Under the pieces are notes generated by a model. The model was given only the letters and a program-made list of their open reading frames with translations, was not told where the DNA came from and ran no database searches. A stretch of 64,000 nt of DNA from contig NZ_CP121445.1 in the NCBI RefSeq assembly GCF_029689925.1, positions 1,853,001-1,917,000 on the forward strand, written 5' to 3'. Position numbers and translations under genes: made by a program. Of this stretch, positions 1 through 64,000 are shown in pieces. Positions within the stretch are counted from its first letter, which is position 1; the number at the start of each line of letters is the position of its first letter. This DNA comes from Anaerocolumna sp. AGMB13025. GTDB taxonomy: Bacteria; Bacillota; Clostridia; Lachnospirales; Lachnospiraceae.

Positions 1-2202
1 CTTTATATGAAGGAGCAGAGATTCGTTCGAAGCCTTATCATCAGCATAGGGAAGAGGCTTTGTAAGCAAATCATAATTGCCGGTCTGTTCCAGATAGTCA
101 CCAATACACTTAAGAGGCCAGAAGACAACATCTCCATGGCATTCACCGGCATCTAAAGTATAGCGGTCAAACATGAACCACTGAGGCCATTCTCCGGTAG
201 AAGCATACTGGTGGGAGAATATATTCCTAAGTATCTTAGCGGCAAGGTCATAGTGCTGAGTCATAAGGAAATATTCCATAGGACCCTGGCAGACATCTCT
301 GGTTCCCCAGGCAGCACCGCCAGGCTGTTCCAAGCCGTGAGGGGAAGCAAAATGAATCAGGGCATTGTGGGTATACCACCAGGCAGTCTGATTCAAAATC
401 TCAACACGTTCTGCAATCTCAGGACTGCCTCCGCTTACCTGGAAGCCTCTGTTAAGGTTGCGGTAATAATCAAGTGCCGCAGCCTTTTCTTCTTCAAAAT
501 TAAGGTCAGGAATTTCCTCTGTAAAATTACTGTCGGTGCTGCCTTTTATCATGCAGGAAAAGGCAGCAGTATCTTTTAACGTTACAGTTAAGAAGCTTTC
601 ATCAAAGGAGCGTTCTCCCTCAAAAAAGATACGGTCATCACTGATGAGATAGTCAGCGCCCGTAAAGAGCATATCATAATAAAGCTCTGGATATTCGGTT
701 GAGATATCTTTAAACCGTAACCCCTTTTCCAGAGTTTCATAAGTTACTTCTTTGGAGTGTTCCGTTTCACCGAGTACTAATTGATTTGTCAGAATGAAAT
801 CGTAAGTTTTATTTTGAAGGCTTTCTGCCTTAAGTACAACATAAGGATCACGAGCCGCAGTATAAGATGTAATTCTTAAGAGGTCATCTGGCAGTACATA
901 ATACCATCTTGCGTAATTCATTCCCATCTCAAAGAGGGCGGGAAGGGTTAGCAGTCTATAAGTTCCTGATAATTTAACATAGAGATGCTGACCGCAGTTC
1001 TTTTGTATATTCAAAAGTCCCCTTGAGGTGGAGAGAAGCTTATGAAAGGAGGTGTTTCCAAGGATTGTCTGACTGCCGAATAAACCATACATATAAGCAG
1101 TACTGGCCATGGCGTTTTGCCCTATTTCCTCTGTGGTATCAGCAGCCAGGTTTTCTGTTCGTACTTTCGGGCAGTTCATGATGATAGTACCATGGGGGCG
1201 TTCCGTACGAAGCTCTTTATCCTTGGTCACGATATGGCTGTAATCTTTTGTAAAGAAGGAAAGGAGAGTATCCTCTTTTGTTTCCTCTAATACCCAGTGG
1301 GGAAAGAGTTCGGATATTTTTTCCCTGGTAAGAGCTGGGGAAGAGTATGGAAGTCCAAACTCTCGTTTGAGTTTCATTCCGGGGCAGGGAGCAGTAAGTT
1401 CTTTTTTTAGGCTGGCATAAGCAGCTTTTAATTCTTCCTCAAATTCTGCTCCTTCGATTGCCTCTTTATGGTTCTCCTTGGCAAGTCCGTAAAAGGCAGT
1501 TGTTACCGGTTCTATTAAGGAAAACTTCTCAGTCTGTAAAGCAGTATAGGAGAACTCGAACTGATAGTTCACATCGGGGAGATCCCTTAAGAGTGCGGCA
1601 GGAGTATCGCTGTCTTTATAAGAAGTCTGAAAGAACTGCATACCATCCGTTGCATAATGAAGGACAGGTATTCCCGCTGAGCCTTGTCTTAAATAAGGAT
1701 AATTACCGCCTTGCTCCTGATTCTGACGGGAACATACCGAATAGCCTTTATCTGTTTTTACGATACTGTGGCCAAGATATTGTGAAACATAAAGTTCATT
1801 GGTCAGTACACTTTCAGCAGAGGATACACCAATATCCTGGCCGTATAAGAGATCAACCGTTTCCCCATTTCCCTTTAGGGTGATATCCCAGAACCAGACA
1901 CCTTCCAGTCCATAAAAAGTTACTTCATAACAGATACCGGAAGCAGTGCCGCTAAAGGTAAGGGAATTCTCGCCTTTACTCAGCACAGATTCGGAACGGA
2001 TTCCTAAAAGCGGATAAACACAAACAGAGTCATCTCTGTAAATTCTCAGATAGATATTATTTGGTGAGCCATCTTTTGCATTGCCGCGAAACTCATTTAG
2101 CATAATTCCTTGATGGAGGAAATCAAAGATGTCACCAGTGGGCAGGAAACGATAGGTGGTTTTGCCCTTTTGAAATACATATAGATGTTCAAATAACTTC
2201 AT
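1..2202 (-). CDS. GH94-family phosphorylase, probable 1,2-beta-oligoglucan phosphorylase (3' part beyond window)
   Basis: Translated on the minus strand from the ATG at 2202; about 734 residues are visible with no stop and the C-terminus lies beyond base 1. The family phosphorolyses beta-glucosidic oligosaccharides to glucose 1-phosphate in the cytoplasm. The N-terminal half is a beta-sandwich-type region. The catalytic (alpha/alpha)6 barrel follows, with GGAAWGTRDVCQGP around residue 636 (the Asp in GTRD is the expected general acid), then GEWPQWFMFDRY and GECHGDVVFWPL. These motifs are, from memory, closest to 1,2-beta-oligoglucan phosphorylases (Listeria innocua Lin1839; a characterised Lachnoclostridium phytofermentans enzyme of about 1100 aa), so roughly a third is probably missing. 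It faces a sugar importer across a shared regulatory region. GH94 placement is firm; beta-1,2 specificity is inference. A cyclic-glucan or cellobiose-type phosphorylase is the alternative. Confidence 0.82.
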   Translation of the reverse strand, partial: MKLFEHLYVFQKGKTTYRFLPTGDIFDFLHQGIMLNEFRGNAKDGSPNNIYLRIYRDDSVCVYPLLGIRSESVLSKGENSLTFSGTASGICYEVTFYGLEGVWFWDITLKGNGETVDLLYGQDIGVSSAESVLTNELYVSQYLGHSIVKTDKGYSVCSRQNQEQGGNYPYLRQGSAGIPVLHYATDGMQFFQTSYKDSDTPAALLRDLPDVNYQFEFSYTALQTEKFSLIEPVTTAFYGLAKENHKEAIEGAEFEEELKAAYASLKKELTAPCPGMKLKREFGLPYSSPALTREKISELFPHWVLEETKEDTLLSFFTKDYSHIVTKDKELRTERPHGTIIMNCPKVRTENLAADTTEEIGQNAMASTAYMYGLFGSQTILGNTSFHKLLSTSRGLLNIQKNCGQHLYVKLSGTYRLLTLPALFEMGMNYARWYYVLPDDLLRITSYTAARDPYVVLKAESLQNKTYDFILTNQLVLGETEHSKEVTYETLEKGLRFKDISTEYPELYYDMLFTGADYLISDDRIFFEGERSFDESFLTVTLKDTAAFSCMIKGSTDSNFTEEIPDLNFEEEKAAALDYYRNLNRGFQVSGGSPEIAERVEILNQTAWWYTHNALIHFASPHGLEQPGGAAWGTRDVCQGPMEYFLMTQHYDLAAKILRNIFSHQYASTGEWPQWFMFDRYTLDAGECHGDVVFWPLKCIGDYLEQTGNYDLLTKPLPYADDKASNESLLLHIK

Positions 2203-2275
2203 AGAGTCAGGTCCTTTCTACGTTAGCAACATTAATATGATATATTCCGGGTTTATCTTGTGCTTTGAACACAAG

Positions 2276-2289
2276 TGGAAACGTTACCA
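2276..2289. promoter_or_regulatory. LacI-type operator, GH94 side
   Basis: TGGAAACGTTACCA is a 14-bp near-palindrome (12 of 14 positions symmetric). It lies roughly +15 to +28 from the inferred GH94 start site, where a bound repressor would block transcription. It matches the perfect palindrome at 2535-2550, so one LacI-family protein, most likely that encoded at 7064, probably binds both. Confidence 0.7.
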
Positions 2290-2310
2290 TATTCAAGAGT
2301 TATTGAAAAT

Positions 2311-2339
2311 ATTATAGCGTTGCTGATTGTAATTGTCAA
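2311..2339 (-). promoter_or_regulatory. Sigma-A promoter of the GH94 gene
   Basis: Read on the minus strand, a perfect TTGACA (2339-2334) is followed after 17 bp by a perfect TATAAT (2316-2311). Transcription should start near 2304, about 100 bases before the ATG at 2202. Confidence 0.8.
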
Positions 2340-2475
2340 TGAAAACTAGAGAAATATTATCAGTAATTTATACAAAATCATAAACATTTAATGAAGAAAT
2401 AGCGAAAAGATAATTAATTATCTAGGAAAATATGTAAATATATAAAAATAATATTGTAAAATATTAAAAAACTGA

Positions 2476-2504
2476 TTGACAAAGAACCTCAATGACATTA
2501 TAAT
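2476..2504 (+). promoter_or_regulatory. Sigma-A promoter of the first importer operon
   Basis: Perfect TTGACA at 2476-2481, a 17-bp spacer and perfect TATAAT at 2499-2504. The start site should be near 2511, leaving an AT-rich leader of about 130 bases before the permease start at 2643. Confidence 0.82.
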
Positions 2505-2534
2505 TTTTAACATAAATCACAATTTGGTTTAGAA

Positions 2535-2550
2535 ATGGAAACGTTTCCAT
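2535..2550. promoter_or_regulatory. LacI-type operator, importer side
   Basis: ATGGAAACGTTTCCAT is a perfect 16-bp palindrome at about +24 to +40 of the importer transcript. Its half-sites GGAAAC and GTTTCC abut directly. Operators of this shape are typical of LacI/GalR-family sugar repressors. Confidence 0.78.
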
Positions 2551-2642
2551 GAAATAATGCTACAAATAGGGGAATAATTTTCATCTATGAATTGGTTATA
2601 TAGTAAGTATATCTAAAAAATGAATTGAAGGGCGGATTTTAT

Positions 2643-3578
2643 ATGGGTAAATTGACAATCAGCATGAAGAGCTTTTTTCGTGAAGTAAAGCGAAAGCGAG
2701 TTTTATTCTTAATGATTTTACCAGTAATCGTGTACTTTATTGTGTTCGCTTACATACCTATGCCGGGTGCATATATTGCATTTGTTGACTACAGTATAGG
2801 CAAAGGAATTTTTGGAAGCCATTTTGTCGGACTTAAAAACTTTGAATTTCTTGCAAAAACAGGAGACCTGTGGAGAATCACAAAAAACACCCTGCTGTAT
2901 AACCTGGCGTTTTTAACCTTCTGCAACTTATTCCAGGTGGCTTTTGCAATTATGATTTCGGAGCTTTCCAGTAAATGGTTTAAGAAGATATCCCAGTCAA
3001 TTATTCTGCTGCCATATTTTATTTCCATGGTTATCGTAGGGTTCTTTGCCTATAACTTATTTAATTATGATCATGGCTTTATTAATACCCTGCTGGCTAC
3101 TATCGGTCTGGAAAAACATGACTTTTATGCCGACCAGGGCATTTGGAAATATATTATCGTATTTTTCAAGGTCTGGAGCCAGACGGGATACGGTATGATA
3201 ATATACATGGCCACGATAACCGGAATCAGTGCCGAAATCTATGAGGCTGCTGCCCTGGATGGTGCATCACCAACACAAAAGATTCGTTATGTAACACTTC
3301 CATTATTAAAACCTACTGTTATATTACTTTTCCTCTTTGGTTTAGGCGGTATTTTAAAGGGTTCCTTTGATTTGTTCTATAACCTGATTGGCAATAATTC
3401 AGTTTTGTTCCCCCAGACCGATATCATTGATACCTTTGTATTTAGAAGTCTGGTAGGTCAGTTTAATTTCTCCCAGGGTGCAGCGGTAGGTTTCTATCAA
3501 TCAATATTTGGGTTGGTACTCGTATTGCTTGTTAATACAGTCGTGAAAAAAATAGAGCCGGATAGTGCGTTATTTTAG
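2643..3578 (+). CDS. ABC sugar importer permease, LplB type
   Basis: One of two membrane subunits of a CUT1-family oligosaccharide importer; 311 aa. Six hydrophobic segments span the membrane. The EAA loop (EAAALDGA, about residue 205) is the contact point for the ATPase. The N-terminus (LMILPVIVYFIVFAYIPMPG) and the C-terminal ending ALF are typical of LplB proteins. I chose ATG 2643 because AAGGGCGG lies 6 bases upstream; an in-frame TTG at 2625 would add six residues but has no ribosome site. It is the first gene of an operon with a second permease and a lipoprotein. No ATP-binding subunit is encoded nearby, so a shared MsmK-type ATPase from elsewhere is expected. The substrate is probably the oligosaccharide cleaved by the divergent GH94 enzyme. 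Confidence 0.9.
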   Translation: MGKLTISMKSFFREVKRKRVLFLMILPVIVYFIVFAYIPMPGAYIAFVDYSIGKGIFGSHFVGLKNFEFLAKTGDLWRITKNTLLYNLAFLTFCNLFQVAFAIMISELSSKWFKKISQSIILLPYFISMVIVGFFAYNLFNYDHGFINTLLATIGLEKHDFYADQGIWKYIIVFFKVWSQTGYGMIIYMATITGISAEIYEAAALDGASPTQKIRYVTLPLLKPTVILLFLFGLGGILKGSFDLFYNLIGNNSVLFPQTDIIDTFVFRSLVGQFNFSQGAAVGFYQSIFGLVLVLLVNTVVKKIEPDSALF

Positions 3579-3588
3579 GAGGTTTCAA

Positions 3589-4500
3589 ATGAGTAATATG
3601 AAAAAGATATCAAATAAAAAACCAATAGGTAAAGACGAAAAGATAATGAAGGTTGTCTTTACTATTCTGGTAACGGTGTTTGCCTTAATATGCCTGTTTC
3701 CTTTTCTTTTGCTGATATCCTCATCCTTTATGAGTGAAAAAGAAATTTTGACAGAAGGATATAAACTAATACCAAACAAGATTAGTTTCAGTGCTTATGA
3801 ATTTTTAGGCAGTAACATTAAGAATCTGCTGAATGCTTATAAAACAACTTTAACAATTGCTTTCGTTGGAACGTTACTTGGGCTTTGGCTTATGTCTATG
3901 GCAGGTTATGTATTGTGCAGAAAAGATTTTAAATACCGTAATCAGATTTCCTTCTTCATCTACTTTACTACCTTATTCAGCGGCGGTCTGATTCCAAGCT
4001 ATATCTTAATGGTAAACGGACTGGGTTTAAAGGATAATATCTGGTCTTTGATCTTGCCGGGACTCATGTCTCCCTGGTCCATTTTTCTGATGAGAAACTT
4101 TATGAAGTCCATCCCGGACTCTTTGTATGAATCCGCAGCCATTGATGGCGCAGGTGATTTTAAGATTTATTGGAAGATATTTATACCTCTTTCAAAACCT
4201 TCACTTGCAACCATCGGCTTATTCTTAACACTTGGTTACTGGAATGAATGGTATAATGCAATGCTTTATATCCAGTCAGCAAATAAATATCCTCTGCAAT
4301 ACTTTCTGCAAAAGATTGTAAGCCAGGCCAATGTCCAGCTTCTGGTGCAGCAGGGATTAAGTATTAATGTTGGAGATCTGCCTTCGGAGTCAATTAAGAT
4401 GGCAACCGCAGTAGTAGCCATTGGACCTATCATATTGGTATATCCCTTTGTCCAGAAGTATTTTGTAAGCGGTCTGACCATTGGCGCGGTTAAGGGATAA
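3589..4500 (+). CDS. ABC sugar importer permease, YtcP/AraQ type
   Basis: Second membrane subunit of the same importer, 303 aa. It has six transmembrane segments, starting with VVFTILVTVFALICLFPFLL. The EAA-loop equivalent is ESAAIDGAGDF near residue 190, and the C-terminus FVSGLTIGAVKG is the standard end of this family. The start at 3589 has AGGAGG 7 bases upstream, overlapping the preceding gene's stop; an upstream ATG at 3565 overlaps that gene and has no ribosome site. The stop is followed at once by an A/G-rich tandem array (4509-4670) before the binding-protein gene. Confidence 0.9.
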   Translation: MSNMKKISNKKPIGKDEKIMKVVFTILVTVFALICLFPFLLLISSSFMSEKEILTEGYKLIPNKISFSAYEFLGSNIKNLLNAYKTTLTIAFVGTLLGLWLMSMAGYVLCRKDFKYRNQISFFIYFTTLFSGGLIPSYILMVNGLGLKDNIWSLILPGLMSPWSIFLMRNFMKSIPDSLYESAAIDGAGDFKIYWKIFIPLSKPSLATIGLFLTLGYWNEWYNAMLYIQSANKYPLQYFLQKIVSQANVQLLVQQGLSINVGDLPSESIKMATAVVAIGPIILVYPFVQKYFVSGLTIGAVKG

Positions 4501-4508
4501 TAGAATAT

Positions 4509-4670
4509 AAGAAGTTCAGAAAAGGTAAGAAGTTAGGAAAGGTAAGAAGTTGAGAAAGGTAAAAAACTAAGAAAAGGTAAGAATCTAAGAAAAAATAAGA
4601 AACCAAGAAAAGGTAAGAAGTTATGAAAAGATAAGAAACCAAGAAAAAATTAGAAGCTAAGAAAAAGATA
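4509..4670 (+). repeat. A/G-rich tandem array, about 18-bp unit, 9 copies
   Basis: Imperfect copies of AAGAAGTTAAGAAAAGGT, 17-19 bp each, run from just after the permease stop. The + strand is almost entirely purine. The array lies inside the importer operon, between the permease and binding-protein genes. I see no coding function. Confidence 0.8.
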
Positions 4671-4733
4671 AAAGATACGATAATTTGCTGCATCAAACAG
4701 CTTATTATAAATTAAAAATTTAGGAGGAATAGC

Positions 4734-6296
4734 ATGAAAAAAATCATTACAATGTTATTAGTGGTAGTTTTGGCTGTAGGAATGCTTGCAGGCTGTAGTA
4801 AGAACAATACGGATAACAGCAGCAATCCACAAACAGCAGAAAATGGCGGGGCAGAAACAATAGACAAAGGAACTGTAGATACCTCAAAAGAGGTTAATCT
4901 GGTGCTCTATTTATGGGGTGGTGAAGGTGTTGCCAATAAGGAAATACTTGCACAATTAAATGAAAAATTAAAAGCTAGCATCAATACTACAATTGAAGTG
5001 AAGTATATCGACTGGGGTGATATTGGAACCAAATATCCATTATTATGGTCCTCCGGTGAGGATTTTGATATGGCTTATGTATCCTCCACAGCCAATGTAC
5101 CTTATTCCACACTGGTGAAGCAGGATGCACTTTATGACATAACTGATTTGATTGCAAAATATGCTCCTGCTTTAAATACAGAGTTAGCAGATAAATGGGC
5201 TAATGTAACCGTAGACGGTAAAATCTATGCCGTACCTAACAAATATTCTGAATATACTGCTTATGGTTTTGTAAGCCGTAAAGACTTAATGGATAAGTAT
5301 GGAGTTCCTGCCATCAGTTCCATAGCTGATATGGAGAAATATATGGATGGAGCCTTAGCAGACGGTCAGATTCCTCTAAACGGAAGTTCAAACTTAGCAA
5401 ACGATCTTTATAGAATGTTTGTAGCTACTACAGACGGATGGATCAATGCGCCTGGTATACCATCCTCCGGCTTATATCTGGTAACCGATAAAGAGGACAC
5501 CAGTAAGATTATACATCCCGCATTTACAGATGAATTCGAAGCCTTTGCGGTTAAGATGAATGAATGGGCAAACAAAGGATATTGGTCTAGGGATATTTTA
5601 TCTTCCGCACAGGATGATAAAGACAACTTCTACAATGGTCTGTCCTCAGCCTATATCAGCCATCAGCCTGACTGGACTGGTAATTACGGAAATCAGCTTA
5701 CCAAATTACCAGGAGTTGAAACTGAATTCTATTGCTTCCCGGAAGCACAAGGAAAGATTGTTAAAGCCACCGGCGTTGGTGCTGCAACAGCTATCAACAG
5801 GAATTCCAAATATCCGGAAAGAGCTCTAATGGTAATTGAAAAATTAATGACAGATAAAGAATGCTATGACTTATTCCAGTATGGTATCGAAGGAAAACAA
5901 TATGTTCTAAAAGATGGAAAAATCACACAACCTGAAGGCTTTGATGCTACTAAAAACGGTGGCGGCTTTTCAGCCTGGGCCTTCCGTACCGATGCTTTAA
6001 ACATTCCTCAGGCCAGTGAAGATCCTCGCCGCTATACCTTAAATGATGAATGGTCTAAGACAGCAATTGATGATCCTTTCGTAGGATTTAACTTTGACAG
6101 CACCCCTGTTTCAACAGAATTATCCATCATCTCTGACCTTGACGCAAAACTTGGAATACAGATACTGCTAGGCAAGACCGCACAAGACCCAAAAGAAGCA
6201 GTTGCTGAATACAGAAAGCAATTAAAAGCCGCAGGCGTAGATACTGTACTTGATGAAGTAAATAAACAATGGACAGCCTCCAATACTGCTAAATAA
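4734..6296 (+). CDS. Extracellular sugar-binding lipoprotein of ABC importer
   Basis: Solute-binding subunit, 520 aa, anchored outside the cell. The signal peptide ends in the lipobox LAGC with lipidated Cys21, followed by a polar Asn/Ser-rich linker to about residue 50. The mature part has the family-1 solute-binding fold (VNLVLYLWGGEGVANKEIL near residue 58; EDFDMAYVSSTA near 105). Its C-terminal helix LKAAGVDTVLDEVNKQW is typical of proteins annotated with DUF3502. It is the last gene of the first importer operon, with GGAGG 8 bases before the ATG. Placing the binding protein last is the reverse of the other two importers here. An analogous gene order with a phosphorylase is known for the Listeria sophoro-oligosaccharide locus, so a beta-1,2-glucooligosaccharide ligand is a reasonable guess. 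Confidence 0.88.
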   Translation: MKKIITMLLVVVLAVGMLAGCSKNNTDNSSNPQTAENGGAETIDKGTVDTSKEVNLVLYLWGGEGVANKEILAQLNEKLKASINTTIEVKYIDWGDIGTKYPLLWSSGEDFDMAYVSSTANVPYSTLVKQDALYDITDLIAKYAPALNTELADKWANVTVDGKIYAVPNKYSEYTAYGFVSRKDLMDKYGVPAISSIADMEKYMDGALADGQIPLNGSSNLANDLYRMFVATTDGWINAPGIPSSGLYLVTDKEDTSKIIHPAFTDEFEAFAVKMNEWANKGYWSRDILSSAQDDKDNFYNGLSSAYISHQPDWTGNYGNQLTKLPGVETEFYCFPEAQGKIVKATGVGAATAINRNSKYPERALMVIEKLMTDKECYDLFQYGIEGKQYVLKDGKITQPEGFDATKNGGGFSAWAFRTDALNIPQASEDPRRYTLNDEWSKTAIDDPFVGFNFDSTPVSTELSIISDLDAKLGIQILLGKTAQDPKEAVAEYRKQLKAAGVDTVLDEVNKQWTASNTAK

Positions 6297-6545
6297 AACG
6301 CAGCTAAACTTAAAAACAGATATAAGTTAGTAACTGATAAAGCTAGCACACGGAGGTTATATCTTATAAATTGTTATTGTAAGAGTGTTATATCCATACA
6401 GCAAAACATATATAATCTACCATATTTAAGTGATTGTAGGAGAGTAAAAAACATAAATACTTACTTATATAAATTAAGTAATAATGTAATTATAACTTTC
6501 TATAGGCTACAAAATACAGAAGTTTTATTAATATAGAAGTTACGG

Positions 6546-6616
6546 AAAAAGCTATACAAAGAAAAAGCTATACAAAGAAAAAGATATGCAAAGAAAAAAT
6601 TATACAAAGATAAAAG
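6546..6616 (+). repeat. A-rich tandem array, 16-bp unit
   Basis: About four to five imperfect copies of AAAGAAAAAGCTATAC lie downstream of the binding-protein gene. It is purine-rich on the + strand like the other arrays in this window. Confidence 0.65.
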
Positions 6617-6731
6617 CTATATAAATATAACAGGGAAAGTGGCAGGGGGAAATCTCCCTGTCAGTTTCTCTATAAATAAATACCAGGAAATTAAACGGCA
6701 AATCCGAAAGGAAAGAAACGCCAAAGACTAA

Positions 6732-6941
6732 AGCAGTATTCTGGTATGCTTGGAATCTTTTTGTATTGGAAAGGTTCCCCCTGGAACTTAAACTTGGTGA
6801 ACTGCGCCAAGGAGGAAAAGAGCAACTGTTTGAACGAAGTGAGTTTTGCTCATTTCCTCCTGCTTTAAGCAGTTCACCAAGTTATAGTGACAGGAGGGTT
6901 CTTTCCCTACAAAAAGATTCCAAGCATACCAGAATACTGCT
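6732..6941. repeat. 210-bp inverted-repeat element (MITE-like or long hairpin)
   Basis: Perfect 34-bp terminal inverted repeats (6732-6765 and 6908-6941, from AGCAGTATTCTGGTATGC to TACA at the inner edge) enclose a second, interrupted inverted repeat. Its matching blocks are AACTTGGTGAACTGC and GGAGGAAA.GAGCAA. The central loop is around TGTTTGAACGAAGTGAG. RNA from either strand would fold into a nearly 100-bp stem. There is no coding potential and no obvious target-site duplication. A MITE is most likely; a stable RNA or attenuator ahead of lacI is possible. Confidence 0.75.
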
Positions 6942-6981
6942 GGAAAATTTAAATTCAACCGTGAAGATAATACTTTCTCTG

Positions 6982-7010
6982 ATGACAATACGCAAAGAAT
7001 TGTGTATAAT
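6982..7010 (+). promoter_or_regulatory. Promoter of the first LacI-family gene
   Basis: ATGACA (6982-6987, five of six matches), a 17-bp spacer and a perfect TATAAT (7005-7010), 54 bases before the start codon. I see no copy of the GGAAAC/GTTTCC operator here, so autorepression is not evident. Confidence 0.65.
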
Positions 7011-7063
7011 TGTTAATTATGGGTAAAGTAAAAAACAAAGAATAAAAATATGGGACGGGGATT

Positions 7064-8089
7064 ATGGAAATAACGATAAAAGACATAGCCAAACTTTCAG
7101 GAGTTGGAATAACCACAGTATCAAGAGTTATAAATAATTCGGGACCAGTGAGCCCAAAAACCAGGGAAAAGGTTATGGCTGTGGTCCGGGAATATAATTA
7201 TGTTCCCAATAACAGCGCCAGAAACTTAAAATCCAATCAATCCAAAAGCATAGCCCTTCTGGTAAAATCCATTACCAATCCATTTTTTCAGAAAATGATT
7301 CATGTAATTGAACAAAAAGTAGCTTTAAGGGGATATCAACTAATCATCCAAAATGTTACAAGACTGCAAAATGAACTGGATATTGCAATATCAGAAGCCA
7401 AAGAAAGAAATCTTCAGGGAATCATAATTATGGGAGGGTCATTCAATTATACGGAGGCGAAATTCAGCGCTCTTAAGATACCCTGCGTATTCCTGACCGT
7501 CTCGGCAGGGGAGGATATCCCACTGGGGAGTTATTCCAGCATACGCATCAATGATGAATTGGAGGCTTTTAAGGCTGTGGATTATCTGATTTCATTGGGA
7601 CATAGAAGGATTGGTTTTATAATGAATGCTCCTGCGGATGAAATGACGCCTAACTCCCTGCGTTTTAAGGGATATTTAAGAGCTTTGCAGCAGTATAAGA
7701 TTCCTTATGATGCGGCTTTGGTAGCCTCGGAATTTTCCTCCCTTTCCGGTTATGATTTTGGATTTAAGATGATGAAACAACTCCTGGCTCAGAATAAAGA
7801 TATGACCGCGGTCTTTGCCTTTGCCGATATCGTAGCAATCGGGGCTGCGAAAGCGGTTTTGTCTAGTGGTTTAAAAATACCGGAGAATATATCCATTATT
7901 GGTTTTGATGGTATCGAAGAGGCAGAATTTTACCATCCGTCCATAGATACCATATCACAACCGGCAGAACAGATGGCATTATCCAGCGTTGAAGTGCTTT
8001 TTGATATGCTTCAGGGCGGAGAGACCAAACACATTGTATTTGAATCTTCATTATTAAAGAGAGGCTCCTGTATGGTCATGCACAAATAG
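7064..8089 (+). CDS. LacI/GalR-family transcriptional regulator
   Basis: 341 aa. The N-terminal helix-turn-helix and hinge helix are clear: TIKDIAKLSGVGITTVSRVINN, then the family's VREYNYVPNNSARNLKS. Residues 60-330 form the periplasmic-binding-protein-like effector domain (SIALLVKSITNPFFQ; AVDYLISLGHRRIGFI; DMTAVFAFADIVAIGAAKA; ISIIGFDGIEEAEFYHPSIDTI). It probably represses the divergent GH94/importer promoters through the 2276 and 2535 palindromes and releases on an oligosaccharide or its product. ATG 7064 follows a GGGACGGGG site. It lies upstream of and close to the phosphohydrolase-type gene at 8125, likely co-transcribed. Confidence 0.9.
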   Translation: MEITIKDIAKLSGVGITTVSRVINNSGPVSPKTREKVMAVVREYNYVPNNSARNLKSNQSKSIALLVKSITNPFFQKMIHVIEQKVALRGYQLIIQNVTRLQNELDIAISEAKERNLQGIIIMGGSFNYTEAKFSALKIPCVFLTVSAGEDIPLGSYSSIRINDELEAFKAVDYLISLGHRRIGFIMNAPADEMTPNSLRFKGYLRALQQYKIPYDAALVASEFSSLSGYDFGFKMMKQLLAQNKDMTAVFAFADIVAIGAAKAVLSSGLKIPENISIIGFDGIEEAEFYHPSIDTISQPAEQMALSSVEVLFDMLQGGETKHIVFESSLLKRGSCMVMHK

Positions 8090-8124
8090 GCGGTAAACTG
8101 ACAGGAGATAAAAAGGATGTAAAC

Positions 8125-8877
8125 ATGCAGATAGTAACATTTAATATACGTTGTGATTACGGTCAGGACGGTGCGAATAACTTTGATAACCGTAAAGTGC
8201 TGATTGAAAAGAAAATAAAAGAAGAACAACCTGACATAATCTGTTTCCAGGAAGTGCTGCCCCATGTGGCACAATGGTTAAAAGAAAGTCTCACGGATTA
8301 TTATGTCCTAGGCTGCGGAAGAGACAAGGACCTTCAAAATGAGCAGACCAGTATTGCTTACCGCAAAGAGTTGTTTCACCTGGTGAAGATGGAAGTCTTC
8401 TGGTTATCGGATACACCGGATATTCCTGGCAGCCGCTATACAAATCAGAGTGAATGCCCGAGAACTTGTACGGTATTATATCTTTACGATATAAAGAAAG
8501 CCAGAGTCCTCCGGGTATACAATACTCACTTAGATCATATTGGCAGTGAAGCTAGAAGTCAGGGGCTTAAGCTTATCATGGATAAAATCAGCCAGACGGA
8601 TTATATGGGGAAGGTTCCTTTTATCCTCACTGGAGATTTTAATGCGCTGCCGGATTCAGAGGAGCTGGCTGTCTTAAATAATTATAAAGGTATTTATGAC
8701 TGTACTAAAACCATATCCGGCACCTTTCATGATTATGGCAGAGAAAAAATAGAAGAGAAGATAGATTATATTATTGCCGATAAAGCATTTAACTGTAAAG
8801 GGACAGTCAGATGGACGGACCAGGTAAACGGTGTTTACTTGTCCGATCATTATCCCGTAAGTACGGTATTGGAATAG
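8125..8877 (+). CDS. Endonuclease/exonuclease/phosphatase-family protein
   Basis: 250 aa, no signal peptide. It carries the metal-dependent EEP fold's motifs in order: FNIRCDYG.D at the N-terminus, DIICFQEV (metal-binding Glu, about residue 43), NTHLDHIG (catalytic His, about residue 135), GDFNALPDS (Asp/Asn pair, about residue 173) and the C-terminal LSDHYPV (Asp-His). EEP proteins cleave phosphodiesters in nucleic acids, lipids or small molecules. Many sugar-locus members have unknown substrates, and the role here is unknown. It starts 36 bases after the LacI stop with AAGGA 8 bases upstream, and a strong terminator follows at 8909. Confidence 0.85.
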   Translation: MQIVTFNIRCDYGQDGANNFDNRKVLIEKKIKEEQPDIICFQEVLPHVAQWLKESLTDYYVLGCGRDKDLQNEQTSIAYRKELFHLVKMEVFWLSDTPDIPGSRYTNQSECPRTCTVLYLYDIKKARVLRVYNTHLDHIGSEARSQGLKLIMDKISQTDYMGKVPFILTGDFNALPDSEELAVLNNYKGIYDCTKTISGTFHDYGREKIEEKIDYIIADKAFNCKGTVRWTDQVNGVYLSDHYPVSTVLE

Positions 8878-8908
8878 TAGTAACAGTTACCACAAGAAAG
8901 TTTCATAC

Positions 8909-8951
8909 AAAGCGTTGCAGATATCACTGATAAGATGACTGCAACGCTTTT
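8909..8951 (+). terminator. Rho-independent terminator
   Basis: AAAGCGTTGCAG pairs with CTGCAACGCTTT and is followed by TTATTTT. It ends the lacI-phosphohydrolase unit. Confidence 0.85.
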
Positions 8952-9020
8952 ATTTTAATATTTGTATACAGTTTCAAGGATACCCTTCTTTTGTGGATAT
9001 CATAATGAGAAAGGTATATT

Positions 9021-9332
9021 AGGAAAGGTTATAAAGTGATTATTAGGAAAGGTAAAATGTGATTATTAGTAAAGGTTAAAATGTGATTACTAGAAAAGGT
9101 TAAATGTGATTATTGGAAAAGGTTAAATGTGATTATTGGAAAAGGTTAAATGTGATTATTAGAAAAGGTTAAAATGTAATTACTAAAAAAGGTTAAAATG
9201 TAATTACTAGAAAAGGTTAAATGTGATTATTAGAAAAGGCTAAAATGTAATTACTAGAAAAGGTTAATTGTGATTATTAGAAAAGATTAAATGTGATTAT
9301 TAGAAAAGGTTAAAATGTAATTATTAGAAAAG
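9021..9332 (+). repeat. Tandem array, 23-24 bp unit, about 13 copies, each with an ATG-stop
   Basis: The unit is close to AGAAAAGGTTAAATGTGATT plus ATT or ACT. Nearly every copy holds an AAAGG Shine-Dalgarno-like run, 4-5 spacer bases, then ATG directly followed by TGA or TAA; one copy has TTG-TGA. There are no unique spacers and no cas genes, so it is not a CRISPR. Confidence 0.85.
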
Positions 9333-9637
9333 TAACAAAATTAATATAACAAGGTAACAATATTAATATACATACCAAGGATACGCATAAGAAGTAACAT
9401 TATTTATAAAAAGAGCTTACATAATTGATAGCTAAGATATCATAAAAAAATATAATGGCATTAACCAATGGTGAAAGAAACGATTGTACCCAAGTCAGTC
9501 AAATTATGTTAAATGAAGAAATGACTTGAATTAATAAAGAGCAGTGTGATAAGGTTAATGAAGGCTTTACCTTCACTAATTAATAAAAGCGTATACATAG
9601 GTGTAAGATAAATGAAACTATAAAAAACAGAAAAGGT

Positions 9638-9784
9638 TGCCGCAAAACGATTCTTACAACTAATCATTTTGTGGCAGTATCGCAGAGCTTGCGATATGCA
9701 ATGGTATTAGTGTGAAATAAAACATTTCACACTTCTTATTTGGGCAGTATCGCAAGCTAGCTTGCGATATGCATGGGTGTTAGT
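9638..9784 (+). promoter_or_regulatory. Structured 5' leader of the kinase gene (four hairpins; recurrent element)
   Basis: Hairpins in order: TGCCGCAAAACGATT with AATCATTTTGTGGCA (9638-9676); TATCGCA with TTGCGATA (9678-9696); AGTGTGAAAT with ATTTCACACT (9709-9733); and the perfect 22-bp palindrome TATCGCAAGC..GCTTGCGATA (9748-9769). It ends in GCATGGGTGTTAGT and the ATG. The skeleton GTGGCAGTATCGC..GCGATATGCAATGGGTG recurs at 22923-23033 and 58200-58367. Function unknown. Confidence 0.65.
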
Positions 9785-11491
9785 ATGAAAAAATTAAGAT
9801 CACAGATATTGATATGGATGGTTGTCCTGATTGTTCCGCTGCTGGCAGTATTGGCAGCCTATAATATATATACCCTGAAAATTCTGAATAAACAGGTAGC
9901 GGCAAATAACAGCGATATTATATCAATTTATGAAAAACCGGTAGTTCAGGATATGGACTATATCAGCTATTCCATGGCCAATGCTATGGCTAATAACTCC
10001 AGTATGCTCCAGTTAAATTATGCAGCAGGATATATGGAAGCTTATATCTGCTGTAATGATATTGCTTCGGATTTTAAAGCTTTGGTCCGGTCGGAACTAG
10101 AAGGTCTTGCAGCCTTAGGGATCAGTAGTCCCAAACATAAGCTTACCAGAATGGTCTACTCGGATGCAGGAAAATATACATATAATGAAAAAGGTGAATT
10201 GAATAATTATTTAGCCTTACTTATGCAGGATGAGGAATGTTACAAGGCGGGCTGGCAGCTGCTTTCTCTGACCAAGAGGGATTACCTGGTAAGAATACTA
10301 AAAAATAATAACGTCTACGTCATAATGGTAATTGATTTTTCCCTTATGACTACACCCCAGAAAGAAGCCGATGAGGTAGAAAGCGGATATCTTGTCTATA
10401 CCACCAAAAGTAATGCCGCTTTAACCATGAAAAAATTTATCAAAGAAAATGATATTGAACTTAAATATTCCTCCGGTGGCTATTATATCTCTGGCAGTAA
10501 AGCCAATCATTATATGATAGTACAAAAAGATTTTCCCTATGCAGGTATCAGACAGTTTTATGTCAGCCCCTATAAAGGCGCTGTCAGATATCTGGATGTG
10601 GTACAGATCTTGCTGATGATTATCACCATAGGCAGTGCTTGTTTTATACCGGTGGGCTTTTATTATATGAAAAAAACACTGTTTAATCCCATGGAATCCA
10701 TGATAACAACCATGGAATCCATCGGCTCCGGCCAAGCAGATGCTCATATGGATGAAAACTATAAAATAGCGGAATTTTTACAGGTGAAAGATACCTTTAA
10801 TGCAATGGTGGATAAAATCAAGGAATTAAAAATCAATGCTTATGAACAGGAGCTGCAATATAAAAATGTCCAGATGCAGTATTTACAGATTCAGATCCGC
10901 CCTCATTTCTTTTTAAATTGTCTGAAAAACATATATGCAATGGCCAATCAGAAACAGTATGACTCCATACAGGAGATGATTCTTTTGCTGTCCCAGTATC
11001 TGAGAAGCCTGTTTCAAATCAATCCGTCTCTGATCAGTATAGAAGAGGAAATAAAAGGCGTGAATACTTACATTGCGTTACAGCAGATGTGCCAGTCAGA
11101 ACCGCCCCAATGTAAGATTGATGTGGACCCGGAACTTTGGCAGTTTAGTATACCTACTTTGTCAATCATTACTTTCATTGAAAATTCTGTGAAATACGGT
11201 GGAGTGTCTGATAAACGGCTGATGATTTCAATCCGGGTGTCAAAGCTGATCAGTGAGACTGATTCTTATGTATGTATTACGATTTTAGATAACGGACCGG
11301 GATTTCCCAGTGATGGATTAAATACCTCAGAAGAACCCTATGATGAGAATTCCAAGGAACATATCGGCATTATTAATATCAAAAAGCGGATTGAATTATT
11401 ATATCATGGAGAAGGAACCCTCCTTTTTAGCAATTCAAACGGAGCATGTGTAGAAATCTATATTCCAATGGACCAAAACGAGGTGAATTAA
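9785..11491 (+). CDS. YesM-type sensor histidine kinase
   Basis: 568 aa membrane kinase. A first transmembrane helix (about residues 8-28) and a second near 275-298 flank an extracellular sensor domain; a HAMP-like linker follows. The His_kinase domain has RPHFFLNCLKNIYAM (phosphorylated His374), and the HATPase region has the N-box FIENSVKYGG and the G-box DNGPGFPSDG. The next gene, one base after the stop, is the matching AraC-type response regulator. Pairs of this sort usually control adjacent sugar importers, here probably the operon at 13362. ATG 9785 is preferred (GGGTG five bases upstream, then MKKLRSQILIW). An in-frame ATG at 9773 adds MGVS and lies inside the conserved leader sequence. 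Confidence 0.9.
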   Translation: MKKLRSQILIWMVVLIVPLLAVLAAYNIYTLKILNKQVAANNSDIISIYEKPVVQDMDYISYSMANAMANNSSMLQLNYAAGYMEAYICCNDIASDFKALVRSELEGLAALGISSPKHKLTRMVYSDAGKYTYNEKGELNNYLALLMQDEECYKAGWQLLSLTKRDYLVRILKNNNVYVIMVIDFSLMTTPQKEADEVESGYLVYTTKSNAALTMKKFIKENDIELKYSSGGYYISGSKANHYMIVQKDFPYAGIRQFYVSPYKGAVRYLDVVQILLMIITIGSACFIPVGFYYMKKTLFNPMESMITTMESIGSGQADAHMDENYKIAEFLQVKDTFNAMVDKIKELKINAYEQELQYKNVQMQYLQIQIRPHFFLNCLKNIYAMANQKQYDSIQEMILLLSQYLRSLFQINPSLISIEEEIKGVNTYIALQQMCQSEPPQCKIDVDPELWQFSIPTLSIITFIENSVKYGGVSDKRLMISIRVSKLISETDSYVCITILDNGPGFPSDGLNTSEEPYDENSKEHIGIINIKKRIELLYHGEGTLLFSNSNGACVEIYIPMDQNEVN

Positions 11492-11492
11492 G

Positions 11493-13094
11493 ATGACAGT
11501 ATTAGTGGTAGATGATCATATCAGTGTAGTAAGTGGCTTGGTATTTGGAATAGACTGGAAGAAGCTTGGGATTACAAAAGTATTAAAAGCTTATAATGCC
11601 AGCGAGGCAAAAAAAATCATAAGCAGTCAGACCGTTGATATTCTGTTATGTGATATTGAGATGCCGGTAGAAGACGGACTAAGTCTTTTTAACTGGGTTA
11701 AGGAAAATAATTACCCCCTGGAATGTATTTTCTTAACTTCCCATGCGGATTTTATATATGCCAAGGAAGCTCTGCGGCTGGGAAGCTTTGATTATATCTT
11801 GCAGCCAGTCAGGTATGAGGAAATTGAGAAAACCCTTGAAAAGGTTATGGATAAAATAAGGATTACCAGAAAAAAGGAAGAAATGGCCTACTGCGGTGAC
11901 CTGATTCAGAAAAGAAAGAACATATTCCTGGATGCGGTGCTGCAACGGTTCTTTTGTGAGAGCGGCTTTTCTCAGGAACAGGCTGTACAGGATCTGAAAA
12001 ACCTTGGTATCGCTGTAAAGGAAACAGAAAATAGTTTTGTTATATACCTGCAAATCCAAAAAGCGAGTCCGGTAATTAGAGACTGGGACAGTGATCTGAT
12101 TAAATATACCATAGAAAATATTCTGGGGGAACTGGTATCCGGATATGGCTATGGTATCCTGGTATATACAAAATCAGTCAGGAATTTTGTGGTTTACATC
12201 TATAAGAAAGAACCTTGTAATATTGAAAAAGAAATTATTTGTACCCAGTTAAAACATTTTACCCAAATTTATAAGGAATACTGCGGCTGTGAAACTACCT
12301 GCTATCTTCTGTCCTGTAACAGTATCAGGGAATTAAAGTCATTGGTAGATAAATTAGAACTAATTAAGTCCAATGACGTAATACGCAAGCAAGGGGTTAT
12401 AGATGGTGACTTAGAAAGTCAGGAAAAATCCGGCGGGGAAGAAATAAAGAGTTTTTTTGATAAGATGGGAACTCTGACTAAGAATAATTTATACGAAAAG
12501 ATCTGTGATGATGCAATAGCACTATTAGACGAGCTGTCCGGAGAAAAACAGATGAATGCGGATATCCTGATTCGTTTTTATCAGGATTTTTTAAGGGTAA
12601 TGTATCTGTCGGCGGATAAATACGGCATTTCCTCTTCTGAAATCTTTGAAGAGGATACCGAACGGGAACGGTCCTTAAAAGCCTATGCTTCTGTTGAGGA
12701 GATGAAATGGCTGATAAAATATATTACTGCCTTCTTCAATGAAAAATGTGCTTCAGAGGAAAAGCAGAAAACCCAAATTGATTATATACTGCAGTATATC
12801 AGAAGTAATATTGAGTCAGATATACGCCGAACCGATATAGCAGAGGCAGTACACTTAAATCCCAATTATGTTTCCAGATTATTTAAAAATGAGATGGGAA
12901 AATCCTTAAAGGAATACATTATGGAGGAGAAGATGGTATTAGCCAGGGAACTGGTGAGAAATACCAAGCTGTCGATCAGTGTTATTACAATGAAAGTCGG
13001 GTATAACAACTTTTCTTATTTTGCACAGGTTTATAAGAAAATTAACGGTCTGCCTCCGGTTGAGGACAGGGAAATAAACGGCAGGCACCATTAA
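11493..13094 (+). CDS. AraC-type response regulator (YesN-like)
   Basis: 533 aa. The receiver domain spans residues 1-120 (VLVVDDH; phosphoacceptor Asp54 in LLCDIEMP; FLTSHADF; DYILQPV). A roughly 250-residue middle region of this response-regulator subfamily follows, and the C-terminal double helix-turn-helix of the AraC family covers about 425-525 (IRRTDIAEAVHLNPNYVSRLFKNEMGKSLKEYI; VGYNNFSYFAQVYKKING). The GAGGTGA ribosome site overlaps the end of the kinase gene, so the two are translationally linked. The last residues, PPVEDREINGRHH, depart from the usual TPSEYR ending, a small C-terminal drift. Probable target: the importer genes just downstream. Confidence 0.92.
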   Translation: MTVLVVDDHISVVSGLVFGIDWKKLGITKVLKAYNASEAKKIISSQTVDILLCDIEMPVEDGLSLFNWVKENNYPLECIFLTSHADFIYAKEALRLGSFDYILQPVRYEEIEKTLEKVMDKIRITRKKEEMAYCGDLIQKRKNIFLDAVLQRFFCESGFSQEQAVQDLKNLGIAVKETENSFVIYLQIQKASPVIRDWDSDLIKYTIENILGELVSGYGYGILVYTKSVRNFVVYIYKKEPCNIEKEIICTQLKHFTQIYKEYCGCETTCYLLSCNSIRELKSLVDKLELIKSNDVIRKQGVIDGDLESQEKSGGEEIKSFFDKMGTLTKNNLYEKICDDAIALLDELSGEKQMNADILIRFYQDFLRVMYLSADKYGISSSEIFEEDTERERSLKAYASVEEMKWLIKYITAFFNEKCASEEKQKTQIDYILQYIRSNIESDIRRTDIAEAVHLNPNYVSRLFKNEMGKSLKEYIMEEKMVLARELVRNTKLSISVITMKVGYNNFSYFAQVYKKINGLPPVEDREINGRHH

Positions 13095-13203
13095 AGTGAA
13101 GTTACAAAGCTGCAAAAGAAGAAAGAAATCTATGTTGTGTATAAAGCATTGCCATCAATAAGCGGACCTGGAGGAAGTACTTGCAAATCAATAGTTAACC
13201 TGG

Positions 13204-13242
13204 AAAATGTAACATTTCCGATAGTGGAATGTTACATTTTTT
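13204..13242 (+). terminator. Rho-independent terminator after the two-component genes
   Basis: AAAATGTAACATT and AATGTTACATTTT form a 13-bp stem that ends in a T-run. It separates the regulator pair from the importer operon. Confidence 0.85.
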
Positions 13243-13361
13243 AAGGAAGTACAAGCCTATGGCAAAAGAGCTTACATTTTTAATGATAAGTAGGCACAGG
13301 AAAGGTAGTCCATACTAGGAGGCTTTATTATAATAATAACATCAAATCAAGGAGGAAGGTT

Positions 13362-14882
13362 ATGAAAAGTAAAAAACTTTTGGCTGTATTATTAATCGCA
13401 GTCATGACATGTACCTTATTAAGCGGATGCGGGGGAGCTGATAAAAGCACATCCAAAGACAGCAGTACATCAGGGGGAAGTGCTGCAAATACCGACAGTA
13501 AAGACGGCGAAGAACCATATACCGTTACAATCTATGCACCTTATGATGCAACAACCGAAGAGTGCAAAGCAGTTTCTGAAAAGGTAAGTGAAATTTCAAG
13601 GGAATTAATCAATTGCAATGTGGAATTAGTCAGAGGGGTAACAAAGGATCAGTTGAATTTAGCCTTAACCTCAGGTGAAAAATTGGATCTCTTTTATGCA
13701 TTTCCCTGGGAAGTATCTTTGTCCAGTATGGTTGCCAGCAACGAAGTGGTTAAAATGGATGATTTACTGACCCAGTACGCACCGGATACAAAGAATAGCA
13801 TTTCAAAGGATGACTGGGCTTGTGTTACGGTAAATGGCGGTATTTATGGTATACCGATGAATAAGGATAAAGCCCAGGCCAGAGGCTTTGAAATGAATAA
13901 AAAGATTGCCGATGAATTAGGAATCGATTATAGTAAGCCAATTACCTACAAAGAACTGGAAGCAGATTTACAAAAGGTAAAAGAAGCTTATCCGGATATG
14001 TATCCTTGTGTACCAAATGGCGGAAGCATGAACTTCCCGACCTGGTCCTGTGACGTACTTGGAGACAGTCTTGGCGTATTAGAAAACTGCCTTACGGATA
14101 GTACAACCGTAGTCAATCTGTTTGATACGGATTCTTTTAAGGAATATTGTTCTTATATTTATAAATGGGTACAGGACGGACTTATGATGCCGGATGGTGC
14201 CAATACAGATGAAAGTTATGCAACGTATATTGGTTCTGGCGTTGGTTTTGGTACCTTCACACCGCTGAAAGCAGGTTTTGAAGCAGAAGAATCCAGAAAA
14301 TGCGGCGTAGAAATTGCTACAGTTCAATTATTTGATGCCCATTCCACAACTTCTATGGTTAACGCATGCTGGAGTATTGCCGGAAACAGTGAGAAACCGG
14401 AAAAAGCCATGGAAATGCTTAATTTAATGTATACAAACCCGGATATTGCTAATTTGTTTATCAATGGAATTGAAGGAAACAACTATAAATTCGTAGATAA
14501 AGAAAATAATATAATTGATTATGTGGATGGGGTTGATTCCTCCACTTCCAATTACTCCGTAGTAGGATGGGCATGGCCAAACGAACAGATTACTTATGTT
14601 TGGAAAGGTGACCAGCCGGATGTCTGGAAACAGCTCAGTGACTTTAATGCCTCTGCTCATTCTTCACCGGCCAAAGGTTTTGTATTTAATAATGAGAATG
14701 TTTTAAATGAAATAACTGCCTGCAACAATGTAATTGATAAGTATGAAAATGGTTTAATAACCGGATGCCTAAATCCTGAAACAGCCATTCCTAAGATGAA
14801 TGAAGAACTAAAAGCAGCCGGAATCGATACAATTTTAACGGAAAAACAGACTCAATTAAATGTTTGGTTAGCCGGAAAGTAA
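13362..14882 (+). CDS. Extracellular sugar-binding lipoprotein of ABC importer
   Basis: 506 aa. The signal peptide ends in LLSGC with lipidated Cys23, followed by a Ser/Gly/Lys linker to about residue 48. The solute-binding domain includes YTVTIYAPYDATTEECKAVSEKV, GEKLDLFYAFPWEV and DWACVTVNGGIYGIPMNKD. Its C-terminus, ELKAAGIDTILTEKQTQLNVW, matches the DUF3502-type tail of the 4734 protein. GGAGG lies 6 bases before the ATG. It heads the operon with the permeases at 15024 and 15978; a folded intercistronic segment follows. The downstream GH1 gene suggests beta-linked glucose oligomers, but the ligand is not shown by the sequence. Confidence 0.9.
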   Translation: MKSKKLLAVLLIAVMTCTLLSGCGGADKSTSKDSSTSGGSAANTDSKDGEEPYTVTIYAPYDATTEECKAVSEKVSEISRELINCNVELVRGVTKDQLNLALTSGEKLDLFYAFPWEVSLSSMVASNEVVKMDDLLTQYAPDTKNSISKDDWACVTVNGGIYGIPMNKDKAQARGFEMNKKIADELGIDYSKPITYKELEADLQKVKEAYPDMYPCVPNGGSMNFPTWSCDVLGDSLGVLENCLTDSTTVVNLFDTDSFKEYCSYIYKWVQDGLMMPDGANTDESYATYIGSGVGFGTFTPLKAGFEAEESRKCGVEIATVQLFDAHSTTSMVNACWSIAGNSEKPEKAMEMLNLMYTNPDIANLFINGIEGNNYKFVDKENNIIDYVDGVDSSTSNYSVVGWAWPNEQITYVWKGDQPDVWKQLSDFNASAHSSPAKGFVFNNENVLNEITACNNVIDKYENGLITGCLNPETAIPKMNEELKAAGIDTILTEKQTQLNVWLAGK

Positions 14883-14906
14883 TACCCTGGTATAAATAAC
14901 AGAAAT

Positions 14907-14999
14907 AGGTTGCTGCAAATTTTAAAATCGTCCTGCCGGGGGAGAAAGTTAATGGGACTCTCCACCTGGTAAGATAACTTGATTTTTTTGCAGCAGCCT
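14907..14999 (+). promoter_or_regulatory. Intercistronic hairpin between binding-protein and permease genes
   Basis: AGGTTGCTGCAAA (14907-14919) pairs with TTTGCAGCAGCCT (14987-14999), enclosing an inner CCGGGGGAGA/TCTCC hairpin; TTTATTTT follows. It may be a partial terminator or 3' stabiliser giving more binding-protein than permease mRNA. Confidence 0.6.
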
Positions 15000-15023
15000 T
15001 TATTTTCACAGCGAGGTAAAAAT

Positions 15024-15965
15024 ATGCACACAAAATCAAAAAAATCACCGGTTACCGGTTTAAAAAAACTGAAAAAGTTTCTGCCGTTATATTTGATGAT
15101 GGTACCGGGGCTAATTTATCTGATGATTAATAACTATATGCCAATGACCGGTATTGTCCTTGCTTTTAAGAAATATGACATGAAAAAAGGGATGTACTTA
15201 AGTCCGAATATTGGTTTAAAGAATTTCGAATTCCTGTTTAAAACGAAGGATGCATTTACCATTACCAGAAATACCTTAGGTTATAATCTGGTTTTTATTA
15301 TACTTGGTACTTTAGTAGCAATTATTATGGCAATTTTGTTAAATGAAATTAAAAATGAAAAGGCAAAGAAATCTTATCAGACATTGATCTTAATACCATA
15401 TCTGATATCTATTGTGGTAGTTAGTTATATCGTATATGGTTTTTTAAATACACAGAGTGGATTTATTAATAACTCAATCTTAGAAAAACTGGGAATGAAT
15501 ACAATTTCCTGGTATTCAGAAGCAAAATACTGGCCTTATATTCTGGTATTTGTCCACATTTGGAAAGTATTTGGCTACAGCTGCATTATTTATTATGCGA
15601 CTCTGATTGGTATCGATAAAGGCTTCTATGAAGCTGCGGTTATTGATGGTGCTACCTTCTGGCAGCAGATAAAATATATTACCCTGCCGGGGTTAAAAAC
15701 TACGATCATTACCCTGACATTAATGTCTGTGGGCAGGATTTTTTATTCGGATTTCGGATTGTTTTATCAGGTGCCCATGAACAGCGGCGCATTGATTGAT
15801 GTTACCAATACAATAGATACTTATGTCTACCGTGGCCTTACCCAGCAGAACAATATCGGTATGGCGGCAGCAGCAGGCTTGTACCAGTCCCTGGTTGGTT
15901 TTGTTCTAGTTCTGACTGCGAATTATATTGTTCGGAAAATCAGTAAGGAAAATGCATTATTTTAG
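15024..15965 (+). CDS. ABC sugar importer permease, LplB type
   Basis: 313 aa, six membrane segments, CUT1 family. Typical features are FLPLYLMMVPGLIYLMINNYMPMTG at the N-terminus, the EAA loop EAAVIDGATFWQQIKYITLPG and the terminal ENALF. Start ATG 15024 follows GCGAGGT at 7 bases; the longer frame from 14979 would begin inside the intercistronic stem and has no ribosome site. It pairs with the permease 12 bases downstream and with the binding protein at 13362. No ATPase gene is present. Confidence 0.9.
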   Translation: MHTKSKKSPVTGLKKLKKFLPLYLMMVPGLIYLMINNYMPMTGIVLAFKKYDMKKGMYLSPNIGLKNFEFLFKTKDAFTITRNTLGYNLVFIILGTLVAIIMAILLNEIKNEKAKKSYQTLILIPYLISIVVVSYIVYGFLNTQSGFINNSILEKLGMNTISWYSEAKYWPYILVFVHIWKVFGYSCIIYYATLIGIDKGFYEAAVIDGATFWQQIKYITLPGLKTTIITLTLMSVGRIFYSDFGLFYQVPMNSGALIDVTNTIDTYVYRGLTQQNNIGMAAAAGLYQSLVGFVLVLTANYIVRKISKENALF

Positions 15966-15977
15966 GAGGATAATCAA

Positions 15978-16856
15978 ATGGTAAAAAATGATAGAGGGTT
16001 CCAAGTTGCAGTTAATATAATTATGATTATCCTGTGTCTGATCTGTGTGTGTCCTTTTCTGCTGTTAATCAGTTCTTCCCTGACAGCAGATAATGAATTA
16101 GTGAAAAACGGTTATTCCTTTATTCCTAAAAAACTGGATCTGACAGCATATAAATATTTGATTTTCGGCTCAAAGTCAATCATAAGAGGTTATGGGATAT
16201 CCATCTTAGTAACGGTTACCGGTACTTTTTGCAGTCTGGTGCTTACTACCTTATTTGCTTATCCTTTGTCAAGAAAGAATCTGCCGGGCAGAAACTTCTT
16301 CGCGTTCTTTATTTTCTTTACGATGCTGTTTAATGGAGGGCTGGTTCCTACCTATATTATGTGGACCCAGATATTCCATATTAAAAATACGATTTGGGCT
16401 TTGATTGTTCCGGGGCTTCTTATGAATGCCTTTAACGTAATTATGATGAGGTCATATCTGACTACTAACATACCGGAAGAGGTCATCGAGGCAGCAAAAG
16501 CAGACGGTGCAGGGGAAGTCAAAACTTTGCTCCAAATCGTACTGCCTATGTCAAAACCAATTATGGCCACCCTGGTGTTATTAATTGGTCTTGGCTATTG
16601 GAATGACTGGCTGAATGGTTTGTATTATCTGAATAATGATAGTTTATATAGTATACAGGTACTGCTCAATAAGATGTTACAAAATGTGGAGATGATTAAA
16701 AATGCAGCTTCTTCCGGAGCGGCAACCATGAAGCTTCCTTCTACCTCCATAAGGATGGCAGTAGCAGTTATCGGAGCCTTGCCGGTGTTAATTATCTATC
16801 CCTTCTTTCAGAAATACTTTGTAAAGGGAATTGTGGTTGGTGCGGTAAAAGGTTAA
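15978..16856 (+). CDS. ABC sugar importer permease, YtcP type
   Basis: 292 aa, six membrane segments beginning VNIIMIILCLICVCPFLLLISSS. The EAA loop is EAAKADGAGEVKTLLQIVLPMSKP and the C-terminus is FVKGIVVGAVKG. AGGAGG sits 8 bases before the ATG, directly on the stop of the partner permease. It forms the membrane pore of the second importer together with the 15024 product. Confidence 0.92.
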   Translation: MVKNDRGFQVAVNIIMIILCLICVCPFLLLISSSLTADNELVKNGYSFIPKKLDLTAYKYLIFGSKSIIRGYGISILVTVTGTFCSLVLTTLFAYPLSRKNLPGRNFFAFFIFFTMLFNGGLVPTYIMWTQIFHIKNTIWALIVPGLLMNAFNVIMMRSYLTTNIPEEVIEAAKADGAGEVKTLLQIVLPMSKPIMATLVLLIGLGYWNDWLNGLYYLNNDSLYSIQVLLNKMLQNVEMIKNAASSGAATMKLPSTSIRMAVAVIGALPVLIIYPFFQKYFVKGIVVGAVKG

Positions 16857-16920
16857 TAAATAATAATTTAAAGATATAGTTAAAGGATAGTATTTAACAG
16901 CAATTACTAAAGTAAGCTTT

Positions 16921-17055
16921 CTTAATTGTGAAACAATACAGTTTTTTGAATAAACCATACAATTAGTAGGTATTTAATAATTTCAGTTGCCCTCTTGGCA
17001 AGATTTAGCTTTAAAAATGTGTTAATTGTATGGTTTATAGAAACAATAATTAAGT
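16921..17055. mobile_element. MITE-like element, copy 1 (degenerate)
   Basis: It aligns with 49766-49861 and with the reverse complement of 49950-50102. Shared blocks are AATTGTGAAAC, GTTTTTTGAATA, CCATACAATTA, CAGTTGCCCT and GGCAAGATTTAGC. Inner arms TAAACCATACAATTA (16951-16965) and TAATTGTATGGTTTA (17023-17037) are perfect inverted repeats; the outer ends are eroded. No coding capacity. Confidence 0.7.
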
Positions 17056-17099
17056 TTTGTTATTGCCAGAATAACAAAATTACACGAAGGGAGAAAATT

Positions 17100-18488
17100 A
17101 TGAATTTTCCAAACGATTTTGCCTGGGGTGCTGCAACGGCGGCATACCAGATTGAGGGCGGTGCAGATGCAGATGGCAGAGGTCCATCTATCTGGGATAC
17201 CTATTCCCATGATAAAAAAATAGATTCTCTTAGAAACCGGATGAATATATTAAACGGGGATACCGGAGATACAGCCTGTGATCACTATCATCTCTATAAA
17301 GAAGATGTAAAACTGATGAAGGAAATGGGGCTTAAGGCATACCGTTTTTCTATAAGCTGGTCTCGAATTCTGCCGGAAGGAAGAGGTAAGGTTAATGAAG
17401 CCGGTCTTGCGTTTTACAGCCGTTTAGTGGATGAATTAATAGAAGCTGGGATAGAGCCTTATATTACTTTATTCCATTGGGATCTGCCTCAGGCTTTACA
17501 GGATATTGGCGGCTGGTTCAATCCCGAGATGCCGGCTATTTTTGCGGAATATGTAAAAATAGTAGTAAAAGCCCTGTCAGACCGGGTGACTTATTGGATG
17601 ACCTTAAATGAACCCCAGTGCCATATTATTATCGGACATATTATGGGGGAATGTGCGCCGAAGCTTCGGGTATCCGATCAACAGGGCTTTTACCTGATTC
17701 ACAGTATATTAAAAGCTCACGGCAAAGGGGTACAGGTGATTAGAGAATATGCCGTTAAAAAACCCCAGATCGGAATAGCCCCAAATCCTCAGGCCTTTTA
17801 CCCTGCCACAGAGCGGGAAGAAGATAGGAAAGCGGCAGAAAAATATTCTTTTCGCATTACAACCAGAAATTTCTGGAATTCCACCTGGTGGCTGGACCCG
17901 ATTCTTTTGGGAAGGTATCCGGAGGATGGGATTAGGGTATTCGGTGAAGATTTTCCTATGGAGATGATAAAACCAGGAGATATGGAATTAATATCACAGC
18001 CTTTGGATTTTCTTGGCTGCAATTTTTACCAGGGGACAAAAATCATGGCAGATGAGAAGGGCGAACCCGTTGTGGTTCCAAGAAAGCAAGGTTTTGATAT
18101 GACCGCCTTTAAATGGGGGGTCACACCGGAAATTCTCCATTACATGCCTACCTTCCTATATAAAAGATATAACCTGCCGATTTATATTACGGAAAACGGT
18201 CTGTCCATGGCGGATTGGGTAAGTCTGGACGGAAATGTACATGACCCGTTAAGAATTGACTTTATGAAACGTTATCTATTGGAACTTGGTAAAGCAATAG
18301 AGGAGGGTACTCCGGTAAAAGGATATTTTGCATGGTCACTAATGGATAATTATGAATGGTCCAATGGGTATTCCGAAAGATTTGGTATGATTCATGTGGA
18401 TTATGAAACCCAGAAAAGGACTTTAAAAGATTCTGCCCACTGGTACCGGGAGGTCATTTTAAGTGATGGGGAATGTCTTTCTAAGTAG
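17100..18488 (+). CDS. GH1 beta-glucosidase or 6-phospho-beta-glucosidase
   Basis: 462 aa, the normal GH1 length, cytoplasmic (no signal peptide). It hydrolyses beta-glucosides with retention: acid/base Glu171 in TLNEPQC and nucleophile Glu365 in YITENG. Other family marks are FPNDFAWGAATAAYQIEGG at the start, FSISWSRILPEG, LFHWDLPQ and the C-terminal FAWSLMDNYEWSNGYSERFG. That last segment has the plain WSNGY aglycone-site pattern rather than the phosphate-binding SxxN pattern of 6-phospho enzymes, favouring a true beta-glucosidase. Start ATG 17100 has AAGGGAG 8 bases upstream; an in-frame ATG at 16995 would begin inside a MITE-like element and is rejected. It probably finishes digestion of sugars brought in by the 13362-16856 importer. 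Confidence 0.92.
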   Translation: MNFPNDFAWGAATAAYQIEGGADADGRGPSIWDTYSHDKKIDSLRNRMNILNGDTGDTACDHYHLYKEDVKLMKEMGLKAYRFSISWSRILPEGRGKVNEAGLAFYSRLVDELIEAGIEPYITLFHWDLPQALQDIGGWFNPEMPAIFAEYVKIVVKALSDRVTYWMTLNEPQCHIIIGHIMGECAPKLRVSDQQGFYLIHSILKAHGKGVQVIREYAVKKPQIGIAPNPQAFYPATEREEDRKAAEKYSFRITTRNFWNSTWWLDPILLGRYPEDGIRVFGEDFPMEMIKPGDMELISQPLDFLGCNFYQGTKIMADEKGEPVVVPRKQGFDMTAFKWGVTPEILHYMPTFLYKRYNLPIYITENGLSMADWVSLDGNVHDPLRIDFMKRYLLELGKAIEEGTPVKGYFAWSLMDNYEWSNGYSERFGMIHVDYETQKRTLKDSAHWYREVILSDGECLSK

Positions 18489-19075
18489 GTAAGCAATAAT
18501 AATATATGCCTGATGCAAAATTGTAAGGTTTTTGAACTTGGGCTTAGAATGGGGATAATGTTTTTTAAAAATTTTGTTCCAAGATTGCGCGAATAAGCGG
18601 CTGCATTCTCTTTCTTGCAGCCATTCGCGCATACTTTACACAAAATTTTTAAAAAACATTATCCCCATTCTCTCCCAAGTAATTTACTCTTTGAATTTTG
18701 CAAACGCCTCTTCCCTTTTTTGCGGAGCCTGACATACACTTAGTTCTAATTGGTAATAATTATATACCAATCGAAGTTTAGGAATTAATAAAAAAATGAC
18801 ACCAAAGAAAAATGTTAATACTTAATTGATCAACGCCTATGTGATAACATAAATTTATATCAAATAATCTAAGAAATAAAAGTTCTAAAGAAAGCATTGT
18901 TAGGGAGATGGTGGATACGGAAAACAGGACATCAATAATTATACCTACGTGTGGGATGGAAGATACGGATTTCTCATATATGCTATATAAGCATGTTTAT
19001 TGAATTTTTATTTTGACTCCGCCATGATTTTTTTATAGGATTTTATCATAAAATATATAATACTAGGAGGAGTTT
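18489..19075. other. Intergenic region between GH1 and Nudix genes
   Basis: It holds the long hairpin at 18536-18681 and a short inverted repeat ATTGGTA..TACCAAT (near 18749-18772). The remainder is AT-rich with no gene that I can support. Confidence 0.6.
18536..18681. repeat. 146-bp hairpin element with 31-bp perfect arms
   Basis: GAATGGGGATAATG..TTTTGT (18547-18577) is perfectly complementary to 18640-18670. CTTGGG/CCCAAG lie outside, and an inner TGCGCGAAT..GCGGCTGCA/TGCAGCC.ATTCGCGCA stem lies inside. It sits 50 bases after the GH1 stop. It could act as a terminator-like fold, but length and symmetry resemble the 6732-6941 element, so MITE-like DNA is favoured. Confidence 0.75.
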
Positions 19076-19559
19076 ATGGAATCGATACATCCAATAGTCA
19101 GAGCTGTAATTATAAAAGACAATAATATCTTATTATCGTCAGCAACCCCCAAAAATGATAGGTTTTCAAATGAATTCAAATTTTTACCCGGGAGGGCATG
19201 TTGAATATTTGGAAACGTGTTCAGAAGCTCTAAAACGAGAACTATATGAGGAGACAACGGGTCTGGGAAAAATTGAAGTAATGGAGCTTTTAGGTATACT
19301 AGAATGTACTTGGGATAATAAGGGTACCCCTTATCATGAAATTAATATTGTATATAGAGTTGAATTTGAAACTATGTGTGAATTAATAAAATCAAACGAA
19401 GAACATATAGAATTTAAGTGGTATAGATTAAATATGTTAAATGATTTAAAAATACTTCCTAGCAGTCTGGCAGAATTAATACCGATGTGGTTGAGCAGTA
19501 ATGAAAAAAATACTATATTAGCTTCCGAAATGAATAGTAAACAGACTGATCTATTATAA
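19076..19559 (+). pseudogene. Nudix hydrolase gene with a +1 frameshift
   Basis: AGGAGGAG precedes ATG 19076. The first frame reads MESIHPIVRAVIIKDNNILL.. to ..FKFLPG, then ARG-Ala-Cys and a stop at 19202-19204. Shifting one base at the CCC GGG near 19187-19192 continues perfectly into GGHVEYLETCSEALKRELYEETTGL, the Nudix box (G..5..E..7..RE..EE.TG), and on to 19559. The joined product is about 160 aa, a normal Nudix size, hydrolysing nucleoside-diphosphate-linked compounds. The extra base is either a real inactivating mutation, a sequencing error or, less likely, a programmed +1 shift on CCC-G. All Nudix catalytic residues are intact. Confidence 0.85.
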
Positions 19560-19730
19560 TTAATTGTAATTAGTACAGTGTTAGCAAATATGTTTCTGCA
19601 CTAATTCTTTGACATGTGGATGGATAGCATGCAGAGAGTTACCATTATCAGATCCTTTTATTACAATCATTTAACTCTGTAAGTGTATAATACGATAGGA
19701 TTTTCAATACTATAAAGTTCAAAACTTTTA

Positions 19731-19776
19731 GCTGCTAATTACTTAGATATTACTCTAAGTAATTAGCAGCTTTTTT
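19731..19776 (+). terminator. Strong rho-independent terminator
   Basis: A perfect 17-bp stem, GCTGCTAATTACTTAGA with its complement, has a six-base loop and is followed by TTTTTT. It lies about 170 bases after the Nudix gene. Confidence 0.9.
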
Positions 19777-19939
19777 CTGATTTTCAACTAGCTGTATTTG
19801 TACAGTACAGGATAGATTTCTCAGATTTTCTATACTAATGACCAAATCGCTTGAAAATGTTATTATTATTAACTGTTTTTTTCTTACTAGATAAAGAATT
19901 ATTTATAAATGGTTTATAAAAATTTAAAAATAAGAAAGC

Positions 19940-19970
19940 TTGACATTGATAAAACTCTAAGTGATATCAT
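19940..19970 (+). promoter_or_regulatory. MerR-type promoter with 19-bp spacer
   Basis: TTGACA (19940-19945) and TATCAT (19965-19970) are 19 bp apart, the stretched spacing typical of MerR-activated promoters. The spacer contains ACTCTAAGT, the half-site known for NmlR/AdhR-like MerR regulators (CTTGAC..GAGT..ACTCTAAG). The MerR gene at 21156-21548 is the likely regulator. Confidence 0.7.
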
Positions 19971-20116
19971 TAATTCAGGTACTATATAAGAACATTTATT
20001 ATATAAAACTACTGAAAGGATAGATAGAAAAGCAGTTAAAAGAAATGGTTTAAAATCCATAAGATTGGTAACTAAGTTTAGTATATTAGATTAGTAGATA
20101 AGAAAGGTGGATAACT

Positions 20117-21037
20117 ATGAAAAAAAATTGGACCTCAGCGGATATCCCTTCACAAAAAGGACGTTCTATTGTGATTACCGGCACTGGCGGGATTGGTTAT
20201 GAAACTGCATTGGAAATGACCAGGGCAGGTGCAGAAGTTATTATGGCTGGAAGAAACAGGGATAAAGGGGAAGAAGCGATAAGCAAAATCAGTAAAATCA
20301 ATCCTGCCGGGACGATTCGTTTTGAACAGCTTGACCTGGCAGATCTTGCATCTATAAAAGCCTTTAGTCAAAGGCTAAGGACACAACGCAAAAGTTTGGA
20401 TATTCTTGTAAACAATGCAGCGGTTATGAATCCGCCAAAACGTATCGTTACAAAAGATGGCTTTGAACTTCAAATGGGTACGAACTATTTGGGTCATTTT
20501 GCCTTAACGGCATATCTGCTTCCCCTTCTGCAAAAAGGCAATAAGCCAAGAGTAGTCACTCTGAGCAGCTTAGCCCATCTTAACGGAGTGATAGACTTTA
20601 GTGATCTTCAAGCAGAACATAACTACAAACCAATGGTATCCTATTCTCAATCAAAACTTGCCTGCCTGATGTTCGCTCTTGAACTACAGCGGCGAAGTGA
20701 GGCAGCAGGTTGGGGAATAACCAGTATAGCTGTGCATCCTGGCATTTCCAGAACAGAGTTGATACCAAACGGAGCGGGAAAGAATAGCGCAGCAGGTATG
20801 GTACGGCGTATCTTTGGACCGGTTTTATTTCAGCCTGCGGCTCATGGGGCTTGGCCTTCTCTTTATGCAGCGACTGGGATTGACGCAGCAGGGGGTAACT
20901 ATTATGGACCATCCAAAATGAGAGAAACAAGAGGATATCCAGCAATAGCAACAATTGCACCCCAGGCAAAGGATACGAAAACTGCTTCAAAGCTTTGGGA
21001 AGAATCCGAAAAACTGACGGATGCAGAGTTTATCTAA
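20117..21037 (+). CDS. Short-chain dehydrogenase/reductase (SDR)
   Basis: 306 aa, cytoplasmic NAD(P)-dependent oxidoreductase. The cofactor site is SIVITGTGGIGYETALEMTRAGAEVIMAGRN; the glycine motif is TGTGGIG, one residue shorter than TGxxxGIG, a variant I recall from this SDR subgroup. NNAAVM, the catalytic Ser in VTLSSLAH and Tyr176-x3-Lys180 (YSQSK) are intact. It resembles retinol-dehydrogenase/WW-domain-oxidoreductase-like SDRs. The substrate is unknown; regulation by a MerR protein of the aldehyde-stress type suggests a carbonyl compound. The ATG follows AAGGTGG at 7 bases. Confidence 0.88.
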   Translation: MKKNWTSADIPSQKGRSIVITGTGGIGYETALEMTRAGAEVIMAGRNRDKGEEAISKISKINPAGTIRFEQLDLADLASIKAFSQRLRTQRKSLDILVNNAAVMNPPKRIVTKDGFELQMGTNYLGHFALTAYLLPLLQKGNKPRVVTLSSLAHLNGVIDFSDLQAEHNYKPMVSYSQSKLACLMFALELQRRSEAAGWGITSIAVHPGISRTELIPNGAGKNSAAGMVRRIFGPVLFQPAAHGAWPSLYAATGIDAAGGNYYGPSKMRETRGYPAIATIAPQAKDTKTASKLWEESEKLTDAEFI

Positions 21038-21155
21038 GGCTTATATAGAACTTGCTAAAAAATTATATACTTGTATTTTTCCCTTGCGGATGTTTATACC
21101 TAATAGGTATGTGCATCCGCACTATTCTTATATTTGAAAAAGTTCACCCAGCGCT

Positions 21156-21548
21156 TTATTCTTCTTGTTCAGAAAATATACTGGCGAAGGAGGACGCATC
21201 CTCTTTATCATAAAGCGCGATTTTTAATTCAATGATATTTAAATTTTTCTTTAGATCCTCTATTTGATTTAATACCATTTTCCGGTGTTCAATCATAATC
21301 TGTTTTCTCTGGGCAGAGGTTTCGGCTCCCTGCATCACTAGATCAACATACTTTTTAATATCTTTGATCTGCATTCCAGTATTCTTCAGACAACAAATTA
21401 GTTTAATAACGTTTAAATCTGTATCACTAAACTGTCTGTTCCCGGAACGATTCCTTGAGACAAAGGGTAAGAGACCTTCTTTATCATAGAATCGAAGGGT
21501 ATAGGGGGAAATATTACATATTTCAGCCACTTCATTTATTGTATACAT
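21156..21548 (-). CDS. MerR-family transcriptional regulator
   Basis: 130 aa. The N-terminal winged helix MYTINEVAEICNISPYTLRFYDKEGLLPF and ..GNRQFSDTDLNVIKLICCLKNTGMQIKDIKKYV are followed by a coiled-coil dimerisation helix (about 80-118). There are no cysteine pairs of metal sensors. The sequence is of the AdhR/NmlR/YfmP kind that senses electrophiles or solvents. It converges with the SDR gene, and its probable target is the 19-bp-spacer promoter at 19940. The start has an AAGGAG-type site (antisense of CTCCTT near 21556). Confidence 0.9.
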   Translation of the reverse strand: MYTINEVAEICNISPYTLRFYDKEGLLPFVSRNRSGNRQFSDTDLNVIKLICCLKNTGMQIKDIKKYVDLVMQGAETSAQRKQIMIEHRKMVLNQIEDLKKNLNIIELKIALYDKEDASSFASIFSEQEE

Positions 21549-21869
21549 TGATTACTACTCCTTAATTAACATTATATGATGTATATTGTTTTGCATATAA
21601 AAGGATAAAAGCTTTAATTAATGTTATTAGTATAATGCGGATTCTCAAAGTTTACAATATTTTAATATCATTATAAAATCTCTCCGGTAAATTAAAATGT
21701 GAAATATTGTAAATAATTACAATATATGGTAATCTGAAAATGACATATGCGTAAGCGTTTGTTAAGAGGGGGGGAGATTAGTTTTGATATGTATTAGATC
21801 ACCAAATAAATTTAAAGTATAAAAGTAAAAGGTTGTCTGTCAATTAAAAATAATTAATGGAGGTTATAT
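21549..21869. other. Intergenic region with a 9-4-9 inverted repeat
   Basis: This 321-bp AT-rich gap serves as the upstream region of both the MerR (minus) and YiiX-like (plus) genes. ATATTGTAA-ATAA-TTACAATAT at 21704-21725 could be an operator. A TTACAATATT half-site also occurs near 21650. No clear promoter hexamer pair was seen. Confidence 0.5.
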
Positions 21870-22553
21870 ATGAAATCTAAAAAAATCCTGTCGGCAGCAC
21901 TTGCTGCTATATTATCCTTGACTTTATTTGTTGTACCGGCTAATGCTCAAAGCAAAGCAGATTCTGCTAAAGTGACCGCCGATGAAGTATTTACTCAGCA
22001 AATGGTAAACCAGACCAGCTCTGCTATTAGTTCAAAAGAAACGGTTGCAGATTTTAAAGCTCCAGCAATGGTAAGAAATGCTAGTGTATCTGCAGCTTCT
22101 GCACCTGCGAATTATCCTACCAGAAAAGGTATGATACTGGTTACTAGTGATTTTTACAAAGGCTTGATTCCCACTGGTCATTCAGCCATTGTCTATTCGG
22201 CTACACAAGTAGTGGAATCAGTAAGTAGTGGTGTTGTTATGGGCAAGAACGATTGGTGGAGCAGTAAAAATTCATCCGCTGCAGGTTCTGTCAATAGTAC
22301 AACAGCCGCTCAGGATGCAGCCGCTGCGGAATGGTGTAAAGGTCAATTAGGTAAACCTTATAATTTCAATTATTTCAATATCGGAACACGGAGTTCTTTC
22401 TATTGTTCGCAGCTTGTTTGGGCATCCTATTTCGATAACTACCATATTGACTTAAATACGGATGCTTTTAATACTATATTGGGAAATCCGATTCACCCAC
22501 TGGAATTATTAGCGAATGATTTGACTTACATATCGTATAAATACAATTGGTAG
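21870..22553 (+). CDS. Secreted YiiX/YebB-like NlpC/P60-type cysteine hydrolase
   Basis: 227 aa with a classical signal peptide (cleavage near ANAQ, residue 27) and a Ser/Ala-rich spacer. The C-terminal domain is a permuted papain-like fold: His104 in TGHSAIVYSATQVVESVS precedes catalytic Cys179 in FYCSQLVWASY, the order typical of the YiiX family. Family members are amidases or esterases, some acting on cell-wall peptides or lipids; the substrate here is unknown. GGAGG lies 8 bases before the ATG. The gene stands alone, with repeated hairpins downstream (22559-22640). Confidence 0.85.
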   Translation: MKSKKILSAALAAILSLTLFVVPANAQSKADSAKVTADEVFTQQMVNQTSSAISSKETVADFKAPAMVRNASVSAASAPANYPTRKGMILVTSDFYKGLIPTGHSAIVYSATQVVESVSSGVVMGKNDWWSSKNSSAAGSVNSTTAAQDAAAAEWCKGQLGKPYNFNYFNIGTRSSFYCSQLVWASYFDNYHIDLNTDAFNTILGNPIHPLELLANDLTYISYKYNW

Positions 22554-22558
22554 ATTTA

Positions 22559-22640
22559 TAACATCAAGCTGGTGTCCCACCAGGTTGATGTTAAACCAGG
22601 TTGGTGACACCAGATTGGTGTTAACCAGCCTGGTTCTTAA
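22559..22640 (+). repeat. Cluster of ACCAGGTTGGTGTTA-like repeats and hairpins
   Basis: Four to five 15-bp near-repeats (ACCAGRTTGGTGTTA) form two hairpins, AACATCAAGCTGGTG with CACCAGGTTGATGTT and AACCAGG with CCTGGTT. They may end the upstream transcript although no T-run follows. Confidence 0.65.
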
Positions 22641-22660
22641 TTTCTTCTGGTAGGAGAGAA

Positions 22661-22979
22661 AAGTTGAAAAAAAATACAAATATAGAAAGGATACCACAAT
22701 CTGATTCTTTCAAAAGTTGAAAGAAAATGCAGATATGGGAAGAATACCGTACTGATTCGTTCAAAGGTTGAAAGAAAATGCAGATATGGGAAGAATACCG
22801 TACTGGTTCGTTCAAAGATTGAAAGAAAATGCAAATATAAGAAGAATACCATTAACTGATTCGTTCAAAGGTTGAAAGAAAATGCAAGTATGGGAAGAAT
22901 ACCATTAACTGATTCGTTCAAAGGTTGAAAAGATAATACAGGTATGGATTGAATGCCGTAAACGGATTCTTTCAACCGG
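22661..22979 (+). repeat. Six-unit tandem array, 51-57 bp unit, in front of a lipoprotein gene
   Basis: Units begin RGTTGAAAGAAAATGCA and end GATTCGTTCAAA. Boundaries are near 22661, 22715, 22766, 22817, 22870 and 22923. Each unit's ends are complementary (GTTGAAAG/CTTTCAAC), and an inner TATGG/CCGTA pair is possible, so each can form its own hairpin. One more unit occurs at 58258-58311. The last unit forms the first hairpin of the leader at 22923-23033. Confidence 0.85.
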
Positions 22980-23033
22980 TTTGTGGCGGTGGCGGTAGCG
23001 CCAGCGGGATTGTGATAAGCAATGGGTTTAAAA
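22923..23033 (+). promoter_or_regulatory. Structured 5' leader of the lipoprotein gene (recurrent element)
   Basis: The long hairpin GGTTGAAA..TTTCAACC (22923-22977) is followed by TTTGTGGC, a TGGCG-GTAG-CGCCA hairpin (22990-23003) and GCAATGGGTTTAAAA before the ATG. The order and the flanking words match the leaders at 9638 and 58200. Confidence 0.6.
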
Positions 23034-24107
23034 ATGTATAAAAAGGCATTTGGTTTTCTATGTATCTTCGGTTTTGCAGTTTTGATTACAGCCTGCACTG
23101 GTCATTCTGCGAATAATTCCGAGGTATTTAATAAGATTCATATAGGTATCGTTCAGACTACACAAAATTCAAATCTCAGCTATATATCCTTCTATGATTC
23201 CTCATTGAATTTTTTAAGTGAGAAAAAAATTAAATATGGAGATATGGGGGACGATACACGCCTTCCATTGGTAACAAATGATTCGGTATATGTCGTTCCT
23301 TTAGGTCTTGGTAATCGCAAAGAGCTCAAAATTGCCTTAAAGTTTAATAAGGAAACCTGGCAATATAAGAAACTCCCGATTAATCAGCAGGGTACCCTGA
23401 TGTTTTGTGTGGAAAAAGAAAATCTATATACGACCAATACCTTTAATAATCAGGGAACAATTACTAAGTGCAACACCATAACAAAAGACTTAGAAACCTG
23501 GAGCATGGAAGGCGTAATTATAAGCAGTCTGAAATGCTATGATGGAGTTTTATATGCCTGGGGAACACAATCTGAAAATAATGTAGATCAGCCATACCTT
23601 TTTCTCTTTGATACCAATCCCTTGAAGTTGAGTAAAAAGATTTCTATTGAGAAAAGCGGTTCCTACCAATATGCTTCTTTCAAAAAAGGCAGTGATATCT
23701 ATTTTACTAATAATTACACTACTTATCAGGAACGGGAAGGAAACATACTAAGCAAGTATAATATGAAAACCGGTATAATTGAGAATATTCTTCTCGGGGG
23801 AAATTCACCCTATCAGATTTTTGAATACAAGGACAAACTCTATATTACCCATTGTGATCCTCTATTTCACCAAGGAAATAAAATCACTGTCTATGATTGC
23901 CAGACAGGAAGTCAGACCCTTGTCACTATGGAGAATACGCTGGTACAATGTGAGCTTTACGAGGATTTGCTCTACAGTCGGGATGATCAAAGTCTGTATG
24001 TCTATGATATGAATACATTAAAATTAATAGAGAAAAAAAATATTGAAATTCCCCGCAAGGAAGCTAATATGCATTTCCGGATTGTTGGATTCTTTATCAA
24101 TGATTAA
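23034..24107 (+). CDS. Lipoprotein with probable beta-propeller fold, function unknown
   Basis: 357 aa. The signal peptide ends in the lipobox ITAC (Cys21). The rest is a series of similar beta-rich segments with aromatic blade endings: LYTTNTFN, LYAWGTQ, PYLFLFDT, IYFTNNY, LYITHCD, KITVYDC and SLYVYDMN. This suggests a WD40/YVTN-like propeller outside the membrane. No catalytic motif was seen. ATG 23034 is chosen (MYKKAFGF); ATG 23022 in the same frame belongs to the conserved leader word AATGGGTTT. It stands alone behind the six-unit array, followed by a short AAAGGAAAGTAT-rich stretch (24130-24200). Confidence 0.7.
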   Translation: MYKKAFGFLCIFGFAVLITACTGHSANNSEVFNKIHIGIVQTTQNSNLSYISFYDSSLNFLSEKKIKYGDMGDDTRLPLVTNDSVYVVPLGLGNRKELKIALKFNKETWQYKKLPINQQGTLMFCVEKENLYTTNTFNNQGTITKCNTITKDLETWSMEGVIISSLKCYDGVLYAWGTQSENNVDQPYLFLFDTNPLKLSKKISIEKSGSYQYASFKKGSDIYFTNNYTTYQEREGNILSKYNMKTGIIENILLGGNSPYQIFEYKDKLYITHCDPLFHQGNKITVYDCQTGSQTLVTMENTLVQCELYEDLLYSRDDQSLYVYDMNTLKLIEKKNIEIPRKEANMHFRIVGFFIND

Positions 24108-24271
24108 CAGGGCCATACTATGTTTAATGTCCTAAAGGAAAGTATAAAGGAAAATTAAAAGAAAGTATAAATAAAAGATAAAGGAAAGTATAAAGGCTAA
24201 AAGTTGATATCACCGGCATGAGAGCGTATAATGCTAGTAGAACTTATGTGACAGAAGGTACGAGGTATTAT

Positions 24272-25360
24272 ATGGAACGTGACCGTTTTATTCATAGTTT
24301 TTATCTGAGAGAAGAAGAAAAGCTTTACAAAAAATTATATCTCCAAAATCCTAAAATTTATGAAGAACCCGTCAGGAGCTGGGAGGATTTTCTCGATCGT
24401 TTTGTGGAAAACAATGAGGAGGGGGAAATAAACCTGCCCCAGTTACCGCCTACACCCATCGAAAACCGTTTTACAGAGGAGGAATACTTTTCGCAGGAAA
24501 TTGTAGAGGAAACCAATATAGTAGTAAATGCAAGATATTGTCCCGCCTTTTTACACGGCTTGGAGTTTATCAAATTAATCTATGTGTTTCAGGGCAGCTG
24601 TCTATTCTATTATTCTGGGAAATGGATTGATTTGCAGGCAGGAAATATATGTATTGTAGCACCGGAGGTTGAGCAGACAGTTTTTTCCCATTCCGATGAA
24701 GATATAGTCATCAACCTGCTGATCCGCAGGAGTTCCTTTACAGAAGCGTTTCCGGAACTGCTTGAGATTAATGAAGGAGGAATCATAGCGGAATTTTTTT
24801 GGAAAATGATCTATCACAGAAGAGGCGCAGAAGTGATGGTTTTTCATAGCAAGCCTTATAAATTGCTGGAAGAAAGCGTAATGGAGCTTTATGAGGAGAC
24901 ATTTTTACTGCCTAAAAAAAGCCGGTTAGTGATGAAAAGCATGATGACTGCTATCTTTGGTTATATATTAAGAATTAACGAGGAGGAAGCGGTATCCCTA
25001 AAAGATAATAAAAAGATAGAGAAATACCCACTGATTCAATACCAACAGTATATGAAGCAGTATATCGATACCGTTTCTTTAACAACCCTGTCAAAAGAAT
25101 TTTTTGTGAGCGAAGGCTATTTAAGCAGATATTTTAAGAAAGAGACCGGCTATACCTTCAGCCATATTTTATTGGAAATGAGGATGAAAAAGGCAGCTGA
25201 ATTATTAATCAATACCGAGTGTAACATGGAACGGATTATTTCGCTTATCGGTTATAGGGACCAAAGTATTTTTTTCCGTAATTTTAAAGAGGCTTATGGC
25301 ATGACACCGGCAGTATACAGGAAGAAGAAACGTCAGGCAGAAGTAATGCGGGTATTGTAA
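24272..25360 (+). CDS. AraC-family transcriptional regulator with cupin-like sensor (paralogue 1)
   Basis: 362 aa. The N-terminal 100 residues are acidic and charged. A cupin-like sensing domain follows (RYCPAFLHGLEFIKLIYVFQGSC; AGNICIVAPEVEQTVF), and then the AraC double helix-turn-helix at the C-terminus (SLTTLSKEFFVSEGYLSRYFKKETGYTFSHIL; IISLIGYRDQSIFFRNFKEAYGMTPAVYRKK). ATG 24272 has CGAGGT 5 bases upstream; an upstream ATG at 24218 has no ribosome site. The gene 18 bases downstream encodes a clear paralogue with the same architecture. Targets are unknown; no catabolic gene is adjacent. Confidence 0.88.
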   Translation: MERDRFIHSFYLREEEKLYKKLYLQNPKIYEEPVRSWEDFLDRFVENNEEGEINLPQLPPTPIENRFTEEEYFSQEIVEETNIVVNARYCPAFLHGLEFIKLIYVFQGSCLFYYSGKWIDLQAGNICIVAPEVEQTVFSHSDEDIVINLLIRRSSFTEAFPELLEINEGGIIAEFFWKMIYHRRGAEVMVFHSKPYKLLEESVMELYEETFLLPKKSRLVMKSMMTAIFGYILRINEEEAVSLKDNKKIEKYPLIQYQQYMKQYIDTVSLTTLSKEFFVSEGYLSRYFKKETGYTFSHILLEMRMKKAAELLINTECNMERIISLIGYRDQSIFFRNFKEAYGMTPAVYRKKKRQAEVMRVL

Positions 25361-25378
25361 CAGGAAGGAGGAAGCCCT

Positions 25379-26410
25379 TTGACTATGGAATTAAGCAAAG
25401 AAGAAATCCTATATAAAAGGTTATATGAAAGGATGCCAGAGGAATGGGAGATACCTGTAAGTGATTGGTCGGAGGTGGTCCACAGGTGTCATAGGAATGG
25501 TATTAAACTTATTCCGGAAAAAGAACCGACAAAAATGGGAAACGTGTTAAACGAAGAAGACTTCTTTCTATCGAGTCAGGAAGAAGTAAAATGCATAAGG
25601 AATTCGCGCTACTGCCCTCCATTTATACATCGGCTGGAATTTATTAAGGTTATCTATGTTCTCAGAGGACAAGTTATCGTGTATCTTAATGATATACAAT
25701 ATGAAATGCAATCGGGTAATTTTTGCATCATTACACCAGGTATAAAACATACGGTTTTTTCTAAGCAGGATGAAGATTCGGTAATTAATATTTTAATGAG
25801 GATCAGTTCGTTCTCCAATGCTTTTTCCGGGATTTTAATGGAACAGAATATTTTATCAGATTTTTTCTGGAGAATTCTATATACAAAACACAGTAACCGA
25901 ATGCTGTTATTTCGCTGCCCCAATGACCCTAAACTGGACCGGTGGGTAGAAAACATATATGTGGAATCAGAGAGAGAATCAGGAGCCAGTAATTTACTGA
26001 TGAAAAGTTATGCGTTAATCTTTTTAGGGATTGTTATGAGGGAACACTTAAACGAGCTGCAGCTGTTAGAAGAACTAATGGATGATGTATACGTACTACC
26101 GGCCATAATTCAGTATATTAAGAATAATATAAAAACGGTTACCATAGAGGAACTTACCAGGAACTTTGAGATGGATGAAAGCGAGTTAAGACACTATGTT
26201 GTCAGAGAAAGCGGTTACACTTTTAACTACCTGCTAAGGGATCTCAGACTACGCAAAGCAGTATATTTGCTAAGAAACACGAGTTTGAGCGTGGAGAGAA
26301 TTATTGAGGAAGTTGGTTACTATAATATAACAAATTTTTACCGTAGTTTCAAAAAGCAGTATGGTAAGACTCCTCAGGAATATCGGGATAAAGAAGGAAT
26401 ACTACTATAA
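25379..26410 (+). CDS. AraC-family transcriptional regulator with cupin-like sensor (paralogue 2)
   Basis: 343 aa, collinear with the 24272 product: shared MERMPEEWE/EEPVRSWEDF-like N-terminus, RNSRYCPPFIHRLEFIKVIYVLRG, SGNFCIITPGIKHTVFSKQDEDSVINIL, and the AraC DNA-binding domain (YTFNYLLRDLRLRKAVYLLRNTSLSVERIIEEVGYYNITNFYRSFKK). AGGAGG is 7 bases before a TTG at 25379; an in-frame ATG follows two codons later with poorer spacing, so TTG initiation is plausible. Tandem AraC paralogues suggest local duplication, perhaps acting as a heteromeric pair. Confidence 0.86.
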   Translation: MTMELSKEEILYKRLYERMPEEWEIPVSDWSEVVHRCHRNGIKLIPEKEPTKMGNVLNEEDFFLSSQEEVKCIRNSRYCPPFIHRLEFIKVIYVLRGQVIVYLNDIQYEMQSGNFCIITPGIKHTVFSKQDEDSVINILMRISSFSNAFSGILMEQNILSDFFWRILYTKHSNRMLLFRCPNDPKLDRWVENIYVESERESGASNLLMKSYALIFLGIVMREHLNELQLLEELMDDVYVLPAIIQYIKNNIKTVTIEELTRNFEMDESELRHYVVRESGYTFNYLLRDLRLRKAVYLLRNTSLSVERIIEEVGYYNITNFYRSFKKQYGKTPQEYRDKEGILL

Positions 26411-26470
26411 AAGATTTTTCGTGATAAGAAGAGTTGCCAAAATTAAATTATTATAATTATTTTTTATCTA

Positions 26471-26499
26471 TTGACAATAAGTGAATGATCGTTTATTAT
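26471..26499 (+). promoter_or_regulatory. tetR promoter with embedded operator
   Basis: Perfect TTGACA (26471-26476), a 17-bp spacer and TATTAT (26494-26499). The spacer and -10 carry AGTGAATGATCGTTTATT (26480-26497). Its reverse complement matches the site before lon at 27156-27173 (AATAAACGA..ATTCA.T). A repressor bound here would cover the promoter. Confidence 0.75.
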
Positions 26500-26521
26500 A
26501 GAACTACGTTGAGGTGATATC

Positions 26522-27088
26522 ATGAGAAAAAAAGATGATGAAAAAGAGAGAAGCATAAAAGAAGCGGTAATCAAACTCATTCTTGAGGAAGGTTTCCATG
26601 GTGCTTCTATTTCAAAAATCGCAAAGATGGCTGGGGTTTCGCCGGCAACTGTATATATTTACTATGAAAACAAAGAAAACATGCTGCAGAATATATATAA
26701 TGAATATTCTGAAGATATATTTGATTATTTACTTAGCTGTGTGGACCTTAAGATGGGCGGGCAGCAGCTTATTGAGATACTAATCAGAAGTTATTACAAC
26801 TACATTATTCAAAATAAGGAAATCTACAGCTTTGTAGAGCAGTTTTCCAACTGTCCCTCTTTAGTCAACAGCTGTTCAGGAAGAAAAGGCATCTGCCATA
26901 TCTACACACTGATTGAGGATATGAAGAAGAATCAGATTATTAAGAATTACCGATATGACAATCTGATGGCGATTATCTTTTATCCGGTTAAAGCCATCGC
27001 AGCAGATAGCCATAAAAGCGAGACTGAGAAAGCAGATTTATTAAAGGAGATGATTGTAATCATACAGAATGCGGTATTAATACAATAG
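26522..27088 (+). CDS. TetR-family transcriptional regulator
   Basis: 188 aa. The N-terminal helix-turn-helix is clear (IKEAVIKLILEEGFHGASISKIAKMAGVSPATVYIYYENKENML), followed by an all-helical ligand domain of the TetR type. GAGGTGA lies 5 bases before the ATG. It probably represses itself, since the operator sits between its own -35 and -10. Through the shared site at 27156 it may also repress the lon gene 106 bases downstream. The inducing ligand is unknown. Confidence 0.9.
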   Translation: MRKKDDEKERSIKEAVIKLILEEGFHGASISKIAKMAGVSPATVYIYYENKENMLQNIYNEYSEDIFDYLLSCVDLKMGGQQLIEILIRSYYNYIIQNKEIYSFVEQFSNCPSLVNSCSGRKGICHIYTLIEDMKKNQIIKNYRYDNLMAIIFYPVKAIAADSHKSETEKADLLKEMIVIIQNAVLIQ

Positions 27089-27155
27089 AAGTTTTCAGCG
27101 AGATGATTTTGTAATAGGAAACCTGCAAAGAATCTCGCAATTATTAATATTCAAT

Positions 27156-27173
27156 AATAAACGAATATTCATT
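27156..27173. promoter_or_regulatory. Putative TetR operator before lon
   Basis: AATAAACGAATATTCATT is near-palindromic (AAAYGAAT/ATTCRTTT) and lies 20 bases before the lon start. It shares 15 or more positions with the reverse complement of the site inside the tetR promoter. Confidence 0.65.
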
Positions 27174-27193
27174 TAAAGGGAAAGGATGATAGT

Positions 27194-29569
27194 ATGTCAG
27201 AAAAGAATAATAACATGGGAATTGTTTTTCCCGTATCCAATACGGTTTTATTGCCAGGGGTTGCAACAAAGTTTTTCATAAAAACACCGGAAGATGGGCA
27301 GCTGAAATTTCTAAATGATGAGAATAGTACTAATATTGCCTTGCCATTAAAACAGAATTTAGGGCAAAAAAATCTAAAAGCTGAGGATTTTTACCGTCTG
27401 GGGGTAATATTTGAAGTTCATGATACCCAGAAAACAGACAAGGGTATGCTGCTTACTGTTCATATTACCGAAAGGGTAGAAGTAAAGGAAATAAATATTG
27501 AAAGCGGGCTGATTTTAGCAGAATATGAGGTCGCCCCGGATAAAACAGACTTAGACCATAAGAGTCAGGAGGATATGCTTGACTATTTAAAGAAAGTAAT
27601 CCGTGATATCAGTGCAAAATTCCAGGGTGGGGAACAGTATATCAGGATTGTGGACGAGTTTAAGGATTTAAACAGTCTTATTGTATATTTAAGTCAGTAT
27701 ATCCCTGTTTCCAATGAAGAAAGGTATGAACTGCTGGAAATAGAATCTTTAAAAGATAGAAGCCTTCGGTTTATGGATCATCTGCTAAAACAGAAGGAAG
27801 CCATTGAATTGCAATTACAGATTTCAGAGAAATTCTCCGAAAAAGCCAATAAATATTACAGGGAATCCGTTCTCAGGGAGCAGTTGAAAGCCATTCAGGA
27901 GGAATTAAATGAAGGGAATGAGGACGAGAATAAAAAAGATAAGGATTATCTAACCAGAATTAAAGAAGCTCAGATGCCGTCTGATATTGAAAAGAGCGCA
28001 CTGGAAGAACTGGATAAATTAAATGCCCAGGGACCTAACAGTTCCGAGTATAATGTTATCCGCAATTATCTGGAACTTCTGGTACAGCTTCCCTGGAAAA
28101 AAACCGAACAAAGTGCGATTGATTTGGGCAAGGCCAGACAGACACTGGATGAACAGCACTATGGACTGACCAAGGTTAAAGACCGTATTATTCAACATTT
28201 GGCTGTTATGAAACTGAAAAATGATAAAAAAGGCTCCATACTTTTACTGGTGGGACCTCCCGGTACCGGTAAAACCAGTCTTGGCAGAAGTATTGCAGAA
28301 GCACTGGAGAGAGAGTATATCCGGTTGAGTTTAGGCGGCATCCGTGATGAAGCTGAAATCCGGGGGCACCGAAGGACTTATATCGGGGCTATGCCGGGCA
28401 GAATTATTCAAAGCATCAAAAAGGCAGGAACGAATAATCCGGTCATGGTTCTTGATGAGGTGGACAAGCTGATGACCGGCGGCTACAGTGGAGACCCTGC
28501 CAGCGCTTTACTGGAAGTGCTTGATCCGGAGCAAAACAACAGCTTTACCGATCATTATCTGGATCTTCCCTTTGATTTGTCCGATGTTTTCTTTATTGCC
28601 ACGGCAAATTCCCTGGAAAGTATACCGGGACCGTTGCTAGACCGAATGGAAGTGATTCAGGTTTCCAGTTATACTGTGGATGAAAAATTCCATATCGGAA
28701 AAAATTATCTAATACCGGCGGTTTTAGAAGAACACGGCTTGACAAAAGATCAGCTGGTGATAGAAGATGAAATTCTTTATAAAATCATCAATGACTATAC
28801 TTTAGAAGCCGGAGTCAGAGGATTGAAAAAACAACTGGCAGCCCTTGCCAGAGTGGCTTCTGAGAAGATAGTTTCAAATAAAGCAGAGCTGCCTTATAAG
28901 ATTTTGGCAGAGGAACTAGAGGAACTTCTTGGCAGACAGGTTTCCAGACATGACAAAGCCCAGCAGGATAATCCGCCGGGAGTTGTTACCGGACTAGCCT
29001 GGACCCCGGTAGGCGGCGAAATCTTATTTATTGAAGCTACAGATATGCCAGGAAACGGAGAGGTTATGCTGACTGGTAAACTAGGAGATGTAATGAAGGA
29101 ATCAGCCAGAATTTCTTTAAGTCTGTTAAAATCAAGGCTGCCTCTTAATACGGTAAACTTTAAAGAAAGGGACCTTCATATCCATGTACCCTCCGGAGCG
29201 GTTCCCAAAGACGGTCCCTCCGCCGGAATTGCATTATTCACTGCTCTTGCTTCCCTGATTACAGGTCAGAAAGTGGATTCCAAAATTGCCATGACCGGTG
29301 AGATAACCTTAAGAGGTGCCGTACTTCCCATCGGAGGCTTAAAGGAAAAATTACTGGGTGCCCAAAGAGCAGGTATTAATAAAGTTCTTATACCTAGAGA
29401 CAATCTGATTGATTTAAAGGATGTGCCGGAAGAAGTTAAGAACCAGCTTACCGTGATACCGGTTGAAACCATTGAAGATGTACTGAAAGAAACGCTGGGA
29501 ATATCCCTGCCGAGAATTGAGCATATGTTTCTGCAAAAGGAAATTAAAGGTTTTTATAAGGAAGCATAA
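27194..29569 (+). CDS. lon: ATP-dependent protease Lon
   Basis: 791 aa, full length for LonA. The N-terminal substrate-binding domain starts GIVFPVSNTVLLPGVATKFF, followed by a coiled-coil middle (LREQLKAIQEELNEG). The AAA+ module has Walker A GPPGTGKTS (Lys360), Walker B PVMVLDEVDKL and sensor residues. The protease domain has nucleophile Ser676 in PKDGPSAG and the general-base Lys in GGLKEK (residue 717-719). It degrades damaged and regulatory proteins in the cytoplasm. The N-domain is less conserved than the AAA+ part. Its location next to a TetR gene with a shared operator, rather than in the usual clpX-lon-engB context, suggests an accessory, separately induced copy; a second lon elsewhere is expected but not visible here. 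Confidence 0.95.
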   Translation: MSEKNNNMGIVFPVSNTVLLPGVATKFFIKTPEDGQLKFLNDENSTNIALPLKQNLGQKNLKAEDFYRLGVIFEVHDTQKTDKGMLLTVHITERVEVKEINIESGLILAEYEVAPDKTDLDHKSQEDMLDYLKKVIRDISAKFQGGEQYIRIVDEFKDLNSLIVYLSQYIPVSNEERYELLEIESLKDRSLRFMDHLLKQKEAIELQLQISEKFSEKANKYYRESVLREQLKAIQEELNEGNEDENKKDKDYLTRIKEAQMPSDIEKSALEELDKLNAQGPNSSEYNVIRNYLELLVQLPWKKTEQSAIDLGKARQTLDEQHYGLTKVKDRIIQHLAVMKLKNDKKGSILLLVGPPGTGKTSLGRSIAEALEREYIRLSLGGIRDEAEIRGHRRTYIGAMPGRIIQSIKKAGTNNPVMVLDEVDKLMTGGYSGDPASALLEVLDPEQNNSFTDHYLDLPFDLSDVFFIATANSLESIPGPLLDRMEVIQVSSYTVDEKFHIGKNYLIPAVLEEHGLTKDQLVIEDEILYKIINDYTLEAGVRGLKKQLAALARVASEKIVSNKAELPYKILAEELEELLGRQVSRHDKAQQDNPPGVVTGLAWTPVGGEILFIEATDMPGNGEVMLTGKLGDVMKESARISLSLLKSRLPLNTVNFKERDLHIHVPSGAVPKDGPSAGIALFTALASLITGQKVDSKIAMTGEITLRGAVLPIGGLKEKLLGAQRAGINKVLIPRDNLIDLKDVPEEVKNQLTVIPVETIEDVLKETLGISLPRIEHMFLQKEIKGFYKEA

Positions 29570-29614
29570 ATCATCAAGAGTTTTGACAGTAACTTAAATA
29601 TTATAAACTACGAG

Positions 29615-29650
29615 ATTCCCCCTAAGCCATATGGTTTGGGGGGATTTCTT
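29615..29650 (+). terminator. Terminator after lon
   Basis: ATTCCCCCTAAGCCAT pairs with ATGGTTTGGGGGGAT and is followed by TTCTTTGT. Confidence 0.8.
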
Positions 29651-29800
29651 TGTATAAACCCTCAAAAGGTCATATAAAACAAGTTTTAGATAGAGTGTTA
29701 AATAAAGTGATGAATTGTATAATAAATTTGTACACAACGTACAAAACATCCGGATTGTATAAATGTTGCCATGGTAAAAATGTGAAGGAGGAACAAGTTT

Positions 29801-31471
29801 ATGAAAAGATTATTGGCGGTATTAATGTTGGCCGTACTTATGATGTCCTTATTGGCCGGCTGCGGCGATAAAGGTACTAAAAATGCATCAACAGCAAAAG
29901 GGGATAAAGCAGCATCTAATGAAGATAAAATAACTTCCAAGGCGGAAGGTCTAATTCCCATAACCTTCTCTCGTGCACAAGATTCCTCAATGGAAACAGA
30001 TATCTTTGCTAAAATGAAGGATACAACCTATGAGAAAAATCTGTGGACTGAATTAATTGCAGAGAAACTTGGGTATGATGTGAAGTATTTGTGGATAGCA
30101 TCAAGCGCAGATTTACAGACCCAGAAATTTAATGCGGCGATGGCTTCCGGGGAGATTCCGGATATTGTCTGTGTTGGAAAATCAGATTTAAAGCAGCTGG
30201 TAGAATCAGATTTGGTTATTGATTTAAAGCCTTACTTTGACAAGTATGCAAGCGACTTTGTTAAAAACCTGATTACTTCGGCGGGGGATGCAAGCATAAA
30301 GGCTGCAACGTACGAGGGTGTCCAGTATGGCCTTCCTTATGTGGATTGTGATCTGGAAACAGCGCAGATGCTCTGGCTTCGTCAGGATTGGCTGGAGAAA
30401 CTGAATCTTGAAGCACCTAAGTCGCTAGATGAATTAAAGAAGATTCTCAAAGCATTTAAGGAATATGCGGGAGACGGTGGGGTTGGTCTTTCGATAAGCA
30501 GTGATATTTATGGTAATACCTTTGATATCAAAGGCTGGACCAATGCTTATGGCGCATATCCGGGATATTGGATTAAGGATGCAGGCGGAAATCTCGAATA
30601 TGGCAGCACGACACCGAAGATGAAAGAAGCCCTGGGCGGTCTAGCCGAGTTATATAAAGAGGGGCTTCTGGATTCGGAATTCTATGTAAATGACAGCGAT
30701 AAAGCCAAGGAAGCTTTAGTAAACGGCAAGTGCGGTGCCATGTATGGTTATCATGCAGCCTCTTTGTGGCCCCTGCAGGACACCGTTGATGCAGATCCGA
30801 ATGCGGACTGGATGCCTTATATGCTGCCTATGAAAGAAGCAGGAGAAAAAATCACTCCGGGTATACATATGTGTACCGGAAGCTGGTATGCAGTCAGTAA
30901 AAACTGCAAAAATCCGGAGGCTTTAATCCAAATGCTCAATCTTTACTGTGAAAAGGTTTTGGATCCTGAATTAAACGAATATAAAGTATACGCAAACCCC
31001 GGGGATGGTTTGGAAGGTGTATGGAGACTTTCTCCTGTCACCATTAACAGTCCCAATAAGAACCAGGTAACAGCCCAGGCAATTGCAGAACCTTTAAAAA
31101 CTGGGGATCCCGGAAAACTTACCGGCGAACAGTATTCCATGTGGGATTATAGTTATAAGGCGTTACAAGGTGATAAAACTTTATGGGGCTGGAACAGGGT
31201 TTTTGGTGAAAATGGCTCTCAGCAGTTACTGATGGCTTACCAGAACAGCAGTAATGTTGAACTGGTATACGATAATTTTGTTGGTGCACCGGGAGAAATT
31301 ATGGCCTCCACCAAGTCTACGCTGGATGATATGCTGGATCAGGAATTCCTTAAGATAATTGCAGGCCAGAGTTCCCTGGATTCTTTTGATAAAGTGGTAA
31401 GTGACTGGAAAGCTGCCGGCGGAGATAAGATTACAGCTGAGGTAAATGAATGGTATTCCGATAATAAATAA
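29801..31471 (+). CDS. Extracellular sugar-binding lipoprotein of ABC importer
   Basis: 556 aa. The signal peptide ends in the lipobox LAGC (Cys21), followed by a Lys/Ala/Ser linker to about residue 50. The mature part is a family-1 solute-binding protein of the long LplA/YtcQ type (MASGEIPDIVCVGKSDLKQLVESDLVIDL; WLRQDWLEKLNLEAPKSLDEL; CGAMYGYHAASLWPLQD). GGAGG lies 7 bases before the ATG. It is first in an operon with two permeases and a GH78 rhamnosidase, so the likely ligand is a rhamnose-containing oligosaccharide from pectin or a glycoside. A folded segment (31523-31561) separates it from the permease genes. Confidence 0.9.
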   Translation: MKRLLAVLMLAVLMMSLLAGCGDKGTKNASTAKGDKAASNEDKITSKAEGLIPITFSRAQDSSMETDIFAKMKDTTYEKNLWTELIAEKLGYDVKYLWIASSADLQTQKFNAAMASGEIPDIVCVGKSDLKQLVESDLVIDLKPYFDKYASDFVKNLITSAGDASIKAATYEGVQYGLPYVDCDLETAQMLWLRQDWLEKLNLEAPKSLDELKKILKAFKEYAGDGGVGLSISSDIYGNTFDIKGWTNAYGAYPGYWIKDAGGNLEYGSTTPKMKEALGGLAELYKEGLLDSEFYVNDSDKAKEALVNGKCGAMYGYHAASLWPLQDTVDADPNADWMPYMLPMKEAGEKITPGIHMCTGSWYAVSKNCKNPEALIQMLNLYCEKVLDPELNEYKVYANPGDGLEGVWRLSPVTINSPNKNQVTAQAIAEPLKTGDPGKLTGEQYSMWDYSYKALQGDKTLWGWNRVFGENGSQQLLMAYQNSSNVELVYDNFVGAPGEIMASTKSTLDDMLDQEFLKIIAGQSSLDSFDKVVSDWKAAGGDKITAEVNEWYSDNK

Positions 31472-31522
31472 CAAATTTAGTGTGATAAGCTGACCGAAAG
31501 AGGCTGTCGCAGGTTCCCTCAT

Positions 31523-31561
31523 CCATCCTCCAGCTGTAAGTAGTCAGAAGCAGGAGGATGG
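31523..31561 (+). promoter_or_regulatory. Intercistronic hairpin between binding-protein and permease genes
   Basis: CCATCCTCC pairs with GGAGGATGG around a 21-base loop, without a T-run. Its position matches the 14907-14999 stem in the second importer, suggesting mRNA stabilisation upstream of it or attenuation downstream. Confidence 0.6.
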
Positions 31562-31592
31562 AAAAAAGCATGTCATGGAGGATGATTAGGCA

Positions 31593-32540
31593 ATGGGTGT
31601 TAATAGGAACAATAATAAAAGATATGTAAAAAGAAAATATACCTTATCAGTATTCAGAAGGGAACTGCCCTTGCATTTAATGCTCCTGCCGGGACTGATA
31701 CTAATTGCAGTATTTAGTTACACACCAATGGCAGGTTTGGTTATGGCTTTTCAGAAGTTCATTCCGAGTAAAGGGATGTTTGGAAACCAAAAATGGGTAG
31801 GTTTTGACAACTTTACCTATGTATTCGGACTGCCCGGTTTTGATCAGGCTATTAAGAATACAATTATTATTGCATTTTGGAAAATCCTTCTGGGATTACT
31901 TATTCCAATCATTTTTGCGCTGCTGTTAAATGAAATACATAGTAATGGTTTTAAAAGAACGGTACAGACCGTCGTTTATTTACCATATTTTCTATCCTGG
32001 GTTGTTCTTGGAGGTATTTTTCTGGATATGCTTTCGCCAAGTACGGGTATTGTTAATCATATCCTTCACCAGTTTGGAGTCCAGGACATATTCTTCCTGG
32101 GAGACAACCGCTATTTTAAGCCGACACTGATTACCACAGACATATGGAAAAATTTTGGCTATGGAGCAATTGTGTATCTGGCTGCAATTCTTGGTATTGA
32201 TACGGATCTTTATGAAGCGGCACAGATTGACGGTGCCAACCGTTGGAGGCAGACCTGGCATGTGACTCTCCCAGGTATGAGGATGATTATTGTACTGATG
32301 TTGGTTTTAAGTCTTGGAAATGTATTAAATGCAGGATTTGATCAAGTATTTAACCTGTATAGCAAAGCAGTTTATGAATCAGGGGATATACTGGATACGT
32401 TTGTCTACCGGATGGGTCTGATTGACGCTCAGTATGGACCGGCTACCGCAGTCGGATTATTTAAATCGATTATTTCCACAATATTTATTTCGGTATCTTA
32501 CTATTTGGCTCATAAATTTGCGGATTACCGCATTTTCTAA
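31593..32540 (+). CDS. ABC sugar importer permease, LplB type
   Basis: 315 aa, six membrane segments. Features are LPLHLMLLPGLILIAVFSYTPMAG at the N-terminus, YEAAQIDGANRWRQTWHVTLPGM as EAA loop and a C-terminal ADYRIF. GGAGG lies 11 bases before the ATG. The first codons (ATGGGTGTTAAT) resemble the conserved word seen at the end of the structured leaders elsewhere in the window. It works with the permease at 32555 and the binding protein at 29801. Confidence 0.92.
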   Translation: MGVNRNNNKRYVKRKYTLSVFRRELPLHLMLLPGLILIAVFSYTPMAGLVMAFQKFIPSKGMFGNQKWVGFDNFTYVFGLPGFDQAIKNTIIIAFWKILLGLLIPIIFALLLNEIHSNGFKRTVQTVVYLPYFLSWVVLGGIFLDMLSPSTGIVNHILHQFGVQDIFFLGDNRYFKPTLITTDIWKNFGYGAIVYLAAILGIDTDLYEAAQIDGANRWRQTWHVTLPGMRMIIVLMLVLSLGNVLNAGFDQVFNLYSKAVYESGDILDTFVYRMGLIDAQYGPATAVGLFKSIISTIFISVSYYLAHKFADYRIF

Positions 32541-32554
32541 AGGAGGGAAACAGA

Positions 32555-33436
32555 ATGAAAAAATTGACTAAGGGAAGACTTATTTTTCAAATAATCAATT
32601 ATACAATATTGGTTATTTTGGCTGCACTGTGTCTGTTTCCCTTATTGAATATACTTGCAATGTCATTTTCAAGTGCGACAGCAGTATCTGCAGGCAAGGT
32701 ATCCTTATTGCCGGTGGATTTTAATATACATGCGTATGAGTATGTAATTGGGAAAAAAGATTTCTGGATTTCATTGTTAAAGTCAGTGGAAAGAGTGATC
32801 ATCGGTGTACCCTTGATGATGTTAATTACCATTATGACAGCATATCCGTTGTCTAAAGATAAGAATCAACTTAGATTACGAGGTGTGTATGTCTGGTTAT
32901 TTTTCTTTACCATGCTGTTTTCAGGAGGATTGATTCCGGGTTATATGCTGATTCAGAATCTGCATATGATGGATACCATCTGGGCATTGATTTTACCTTT
33001 GGCGGTGCCGGTTTACAATATTGTATTAATGTTAAATTTCTTTCGGGGAATTCCAAAGGAATTAGAGGAAGCTTCCCTGATTGACGGAGCAAATCAGTTT
33101 CAGACCTGCTTTCGTATCTATGTACCCTGTGCAAAGCCATCTATTGCAACACTGACCCTATTTTCTTTTATCACACATTGGAACAGCTATTTTGACGGAT
33201 TGATTTTTTCTAACTTTCCGGACAGCTATCCTTTAGCATCGTTTTTGTATACAGTGGTGGTAAAAAGGGATATGAGCCTGCTAAGCATAGACCAGTATAA
33301 AGCATTATCCATGATTGATGACCGGACGATTCGGTGTGCACAGATTTTCATCGCATTAATACCAATCATGCTGATCTATCCTTTTGCACAAAAGTATTTT
33401 GTAAAGGGTATGACAGTAGGAGCAGTAAAAGGATAA
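32555..33436 (+). CDS. ABC sugar importer permease, YtcP type
   Basis: 293 aa, six membrane segments. The EAA loop is LEEASLIDGANQFQTCFRIYVPCAKP and the C-terminus is FVKGMTVGAVKG. AGGAGG sits 7 bases before the ATG, 14 bases after the partner gene. As with the other two importers, no ATP-binding gene is nearby. Confidence 0.92.
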   Translation: MKKLTKGRLIFQIINYTILVILAALCLFPLLNILAMSFSSATAVSAGKVSLLPVDFNIHAYEYVIGKKDFWISLLKSVERVIIGVPLMMLITIMTAYPLSKDKNQLRLRGVYVWLFFFTMLFSGGLIPGYMLIQNLHMMDTIWALILPLAVPVYNIVLMLNFFRGIPKELEEASLIDGANQFQTCFRIYVPCAKPSIATLTLFSFITHWNSYFDGLIFSNFPDSYPLASFLYTVVVKRDMSLLSIDQYKALSMIDDRTIRCAQIFIALIPIMLIYPFAQKYFVKGMTVGAVKG

Positions 33437-33493
33437 ATAGTGATACAGTTAAAGAATAAGACAGTTAAAATGAAAGACGAGGGATTATAATAG

Positions 33494-36316
33494 ATGCAGA
33501 TATCAAAACTAATGACACAGAACTTATCTAATCCGCTGGGACTAGGGATAACGAATCCTTGTTTTAGTTATCAATTAGGTTCGGAAAAACAAGGCGATGA
33601 ACAGACTGCTTATCAGATTCTTGCCGCTACCAAAGAAGAATTACTTGAAGAAGGAAGAGCTGATTTGTGGGATAGCGGCAAAGTTCTGTGCACAGATAAT
33701 TTTGCAATTCCTTATCAGGGAGCAGAACTTTCCGCCAGGCAGGATATCTGTTGGAAAGTACGTGTCTGGGATGCCTGGGGACAGGTCACAAGGTGGAGTA
33801 CTACAGCATGGTTTGAACTGGGACTTCTTAAGGAAAACGACTGGATAGCCGAGTGGATTGGACAAGGCGACGATTTTGACGGGGACAAGGCAGCAGCTCC
33901 TGCCCTTACAGGAAGTTTTCAGGTCCATAACAGAGCTACCATAAAAAAAGCAAGAGCCTACATCAGCGGTCTTGGCTTATTCCTGGTCAGCATGAATGGA
34001 AAGTCCTTGACAGATAACTTATATGAACCTGGAGAAAGTGAGTTCAACCGCCGGGTATTTTACATTACTTATGATATCACACCTTTTTTGACCGAGGGAG
34101 AAAATGTATTAGGGATAATACTGGGTAACGGCCAGTATGAGAATTTTGCAGCGGCTCCGGTAATGAAAAAGGGAGACGGTACTCTTTGTGAGTACCACCG
34201 TTACCAAAAAGATGATACAATATTTTTAAAGAACGGTATCTGCGGTAATAAAAAGTTAATCGCCCAGGTGGAATTGACCAGAAGGGATGGAACTGTAGAG
34301 ACTGCATTGGTAAGTAACGAAACCTGGAAAATAACAGAGAGTCCCATAACCTTTCAGAACTGGTATGGCGGAGAGGATTATGATGCTTTGGCAGCCTTAG
34401 AAAAAGCAGGCTGGGATACGTCTGGTACAGACAGGACTCAGTGGAAGAATGCCATACCGATGACTCCGCCTAAGGGGAAACTCTCAGCCAGAGAATTTCT
34501 TCCCATTCAAATTGCAGAGAGATGGAGGGCAAAGAGCGTTGTGGAGCTGCCAAACGGCAACTGGCTGGTAGATATGGGGAAAAACAGTGCGGGATTTCCC
34601 GTACTTAAACTAAAAGATACGCTAAAATATGCCGGAAGAAAAGTCGAGATGTATCCTGCTGAGATTGTAAAGCCGGATGGAAGCGGTGTCGATCAGGCTT
34701 CTTCGACGCAAAGCTGTGATACTTTGTTTTCCTGCAGCGTGAAAGACTGCTATACAATTGCAGGAACCGGTGAGGAGGAATGGCACCCTGTATTTTGCTA
34801 TCACGGATTTCAATATGTGGAAGTAGCAGGCTTTCCTGGTATACCTTCGGTGGATAACTTTGATGGATGTGCCGTCAGGGTAATGAATGAAAAATATTCG
34901 GATTTTACAACGGATAATGATATACTAAATAAAATTAATGAGATTACCGACCGATCCATAGAAAGCAATATGATGTCCAGTTTTACCGATTGCCCCCAAA
35001 TCGAGAAATTAGGTTGGCTTGAAACAACACATCTTATGTTTTCTTCTATGGCAGCCGGTTATGATATACGCAGCTGGATTCCTAAAATAATTCAGGATAT
35101 GCAGGATGCACAGATTTCAGAAGATATACTGGCGGAGCCTCCTATGGAAGTGAATAACAAGAAGTATCCGGGCTTTGATTTTAAGAGACTTTTAAACAGG
35201 GAAACAGAGGATATCGGGTTTATGCCTGCAATTGCACCGGAATATCATCGTATCGGCAGGTTGTTTAAAGATCCTAACTGGGGCGGGGCTTGTATTATGA
35301 CACCCTGGTATTATTACCTGGAATACGGAGATACCGCGATCCTAAAAGGTGCATATTCGATGATGTGCGGCTATTTGGAGCACCTTAACAAATCAGCCCG
35401 TAATGGCGTGCTAAAAGACTATGCCCATATGGGAGAATGGGGGCAGTTAAATGAAAATACACCGGCGGTGCTGGTGGCTACCTGTGCCTTTTACCTCCAG
35501 GCGGTTACTGTAAGTAAGGTTTCCGGTATTCTTGGAGACAACGAGAAGATGGAGCAGTATCTTAAACTGGCGCAAAACATAAGGACCGGATTTTATGAAG
35601 ATATAGAATGTTATCAGCCGGATAGAGAAATCTATGGAAATGACAGCCAGGCCAGCTATGGCTGCGTTCTCTTTTCCGGAATAATAAAGACAGAGAAGAA
35701 GGATGCTGTTCTTAAGAAACTATTGGAGGCTGTTCAAAAAACCGGTGATCACCTGACTTCGGGAGAAGTAGGTTTAAAACAGGTCTTTCATGCTCTTGCC
35801 TCTGAGGGAAGGAATGATGTAGTATATCGGATGGTCATGAATCCAACACAACCAAGTTACCGACATCATGTGGACCAGGGTTTGACGACACTGCCGGAGT
35901 TCTGGAATTATACAGAGCTTTGGAATGGTTTGGGACGTTCCCGCAATCATGCCATGATGGGACATGTAAAAGAATGGATCTCCCGATTTGTCCTGGGAAT
36001 CAGGCCTTTAGAACCTGGATACCAAAAGCTTGAAATCAAGCCATATATCCAGGAGAATATAAAATCCATAAAAGGTTCTGTATTCACAGTCCGGGGAAAA
36101 GCAGAGATGTCCTGCTGTGAACTGGAGAATGGAATTGAATTAAGTGCTGTAATTCCAGTCGGATGCAGGGCGGATATCTATATCCCATGGAGGTCTGAAG
36201 GAGCTTTAAGCCTGGTGGGAGAGTTCTGTGAGTCCTGGGAAGTGTTAGAAGAAGGATACATAAAACTCAGTAATATACTCTCGGGAAGTTATAGTTGGAA
36301 GGTTAAAAAAGAATAG
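33494..36316 (+). CDS. GH78 alpha-L-rhamnosidase
   Basis: 940 aa, no signal peptide, so cytoplasmic. The N-terminal fibronectin-like and rhamnosidase N-domains (PCFSYQLGSEKQGDEQTAYQI; LWDSGKV; ARAYISGLGLFLVSMNGK) precede the (alpha/alpha)6 catalytic barrel (about 470-820) and a C-terminal beta-domain (GYQKLEIKPYI). The catalytic region reads FTDCPQIEKLGWLE (Asp499, Glu504, Glu510), with the expected general base in LPEFWNYTELWNG (Glu802). It releases terminal alpha-L-rhamnose from oligosaccharides imported by the preceding ABC genes, with which it forms an operon. GAGGG lies 12 bases upstream. Substrate class (rhamnogalacturonan fragment or flavonoid glycoside) cannot be told from sequence. 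Confidence 0.92.
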   Translation: MQISKLMTQNLSNPLGLGITNPCFSYQLGSEKQGDEQTAYQILAATKEELLEEGRADLWDSGKVLCTDNFAIPYQGAELSARQDICWKVRVWDAWGQVTRWSTTAWFELGLLKENDWIAEWIGQGDDFDGDKAAAPALTGSFQVHNRATIKKARAYISGLGLFLVSMNGKSLTDNLYEPGESEFNRRVFYITYDITPFLTEGENVLGIILGNGQYENFAAAPVMKKGDGTLCEYHRYQKDDTIFLKNGICGNKKLIAQVELTRRDGTVETALVSNETWKITESPITFQNWYGGEDYDALAALEKAGWDTSGTDRTQWKNAIPMTPPKGKLSAREFLPIQIAERWRAKSVVELPNGNWLVDMGKNSAGFPVLKLKDTLKYAGRKVEMYPAEIVKPDGSGVDQASSTQSCDTLFSCSVKDCYTIAGTGEEEWHPVFCYHGFQYVEVAGFPGIPSVDNFDGCAVRVMNEKYSDFTTDNDILNKINEITDRSIESNMMSSFTDCPQIEKLGWLETTHLMFSSMAAGYDIRSWIPKIIQDMQDAQISEDILAEPPMEVNNKKYPGFDFKRLLNRETEDIGFMPAIAPEYHRIGRLFKDPNWGGACIMTPWYYYLEYGDTAILKGAYSMMCGYLEHLNKSARNGVLKDYAHMGEWGQLNENTPAVLVATCAFYLQAVTVSKVSGILGDNEKMEQYLKLAQNIRTGFYEDIECYQPDREIYGNDSQASYGCVLFSGIIKTEKKDAVLKKLLEAVQKTGDHLTSGEVGLKQVFHALASEGRNDVVYRMVMNPTQPSYRHHVDQGLTTLPEFWNYTELWNGLGRSRNHAMMGHVKEWISRFVLGIRPLEPGYQKLEIKPYIQENIKSIKGSVFTVRGKAEMSCCELENGIELSAVIPVGCRADIYIPWRSEGALSLVGEFCESWEVLEEGYIKLSNILSGSYSWKVKKE

Positions 36317-36326
36317 GAAAAAAGGG

Positions 36327-36371
36327 TTAGCCTCCTTTGATGATTCTACTTGAATTGTCAAAGGAGGCTAA
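36327..36371. terminator. Hairpin after the rhamnosidase operon
   Basis: TTAGCCTCCTTTGA pairs perfectly with TCAAAGGAGGCTAA. It is preceded by an A-run and followed by AACTATATT, so it is a strong stem but only a weak classical terminator. Confidence 0.65.
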
Positions 36372-36460
36372 AACTATATTAATACCTAGAAAGGCACTTG
36401 ATTATTTTATTGGATGCCATATAATACATATATCATAAAGAGTTGGAGGGATATACTTTT

Positions 36461-37750
36461 ATGTTTCTCATTGCAAATAAAAACAAGAAGGTTACCACAA
36501 TCATATCAGTTGTAAGAAACTTATTACTAATGGTTTTAATCATGCTCTTATGTACTGGGATTTCAATACTGTTCAAATATGTCAATATGTTTGAGTCTAA
36601 TTTTATTATGATTTATTTACTAGGTAATTTGGTGTATTCCTATCTCGCTGGAGGTTATTTGTATAGTTTGATGGCATCAGTTTTTGGCGTATTGTTTTAT
36701 AATTTCTTTTTTACAGAACCGATTTATACACTTCAGGTTTACAATCCCGATTATCCCATAACCTTTATCGTTATGTTTTCCGTTGGATTTATTACAAGCA
36801 TGCTTACTATAAGAATAAAAAATGAATCACAAATGGTAATCGAACGGGAGGAAAAAATAGCTTCCCTTCATGCGATTGGTAAAAATTTATTAGAAGTAAG
36901 CAGTTTGGAACAGTTGGCTAAGGTTACGACAAATAAAATCGGGGAACAGTTCAAAGCATATGTAATTGCGCAATTTTATGATTCTAATGGACTTCATTGT
37001 TATAAAGAGGTAGAAGGTGCAAATATATTTGAAAATGAAATTGATAAGGCAGCAATGCAGGAAACCTATCAATCAGGAAGCCCATGTGGATTTGGAACCA
37101 ACTTGTACTCAGGTGCAAAAGGATATTATACACCGATTTTAAGTCAAAATGGGGTAGTAGGTGTGATCGGGATTGCTTTACAAAATGAAAAAATACTGAC
37201 GAAAGAGCAAAAGGCATTTATTGATGCAATGATACCTCAGATTGCTGTTGTTTTAGAACGGGAACGATTATACGAAAAACAGCAGGAGGTGCAGCTGCAA
37301 ATCCAGGGAGAAAGATTACGGGCTGATATGTTACGATCCATATCCCATGATTTACGAACTCCATTAACCGGAATTATGGGGCTTACGAGTACCTTTTTAA
37401 ATAACTATGATAAAATAGATGATACCGTAAAAAAAGATTTTTTATCTACGATATACAATGATGCGGATTGGTTAAATGAATTGGTTGAGAATATACTTCA
37501 AACAACCCGGTTTGAGGAAGGAAAAGTGAAATTAAATGCTGAGCAGGAAGCAGCGGAAGAAATTATTACGGAAGCAATTGCCCATGTAAATAAACGGGAG
37601 ATCAATCATAAAATACACGTAAAATTACCGGATGATATTATATTGTTTTACGCTGATGAAATGATGGGAAATATAACCAATAAAAATAGAGAGCTTTTTC
37701 TGGTAGCCGGTGGAAGCAGATTAGGTGCTGGATTGAGTGCGCAGGAATGA
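36461..37750 (+). pseudogene. KdpD-like sensor histidine kinase lacking its ATPase domain
   Basis: 429 aa from ATG 36461 (TTGGAGGG lies 10 bases upstream; an in-frame TTG at 36443 overlaps that site). Four membrane helices of DUF4118 (about 15-110) are followed by a GAF-like domain (about 130-275) and the dimerisation/phosphoacceptor motif SISHDLRTPLTGI (His296). The protein should continue into a HATPase domain with N- and G-boxes. After LPDDIILFYADE it instead runs into about 30 unrelated residues (NKNRELFLVAGGSRLGAGLSAQE) and stops. About 120 residues needed for ATP binding are missing, so it cannot autophosphorylate alone. A deletion fusing the frame to foreign sequence is likely. No response regulator gene follows. 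Confidence 0.8.
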
Positions 37751-37776
37751 TAAACTTTTAAAAGGTTATATTTCCC

Positions 37777-37802
37777 GGGAGTGGCTGTGATTAGACACTC
37801 CC
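37777..37802. terminator. Bidirectional terminator-like hairpin
   Basis: GGGAGTG and CACTCCC form a stem between the convergent kinase fragment and tetR genes; ATTTGTCTT follows on the + strand. Confidence 0.65.
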
Positions 37803-37815
37803 ATTTGTCTTAAGC

Positions 37816-38412
37816 TTAGTTGTTAGGCGCAATGCCTTTAATCAGCAGTTCCGTCCATTGGGCGGTATATGGAAGAACTTTTTGGTAGATATGAGGACTG
37901 GAAATGCCTTCTACCAGGGCCTGAAAATAAATCATAAGAAACTCGTCGGAATATTTTAGATCAACCTTGCCTTCTTTGCGTCCACGATGGAATAAATCCA
38001 GCATAATACCAGAGCTTTCCTTGTTATATTGCTGCATAATTAAAGTTAGACCATCATCTCCCTTTTTCGTATAAAAATCCATCAGGTCGATATAAAACTG
38101 CCGGTTGACTTTCTCTAAATAATGGATTTTATTCTGGCTCATTAAAATGAGAGTTTCCTCAAAGGGTTTATTTTGCACCATGATTTCCTTTGCGGTTTCG
38201 CCTAATTTATCTAAAAAAATCTTAAACACTTCATAAATTAAATTATCTTTACTGCCAAAATATTTAAAAACCGAGGTTTTGCTGACATTGGCATTCTTAG
38301 CGATTTCATCCATTGTTAGATTTTCTATGCCGGTATCCTGATTCATCAAGTTAAAAGCGGCTTTTAAAACTTGATTTTTTTTATCCTGGGTTCGCTTTAT
38401 ATAACCATCCAT
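37816..38412 (-). CDS. TetR-family transcriptional regulator of an ABC exporter
   Basis: 198 aa from the ATG at 38412 (GCAGGA 7 bases upstream); an ATG at 38439 would add nine residues without a ribosome site. The N-terminal helix-turn-helix is LTMDEIAKNANVSKTSVFKYFGSKDNLIYE, followed by a helical ligand domain. It is divergent from an ABC-2 exporter, the usual layout for a drug- or bacteriocin-responsive repressor. Inverted AAACTGTTT and AAACAGTT words at 38444 and 38514 are possible operator halves. Confidence 0.88.
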   Translation of the reverse strand: MDGYIKRTQDKKNQVLKAAFNLMNQDTGIENLTMDEIAKNANVSKTSVFKYFGSKDNLIYEVFKIFLDKLGETAKEIMVQNKPFEETLILMSQNKIHYLEKVNRQFYIDLMDFYTKKGDDGLTLIMQQYNKESSGIMLDLFHRGRKEGKVDLKYSDEFLMIYFQALVEGISSPHIYQKVLPYTAQWTELLIKGIAPNN

Positions 38413-38795
38413 TCCTGATTCCTGCTTTCTGATTATCATATTGAAACTGTTTATTCGAAGTTTTTTTGCATTATTCTTTTTCTAATATTATATAGGAATC
38501 GTATTGAATTATCAAACAGTTATTTATAAATAGAATAATCTATAGTATTAAATGAGATTACTATTGTTCAAAATAAGCAAAGAAAAGATTTTAATTGTAT
38601 TTTAATTGACGGATTAGAAAAATAGTTATATAATGAATTCGTAAATGAACTTTGGTTTAAAACAAAGAAAATAATATATAGATATGAACTAATTATATAA
38701 TAAAAGTTCAAAACAAACCGCGGCGGTTATTACTTTGCTTTAGACTGGAAAGCACGTTATAAAACCTTAAAAAAATAAAAAGGAGTTTTAACGTT
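38413..38795. other. Divergent regulatory region of tetR and ABC exporter
   Basis: It holds inverted AACTGTTT/AAACAGTT words near 38444-38521, the exporter promoter at 38608-38636, and a CTTTG..CAAAG hairpin near 38652 in the leader. No gene is present. Confidence 0.6.
38608..38636 (+). promoter_or_regulatory. Promoter of the ABC exporter
   Basis: TTGACG (38608-38613), a 17-bp spacer and perfect TATAAT (38631-38636), leaving a leader of about 150 bases. Confidence 0.75.
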
Positions 38796-39677
38796 ATGGA
38801 AGAGATTGTTAAAGTGCAGGGATTGCAAAAAAAATTTGGTAAGTTTAAAGCATTACATGATGTTACGTTCAAGGTAAAAGCCGGTGAAGTGGTAGGTTTT
38901 ATTGGACCAAACGGCGCTGGTAAATCAACAACAATTCGTACGTTGCTTGGTATCATCAACCGTGATGCCGGAGAGGTGAAAATCTTTGGCAGGGATGTCT
39001 GGAGGGACAGCCTTGAGATTCATAAAAGGATTTCATATGTTCCAGGAGATGTTTCACTATGGGGCAGCTTAACAGGCGGTGAAATTATCGATTTATTTAT
39101 AAAATTACATGGTGGTGGAGACAAGGAAAAACGGGACTATCTGATAAAACGTTTTGAGCTGGATCCGAAAAAGAAATCAAAAGGTTATTCAAAAGGGAAT
39201 TGCCAAAAAGTTGGTTTGATAGCAGCCTTATCGGTGGAATCTGATCTATATATCTTTGATGAACCGACCTCCGGTCTGGATCCCTTGATGGAAGCTGTAT
39301 TTCAGGATGAGGTAGAAAAAATCAAGCACTCGGGAAAAGCGATTTTACTATCCTCACATATTTTAAGCGAAGTTGAACGTTTAGCAGATAAGGTGGTTAT
39401 CATCCGTCAGGGAAAAGTAGTTGAAACCGGAACTCTGGATGAATTACGCCACTTAACCCGTTCTACTGTGACGATAGAAACAACCGGTGATGTAGCGGGG
39501 ATGGCTTTGGTGAACGGTGTCCATGATTTTAAACAAAAGGGCAGCCAGGCTACGTTCTCTGCAGACAATGTATATATCAATGATATATTATCCCAAGCGG
39601 CAAAAATAGGTGTTAAGAAGTTTGAGGCGGTGCCGCCTACCCTTGAAGACTTATTTATGCGTCATTATGAGGTTTGA
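38796..39677 (+). CDS. ABC exporter ATP-binding protein
   Basis: 293 aa cytoplasmic ATPase. Motifs are Walker A GPNGAGKST (about residue 36), signature YSKGNCQKVGLIAAL (the LSGGQ equivalent; Cys replaces the more usual Arg), Walker B LYIFDEPTSGLDP and the switch His in LLSSHILSEVE. A C-terminal extension of about 80 residues is typical of ABC-2 exporters. AAGGAG lies 8 bases before the ATG. It partners the permease encoded at 39742. The cargo is likely a lipophilic toxic compound or antibiotic, judged only from the TetR-controlled context. Confidence 0.92.
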   Translation: MEEIVKVQGLQKKFGKFKALHDVTFKVKAGEVVGFIGPNGAGKSTTIRTLLGIINRDAGEVKIFGRDVWRDSLEIHKRISYVPGDVSLWGSLTGGEIIDLFIKLHGGGDKEKRDYLIKRFELDPKKKSKGYSKGNCQKVGLIAALSVESDLYIFDEPTSGLDPLMEAVFQDEVEKIKHSGKAILLSSHILSEVERLADKVVIIRQGKVVETGTLDELRHLTRSTVTIETTGDVAGMALVNGVHDFKQKGSQATFSADNVYINDILSQAAKIGVKKFEAVPPTLEDLFMRHYEV

Positions 39678-39741
39678 CAGGGAATCGGAGCAAGATAATA
39701 TATCAGTATGTGTGCGAAAGCACGCAGATCGGAGTTTTTAT

Positions 39742-41355
39742 ATGAAAGAAAAATTTGCGCGTTGGAATGTATTGTTTGTACAATATCTGAAACGTGATTG
39801 GAAAAAAATTATTATCTGGATTCTTGGTCTGGGATTATTTTCTGCCGGATTTGTTCCGGCTTTTGTGGAAATCGGTAAGGGGCAGGGGTTGATGGCAATG
39901 TATGAGACCATGCAGAATCCTGCCATGATTTCTATGGTAGGTACGACACCGGTTGGAACCGCGGCGGATTATACGTTAGGAGCTATGTATGCTAATGAAA
40001 TGTTGTTATTCTGCGGTCTATTTGCAATGATTGTGGCTGCCTTGCATGTTGTGAGCCATACCCGTAAGGAAGAAGATCATGGACTTACTGAGCTGGTACG
40101 ATCCTTTCAGGTAGGACGTCAAGCCAATTCATTAGCCGTAACAGCCGAAACAGTCTTCATTCATCTAGTATTAGCGCTTTTTATCGGCGTGGTTATGACC
40201 AGTTTTGGTGCGGATACCATTACTGCAAAAGGAGCCTTTTTGTTTGGCGCTTCTATTGGTATGGCCGGTATACTGGGAGCAGTAATTGCCCTGGTTATGG
40301 CACAGATTATGTCAACTTCCTCAGGTGCAACGGGTTCCGCTCTTGGTCTCGTGGGTTTACTTTATATTGTTCGAGCCGGTACCGATGTATCAAACCCTGA
40401 CTTATCAATATATAATCCAATGGGCTGGACATATCTGACGTATCCATTTACTACTAATAATGTGGCTCCACTAATGATTGCAGTAATCTTTTGTATTCTT
40501 GTTGTAATTATCGCTTTTGCCCTTGAAGGCGGCCGTGATATGGGAGCCGGTTACTTACCAGAAAGAGAAGGCAGGGCAGCTGCCAAAAAGTCTCTGCTGT
40601 CCGTGCCAGGTCTGTTTCTCAAGCTAAATAAAGGCGTTATAATCAGCTGGTTCATTGGGTTTGTAATCATGGGGGCAGCCTATGGTTCCATATACGGAGA
40701 TATGCAGACTTTCCTAAATAGTAATGAAATGATGAGCCAAATGTTTACAATGGCTGGTGTTTCCATTGAAGCCTCCTTTACCGGAACTATTATCATGGTA
40801 ATGATTGGGTTGGTTTCTATTTTACCCATTGCTATCATAAATAAACTTTTTTCAGAAGAGGCAAGGCTGCATCTGAGCCAGCTTTATTCCACGAAAGTAA
40901 CCCGGACTAAACTTTACTGGACTAGTGTCATATTAGCTGTCTTGACCGGAGTAATCGGAATTTTACTGGCCTCAGGCGGGCTTGGTGGTACGGCGATTTC
41001 TGCAATGGGAGGCAGTTCTTCCATGAATATGGGTGATTTTATTGCTGCGGGCTATAATTTCCTGCCTTCCGTATTATTTTTTACCGGACTTGCAGCGATA
41101 GCTTTAGGCTGGGTACCCAGGTTAGGTAAAGTTATTTATGTATATCTTGGATATTCGTTTGCTTTAAACTACTTTGGCGGTATTTTAAAACTCCCGGAAT
41201 GGTTTTCAAAAACTGCGGTTCAAAGCTGGGTTCCAAGAATGCCGGTAGATAAATTTGATGGTACGGTATTTATCAGCATGACAATAATCAGCATCGCACT
41301 GATGGCAGTTGGCTTTATCGGATACCGCAGACGAGATATGGTTGAGGGGGCTTAA
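39742..41355 (+). CDS. ABC exporter permease (ABC-2 type, two-half)
   Basis: 537 aa with about twelve hydrophobic segments in two halves, the architecture of TetR-linked polyketide/tetronasin-type exporters. It starts MKEKFARWNVLFVQYLKRDWKKIIIWILG. ATG 39742 has CGGAG 8 bases upstream. A longer in-frame start at 39610 would overlap 68 bases of the ATPase gene and is rejected. It is cotranscribed with the ATPase. An A/G-rich tandem array and a terminator follow. Confidence 0.9.
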   Translation: MKEKFARWNVLFVQYLKRDWKKIIIWILGLGLFSAGFVPAFVEIGKGQGLMAMYETMQNPAMISMVGTTPVGTAADYTLGAMYANEMLLFCGLFAMIVAALHVVSHTRKEEDHGLTELVRSFQVGRQANSLAVTAETVFIHLVLALFIGVVMTSFGADTITAKGAFLFGASIGMAGILGAVIALVMAQIMSTSSGATGSALGLVGLLYIVRAGTDVSNPDLSIYNPMGWTYLTYPFTTNNVAPLMIAVIFCILVVIIAFALEGGRDMGAGYLPEREGRAAAKKSLLSVPGLFLKLNKGVIISWFIGFVIMGAAYGSIYGDMQTFLNSNEMMSQMFTMAGVSIEASFTGTIIMVMIGLVSILPIAIINKLFSEEARLHLSQLYSTKVTRTKLYWTSVILAVLTGVIGILLASGGLGGTAISAMGGSSSMNMGDFIAAGYNFLPSVLFFTGLAAIALGWVPRLGKVIYVYLGYSFALNYFGGILKLPEWFSKTAVQSWVPRMPVDKFDGTVFISMTIISIALMAVGFIGYRRRDMVEGA

Positions 41356-41499
41356 CAAAATTAAGAGGTATGAAAAAGTAGAGGTAAAAAGTAATAGGAG
41401 AAAAAAGAAGTGTAAGTGTTCATAACTAAGGAACTATTTAGAAAGAATTTCTGAAAAATGGTCGCTACTAATAACGCGTCCACTGTTGTTGTAAATTAT

Positions 41500-41670
41500 A
41501 AAAAAGAAGTAGGGCAAAAAAAGAAGTAGGGCAAAAAAAGAAGTGGGCAAAAAAGAAGTGGGCAAAAAAGAAGTAGGGCAAAAAGGAAGTAGGGCAAAAA
41601 AAGAAGTGGACAAAAAAAGAAGTGGGCAAAAAAGAAGTAGGGTAAAAATGAAGTAGGGCAAAAAAGAGGG
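41500..41670 (+). repeat. A/G-rich tandem array, 15-17 bp unit, about 11 copies
   Basis: Copies of AAAAAAGAAGTAGGGC or its GTGGGC variant run almost without interruption. The opposite strand would read as repeated Phe/Leu/Pro-rich frames, which are artefacts. Confidence 0.85.
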
Positions 41671-41691
41671 ATAATAAGAAACGGTGCAATA

Positions 41692-41735
41692 AGGAGCTAT
41701 ACACTATATAAAAACAGTGTATGAGCTCCTTTTTT
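41692..41735 (+). terminator. Rho-independent terminator
   Basis: AGGAGCTATACACT pairs with AGTGTATGAGCTCCT and is followed by TTTTT. It probably ends the exporter operon beyond the tandem array. Confidence 0.85.
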
Positions 41736-41933
41736 CTAGGAGCGTTACAGTCATGGAAGGTAATTCGTGGGAGGTGTACAATCCCTGGTATTAAAATTAT
41801 ACAATAAAATACCTTAAATATATCAAATGTAAAAATTTTCAATTTATTGTATAGTGTTTTTATAAAAAGATTAATTTTGCCTGGGCAATTAAAAAATTTA
41901 ACATTACACCCGAACAATGTGTTTTAATCTCAC

Positions 41934-42158
41934 ATGATATATATGGAAGGGCTTGCGTATCTACATAATTCAATAGAACTGGAAGAATCACAAGAAGGAA
42001 TGATTGTGAACATTTTAGACCATCTAATCAAATTATATTCTTTACTTTACCCACACAATTACGATTACAATTCTATAACAACTTATAAATTGGCTGCTTT
42101 TCACTTTATACTAATAGTTACACTGCAATATCAGAATAATTTGGTTGACACGAAGTAG
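41934..42158 (+). CDS. Possible small protein, unknown
   Basis: 74 codons from ATG 41934, with a hydrophobic middle to end (ITTYKLAAFHFILIVTLQY). There is no clear ribosome site and no recognisable motif. It may be chance or the remnant of a gene. Confidence 0.22.
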   Translation: MIYMEGLAYLHNSIELEESQEGMIVNILDHLIKLYSLLYPHNYDYNSITTYKLAAFHFILIVTLQYQNNLVDTK

Positions 42159-42259
42159 ATCAGCATTTTTTGGTGACCTAAAAATTGAAGGGGGGATGCT
42201 TATGAGGGCATCATAAGTAAATTTATCTAGTAAAACTATATAATTTAGGAGGGTGAATT

Positions 42260-45200
42260 ATGTTACATAAGGTTAAATCAAATGGAAGTAAATGCTTATC
42301 AATGGTACTAATCCTGGCTATGTTATCCGGTATTATCTTTTCAGTACCAATGACAGCCTATGCAGCAGATTTTACATCGGCTGACTTCTTAAAGACAAAC
42401 GGAACAGTAATAAGAAATAACAGCGGAACAGGGGATATCGTAGATCTTCATGGGACAAACCTTGGAGGATGGTTAATGCAGGAAGATTGGCTTTCCCCAC
42501 TCGGAGGAGGTATTTTAAGTCAAAGCGGATGGACTGCCACCGCTTCGGTTGGCGCGAATCCAGGTAATGCCATTGATGGCAATTCTGGTACCTCCTGGAC
42601 GACAGGTGTGCCTCAGCAGGATGGACAGTGGTTTAAGGTGGATTTTGGTTCTGTGCAGTACTTTGATAAGATTACCTTTGATGCAGGTTCCAGCACGGGA
42701 AATCCTGCCGGTAGTCTGGTGCAGATATCACTTGATGGAATCGGGTGGTCTAATATGCCGGCCGGAACCGTGGAAAATCAGCGTGTTACAGTAACCTGCG
42801 GAGCACAGGCAGCACGCTATATTCTTATATTCCAAAGGGGAAGTAAAAGCAGTCCCTGGTCTATGGCTGAACTCAATGTGTATATGGGCGATGACTATAG
42901 TATGCGAAAAGCATTATATGACCGTTTCGGACAAACTCAGGGAGATGAATTGATTCGTGGATATCAGAATGCCTGGCTTAAGACAAGTGACCTGGATCAT
43001 ATTAAAAACATGGGAATGAATTATGTCCGGGTTCCCATCAGCTGGCTGGAACTGATGGATAGGAGCGGCAACTGGAAGACAAACCCATGGACTCAGCTGG
43101 ATTGGCTGGTGAATAATTGTGAACAAAGAGGTATTTATGTGGTCCTTGACCTCCATGCTTCTCCCGGCGGTGCCAGTCCCTGGGCAAGCAGCGGACAGGC
43201 CGGGCCGAATCCCAACCGGTTATGGACCAATACCTGGAATCAGGATACTACCGTAGCCATATGGAAGAAGATGGCGGAACATTATAAAGGAAATGCAACC
43301 ATAGCAGGTTATGAGCTGGTGAATGAACCGGTATTAGGTTTTCCGGAGACAGAGGATCAGCAGAATCAAAAAAATACATTTTTGAATAGGCTTTATACAG
43401 CGGTTCGGGCAATCGATGCGGAGCATATTATATTTTTCGGAGCACTTGGAAGCCTGGATGCAATCGCTCCGCCATCTGTCTATGGCTGGACCAATGTTGT
43501 GTATACAGCACATCCCTATGCCATGGAGCAGCCTACGAACTGGGATGCCCAGAATGATTTAATTGATGCGAAAATTGATGAAGCGGTTCAATTCCAGAAC
43601 CGTTTTCAGGTTCCTGTTAATTTCGGAGAATACAATTTTTATTTCTTTCATGACCTTTGGGCAAAATGGATGTCTGAAATGAATGAAAATCATATCTCCT
43701 GGGCCAACTGGACCTATAAGGCAAGAGGAAGTATGAATGAAAGCGGAGGTGGTAATTTTGGCTTTTATAACACGAATGTAAATCCCGTACCGGATGTCAA
43801 TCGTGATGATGCCAATACAATTGCCTCCAAATGGAGCAAATTCAGCACAGAGTATTTCACACCGAATACAGAGTTTATCAATGTAGTAAGTCAGTATACC
43901 GGCGGTGCTATTGAGCCTGGCAGAGGGGAGTATGGTAAAACAGGCTGGACGGCTTCGGCCTCGGTAACTGAAACCGGTCAGGCACCGGAAAATGCCTTGG
44001 ACAATGACTATAATACCTGGTGGAGCACAGGTGTAAACCAGGCTAACGGACAATGGTTCCAGGTAGATATGAAGGAGAGTAAAACCTTTGACCAGATTTC
44101 CTTTGAGACCACTTCCGCATATTCCGGTGACTATCCGATCGGTTATGTACTTCAGGTATCAAATGACGAAAATAACTGGTCGACCTTAAAAAGCGGCGCA
44201 GGATTTGGAAACAAAATGGTACTGCAATTTCCGAGTCAGTCCGCCCGTTATATAAAAATCCTGCAAACCGGCTCCAGTACAGAAAAGTGGTGGAGAATCG
44301 GAGAATTCAATGTATACAGCCAGAACATAGCGTTAAATAAAAGCGCCTCAGCTTCTTCCAGCACAACAGGAAATCCAGAAGCTTATGCCTTTGACGGCAG
44401 CAGTGCCACGCGCTGGGAGTCAGCCGCCACGGATACCCAGTGGATCATGGTAGATTTAGCTTCCGCCTACAAAGTAAAAGGTGTCAAACTAAGCTGGGAC
44501 ACAGGAAGCGGAAAGGATTATAAGATTCAGGTATCTGCCGATAATGCGAACTGGACGGATGCCTATACCAAAACAGGGGGTACAGGCGGTACGGAAAACA
44601 TCACCTTTACTACCCCGGTAACCGGTCAATATGTGAGGCTGCAGGGAACCAAAAGGAATTCGGCCGCCGGCTATTCACTGAGGGAGTTCGAGGTTTACGG
44701 CATTGCGGCAGAACCCACACAAAAAGCTAAAACACCGGTTATTAAGCCGGCATCCGGGACCTATGCCATAAAACAGACAGTAAGAATAACCGATGAGACT
44801 CCAAATGCTACCATCCGCTACACCCTGGATGGTTCTGTACCAACTGCAACTGCCGGAACGGTATACACAGGAGCTTTTACCGTATCGGATACAACAACGG
44901 TAAAGGCAATTGCTTATAAAGCCGGAATGAGAATATCCGATACCGCAACCTCTGAAATAACTATTGCAATTCCTACCAAGGTATCAACACCTGTCATAAG
45001 TCCGCCTTCCGGTGTTTACGCGGACGTTCAGACGGTAAGCATTAAGGTGGATACTCCATGCGATACGATTATGTATACACTGGACGGTTCAACACCTACA
45101 GCGGCACATGGAATCGTGTATGACGGCATATTTACGGTGTCTTCTACTACCACAGTGAAAGCGATGGGAATAAGAACAGGATTAGCAGATTCTGACGTAG

Positions 45201-48200
45201 CAACGGCCGTTATAAACATCCGGTCAGTCGCTATTAATCCGCCTTCCGGTCTTAGTGTAACTTCCGCCGCTGCAACTTCTGTCAGCTTAAAATGGGGAGC
45301 GGTATCCAGTACAGCAGGATATAATCTATACAGATCCTTTGCCGCAGCAGGAATCTATACCAAAGTCAACGATGCCCTGATCACTTCAACCAGCTATACC
45401 GATACTGGTTTGGACAGCGCAGCTTATTACTATAAGGTGGCTTCTGTGAATGACAGTGGAGAATCCTTATTATCAGGGACAGTATCCGCGGTAACAACCC
45501 TGGATTTTGGCAATAACGTCAAGATATTTGATCCATCCATGTCAGGTTCGGCTATTCAAACCATATGCGATACCATATTTAATCAAATGCAATACAATGA
45601 ATTTGGTTCTGAACGGTATGCACTCCTGTTTAAGCCCGGTGCCTATAATGCAAATGTCAATGTAGGTTTTTATACACAGGTAGCAGGTCTGGGGCAAAGA
45701 CCGGATGATGTAACCATAACCGGCTCGGTACGCAGCGAAGCGGACTGGAACGGAGGAAATGCAACCATGAATTTTTGGAGATCGGTTGAGAATTTTGCCG
45801 ACATTCCAACCTATTCCGCTAATCCATTAGCTCCTGCAGGGACTGAGACCTGGGCAATATCACAGGCAGCTCCCATGAGGCGGGTTCATATAAAGGGAGA
45901 TTTAATGCTATGGGATCCAAATCCGAACAACTATGACGGCAGCTGGTCCAGCGGAGGATATATAGCGGATTCTGTTATAGACGGTACGATTTATTCCGGA
46001 TCCCAGCAGCAATTTTTTACAAGAAACAGTCAGATGAAAGCCTGGAACGACTCCAACTGGAACATGGTATTTGTAGGGGATACCGGTGCGCCTTCTGACA
46101 CCTATGAAGCCAGAGGATTTACAGTAGTTAATCAGACACCTGTAATCAGTGAGAAGCCATTTCTTTACTTTGACGGCAATAACTACCGTGTATTTGTTCC
46201 AGGACTCAGGAGTAATGCACAGGGAGTTACCTGGCAGAATGGTGTTGGACCTGGAACGTCTCTGTCCCTGGATCAGTTTGTAGTGGCACATCCTGACACC
46301 TCAACAGCAGCAAGCTTAAATCAGGCACTGAAAAATGGAAAGAACATTTTATTTACACCGGGTATCTATCACCTTAGCGAACCGTTAAGAGTAACACAGG
46401 CCAATACCGTTTTACTTGGTCTTGGGCTGGCAACCCTGACCCCGGATAATGGGACTGCCGCTATGACTGTAGCAGATGTTGACGGAGTAAGAATAGCCGG
46501 TATCCTCTTTGAAGCCGGTCTTAATAATTCAAAGGTATTACTTCAGATGGGACCTGCCGCAAGCACAGCAGGCCATTCGGCAAATCCTTCGGTACTTAGC
46601 GACTTGTTCTTCCGGGTTGGCGGAACCGATGCCGGAAAGACAGATCTTTGTGTTGCAATAAACAGCAGCAATGTAATCGGAGATCATTTCTGGGTATGGA
46701 GAGCAGACCATGGAACTGGAGTAGGCTGGACAGAGAACACTGCTAAAAACGGTCTTATTGTAAATGGTAATAATGTAACCATGTATGGCCTGTTCTGTGA
46801 ACATTTTAACCAGAACTGCACAATCTGGAACGGCAACGGAGGCCTTGTATATTTTTACCAGAGTGAAACGGCATATGATGTACCGGATCAGGCTGCTTTT
46901 ATGGATGGAACAGAGTATGGATATGCCTCCTACAAGGTCGCAGATACGGTAACTTCCCATGAAACCTGGGGTATGGGAGTTTATTCTTATTTCAGAGATG
47001 CAGTTGTAAAACTAAACAGTGCCATCCAGTGCCCGGATACTGCAGGTGTAAAAATACATAATGCAACAAGTGTTTTCCTGAATGGAAATGGTGAGATAAC
47101 GCACATTGTCAACAATACAGGCGATACTGCAAAAGCCGGTAATATGAGGAACTTTATTACGGATTATTCCAACAATGCAGAGCAGCCGGATATCACACCC
47201 ATAACCGGTGTGTATGCAGCAGCTCAAACAGTAACGATAACGGATGTAACCCCGGGAACTACTATCAGATACACCGTAGACGGGTCAAATCCGACGGCAT
47301 CGTCTGGAACAATCTATACGGTACCCTTTACGGTATCAGCTGATACCACGGTAAAAGCCATAGCATATAAAACAGGTATGAAGGATTCTTATGTGGCAAC
47401 GTCGGTTATTAAAATTGATACTTCTCTTAAGAATAATATTGCATTAAATAAGACTGGAATTGCTTCTTCCGGATCCGGGTCCCTTGCTTTTGACGGTTAT
47501 ATGGATACCCGCTGGGCATCGGATTGGACAGATTCCCAGTGGATAAGCGTCGACCTGGGTTCAAGCTATAGCGTCACAGGGGTGAAACTTTCCTGGGAGA
47601 CAGCAGCAGGAAAAGATTACAAAATTCAGGTATCAGGAGATAAGGTCCATTGGACGGATGCTTATAAGAAGAACGGCGGCACCGGCGGAACGGAAACGAT
47701 TACCTTCGATGTGCCTGTTATGGGACAATATGTACGAATGCTGGGAACTGCCAGAGCAACAGGTTATGGTTATTCCTTGTGGGAATTTGAAGTAAACGGT
47801 ACGTCGGTTTTAAAAGCGGCGGCACCGGTAATTACACCGGTAACGGGAACCTATCATGCAGCACAGACCGTAACAATCACAGATGCAACAGCAGGAGCAG
47901 TTATACGGTATACAACGGATGGAACAGTTCCATCAGAGACAAACGGGACAATCTATTCGGGACCTTTTACGGTATCTGCTACGGCAACCGTAAAAGCAAT
48001 TGCTTACAAGTCTGGCATTGCAGCTTCGGATATAGTAACCTCTGCAATCACCATATCAGCAATACCTTCCTCACTTAAAATAGAAGCAGAAAACTATATC
48101 AATATGAGTAATGTGGCAGCAGAACCCTGCAGTGATGTTGGAGGCGGACAGAATATAGGCTACATTGACACCGGTGATTGGATGGATTATACGCTTACCA

Positions 48201-49711
48201 TTGCCACAGCAGGAAACTACACCGTAGATTACCGGGTAAACGGATGGAATACCGGAGCACAGATTCAGTTAATGAAAGATAGTAATGTTTTGGCGACTAC
48301 TGGTACTAATACAGGAAGTGTATGGGCAACCGTAACCTCTGATGCCTTTTATTTGGCAGCTGGTACTTATACCATAAGAGTTAATGTGAGTGGTGGTGGC
48401 TTTAATTTCAACTGGATGGAATTCAAACCGTCGACACCAATTGAAAAAGCAGCAACACCGGTAATCACCCCCGCATCAGGAACCTATGGAACAGCACAGA
48501 CAGTAACAATTACAGATGAAACGGCAGGGGCAGCCATACGGTATACAACGGATGGATCAGCACCGTCAGTGACAAACGGGACAGTATATACAGGGATGTT
48601 TACAGTATCTGCTACGACAACAGTGAAAGCAATTGCTTATAAGACAGGCATTGCAGTATCTGATACAGCAATCTCAGTAATCACCATATCAGCAATACCT
48701 TCGTCACTTAAAATAGAGGCAGAAAACTATATCAATATGAGTAATGTGGCAGCAGAACCCTGCAGTGATGTTGGAGGCGGACAGAATATAGGCTACATCG
48801 ACACCGGTGATTGGATGGATTATACGCTCACCATTGCCACAGCAGGAAACTACACCGTAGATTACCGGGTAAACGGATGGAATGCCGGAGCACAGATTCA
48901 GTTAATGAAAGATAGTAATGTACTGGCGACTACTGGTACCAATACAGGGAATGTATGGGCAACCGTAACCTCTGATGCCTTTTATTTGGCAGCAGGCACT
49001 TATACCATCCGGGTTAATATAAGCGGCGGCGGCTTCAATTTCAACTGGATGGAATTCAAACCCTCGGTGCCAATTGAAAAAGTAGCAGCACCGGTAATCT
49101 CCCCTGTATCAGGAACCTATGGAACAGCCCAGACGGTAACAATTACAGAAGCAACAGAAGGAGCAGCGATACGGTATACAACGGATGGAACAGCACCGTC
49201 AGAAACCAACGGGACAATATATGCAGGAACCTTTACGGTATCGGCTACGACAACAGTAAAAGCAATTGCATATAAGTCAGGAATGACAGTTTCTGATATA
49301 GCAGCATCTGCAATCACCATATCAGCAGTACCTTCATCACTCAAAATAGAAGCAGAAAACTATACCAATATGAGTGATGTGGCAATAGAACCCTGCGGTG
49401 ATGTTGGAGGCGGGCAGAATGTCGCATACATCGATACGGGTGACTGGATGGATTATACCATCACAATTACCACGGCAGGAAATTACACAGTAGATTATAG
49501 AGTAAACGGATGGGATGCCGGAGCACAGATTCAGTTAATGAAGGACGGTAATATACTCGCAACAACCGGTACCAATACCGGTAATGTGTGGGCCACGGTG
49601 ACTTCGGAGGCTTTTCATTTAACCGCCGGAACCTATACAATCAGAGTAAATATAACCGGCGGCAAATTTAACTTAAACTGGATGAACTTTAACCTGCTGC
49701 AAGAAGCTTAA
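42260..49711 (+). CDS. Giant secreted multidomain glycanase: GH5 split by a discoidin domain, plus beta-helix and CBM6 modules
   Basis: 2483 aa, signal peptide to about residue 36. The GH5 domain (about 50-545) has acid/base Glu356 (YELVNEPV) and nucleophile Glu457 (NFGEYN). Its start HGTNLGGWLMQEDWLSP resembles exo-beta-1,3-glucanases. A discoidin (F5/8, CBM32-like) domain (about 86-209) is inserted between that first strand and the rest of the barrel. Then come two discoidin domains (557-817), two chitobiase-C-terminal-like repeats (822-989), a fibronectin III domain (991-1082), and a right-handed beta-helix domain (1083-1636; FDPSMSGSAIQ, YALLFKPGAYN, GFYTQVAGLGQ), possibly a second glycanase. 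Another repeat and discoidin domain follow, then three [repeat-CBM6] pairs (1851-2482). There is no LPXTG or SLH anchor, so it is probably released. Likely substrate: beta-1,3-glucan, inferred with the GH81 neighbour. GGAGGG precedes the ATG. Confidence 0.9.
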   Translation: MLHKVKSNGSKCLSMVLILAMLSGIIFSVPMTAYAADFTSADFLKTNGTVIRNNSGTGDIVDLHGTNLGGWLMQEDWLSPLGGGILSQSGWTATASVGANPGNAIDGNSGTSWTTGVPQQDGQWFKVDFGSVQYFDKITFDAGSSTGNPAGSLVQISLDGIGWSNMPAGTVENQRVTVTCGAQAARYILIFQRGSKSSPWSMAELNVYMGDDYSMRKALYDRFGQTQGDELIRGYQNAWLKTSDLDHIKNMGMNYVRVPISWLELMDRSGNWKTNPWTQLDWLVNNCEQRGIYVVLDLHASPGGASPWASSGQAGPNPNRLWTNTWNQDTTVAIWKKMAEHYKGNATIAGYELVNEPVLGFPETEDQQNQKNTFLNRLYTAVRAIDAEHIIFFGALGSLDAIAPPSVYGWTNVVYTAHPYAMEQPTNWDAQNDLIDAKIDEAVQFQNRFQVPVNFGEYNFYFFHDLWAKWMSEMNENHISWANWTYKARGSMNESGGGNFGFYNTNVNPVPDVNRDDANTIASKWSKFSTEYFTPNTEFINVVSQYTGGAIEPGRGEYGKTGWTASASVTETGQAPENALDNDYNTWWSTGVNQANGQWFQVDMKESKTFDQISFETTSAYSGDYPIGYVLQVSNDENNWSTLKSGAGFGNKMVLQFPSQSARYIKILQTGSSTEKWWRIGEFNVYSQNIALNKSASASSSTTGNPEAYAFDGSSATRWESAATDTQWIMVDLASAYKVKGVKLSWDTGSGKDYKIQVSADNANWTDAYTKTGGTGGTENITFTTPVTGQYVRLQGTKRNSAAGYSLREFEVYGIAAEPTQKAKTPVIKPASGTYAIKQTVRITDETPNATIRYTLDGSVPTATAGTVYTGAFTVSDTTTVKAIAYKAGMRISDTATSEITIAIPTKVSTPVISPPSGVYADVQTVSIKVDTPCDTIMYTLDGSTPTAAHGIVYDGIFTVSSTTTVKAMGIRTGLADSDVATAVINIRSVAINPPSGLSVTSAAATSVSLKWGAVSSTAGYNLYRSFAAAGIYTKVNDALITSTSYTDTGLDSAAYYYKVASVNDSGESLLSGTVSAVTTLDFGNNVKIFDPSMSGSAIQTICDTIFNQMQYNEFGSERYALLFKPGAYNANVNVGFYTQVAGLGQRPDDVTITGSVRSEADWNGGNATMNFWRSVENFADIPTYSANPLAPAGTETWAISQAAPMRRVHIKGDLMLWDPNPNNYDGSWSSGGYIADSVIDGTIYSGSQQQFFTRNSQMKAWNDSNWNMVFVGDTGAPSDTYEARGFTVVNQTPVISEKPFLYFDGNNYRVFVPGLRSNAQGVTWQNGVGPGTSLSLDQFVVAHPDTSTAASLNQALKNGKNILFTPGIYHLSEPLRVTQANTVLLGLGLATLTPDNGTAAMTVADVDGVRIAGILFEAGLNNSKVLLQMGPAASTAGHSANPSVLSDLFFRVGGTDAGKTDLCVAINSSNVIGDHFWVWRADHGTGVGWTENTAKNGLIVNGNNVTMYGLFCEHFNQNCTIWNGNGGLVYFYQSETAYDVPDQAAFMDGTEYGYASYKVADTVTSHETWGMGVYSYFRDAVVKLNSAIQCPDTAGVKIHNATSVFLNGNGEITHIVNNTGDTAKAGNMRNFITDYSNNAEQPDITPITGVYAAAQTVTITDVTPGTTIRYTVDGSNPTASSGTIYTVPFTVSADTTVKAIAYKTGMKDSYVATSVIKIDTSLKNNIALNKTGIASSGSGSLAFDGYMDTRWASDWTDSQWISVDLGSSYSVTGVKLSWETAAGKDYKIQVSGDKVHWTDAYKKNGGTGGTETITFDVPVMGQYVRMLGTARATGYGYSLWEFEVNGTSVLKAAAPVITPVTGTYHAAQTVTITDATAGAVIRYTTDGTVPSETNGTIYSGPFTVSATATVKAIAYKSGIAASDIVTSAITISAIPSSLKIEAENYINMSNVAAEPCSDVGGGQNIGYIDTGDWMDYTLTIATAGNYTVDYRVNGWNTGAQIQLMKDSNVLATTGTNTGSVWATVTSDAFYLAAGTYTIRVNVSGGGFNFNWMEFKPSTPIEKAATPVITPASGTYGTAQTVTITDETAGAAIRYTTDGSAPSVTNGTVYTGMFTVSATTTVKAIAYKTGIAVSDTAISVITISAIPSSLKIEAENYINMSNVAAEPCSDVGGGQNIGYIDTGDWMDYTLTIATAGNYTVDYRVNGWNAGAQIQLMKDSNVLATTGTNTGNVWATVTSDAFYLAAGTYTIRVNISGGGFNFNWMEFKPSVPIEKVAAPVISPVSGTYGTAQTVTITEATEGAAIRYTTDGTAPSETNGTIYAGTFTVSATTTVKAIAYKSGMTVSDIAASAITISAVPSSLKIEAENYTNMSDVAIEPCGDVGGGQNVAYIDTGDWMDYTITITTAGNYTVDYRVNGWDAGAQIQLMKDGNILATTGTNTGNVWATVTSEAFHLTAGTYTIRVNITGGKFNLNWMNFNLLQEA
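47812..49705 (+). repeat. Three near-identical [chitobiase-C-like + CBM6] cassettes in the GH5 gene
   Basis: Each cassette is about 630 bp (from about 47812, 48445 and 49070). The first two CBM6 copies are almost identical at DNA level, including third positions, and the third is more diverged. Related cassettes lie at 53905-55158 in the next gene. Confidence 0.88.
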
Positions 49712-49765
49712 AATACTGGACGAGAGGGTAAGGGATGCACTCCTTTTCTATTAAAATTATTATTT

Positions 49766-49861
49766 GGTAATTGCGAAACTATTTAGTTTTCTGAATATAC
49801 CATACAATTAATACGAATTTCATAGCTTCAGTGCCCTCTGGGCAAGATTCAGCTTATTCGA
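49766..49861. mobile_element. MITE-like element, copy 2 (left part only)
   Basis: It begins GGTAATTGCGAAAC and keeps CTGAATATACCATACAATTA and GTGCCCTCTGGGCAAGATTC, as in the other copies. It then diverges before any right terminal repeat is reached, so it appears truncated. Confidence 0.7.
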
Positions 49862-49949
49862 TGATTGTCCTGATTTATACCAGTTATACGTTATTTCTTT
49901 ATGCAATGTTTGCCGCATATTGTTTGAAGCATATATAAACAGATTAACA

Positions 49950-50102
49950 GGTAATTGCGAAACACAAATATTGTATTTATATATCATTATCATACAAATA
50001 ATAAAATTTCAGTGCTGAATCTTGCCCGTAGGGCAGCTGTAGCTAGAAACAAGTATTGATTTGTATGATATATTCAAAAAACTATATCGTTTCGCAATTG
50101 CC
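49950..50102. mobile_element. MITE-like element, copy 3 (complete, 153 bp)
   Basis: Terminal inverted repeats GGTAATTGCGAAAC (49950-49963) and GTTTCGCAATTGCC (50089-50102) are accompanied by inner arms built on ATCATACAAAT and ATTTGTATGAT and a central GCCCGTAGGGC hairpin. It lies in the opposite orientation to copies 1 and 2. Confidence 0.8.
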
Positions 50103-50138
50103 TAAATAACCGATTAATACTATGAGGAGGTTAAAGGT

Positions 50139-53100
50139 ATGAATAAAGTGGTTCATATATTTAGAAAAAATTTTAATAAGTATTTCGCTGTCTTAATAAC
50201 AATTTGTATGATTTTTGAAATGGCTGGGATACCGGAAGTAAAAGCAGCTGCGGGGTCTTACCTTCTATCACTGGGCAGGCAAGCCTATGCTTCCACCGTT
50301 AATGGCGGTGATGTGGCTTCAAGAGCAACGGATGAAGATATTAATACAGCCTGGGGGGCAGCCTGGAATATTAACAATCAGTGGCTCGATGTAGATTTGG
50401 GTGCAGCGGCAAATATTGACCGTGTGGTGTTATCCTGGCAAAGTCCTAATACCTATGCCACCCAGTATAAAATACAGGTATCTGCAGATGAAGTGAATTG
50501 GCAGACAATTTATACACAGAATAACGGCACCGGAGGCACCAGAGTACCGGATGTAAATGGAAATAATTACTGCGTGGAAGATCTGACCGTCACTGGAACC
50601 GGACGTTATGTACGTGTGTATGCGGCAAAATGTGTTACCGGATATGGTGTTGCTCTTCGTGATTTTAAAGTATACGGTACAGGAGGTGCTGCAGTTCCTC
50701 CAAAGAATACGGTAAATCTTGCACTGAATAAACCGGTAGTTGTTTCGTCCTTTCTACAGCCCTGGTGGTCAAAAGATGCCAACGGCAATGTTACAGTTCC
50801 GCTGACAGGTGCACAGGCAGTTGACGGAAACCAGTCGACCTATTGGTTATCGGATGTGACGGGAGATCCCAATACCCAGTGGATGTATGTAGACCTTGGA
50901 CAGATTCAAACTATAGGGGAAGTGGATATCACCTGGGATGCTGAGTTTGGAAGGATATATGACATACAAATATCAAATGATGCCCAGAATTGGACTACCA
51001 TATACCGGCAGATGCACGGAACCGGCGAACCGGAAATGATTCCTCTCTATGCTTCGGCTCGGTATGTAAGGATGCAGGGGATTGCAATGGGCAGAGGTTC
51101 AGGCTACTCGGTCCATGAATTTAAAGTTCTGCAGTATGTAACCGGAGACCCTCATACGACCTATACCATTGAACCATTGACGACTCCCCAGACAGTAGCT
51201 GACGGACAGGGCAGTTATTTAACGGATGACGCTGTTTTGGCACAGCCAAGAGACCCAAAGTACGTTACAAGTAATGTTACGGGGCCGATTCCCTCCAATG
51301 ACTGGTGGACCTCCGTTATTTATAAACGGCTTAGTGACGGAATCGCAGCCCTACCTTTCATGTATCAGTATTATGATACCGGCCTTGGATTTTATTATGC
51401 CAGTAAATTGTTTACAGCTCCGAATGACGGAGGAATGGATACCAAATGTAATAATATGGATCTCTATATAAATACCAGCAGTATTGTAAATACGCCTGTG
51501 GCAAAACTTGACGGCTATGGGGATTACTCGGCGGATATTGTATTTAGTGATAATGATACGCCAAAGATGAAGACAACACTAATCAAAGGTTCACCTTACA
51601 TATACAATACCTTTACGGATCCGAAATCGGTAGAAGTATCGGGTACCGCAATTGCAGGACTGTTTGATGACAACAATCGTCCCATTCTTGCAAATGACGG
51701 TGACACCATAACAACGGATCATATCGGGATAGAAGTAACCAATACCGATACGGCACCGGTAACGGATGTATTAACCCACGATTATGGAATTTTCGCACCG
51801 GCAGGTACCGTATTTACAAGAGTCGGAAGCAAGATAAAAATAAGTCTTGGAAGCGGACAAAATTATATGGTTGTTGGGCTGCTTCCCGGCAGAGCAGATT
51901 TGAACTATGTATACCAGCATGCCTATGCTGTGGTTACAGATACCTCGGTTTCCTACCGTTATGACGAAAATAAGGCAGATGTTATTACTACCTATACCAA
52001 TACGATAGAGGTAAAGCGCGGGGGGTTCTCCTCTAACACCTTGATGACTCTTTTTCCGACCCAGTGGAAATATACCGGTGATGCTCTGAAAAACATGAAC
52101 TATACCTCAGCACGGGGAACCATGAAAGTCCTGGAGGGTAATTCCTTTACTACGACCAATAAATTCTACGGTATTACACCGTCCTTTGGTGAACCTACAG
52201 AATCGGGTTCCTACAATAGACAACAGATGTTAGACTACTTAAATACGTTTAAAGAAAGTGTTACCAAGGATTACTGGGTAGCAGACCCTTACTGGGAAGG
52301 CAAAAAAATGCATCCATTGTCAATGGCTATCCTGATCTCGCAGCAGCTTGGTGAGTACGAAATGCGGGATGAATTTATCAGTATCTTAAAAAAGATATTG
52401 GTAAACTGGTTAACCTACGACGGTTCTGATGATTATCCTTACTATATGTACTACTCCTCCGATTGGGGAACCTTAATCGGACAGGGCGGTGATCATGGAA
52501 TGGGGATTAATCTTTCCGATCACCATTTTCTATGGGGATACTTTACCTTTGCGGCAGGAGTGGTTGCTTCCTATGATAAGAATTTTGTCAGGGATTACGG
52601 CGGCATGGTAGAACAGCTCCTAAGAGATGCGCAAAACCCGTATAGAAATGACCCGATGTATCCCTGGATGAGAAACTTTGATCCCTACGAAGGGCATTCC
52701 TGGGCAGGCGGATATGGTGATAACCAAAGCAGTAACAATCAGGAATCGTCTTCTGAGGCAACCTTTGCCTGGGCAGGAGAATATTTATGGGGTTTGGCTA
52801 CAGGTAATGATACTTACAGGGATGCAGGAATCTGGGGTTTTACCTTGGAAGTAAATGCAATCGAACAATATTGGTTTGACTATGATCAGGATAATTGGGC
52901 CAGTGACTATGACCCGGGAGTAACAGGTATGGTCTGGGGTAATGCATACACTTACGGAACTTACTTCTCAGGGAATCCAAGCTGTATCTATGGTATTCAC
53001 TGGCTGCCGGTTTCACCGGTATTAACCTACTTAGGATATAATCCGGTAATTGCAGCCAGAATTAACAGTGACTATAGAAGAGATGAAGATGCATACCAGG

Positions 53101-55160
53101 CAAAACTTGCCGCTGAAGGAAAACCGGATGCAGATCCGGAAGGATGGTTTCATATTACATGGCCTTATGAAGCACTTTCTAATCCCCAGGCAGTTATCAA
53201 TAAATGGGATAACAGCAAGCTTCCGGATGACGAAAGATTCAACTCGTATTGGTTTGTTCAGAATATGGCTGCAAAGGGTAACCGTGCAACCGATGTCTGG
53301 TCAAGCAACTGGACCAGCTATCAGGTATTTAAGAAAGGAACAGTATACAGTGCAGTAATCTGGAATCCGACAGATTCCACCCAGTTTGTACAGTTCTGTA
53401 ACAGCCAGGGCAATACGGGCTCGGCATATGTACCTGCCAGAGCTACACTGACAGTAAATCCTTTTATAAACAATGGAGTACCGGCTGATACGGTACCGGC
53501 ACCACAACCTGATTCACAACCACAGGTTGTCCCGGGACTTATAGAGGCAGAAGATTATTATACCAACTTCAGCTGTATGACAGAAGTCTGCTCTGAGGGT
53601 GGAATGAGTCTTGCTTACATTGATTCCGGAGATTCCGCAGTATATGATGTTAATGTAACCTCGGAAGCGGATTATACCGTTTCCTTCAGAGTCATTAATA
53701 ACAGTAACGCACCAGGGCAGCTCCAATTAAAATCAAATCTCAGCGGAAGTACTGTACTATCAACGGTAACGATACCTGTTACAGGTAATTGGTCTACGGT
53801 TACGGGGACCGTTCACTTAAAAGCAGGGGTCCAAAGGCTGAAAACTTATTTTAGCAAAGGCGGTTTTAATTTCAACTGGTTTTCCATAACTCCAGCTAAC
53901 GCTACCAAGGTTCAAACTCCGGTAATTACTCCAAAGACAGGAGTTTATGCTGCAGCACAGACGGTAACAATTACTGACGCAACGGACAGCGCAGCCATAC
54001 GGTACACAACGGATGGAACAGTACCGTCAGAGACAAACGGAATCGTATATACGGGAACTTTTACGGTATCGGCTACTACAACAGTAAAAGCAATTGCCTA
54101 TAAATCAGGAATGACGGCTTCTGATACGGCAACCGCTGTAATCACCATAGCTTCTGTGCCCGCGTCACTTAAAATAGAAGCAGAAAATTACACCGGTATG
54201 AGCGGTGTGGCAACGGAACCCTGCGGTGACGTTGGAGGCGGAGAAAATGTAGGTTATATCGACACCGGTGATTGGATGGATTACCTTGTTAATATACCCA
54301 CAACAGGAACCTATAAGGTGGACTATAGAGTAAAAGGATGGAATGGAGGAGCTCAGATTCAGTTAATGAAGGATGGCAATGTTATAACGGCTACCGGTAC
54401 GAATACAGGCGATATATGGGCGACCGTAACCTCCGATGCCTTTAATCTAACGGCAGGTATATATACAATAAGAATTAATGCAAGCGGCGGCGGATTCAAT
54501 CTTAACTGGATGGAATTTAAATCGACGGCGTCTGCTGAAAAAGCAGCAACACCGGTAATCAATCCTGCCTCGGGTACCTTTGGGACAGCACAGACCGTAA
54601 CAATTACAGATGCAACTCCCGGAGCAGCCATACGCTATACGACGGATGGAACAGAACCGTCAGAGACAAACGGAATTGTATATGCAGGATCATTTACGGT
54701 GTCGGCTACGACAACGATCAAAGCGGCAGCTTATAAATCAGGAATGACAGTTTCCGATACGGCAACCGCTGTAATAACCATTTCTGGACCGGTATCTATA
54801 CTGGTGGAAGCAGAAAACTATATCAATATGTTTGATGTAGCGACAGAACCCTGCGGTGATGTCGGCGGCGGGCAGAATGTAGGATATATCGATACCGGTG
54901 ATTGGATGGACTATACGATCACGGTTGCGGCAGAAGGAACTTACACCGTAGATTACAGAGTAAAAGGCTGGGATGGGGGAGCACAGGTTCAGTTAATGAA
55001 AGACGGCAATGTTCTGGCGACTACTGGGACCAATACCGGAGATGTATGGGCAACCGTAACTTCCGAACCCTTTCATTTATCAGCTGGTACCTATACGATC
55101 AGAGTTAATATCAGCGGCGGTAAATTTAATTTAAACTGGATGAAATTTAACTTACGCTGA
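50139..55160 (+). CDS. Secreted GH81 endo-beta-1,3-glucanase with discoidin and CBM6 modules
   Basis: 1673 aa, signal peptide to about residue 37. Two discoidin domains (40-183, 192-336) precede the GH81 catalytic region (about 345-1108). It opens with GPIPSNDWWTSV and has LSDHHFLWGYFTFAAGVVASYD (Asp794) and RNFDPYEGHSWAGG with NQESSSEA (Glu869/Glu873), the segments where the family's catalytic acid and base lie. Then follow CBM6 (1135-1253), a chitobiase-C-like repeat, CBM6, repeat and CBM6 to the end. GH81 enzymes cut internal beta-1,3-glucan bonds (laminarin, curdlan, fungal wall). Together with the exo-type GH5 upstream this gives an endo/exo pair; the CBM6 cassettes are shared between the two proteins. 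AGGAGG sits 10 bases before the ATG. Confidence 0.93.
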   Translation: MNKVVHIFRKNFNKYFAVLITICMIFEMAGIPEVKAAAGSYLLSLGRQAYASTVNGGDVASRATDEDINTAWGAAWNINNQWLDVDLGAAANIDRVVLSWQSPNTYATQYKIQVSADEVNWQTIYTQNNGTGGTRVPDVNGNNYCVEDLTVTGTGRYVRVYAAKCVTGYGVALRDFKVYGTGGAAVPPKNTVNLALNKPVVVSSFLQPWWSKDANGNVTVPLTGAQAVDGNQSTYWLSDVTGDPNTQWMYVDLGQIQTIGEVDITWDAEFGRIYDIQISNDAQNWTTIYRQMHGTGEPEMIPLYASARYVRMQGIAMGRGSGYSVHEFKVLQYVTGDPHTTYTIEPLTTPQTVADGQGSYLTDDAVLAQPRDPKYVTSNVTGPIPSNDWWTSVIYKRLSDGIAALPFMYQYYDTGLGFYYASKLFTAPNDGGMDTKCNNMDLYINTSSIVNTPVAKLDGYGDYSADIVFSDNDTPKMKTTLIKGSPYIYNTFTDPKSVEVSGTAIAGLFDDNNRPILANDGDTITTDHIGIEVTNTDTAPVTDVLTHDYGIFAPAGTVFTRVGSKIKISLGSGQNYMVVGLLPGRADLNYVYQHAYAVVTDTSVSYRYDENKADVITTYTNTIEVKRGGFSSNTLMTLFPTQWKYTGDALKNMNYTSARGTMKVLEGNSFTTTNKFYGITPSFGEPTESGSYNRQQMLDYLNTFKESVTKDYWVADPYWEGKKMHPLSMAILISQQLGEYEMRDEFISILKKILVNWLTYDGSDDYPYYMYYSSDWGTLIGQGGDHGMGINLSDHHFLWGYFTFAAGVVASYDKNFVRDYGGMVEQLLRDAQNPYRNDPMYPWMRNFDPYEGHSWAGGYGDNQSSNNQESSSEATFAWAGEYLWGLATGNDTYRDAGIWGFTLEVNAIEQYWFDYDQDNWASDYDPGVTGMVWGNAYTYGTYFSGNPSCIYGIHWLPVSPVLTYLGYNPVIAARINSDYRRDEDAYQAKLAAEGKPDADPEGWFHITWPYEALSNPQAVINKWDNSKLPDDERFNSYWFVQNMAAKGNRATDVWSSNWTSYQVFKKGTVYSAVIWNPTDSTQFVQFCNSQGNTGSAYVPARATLTVNPFINNGVPADTVPAPQPDSQPQVVPGLIEAEDYYTNFSCMTEVCSEGGMSLAYIDSGDSAVYDVNVTSEADYTVSFRVINNSNAPGQLQLKSNLSGSTVLSTVTIPVTGNWSTVTGTVHLKAGVQRLKTYFSKGGFNFNWFSITPANATKVQTPVITPKTGVYAAAQTVTITDATDSAAIRYTTDGTVPSETNGIVYTGTFTVSATTTVKAIAYKSGMTASDTATAVITIASVPASLKIEAENYTGMSGVATEPCGDVGGGENVGYIDTGDWMDYLVNIPTTGTYKVDYRVKGWNGGAQIQLMKDGNVITATGTNTGDIWATVTSDAFNLTAGIYTIRINASGGGFNLNWMEFKSTASAEKAATPVINPASGTFGTAQTVTITDATPGAAIRYTTDGTEPSETNGIVYAGSFTVSATTTIKAAAYKSGMTVSDTATAVITISGPVSILVEAENYINMFDVATEPCGDVGGGQNVGYIDTGDWMDYTITVAAEGTYTVDYRVKGWDGGAQVQLMKDGNVLATTGTNTGDVWATVTSEPFHLSAGTYTIRVNISGGKFNLNWMKFNLR
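53905..55158 (+). repeat. Two [chitobiase-C-like + CBM6] cassettes in the GH81 gene
   Basis: They are about 630 bp each and clearly homologous to those at 47812-49705. Conserved protein words are IRYTTDGTxPSETNG, VSATTTVKAIAYKSGM, IEAENY, YIDTGDWMDY, IQLMKDGN and FNLNWM.F. Confidence 0.85.
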
Positions 55161-55478
55161 GAAATTCTGTTTCAAATCAGGTATAAATTTATGTAAAGCC
55201 AGCAGGAAGAAAGTAAGTTAAAAAGTACAATTGTGTGTAGAAAACATAAGAATTAAGAAGCGTGACAGATGTGAAAAGCATCTATGGGGTAAACTCCTTA
55301 GATGTTCTCCATATTAGTTTAATGCAGTTTGCAATTCCAATGAAGGAAATTGATTTAACGCATAGGGTATTGTTTATTAATAACAAGAGTAATCTTTTGA
55401 AACTAATGAATAATTAGATTATAAGGCGGAAGGTTTTCTGATTTGTTCTCAGAAAACCTTCCGCCTTAATTATAATAC
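55161..55478. other. Intergenic region between convergent genes
   Basis: AT-rich; apart from the terminator at 55423-55467 I see nothing in it. Confidence 0.6.
55423..55467. terminator. Bidirectional terminator, perfect 19-bp stem
   Basis: AAGGCGGAAGGTTTTCTGA and its exact complement flank a seven-base loop between the convergent GH81 and ferritin-like genes. Neither side has a long T-run, but the stem is very strong. Confidence 0.8.
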
Positions 55479-55907
55479 TTATAGAAATTCTTTTAACTGC
55501 TGAATATTATTCTCTTCAAATCTAAGAAGCCGTTCCATAAGGGCGAGGAGATCAGATTCTGCATCCTTATACTTTTTGAGGTTCTTAACTGCATTGATAA
55601 CACCCATATTACTTCCGATAATAAGCATTTCAGAAATGTGTGAGGGAGTTTTATCAGTAAGGGTCTGCATGTTAATCATCAGATAAGTTTTTATCTTATC
55701 CAATGCACTGATACCTTTTTCATCATATCCACTAGCATTCAGAGATTGTTTTGCTGCCTCATGGATTTCTTTGTACTCCTTATATTGAGATTGCAGATGT
55801 TTCTTAAAATTGTTATCTTCAACAATATCAATCAGCTGTTTTATGGTATTTACACCCATTTGTGAGTTTTGATAAATAAAGTTTGCAAGCTCGGCATTGC
55901 CATTCAT
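55479..55907 (-). CDS. Small all-helical, ferritin-like protein of unknown function
   Basis: 142 aa, no signal or membrane segment. It appears to be four amphipathic helices (ELANFIYQNSQMGVNTIKQLIDIVED; HLQSQYKEYKEIHEAAKQSL; ISEMLIIGSNMGVINAVKNLKKY; DLLALMERLLRFEENNIQQLKEFL). This resembles DUF2383-like ferritin-fold proteins common in clostridia, but a complete di-iron ExxH set is not obvious. AAGGAG lies 9 bases before the ATG. It may share a transcript with the SIMPL gene upstream on the same strand (103-base gap). Confidence 0.7.
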   Translation of the reverse strand: MNGNAELANFIYQNSQMGVNTIKQLIDIVEDNNFKKHLQSQYKEYKEIHEAAKQSLNASGYDEKGISALDKIKTYLMINMQTLTDKTPSHISEMLIIGSNMGVINAVKNLKKYKDAESDLLALMERLLRFEENNIQQLKEFL

Positions 55908-56010
55908 CTTAATACACTCCTTTTTGGAGTAGTATTTCCACTGGTTTTAATATTATACGGTAATCTAATTGTTCCTTTTGTTGCTTTAACATAAACATTT
56001 TTATTTTCGT

Positions 56011-56757
56011 TTATTTTGCAATCTCAAATTGACAATGTACGACTGCGGTTATTTCTTTTTCAAGAGAGGAGGTATCATTAATACCATAATCATCTACAGC
56101 ATTGGAATATAAAGGTGTAATCTGCATGACACCCATATCCGCATACTTTAAATCACCGAGTTTGTTACCGGCATTCTCTACGATCATTTCAGCACGTTTT
56201 CTTGCATCTTTGGTTGCCTCTGCCAGCATAGTAACTTTTAAGTCTGCAAGTTTTGTATAGAAATATTGAGGCGGATTGGATTCAAAAGCCACATCCTGAT
56301 TCAGCAGTTCTGTAGCATTTCTGCTTATGTCTGTAATTTTATCAATTTCTTTGGAGCTGATGGTAACCGTCTGGCTCAAGGTATAATTCTCAATCTCATT
56401 GGTATAATTACCGTAATCGTTCATAGCGTAATTAATCGTTGTTGTTATGGATGAGAATACAATATCATCCTTTTTGATATCCTTGCCTGTCATGTAGGTG
56501 GATACCTTATCGCGGCTTGCCTCTAATTTGGTATAAGCATCTTGTAAATTGGCTGACTGTGCATTGAAGCTGCCGGTCCAAACAATCAAATCCGAGGTAA
56601 TCTGTTGTTTGGCTGAACCGGTGACTACGATATTGGTTCTGGTGGCTTTAATTTTAACTACGCCGTTTGTCAGAATAAGCGCTGCGCTTATAACACCAAG
56701 AACCAGTATAATCGCTACAATAATGTTACTGATAGACCTTTTGTTCATTTCATTCAT
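56011..56757 (-). CDS. SIMPL (DUF541) domain protein
   Basis: 248 aa. One N-terminal membrane anchor (IIVAIILVLGVISAALILTNGVV) precedes a SIMPL domain exposed outside (NIVVTGSAKQQITSDLIVWTGSFNAQ; ATKDARKRAEMIVENAGNKLGDLKYADMG). Relatives are E. coli YggE and Brucella BP26, linked to envelope and oxidative stress; the molecular role is unknown. AAAGGAG lies 7 bases before the ATG. A minus-strand promoter is plausible at 56938-56909 (TTGACT, 18 bp, TATATT). Confidence 0.85.
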   Translation of the reverse strand: MNEMNKRSISNIIVAIILVLGVISAALILTNGVVKIKATRTNIVVTGSAKQQITSDLIVWTGSFNAQSANLQDAYTKLEASRDKVSTYMTGKDIKKDDIVFSSITTTINYAMNDYGNYTNEIENYTLSQTVTISSKEIDKITDISRNATELLNQDVAFESNPPQYFYTKLADLKVTMLAEATKDARKRAEMIVENAGNKLGDLKYADMGVMQITPLYSNAVDDYGINDTSSLEKEITAVVHCQFEIAK

Positions 56758-57048
56758 TATGAAACTCCTTTCAAAGTAACCTTTTAATCCGTTGTTTTGC
56801 TCTATCCTTTACCTTTTTCTTTATAATATATAAAGCCATAAGCGGAAATAGTATAGGTTTACTGATAGCTTCCGGTAACTTCTGGAAACTTTATGTACTA
56901 TAAGTATAAATATAGTATATCGAGTCTGTATAAGTCAAATTAACAATTCTTTAAAAGAATATTACAATATTCTGACGAAATTAATACTCAAGAATTACAT
57001 TATGTGGAATAATTGAAAAAAATTATGTGGAATAACTGAAAAAAATTA

Positions 57049-57077
57049 TTGACAATGTAGAGGTATGGTAATATTAT
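57049..57077 (+). promoter_or_regulatory. Promoter of the second LacI-family gene
   Basis: Perfect TTGACA (57049-57054), a 17-bp spacer and TATTAT (57072-57077). Two A-rich 22-bp repeats just upstream could act like UP-elements. Confidence 0.8.
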
Positions 57078-57084
57078 ATAAACA

Positions 57085-57098
57085 GGAAACCGGTTTCC
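57085..57098. promoter_or_regulatory. LacI-type operator at the lacI promoter
   Basis: GGAAACCGGTTTCC is a perfect 14-bp palindrome over the transcription start. It uses the same half-site as at 2535, but with two extra central base pairs. It predicts autorepression by the adjacent LacI protein. Confidence 0.78.
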
Positions 57099-57116
57099 GG
57101 AAAAAGAGGAGTATAT

Positions 57117-58112
57117 ATGGCGTCGATTAATGATGTGGCAAAAATGGCCGGTGTGGCGAAATCAACCGTATCCAAAGTTCTAAATAATTATCAGTTAGTC
57201 AGTGATGAAACGAAAGCTAAGGTGGAAGCCGCCGTATTGGAATTGGGTTATGTACCGAATTCCGTAGCGGTCTCACTTTCCAAAAAAGTATTTAACAGGG
57301 TGGGGCTAATAGTTGATATTAGGCATAACAGCCAGTTTATAGACGAAATAGACATGCAATATTTAACCGGTGCTTTTGAAAAGTCAAAGGAATACCAGAT
57401 TGATGTGGTTACTTTTTTCAGCTCCCAATTTGAAGGAATGACTGCGAAACAGGTAAGTTCTTATTTAGAAGCCCAGCGGATCAATTGCCTGATTATTTAT
57501 AACTTATCCAGAGAGAACCAGAATTTAGTTAAGTTAATTGAAAAGCAGGAATTTTATTGTGTATTAGTGGATTCACCTATAGTGAATAAAAAAACCTCTT
57601 CCGTAACCATTGATCATTTTACAGCTCAGTATGATGTAGCCAGAAAAACAATTGAAGAAAATAAGTTTAAAAGTAAAGTGTTATATATTGCAGGAGGCAG
57701 GGGAAGTTATATTACGGAACAAAGGTTAGAAGCGATGAAAAAACTTAAGGAAGAGATTCCTTTTGAATTAATTGTAAAACATGGTGATTTTAATGAATAT
57801 AAAACCAGGGAAATCATTATAAAATGGGCAAAAAAAGCAGATATTATTGTATGTGCTTCCGATATGATGGCAATTGGGGCAGTATTTGCCCTGACAGAGA
57901 TGGATATATTTAAACCTGTATGTGGTTTTGATGGAATACCCCTTATGGGTTATACCAAAATAGCCATGAATACCGTCAGGCAAGATTTTTTTGAAAAATC
58001 CAAGCAGGCCTTTGATGAGTTAAAAAAGCTTTTAGACGGAGGTGAGGGGCAGCATATTGTGATGCCATATAAAGTCTGTAAAATTGACTACATGGATGTA
58101 ATTCAAAAATAA
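57117..58112 (+). CDS. LacI/GalR-family transcriptional regulator
   Basis: 331 aa. The helix-turn-helix and hinge are ASINDVAKMAGVAKSTVSKVLNNYQLVSDETKAKVEAAVLELGYVPN, followed by the effector domain (NRVGLIVDIRHNSQFIDEIDMQYLTGAF; IIVCASDMMAIGAVFAL; VCGFDGIPLMGYTKIAMNTVRQDF). GAGGAG is 6 bases before the ATG. An operator overlaps its own promoter, and a second lies between it and the MalQ-GlgP gene 255 bases downstream. It is therefore the likely regulator of alpha-glucan metabolism here (a MalR-like role, inferred). Confidence 0.9.
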   Translation: MASINDVAKMAGVAKSTVSKVLNNYQLVSDETKAKVEAAVLELGYVPNSVAVSLSKKVFNRVGLIVDIRHNSQFIDEIDMQYLTGAFEKSKEYQIDVVTFFSSQFEGMTAKQVSSYLEAQRINCLIIYNLSRENQNLVKLIEKQEFYCVLVDSPIVNKKTSSVTIDHFTAQYDVARKTIEENKFKSKVLYIAGGRGSYITEQRLEAMKKLKEEIPFELIVKHGDFNEYKTREIIIKWAKKADIIVCASDMMAIGAVFALTEMDIFKPVCGFDGIPLMGYTKIAMNTVRQDFFEKSKQAFDELKKLLDGGEGQHIVMPYKVCKIDYMDVIQK

Positions 58113-58146
58113 TGGAATCCACATCCATCTATTTTTCACCATTTTC

Positions 58147-58160
58147 GGAAACCGTTTTCC
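58147..58160. promoter_or_regulatory. Second operator, upstream of the malQ-glgP gene
   Basis: GGAAACCGTTTTCC differs from the perfect palindrome at 57085 at one position and keeps its 14-bp geometry. It lies 35 bases after the lacI stop and about 210 bases before the fusion gene. Confidence 0.68.
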
Positions 58161-58199
58161 GGGGATGTATTGGTGCATAAGGAAGTTCATAAACAGCAG

Positions 58200-58367
58200 C
58201 AATAGGGAAAAGTTTGTGGTGGTATTGCAAGTAAACTTGCAATATGCGATAGGTGAAGGTTGAAAGAAAATACAAGAGTAGAAAGGATGCCACATTATGA
58301 TTCTTTCAACCAGTTATATTTGTGGCAGTATCGCGAGTAAACTTGCGATATGCAATGGGTGTAAAAT
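58200..58367 (+). promoter_or_regulatory. Structured 5' leader of the MalQ-GlgP gene (recurrent element, duplicated)
   Basis: TTGTGGTGGTATTGCAAG-TAAA-CTTGCAATATGCGATAGGTG is followed by a long hairpin GGTTGAAAGAA..TTCTTTCAACC (58258-58311). A second copy follows, GTGGCAGTATCGCGAG-TAAA-CTTGCGATATGCAATGGGTG, ending 6 bases before the ATG. The GGGTG may be the ribosome site. The middle unit is a copy of the repeat at 22661-22979. Confidence 0.68.
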
Positions 58368-61300
58368 ATGAGAAAAGCTGGAGTTTTAATGCCGGTAGCT
58401 TCCCTTCCCTCCGATTATGGGATTGGGGATTTTGGAAAGTACAGCTATCAGTTTATTGACATTTTAAAGAAAAGCCATATACGTATATGGCAGATTCTCC
58501 CTATAAATCCTTTGGGATATGGAGAATCACCGTATCAGCCCTATTCGTCCTTTGCAGGGGATGAATTATACCTTGATTTAGCCAGGTTATATGAGGAAGG
58601 ATTATTAGAGGAACTGCCGCCGGCTTTTCGAAAAGGAACCAGTAAGATCAGTTATCAGGAAGTGAGGACATATAAAGAGGATTATTTAAGGCAGGCTTTT
58701 TTAAATTTTATACCGGATAACTCATATGAGGAGTTCACTAAGCAGGAATGGGTTTACTTATATGCTGTTTATCTTACCTTTAAGAAAAAAAATCAGATGA
58801 AATGCTGGAATGAATGGGAGGAAGTACATAAGAACTGGATAAAAGACCGTAGTTTTGATGAGAGTATTTATGATGGAGATATCCGGTATGAAATGTTTCT
58901 TCAGTATGAATTTTATCGTCAATGGATAAGCTTAAAGGATTACGCCAATGCTTCTGGAATTCAAATTATGGGGGATATTCCTTTTTATGTGGGTATCGAT
59001 TCACTGGATGTATGGGGAAATCAGGAGGACTTTTTATTAGACAAGGATGGACACCCGATTTTTATCGCCGGAGTACCGCCTGATTATTTCAGCAGTACAG
59101 GACAAAGATGGGGAAATCCGATCTATAACTGGGAACACATAAGAGAAAACGGATTTGGTTTCTGGTTGAATCGAATTGCTTACAATTCCAGGCTGTTTGA
59201 TATTATACGGATTGATCACTTCAGGGCTTTCGATACCTACTGGAAGATTCCGGCATCCTGTGAAACTGCAATAGAAGGGGAATGGACCCAGGCTCCCGGA
59301 TATGAATTATTTGACCGGCTGTTTGAAACCCTCCCAGATATTTCTATTGTAGCGGAAGATCTGGGGGAGATGAGACCCCAGGTATATCAGTTAAGGGATC
59401 ATTTTGGTTTAAAAGGTATGAAAATCATACAGTTCACCTTCGATCCATTAGAAAATAACAACAATTTTATTGACCGGGAAAATATGATTATATATACCGG
59501 AACCCATGATAATGAGACCATACTTGGATGGTTTGAGAACCAGTCCGGGCAGATCCAGAATGAAACTGACCTAAAACTATACTCTTTCGGGTATGATACC
59601 GGTTCCATTTCCCATCGGTTCATCCGCTATACGCTGGATAATATAGCAGATACTGCCATTATACCAGTGCAAGACATTTTGGGATTAGGTAACGAAGGAC
59701 GGCTGAATACACCAGGAACGTTAGGTTCCCCCAACTGGGAATGGAAACTGGATAGCCTGGATAAATTGGAAAAGCAAGCAGAATTCCTGGCAGAAGCAGT
59801 ACTTGAGAGCAAAAGAGCAGGAGATATTACCACTGTAAGTAAAAAGATCGAGGATCCCATAAAGCTTCTTTCCAGATTATTGGAACAGCAATATGGAAAG
59901 ACCATAGAACAATGTACAAAAAAGCAGCTGCTTTTTGGGTTGATTAGTATGACAAAGCGCCTCGCGGCGGTTAAGGAAGTTGTAAAAGATAAGAAAAAAC
60001 TGTATTATATTTCAGCCGAATTTTTAATCGGAAAATTGGTGTCAAACAACCTTATTAATTTAGGTATTTATGATGAGATAAAGGAATTGCTGTCTTTACA
60101 CGGACAGAATATATCAGAGATAGAGGAAGTGGAACCGGAGCCATCCTTGGGCAATGGAGGACTTGGGCGTTTAGCTGCCTGCTTCCTGGATTCCATAGCA
60201 AGCCTTGGTCTTGCCGGTGATGGCATTGGACTGAATTATCATTTCGGTTTATTTAAACAGCAGTTTGAAGATAATCTCCAAAGAGAAGAGAAAAACCCAT
60301 GGATCGAACGAATGAGCTGGCTGACGAAAAGGGACCGCAGCTATGAAGTGGAGTTTAATGGGTTTAAATTAAAATCTGTCCTCTATGATATTGATGTCAT
60401 TGGATATCAAAACCGTACCAACAAGCTTCATTTATTTGATACGGAGTTGGTGGAGGAAAGTCTGGTAAAGGAGGGAATTGATTTTGATAAAGAGGATATT
60501 AAGAAAAACCTGACTCTTTTCTTATATCCGGATGACAGTGATGAAGCCGGACAGCAGCTGCGTATATTTCAGCAGTATTTTATGGTAAGCTGCGGAGCAC
60601 AGTATATTCTGGAAGAATCCATAAGCAGAGGAAGCAGCCTGCATGACCTATATGAGTATGCCGTTATACAAATCAATGATACCCATCCCAGCATGGTAAT
60701 TCCCGAGTTGATCCGTTTACTGACGAAACGGGGGATCAGTATGGACGAGGCAATTGATATCGTATCCAAGACCTGTGCCTATACCAATCATACCATCCTT
60801 GCGGAAGCCTTGGAAAAGTGGCCCCTTGATTATTTAAAGAAGGTAGTACCGCAGCTAGTCCCGATCATAGAAGTGCTGGATAACCGGGTAAGGAGAAAAT
60901 TCAATGACGATAAGACCGTAATTATCGATAAACAGGACAGGGTGCATATGGCTTCTATGGATATCCATTATGGATTTAGCGTAAATGGTGTTGCTCACCT
61001 GCATACCGAGATATTAAAGTCACAGGAATTAAATCAGTTCTATAAACTTTATCCTGAGAAATTCAATAATAAGACCAATGGTATTACTTTTAGGCGTTGG
61101 CTGCTGCATTGCAACACAGAGCTTGCCTCATACATTGAAAGCCTTATTGGAAACGGCTTCAAAAAGGATGCTATGGATTTAGAAAAGCTTATGGAATTTC
61201 GTGGAAATGAAATGGTATTAAATAAACTTTTGAATATTAAATATAAGAACAAGCTAAAGTTGAAAGACTGGTTATACAAAAACCAAAAAGTTGAAATTGA

Positions 61301-62126
61301 TGAAACTTCAATCTTCGATATCCAAATTAAACGCCTCCATGAATATAAACGCCAGCAAATGAATGCTTTGTACGTCATACATAAATATCACGAAATAAAA
61401 AGCGGCAAATTGCCTGCTAGACCGGTTACTGTTTTTTTTGGAGCGAAAGCTGCACCAGCTTATGTTATTGCAAAGGATATCATTCATTTGATTCTCTGCC
61501 TCCAGGAGCTGATTCTAACAGATGCAGAAGTGAGTCCGTATCTTAAGGTTGTCATGGTGGAAGATTATAATGTCTCAAAAGCAGAGATGCTGATACCGGC
61601 CTGTGACATCTCGGAGCAGATATCCTTAGCCTCCAAAGAAGCCAGCGGTACCGGTAATATGAAGTTTATGCTAAATGGAGCATTGACTCTGGGTACATTA
61701 GATGGAGCAAATGTAGAAATCAGTGATTTAGTGGGAGCAGATAATATTTACCTGTTTGGGGAAACAAGTGATCAGATTATTAATCATTATCAAAAGGCAG
61801 ATTATGTAGCCGAAAAATATTATCAAATAGATGGTGATATTAAAAAGTCACTGGATTTTATTATCAGCGACCAGATGTTAGCCATTGGTAAAGAAGAAAA
61901 CCTTGTAAGGCTTTATAAAGAGATTCTAAATAAGGATTGGTTTATGTCCTTACTGGATTTTAAAGATTATGTAAGGGTTAGGGAATTGGCCTATCACGAC
62001 TATGAAGACCGTTTAAACTGGGCTGATAAAATGTTGGTTAATATCAGTAAAGCCGGATATTTTTCTTCTGACCGCACCATTGCCCAATACAATCAGGATA
62101 TATGGAAATTAAATAGGGATATATAA
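58368..62126 (+). CDS. Fused 4-alpha-glucanotransferase / glycogen phosphorylase (MalQ-GlgP)
   Basis: 1252 aa, cytoplasmic, two complete enzymes in one chain. Residues 1 to about 480 are GH77 amylomaltase: [11 protein letters not shown], Asp283 (RIDHFRAFD), Glu330 (VAEDLG), Asp381 (GTHDNET) and [13 protein letters not shown] roughly 40-residue linker leads to GT35 phosphorylase, 520-1252: [49 protein letters not shown] and [20 protein letters not shown] with pyridoxal-phosphate Lys1099. The phosphorylase start is intact ([16 protein letters not shown]). MalQ disproportionates maltooligosaccharides and GlgP releases glucose 1-phosphate, so the fusion channels alpha-glucan breakdown. Fusions of this kind are, to my knowledge, known in some clostridia. 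It is controlled by the upstream LacI through 57085/58147, and possibly by the leader at 58200. Confidence 0.95.
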
Positions 62127-62214
62127 ATAACGAATAAACAAGGTATCCTAAATTATCAGAGTATTTTTTGTAAATGGCAGGTAAGTAAGATAATCCAAAT
62201 ACCATAGTAAAACT

Positions 62215-62262
62215 GAAGAAAGTGTGCCTAAAATTCGATAATTGAATTGAGGCACCTTCTTT
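62215..62262 (+). terminator. Terminator after the MalQ-GlgP gene
   Basis: GAAGAAAGTGTGCCT pairs, with one bulge, with AGGCACCTTCTTT, enclosing an inner TTCGATAATTGAA hairpin. Confidence 0.75.
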
Positions 62263-62375
62263 AGCTTATTAAACTTCAAGTTCTGGAAACACTTCATAGT
62301 TGTCTTTTGCCGCAAATTATGGGATAATCGTTTAAATAATACACAATATTGATACAGGAATGGTGAAATATCAAG

Positions 62376-64000
62376 ATGAAAATGCTAAGGTGGAAACGAA
62401 AAAGATTGTCATCCATAAGACAGAGATTAGTAGCAATAATATTAATGGTTACCATAGTAAGTCTGATGTCACTCGTAGTTGTTTCTTATGCCGCACTTCA
62501 TTCCATGGAGAAAAACAAGACGGAAGCGACCTTAAAAATATCTTTAAACCAAATGACCGAACATATGGATGAGGCATATTACAGTATGATTCGAATTACA
62601 CAGCAGATGAAAGAAAACGGATTCATTGGTGCCTTATTGTTGGACTATATGTCTCAGAAAAATACTTACTATATCTATAAGACAAAAAGAAAATTATCGG
62701 ATGAACTGATTAATGTAAGCTTTCCCAATTCCTCTGTTAATTTTGCCAGTTATTATGATTCTCTTAATCATAAATGCCTTTTTGATGAAAATCTGATGGT
62801 TCCGGGTTATGATCTTTTAGATGCGCCTGAGCTGGTAACCGCTGCGGGTGACAGCTTAAGGGGTTTGTCTGCCACCAAGACCAAAAAGAGTAATGGACTG
62901 GTAATCTCAATGCTCGGACAGGATTCATATCAGGATAAGCAATTATATACATATGTTGAAATGAATGTTAACGTGGATGAATATTTGGAGCAAAACTCCA
63001 ATCTGGTAGATGAAAATATAGTTCCTATTGATTTGCTGCAGCTTGATACAAGACAAATAATAAAATACAGCAGTAATGGCAGTTTTATAACAGGTGAGAG
63101 TTTTAATTTGGACAGTTTTAATGCAGAAAAAATGTATACAGGCATGAAAAACGGATATTTTATTGTTGCAAAAAGAAGTGAAATAGGATATATCAATGTA
63201 TTTGCAGTACAGGAGAAATATTATAGAAAAGAAATTTATCAATGGAGAAACCGTATCTTTTTCATACTCTTCTTGTCAACCATAATGCTTTATCTGTCGG
63301 TTTTAACAATATACCGGCTGATCTGCAGACCACTTCAATTATTCGGGCAGGAAATCGAACAGGCAGGGCAGGGAAATCTGGAAGCAGCGGAGTATGAACT
63401 TGGTATTGCAGAGTTTGATCAACTCTTAAAACAGTTCGGCAATATGAAAGGGCAAATAAGGAAACTTTTGGAGGAAGTAGAAACCGAAGAAAAAAAGCGT
63501 AGTAAGATTGAAGTTGAGAAACTCATGTATAAAATCAATCCCCATTTCCTGTTGAATACTTTAAATTCGGTTCAATGGATGGCACAGATTAACAAACAAA
63601 AGGATATAAGTGATTTTTTATCAAGCCTAATATTTTTATTATCTTACAATCTGGGTAAACAGGATGGAATAGCAACCTTCCGTTCAGAACTTGAATTCTT
63701 AAAGAAATATGTAAATCTTCAGAAAATGCGGTATGATTTTGAGGTAGATATACAGGTAGAAGAAGGAGATTATCTGGATCAGCCGACGATAAGACTTTTG
63801 TTACAGCCTTTGGTTGAAAATGCATTAAGACATGGTCTTGGAGAAACCGGGAAAGTATTTATATCTTTATTTCAGGATGAGAAAAAAGGATATATAGTAA
63901 TAACCATTAAAGACAACGGGAAGGGTTTGACCCTGGAGCAATTAGAAAAACTAAACCGGCCGTTTCAATATAAATCGGATGGAAGTGTGGAAAATGACGG
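62376..64000 (+). CDS. YesM-type sensor histidine kinase (3' end beyond window)
   Basis: 541 residues are visible from ATG 62376 and no stop is reached by the window end. A basic N-terminus (MKMLRWKRKRLSSIRQR) precedes a first membrane helix (about 20-42), an extracellular sensor region, a second helix near 295-315 and a HAMP linker. The His_kinase domain reads KINPHFLLNTLNSVQWMA (His390), and the HATPase has LLQPLVENALRHG (N-box) and DNGKGL (G-box). GGTG lies about 9 bases upstream. Only a short C-terminal part should be missing, and an AraC-type response regulator is expected next. It is a second, distinct member of the 9785 family. Confidence 0.88.
   Translation, partial: MKMLRWKRKRLSSIRQRLVAIILMVTIVSLMSLVVVSYAALHSMEKNKTEATLKISLNQMTEHMDEAYYSMIRITQQMKENGFIGALLLDYMSQKNTYYIYKTKRKLSDELINVSFPNSSVNFASYYDSLNHKCLFDENLMVPGYDLLDAPELVTAAGDSLRGLSATKTKKSNGLVISMLGQDSYQDKQLYTYVEMNVNVDEYLEQNSNLVDENIVPIDLLQLDTRQIIKYSSNGSFITGESFNLDSFNAEKMYTGMKNGYFIVAKRSEIGYINVFAVQEKYYRKEIYQWRNRIFFILFLSTIMLYLSVLTIYRLICRPLQLFGQEIEQAGQGNLEAAEYELGIAEFDQLLKQFGNMKGQIRKLLEEVETEEKKRSKIEVEKLMYKINPHFLLNTLNSVQWMAQINKQKDISDFLSSLIFLLSYNLGKQDGIATFRSELEFLKKYVNLQKMRYDFEVDIQVEEGDYLDQPTIRLLLQPLVENALRHGLGETGKVFISLFQDEKKGYIVITIKDNGKGLTLEQLEKLNRPFQYKSDGSVEND

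Follow-up and report, generated by a model that had tools for sequence, protein, structure and literature searches.

The question raised by this locus is why one structured sequence should stand immediately in front of three unrelated genes. The window, by which we mean the whole stretch of 64,000 nucleotides of Anaerocolumna sp. AGMB13025 DNA that was analysed, had been described in a first-pass annotation as containing three related multi-hairpin leaders. All three were confirmed, and an ATG follows within a few bases of the end of each (at 9785, 23034 and 58368 respectively), while the motif GCGATATGCAATGGGTG occurs four times in the window with up to three mismatches against 0.09 occurrences expected by chance. 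The proposal that they are copies of a shared element also stands, on a far larger scale than was claimed, as at least 147 copies are present genome-wide. The element is about 109 nt long and folds into an H-type pseudoknot followed by a hairpin. Stem P1 (GGTTGAAAGAA/TTCTTTCAACC) carries in its loop the sequence TGCCACA, which forms P2 with a TGTGGCA located after P1; hairpin P3 (TATCGCAAG/CTTGCGATA) and then TGCAATGGGTGTAA follow, with an SD (Shine-Dalgarno)-like GGGTG, usually 2–3 nt, and the ATG.

Copy 3 is the canonical, full-length form (58255..58364; all features of the window copies are on the forward strand) and scores 126.6 bits with R1, a covariance model of P1 and P3 that was built without the ATG. 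Its P1 5' arm, GGTTGAAAGAA at 58258..58268, pairs with TTCTTTCAACC at 58301..58311, as indicated by alignment and covariation. The P1 loop holds a conserved GAAAGG (58281..58286), complementary to the 3' tail of 16S rRNA (CCTTTC), and the P2 5' arm TGCCACA (58288..58294), which pairs with TGTGGCA at 58321..58327 to make the pseudoknot. The P3 hairpin, TATCGCGAG-TAAA-CTTGCGATA, occupies 58329..58350, and the element-borne SD-like GGGTG (58357..58361; 16S 3' end GGATCACCTCCTTTCT) lies 6 nt before the ATG at 58368 of a putative MalQ-GlgP type gene (58368..62126), a function named by the earlier annotation. A partial unit precedes this copy at 58213..58254, consisting of a P2 3' arm, P3 and the SD-like tail (blastn match at genome positions 1911213-1911255). 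Copy 1 is a degenerate array of two units. The first (9603..9710, genome 1862603-1862710) scores 63.5 bits with R1 and is also recognized by its fold, with P2-type arms TGCCGCAAAA/TTTTGTGGCA, a P3 hairpin TATCGCAGAGCTTGCGATA and the end GCAATGG; the second (9710..9779) is truncated, is not among the listed R1 matches and was assigned from its sequence and fold, comprising a P1-like hairpin GTGTGAAAT/ATTTCACAC, GGGCAGTAT, a palindrome as P3 and an SD-like GGGTG at 9775-9779. This palindrome, reported earlier as a perfect one of 22 bp, is 22 nt in total (9748-9769, 11+11), and the exact GTGGCRGT...TGCAATGGGTG frame attributed to copy 1 is absent next to the start codon. The gene behind it, at 9785..11491, encodes a YesM-type sensor kinase (Pfam His_kinase, PF06580). 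Copy 2 (22920..23031, 60.5 bits with R1; start codon at 23034) is degenerate, its normal P3 having been lost or replaced, and it directly follows an array of P1-only modules at 22659..22919 with a period of 51–53 nt (detected as a tandem repeat at 22659-22930, period 53). Copies 1 and 3 fold better than shuffled sequences (z −7.1 and −5.9, 0 of 200 shuffles folding as well), whereas the fold of copy 2 is not clearly better (z −1.34; 21 of 200 fold as well).

Beyond the window, the count of at least 147 copies in the 6.8-Mb genome of this strain (6,817,888 bases, one contig) is a lower bound obtained by scoring 150 candidates with R1, the best match having an E value of 7e-23. A blastn search of the same genome with copy 3 returned 71 matches on both strands, of which 52 cover most of the query by hand count and some are in tandem with a period of 106–110 nt. 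Among 98 genomes, this one included, 19 had a blastn match at E<=0.01; 14 of the 19 belong to the same genus and the other five matches are weak (E 6e-4 to 0.007). R1 found matches in 15 of 15 genomes of the genus, with 30–147 in 13 of them and three each in the other two (G003 and G004). A scan of 299 Lachnospiraceae genomes, with stricter filters and 12 candidates per genome scored, gave 15 genomes with a match at E<=1e-5, including the present one and one congener; the element is present in 13 genomes of other Lachnospiraceae genera and the model matches span 14 genera. One of these genomes, taken as Robinsoniella peoriensis, has 115 matches of two lengths, about 109 nt and about 78 nt, and in five others (G158, G055, G315, G202 and G224) all 22 matches that were read are of the short form. 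In this form the P1 hairpin lacks the pseudoknot arm and is followed by a GTGGCAGTAT-like stretch, then P3, the SD-like tail and, in most cases, the ATG. A search of the open-licence PMC texts found no description of such a start-codon-placed element, and as a small interspersed structured repeat it therefore appears to be undescribed, in this placement, within the literature searched.

The stems are maintained by compensatory change. In an alignment of 39 units, 11 of 27 base pairs show changes on both sides and 96.7% of cells can pair, compared with 38–46% when the arms are slid against each other; with 90 distinct sequences from outside the window, aligned with the model, both-sided changes extend to 19 of 27 pairs and 95.3% of cells pair, a level reached by 0 of 500 shuffles. 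As an alignment made with the model leans towards the structure, a plain, structure-free MAFFT alignment of 160 sequences of less than 90% identity was also used, and the top six column pairs by corrected mutual information (columns at least 4 apart) all fell in P1 or P3. P2 is nearly invariant within the genus, three of its seven pairs having one both-sided change each, and it varies across genera (TGCCCA/TGGGCA, TACCACAA/TTGTGGTA, TGCGCAGA/TTTGCGCG and TGCCATAT/ATATGGCA). For 16 cross-genus sequences the P2 arms scored 17.4 with their own partner, against 14.1 with swapped partners (maximum of 300 swaps, 16.7) and 11.8 when shuffled; in two of the 16 the best P2 has just 4 bp and a 5-bp P2 is absent. 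By its compensatory stem changes and its fixed position at start codons, the element belongs to the broad class of structured cis-acting RNAs. A subfamily has an extra hairpin, GTGAAAC-TTG-TTTCAC, between P1 and the P2 3' arm (genome positions 45344, 76242, 379971, 569164, 643384 and others).

The position relative to genes was read for all 147 copies. As 21 are directly followed by another unit, 126 are terminal, and in 113 of these a sense open reading frame of at least 50 codons starts at −4 to +5 nt of the element end; the spacing is 2 nt in 71 and 3 nt in 31 (102 together), and the start codon is ATG in 111 and GTG in two. Among the 13 other terminal copies the first ORF start is 16–30 nt off in three and there is none within the 55 nt scanned in ten, five of which run into a second leader family described below, one being the first unit of copy 1 and one a P1-only array. 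At the control position, the other end on the opposite strand, a start lies at −4 to +5 in two of 147 cases, within 55 nt in 19 and nowhere in that distance in 128. In a second species, for which 1.6 Mb of genome G009 was scanned, an ORF begins within −2 to +5 nt in 37 of 47 R1 matches (E<=0.01), and in other genomes the figure is 108 of 122 at 2–4 nt, which is biased in that the loci were chosen by motif and some sites were counted twice via two collections. Consistent placement before start codons and compensatory changes in the stems had been put forward as supporting signs for these leaders; both were found, and together they identify an RNA-level element tied to start codons, so the earlier view that this is not a random repeat holds. 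Initiation at the internal ATGGG was considered and rejected: this triplet varies (AAG, AGG, ACG, GTG) and is out of frame at the 3-nt spacing, and the ATG after the element was therefore taken as the start. The ORF listing picks the in-frame ATGGG at 9773 and 23022, so that the kinase frame is listed as beginning 12 nt earlier, within the leader. Since 20 of 125 first units begin no more than 30 nt after the stop of an upstream open frame (at least 100 codons), many copies are situated within operons and would exert their effect on the mRNA.

It could be asked whether the element is itself translated, with the native SD driving initiation at a TTG or GTG at the start of P1 and translation continuing through the element, coupled to the gene. 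NTGAA[AG]G is found at the P1 start in 112 of 147 copies (TTG in 81, GTG in 22, CTG in 5 and ATG in 4), the frame from there has a median open length of 26 codons, and seven of 87 frames end on the ATGA of the gene. However, 53 of the 87 reach a stop codon within the element, upstream of the GGG, and the gaps that separate nearest relatives are mostly of 1 nt (144 of 187), with the net frame kept in 25 of 105 gapped pairs, so the P1 frame is not conserved. A conserved leader peptide was rejected on this basis, and we regard this upstream-frame explanation as highly unlikely.

Two parts of the element are complementary to the 3' end of 16S rRNA, for which the tail GGATCACCTCCTTTCT has one occurrence in the genome. 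GGGTG can pair with the CACCT portion of this tail through five pairs, one of them G-U, and a match of at least 6 nt to AGAAAGGAGG is present in the P1–P2 loop of 84 of 109 non-redundant copies (shuffled mean 8.4, maximum 17). The SD-like tail reads GGGTG or GGGTA in this genome; in other genera, the short form has GGAG or GGGG in most cases. Median duplex energies of the tail are −6.3 for the long form, the weaker SD, and −8.55 for the short form, and GGAG, GAGG or GGGG occurs in the tails of 22 of 126 long forms versus 17 of 22 short forms, which lack a GAAAGG-type loop. The loop match and the tail strengths fit a split SD, although common ancestry could by itself have preserved the loop. 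In a report on extended SD sites in Staphylococcus aureus, GGGT and AGGT count as SD motifs and extended anti-SD pairing proximal to the start is described (PMC13009471); the GGGT-type motif is common to both cases, but there it is a property of ordinary mRNAs and here it is supplied by a dispersed insertion. Accessibility was computed for 130 of the 147 copies, 17 being dropped in which the arms or the SD were unrecognized. Blocking the P2 3' arm raises the computed accessibility of the SD from 0.43 to 0.63, and in copy 3 the fold of minimum energy has P3 lengthened across the SD. The median accessibility within the 3' domain is 0.42 for native sequences versus 0.33 with shuffled linkers. A selected, SD-sequestering switch was rejected, as native copies are more sequestered than those with shuffled linkers in just 48 of 130 cases.

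The genes that follow the element have little in common. Of 113 downstream proteins listed, 30 were scanned against Pfam (29 behind model-scored copies and the copy 1 kinase), and these include a MurG-type glycosyltransferase, MurB, GatB, GidB/RsmG, PurH, an aminotransferase, ArgJ, HPr, SecD, a NifH-type protein, a FliQ-type protein, PHO4, SfsA, CobU and a type III pantothenate kinase, with one protein having no Pfam match at 1e-8. The functions span the cell wall, tRNA amidation, purine and arginine synthesis, the PTS, export, rRNA methylation and more, and no linking pathway was seen among the 113 listed N-termini and the 30 Pfam scans. This bears on whether the copies form a metabolite-binding riboswitch class with a large regulon. 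A pseudoknot and hairpin directly before the SD is a common riboswitch layout, and preQ1 and SAM-II riboswitches, which control translation, have H-type pseudoknots near the SD in the 5' leader, as the element does; tandem copies also exist, in that 21 of 147 are directly followed by another unit. Against this reading stand the functional diversity of the scanned genes, a copy number above 100, best-match orthologs in the sister species that mostly lack the element (see below) and the Rfam searches. Within the window there was no Rfam match at the gathering score, and in seven loci searched at E<=5 nothing near the gathering score coincided with the element, the lone overlap with units being a sub-threshold snR49 match on the opposite strand of locus L333 (22.8 bits for a gathering score of 45, E 1.2). 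We consider it most improbable that the element is a riboswitch.

Comparison with orthologous sites gives a different picture of how the element came to lie where it does. For 98 clean first units, the 22 nt upstream contain anti-SD complementarity of at least 4 nt in 60, compared with a shuffled mean of 37.9 (maximum 49 of 300 shuffles) and 24–35 in five control windows; for at least 5 nt the numbers are 31 of 98, a shuffled mean of 16.7 (maximum 27) and 10–17. The 49 copies left out of this test are preceded by a unit (22), a P1 module (13) or unit-like remnants (14), and as 38 of the 98 first units have no upstream match of at least 4 nt, the SD signal is enriched but not universal. Orthologs were then defined as best tblastn matches of at least 60% identity in the 1.6 of 5.4 Mb of G009 covered, so that some are possibly paralogs. 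The element is present at two of 18 such orthologs of element-preceded genes (two of 20 with two further matches at 50–53%) and, for further genes taken from other genomes, at 0 of six, a seventh row being G009's own copy. In two of the 16 'empty' orthologs, those of the copies at 6391465 and 6013682, the ATG is preceded by short stretches that resemble the element, go unscored by R1 and are possibly remnants. When DNA was aligned across the joined flanks, nagB read gaaaggtacaggt(a)[element]acATG versus gaaaggtacaggtgacataaaATG at the empty site, and gatB read aaggaggcg[element]attATG versus aaaggaatgcaaagtATG, the SD being kept in both; at murG the element is absent at the orthologous site and the SD is not clearly kept. 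To judge from these alignments, the empty gatB and nagB sites place the element between a native SD and the start codon. At loci that were picked as carrying the element, sites can be shared: the permease gene at 169681 also has it in L089, and L034 and L038 have it before the same gene. L037 and L097, likewise picked as carriers and an orthologous site with flanks 90% identical, have two units of different subfamilies versus one, and the extra unit of L037 sits between GGGTGTA and AACATG. As the units differ, insertion is the simpler reading of this pair, and deletion between the GGGTGTA repeats is possible.

Near-identical copies also occur at distant positions. A copy at least 90% identical lies more than 2 kb away for 51 of 147 copies, and one at least 95% identical for 25. 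Of the 147 copies, 131 have their nearest neighbour within this genome, and overall 171 of 237 have theirs in their own genome (shuffled mean 95, maximum 123); for sparsely sampled genomes it is so in three of 12 (MB42-C2) and 0 of three (A. sedimenticola). With nearly identical units at loci that are unrelated, and with orthologous sites that are empty, the element would fall into the broad class of dispersed mobile elements. A search of viral contigs with one exact element pattern gave 0 matches.

Bacterial genomes harbour several kinds of dispersed structured repeats between genes, among them REP/BIME (with their RAYT transposases), ERIC and Correia elements. One alternative is that the element is a common MITE or REP-type DNA repeat, positioned as it is just because insertions elsewhere are selected against. 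Dispersal, structure and near-identical copies are as expected for such a repeat, and the tandem modules are reminiscent of BOX elements. However, no terminal inverted repeats were seen by eye (the ends AAAGGTTGAAAG and TGCAATGGGTGTAA are not inverted repeats of each other), no target-site duplication was seen at the three empty sites, where the junctions come from alignments of about 76–77% identity, and Y1 transposase (PF01797), the one mobilizer family searched for, had 0 matches in this genome whereas five of 14 control genomes were positive. In addition, 113 of 126 terminal copies are in sense at start codons, even though silent intergenic and 3'-end sites should tolerate insertions, and the compensatory changes operate at the level of RNA. 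An ordinary DNA repeat is for us a decidedly improbable source of the pattern. REP elements in particular differ from the element in their RAYT association and in lacking its sense placement before the ATG and its RNA pseudoknot. Background on REP/BIME, ERIC and Correia elements is provided by passages of PMC3049150, which treat pneumococcal BOX as a short, many-copy, modular element with an RNA-level fold that is likely parasitic and likely affects co-transcribed genes. By description, BOX (with RUP and SPRITE) resembles the element in being an interspersed, many-copy repeat with an RNA-level fold and repeated internal modules. It differs in that no confinement to the interval between SD and start is described in those passages (PMC3049150), whereas units of the present element carry an SD-like sequence and end a few nucleotides before the ATG, and their pseudoknot is supported by covariation.

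We propose that the element is probably a dispersed, mobile-like structured RNA that lies in sense directly before start codons, often between the native SD and the ATG, and brings its own ribosome-binding site. Its placement, a structure with covariation, its absence at most of the orthologous sites examined and the near-identical copies before unrelated genes are directly supported. Insertion would move the native SD about 110 nt upstream, and the gene would then be translated from the SD of the element, which would thus act as a portable ribosome-binding site that the host tolerates. Arrays may build up as further units land in the newest SD–ATG interval. The pseudoknot and conserved GAAAGG loop would probably serve to adjust or assist binding of the 30S subunit, not to detect a metabolite. 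In a bolder version, which we think unlikely, this is a new class of mobile RNA that targets the initiation region: the loop AGAAAGGA and the tail GGGUG, held side by side by stacking of P2 on P3 as a split Shine-Dalgarno sequence, would let transcripts bind the anti-SD of the 30S subunit, and these transcripts would be copied at the RNA level, by reverse transcription or template switching, into the SD–AUG intervals of other genes.

A functional translational control element, with the pseudoknot or hairpin recognized by a protein, the 30S subunit or a trans-acting RNA and the copies co-regulated, is a tentative alternative to which we give a lesser but appreciable chance. It is compatible with a mobile-like, SD-bearing element; the copies could perhaps descend from a mobile repeat that has been domesticated. 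In its favour are the presence of model matches in 14 genera, with the structure kept by compensatory changes, the conserved loop (the AGAAAGGAGG match in 84 of 109 copies), the stronger SDs of the loop-less short forms and the rise in computed SD accessibility when the P2 3' arm is blocked. The genes, on the other hand, have no common theme, occupancy is shared with the sister species at two of 18 sites, and the SD-sequestering alternative fold is no better than with a shuffled linker (48 of 130). The cis-regulatory RNA suggested in the first-pass annotation therefore stands as to an RNA-level element linked to start codons; a classical cis-regulatory RNA does not fit well with this lack of a theme, with the seldom shared orthologous sites, with near-identical copies before unrelated genes (51 of 147) and with two empty sites at which the element is wedged between an existing SD and the ATG. 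A regulatory role is possible on these sequence comparisons.

Interspersed repeats in bacteria are generally regarded as passengers between genes. In this genome a conserved RNA fold stands in sense before the start codons of more than 100 genes, including housekeeping genes such as gatB and those of murG, murB and gidB type, and at many of them it lies downstream of an SD already present and offers a ribosome-binding site that could replace it. If the portable ribosome-binding site that we propose is correct, the element would be a natural source of translation-initiation modules, and in some Lachnospiraceae a repeat would determine where translation of many genes starts. It raises the question of which machinery can recognize the SD–ATG interval as a target for insertion.

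A second structured leader family is found behind five units of the first, with at least 32 matches genome-wide when 40 of 53 candidates were scored. Its pattern is GTTGAAAAATAAATTTTTCAAC ... CACCACAAACTTGGTATGCGC ... AGAGGTTAATATG, at L198:1113-1210 and 31 further places in this genome. An ORF start lies at the end of 25 of 26 matches read, several have an SD directly upstream (ctaggaggattag, ctaaggaggatag), and GGAG, GAGG or GGGG is just upstream in 10 of the 13 that are neither truncated nor preceded by a unit (hand count). The layout is the same, with a native SD at many sites, the element, a new SD and the ATG, and at least two families in this genome follow the rule.

Hairpins of the GATGCCGC...GCGGCATCATGACGG type, or their 3' half (CATCAT..CGG), stop right at the 5' edge of several first-family units (genome positions 379971, 495600, 2667726, 4663218, 6013682 and 6244647; loci L031, L040 and L049). 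In the window, short tandem arrays with periods of 12–23 nt, several of them purine-rich, lie between genes at 4508-4665, 6545-6625, 9017-9332, 24133-24196, 41500-41667 and 56999-57049. AT-rich inverted repeats (GTAATTGCGAAAC...) at 16924-17068 and 49763-50105 can pair with each other across the window, and similar sequence is found upstream of genes in L036 and G009. At 6732-6941 there is a perfect 34-bp inverted repeat whose arms are separated by 142 nt and enclose another inverted repeat, resembling a small palindromic insertion. Two very large ORFs of 2483 and 1673 amino acids (42260-49711 and 50139-55160) contain direct repeats of 633 nt.
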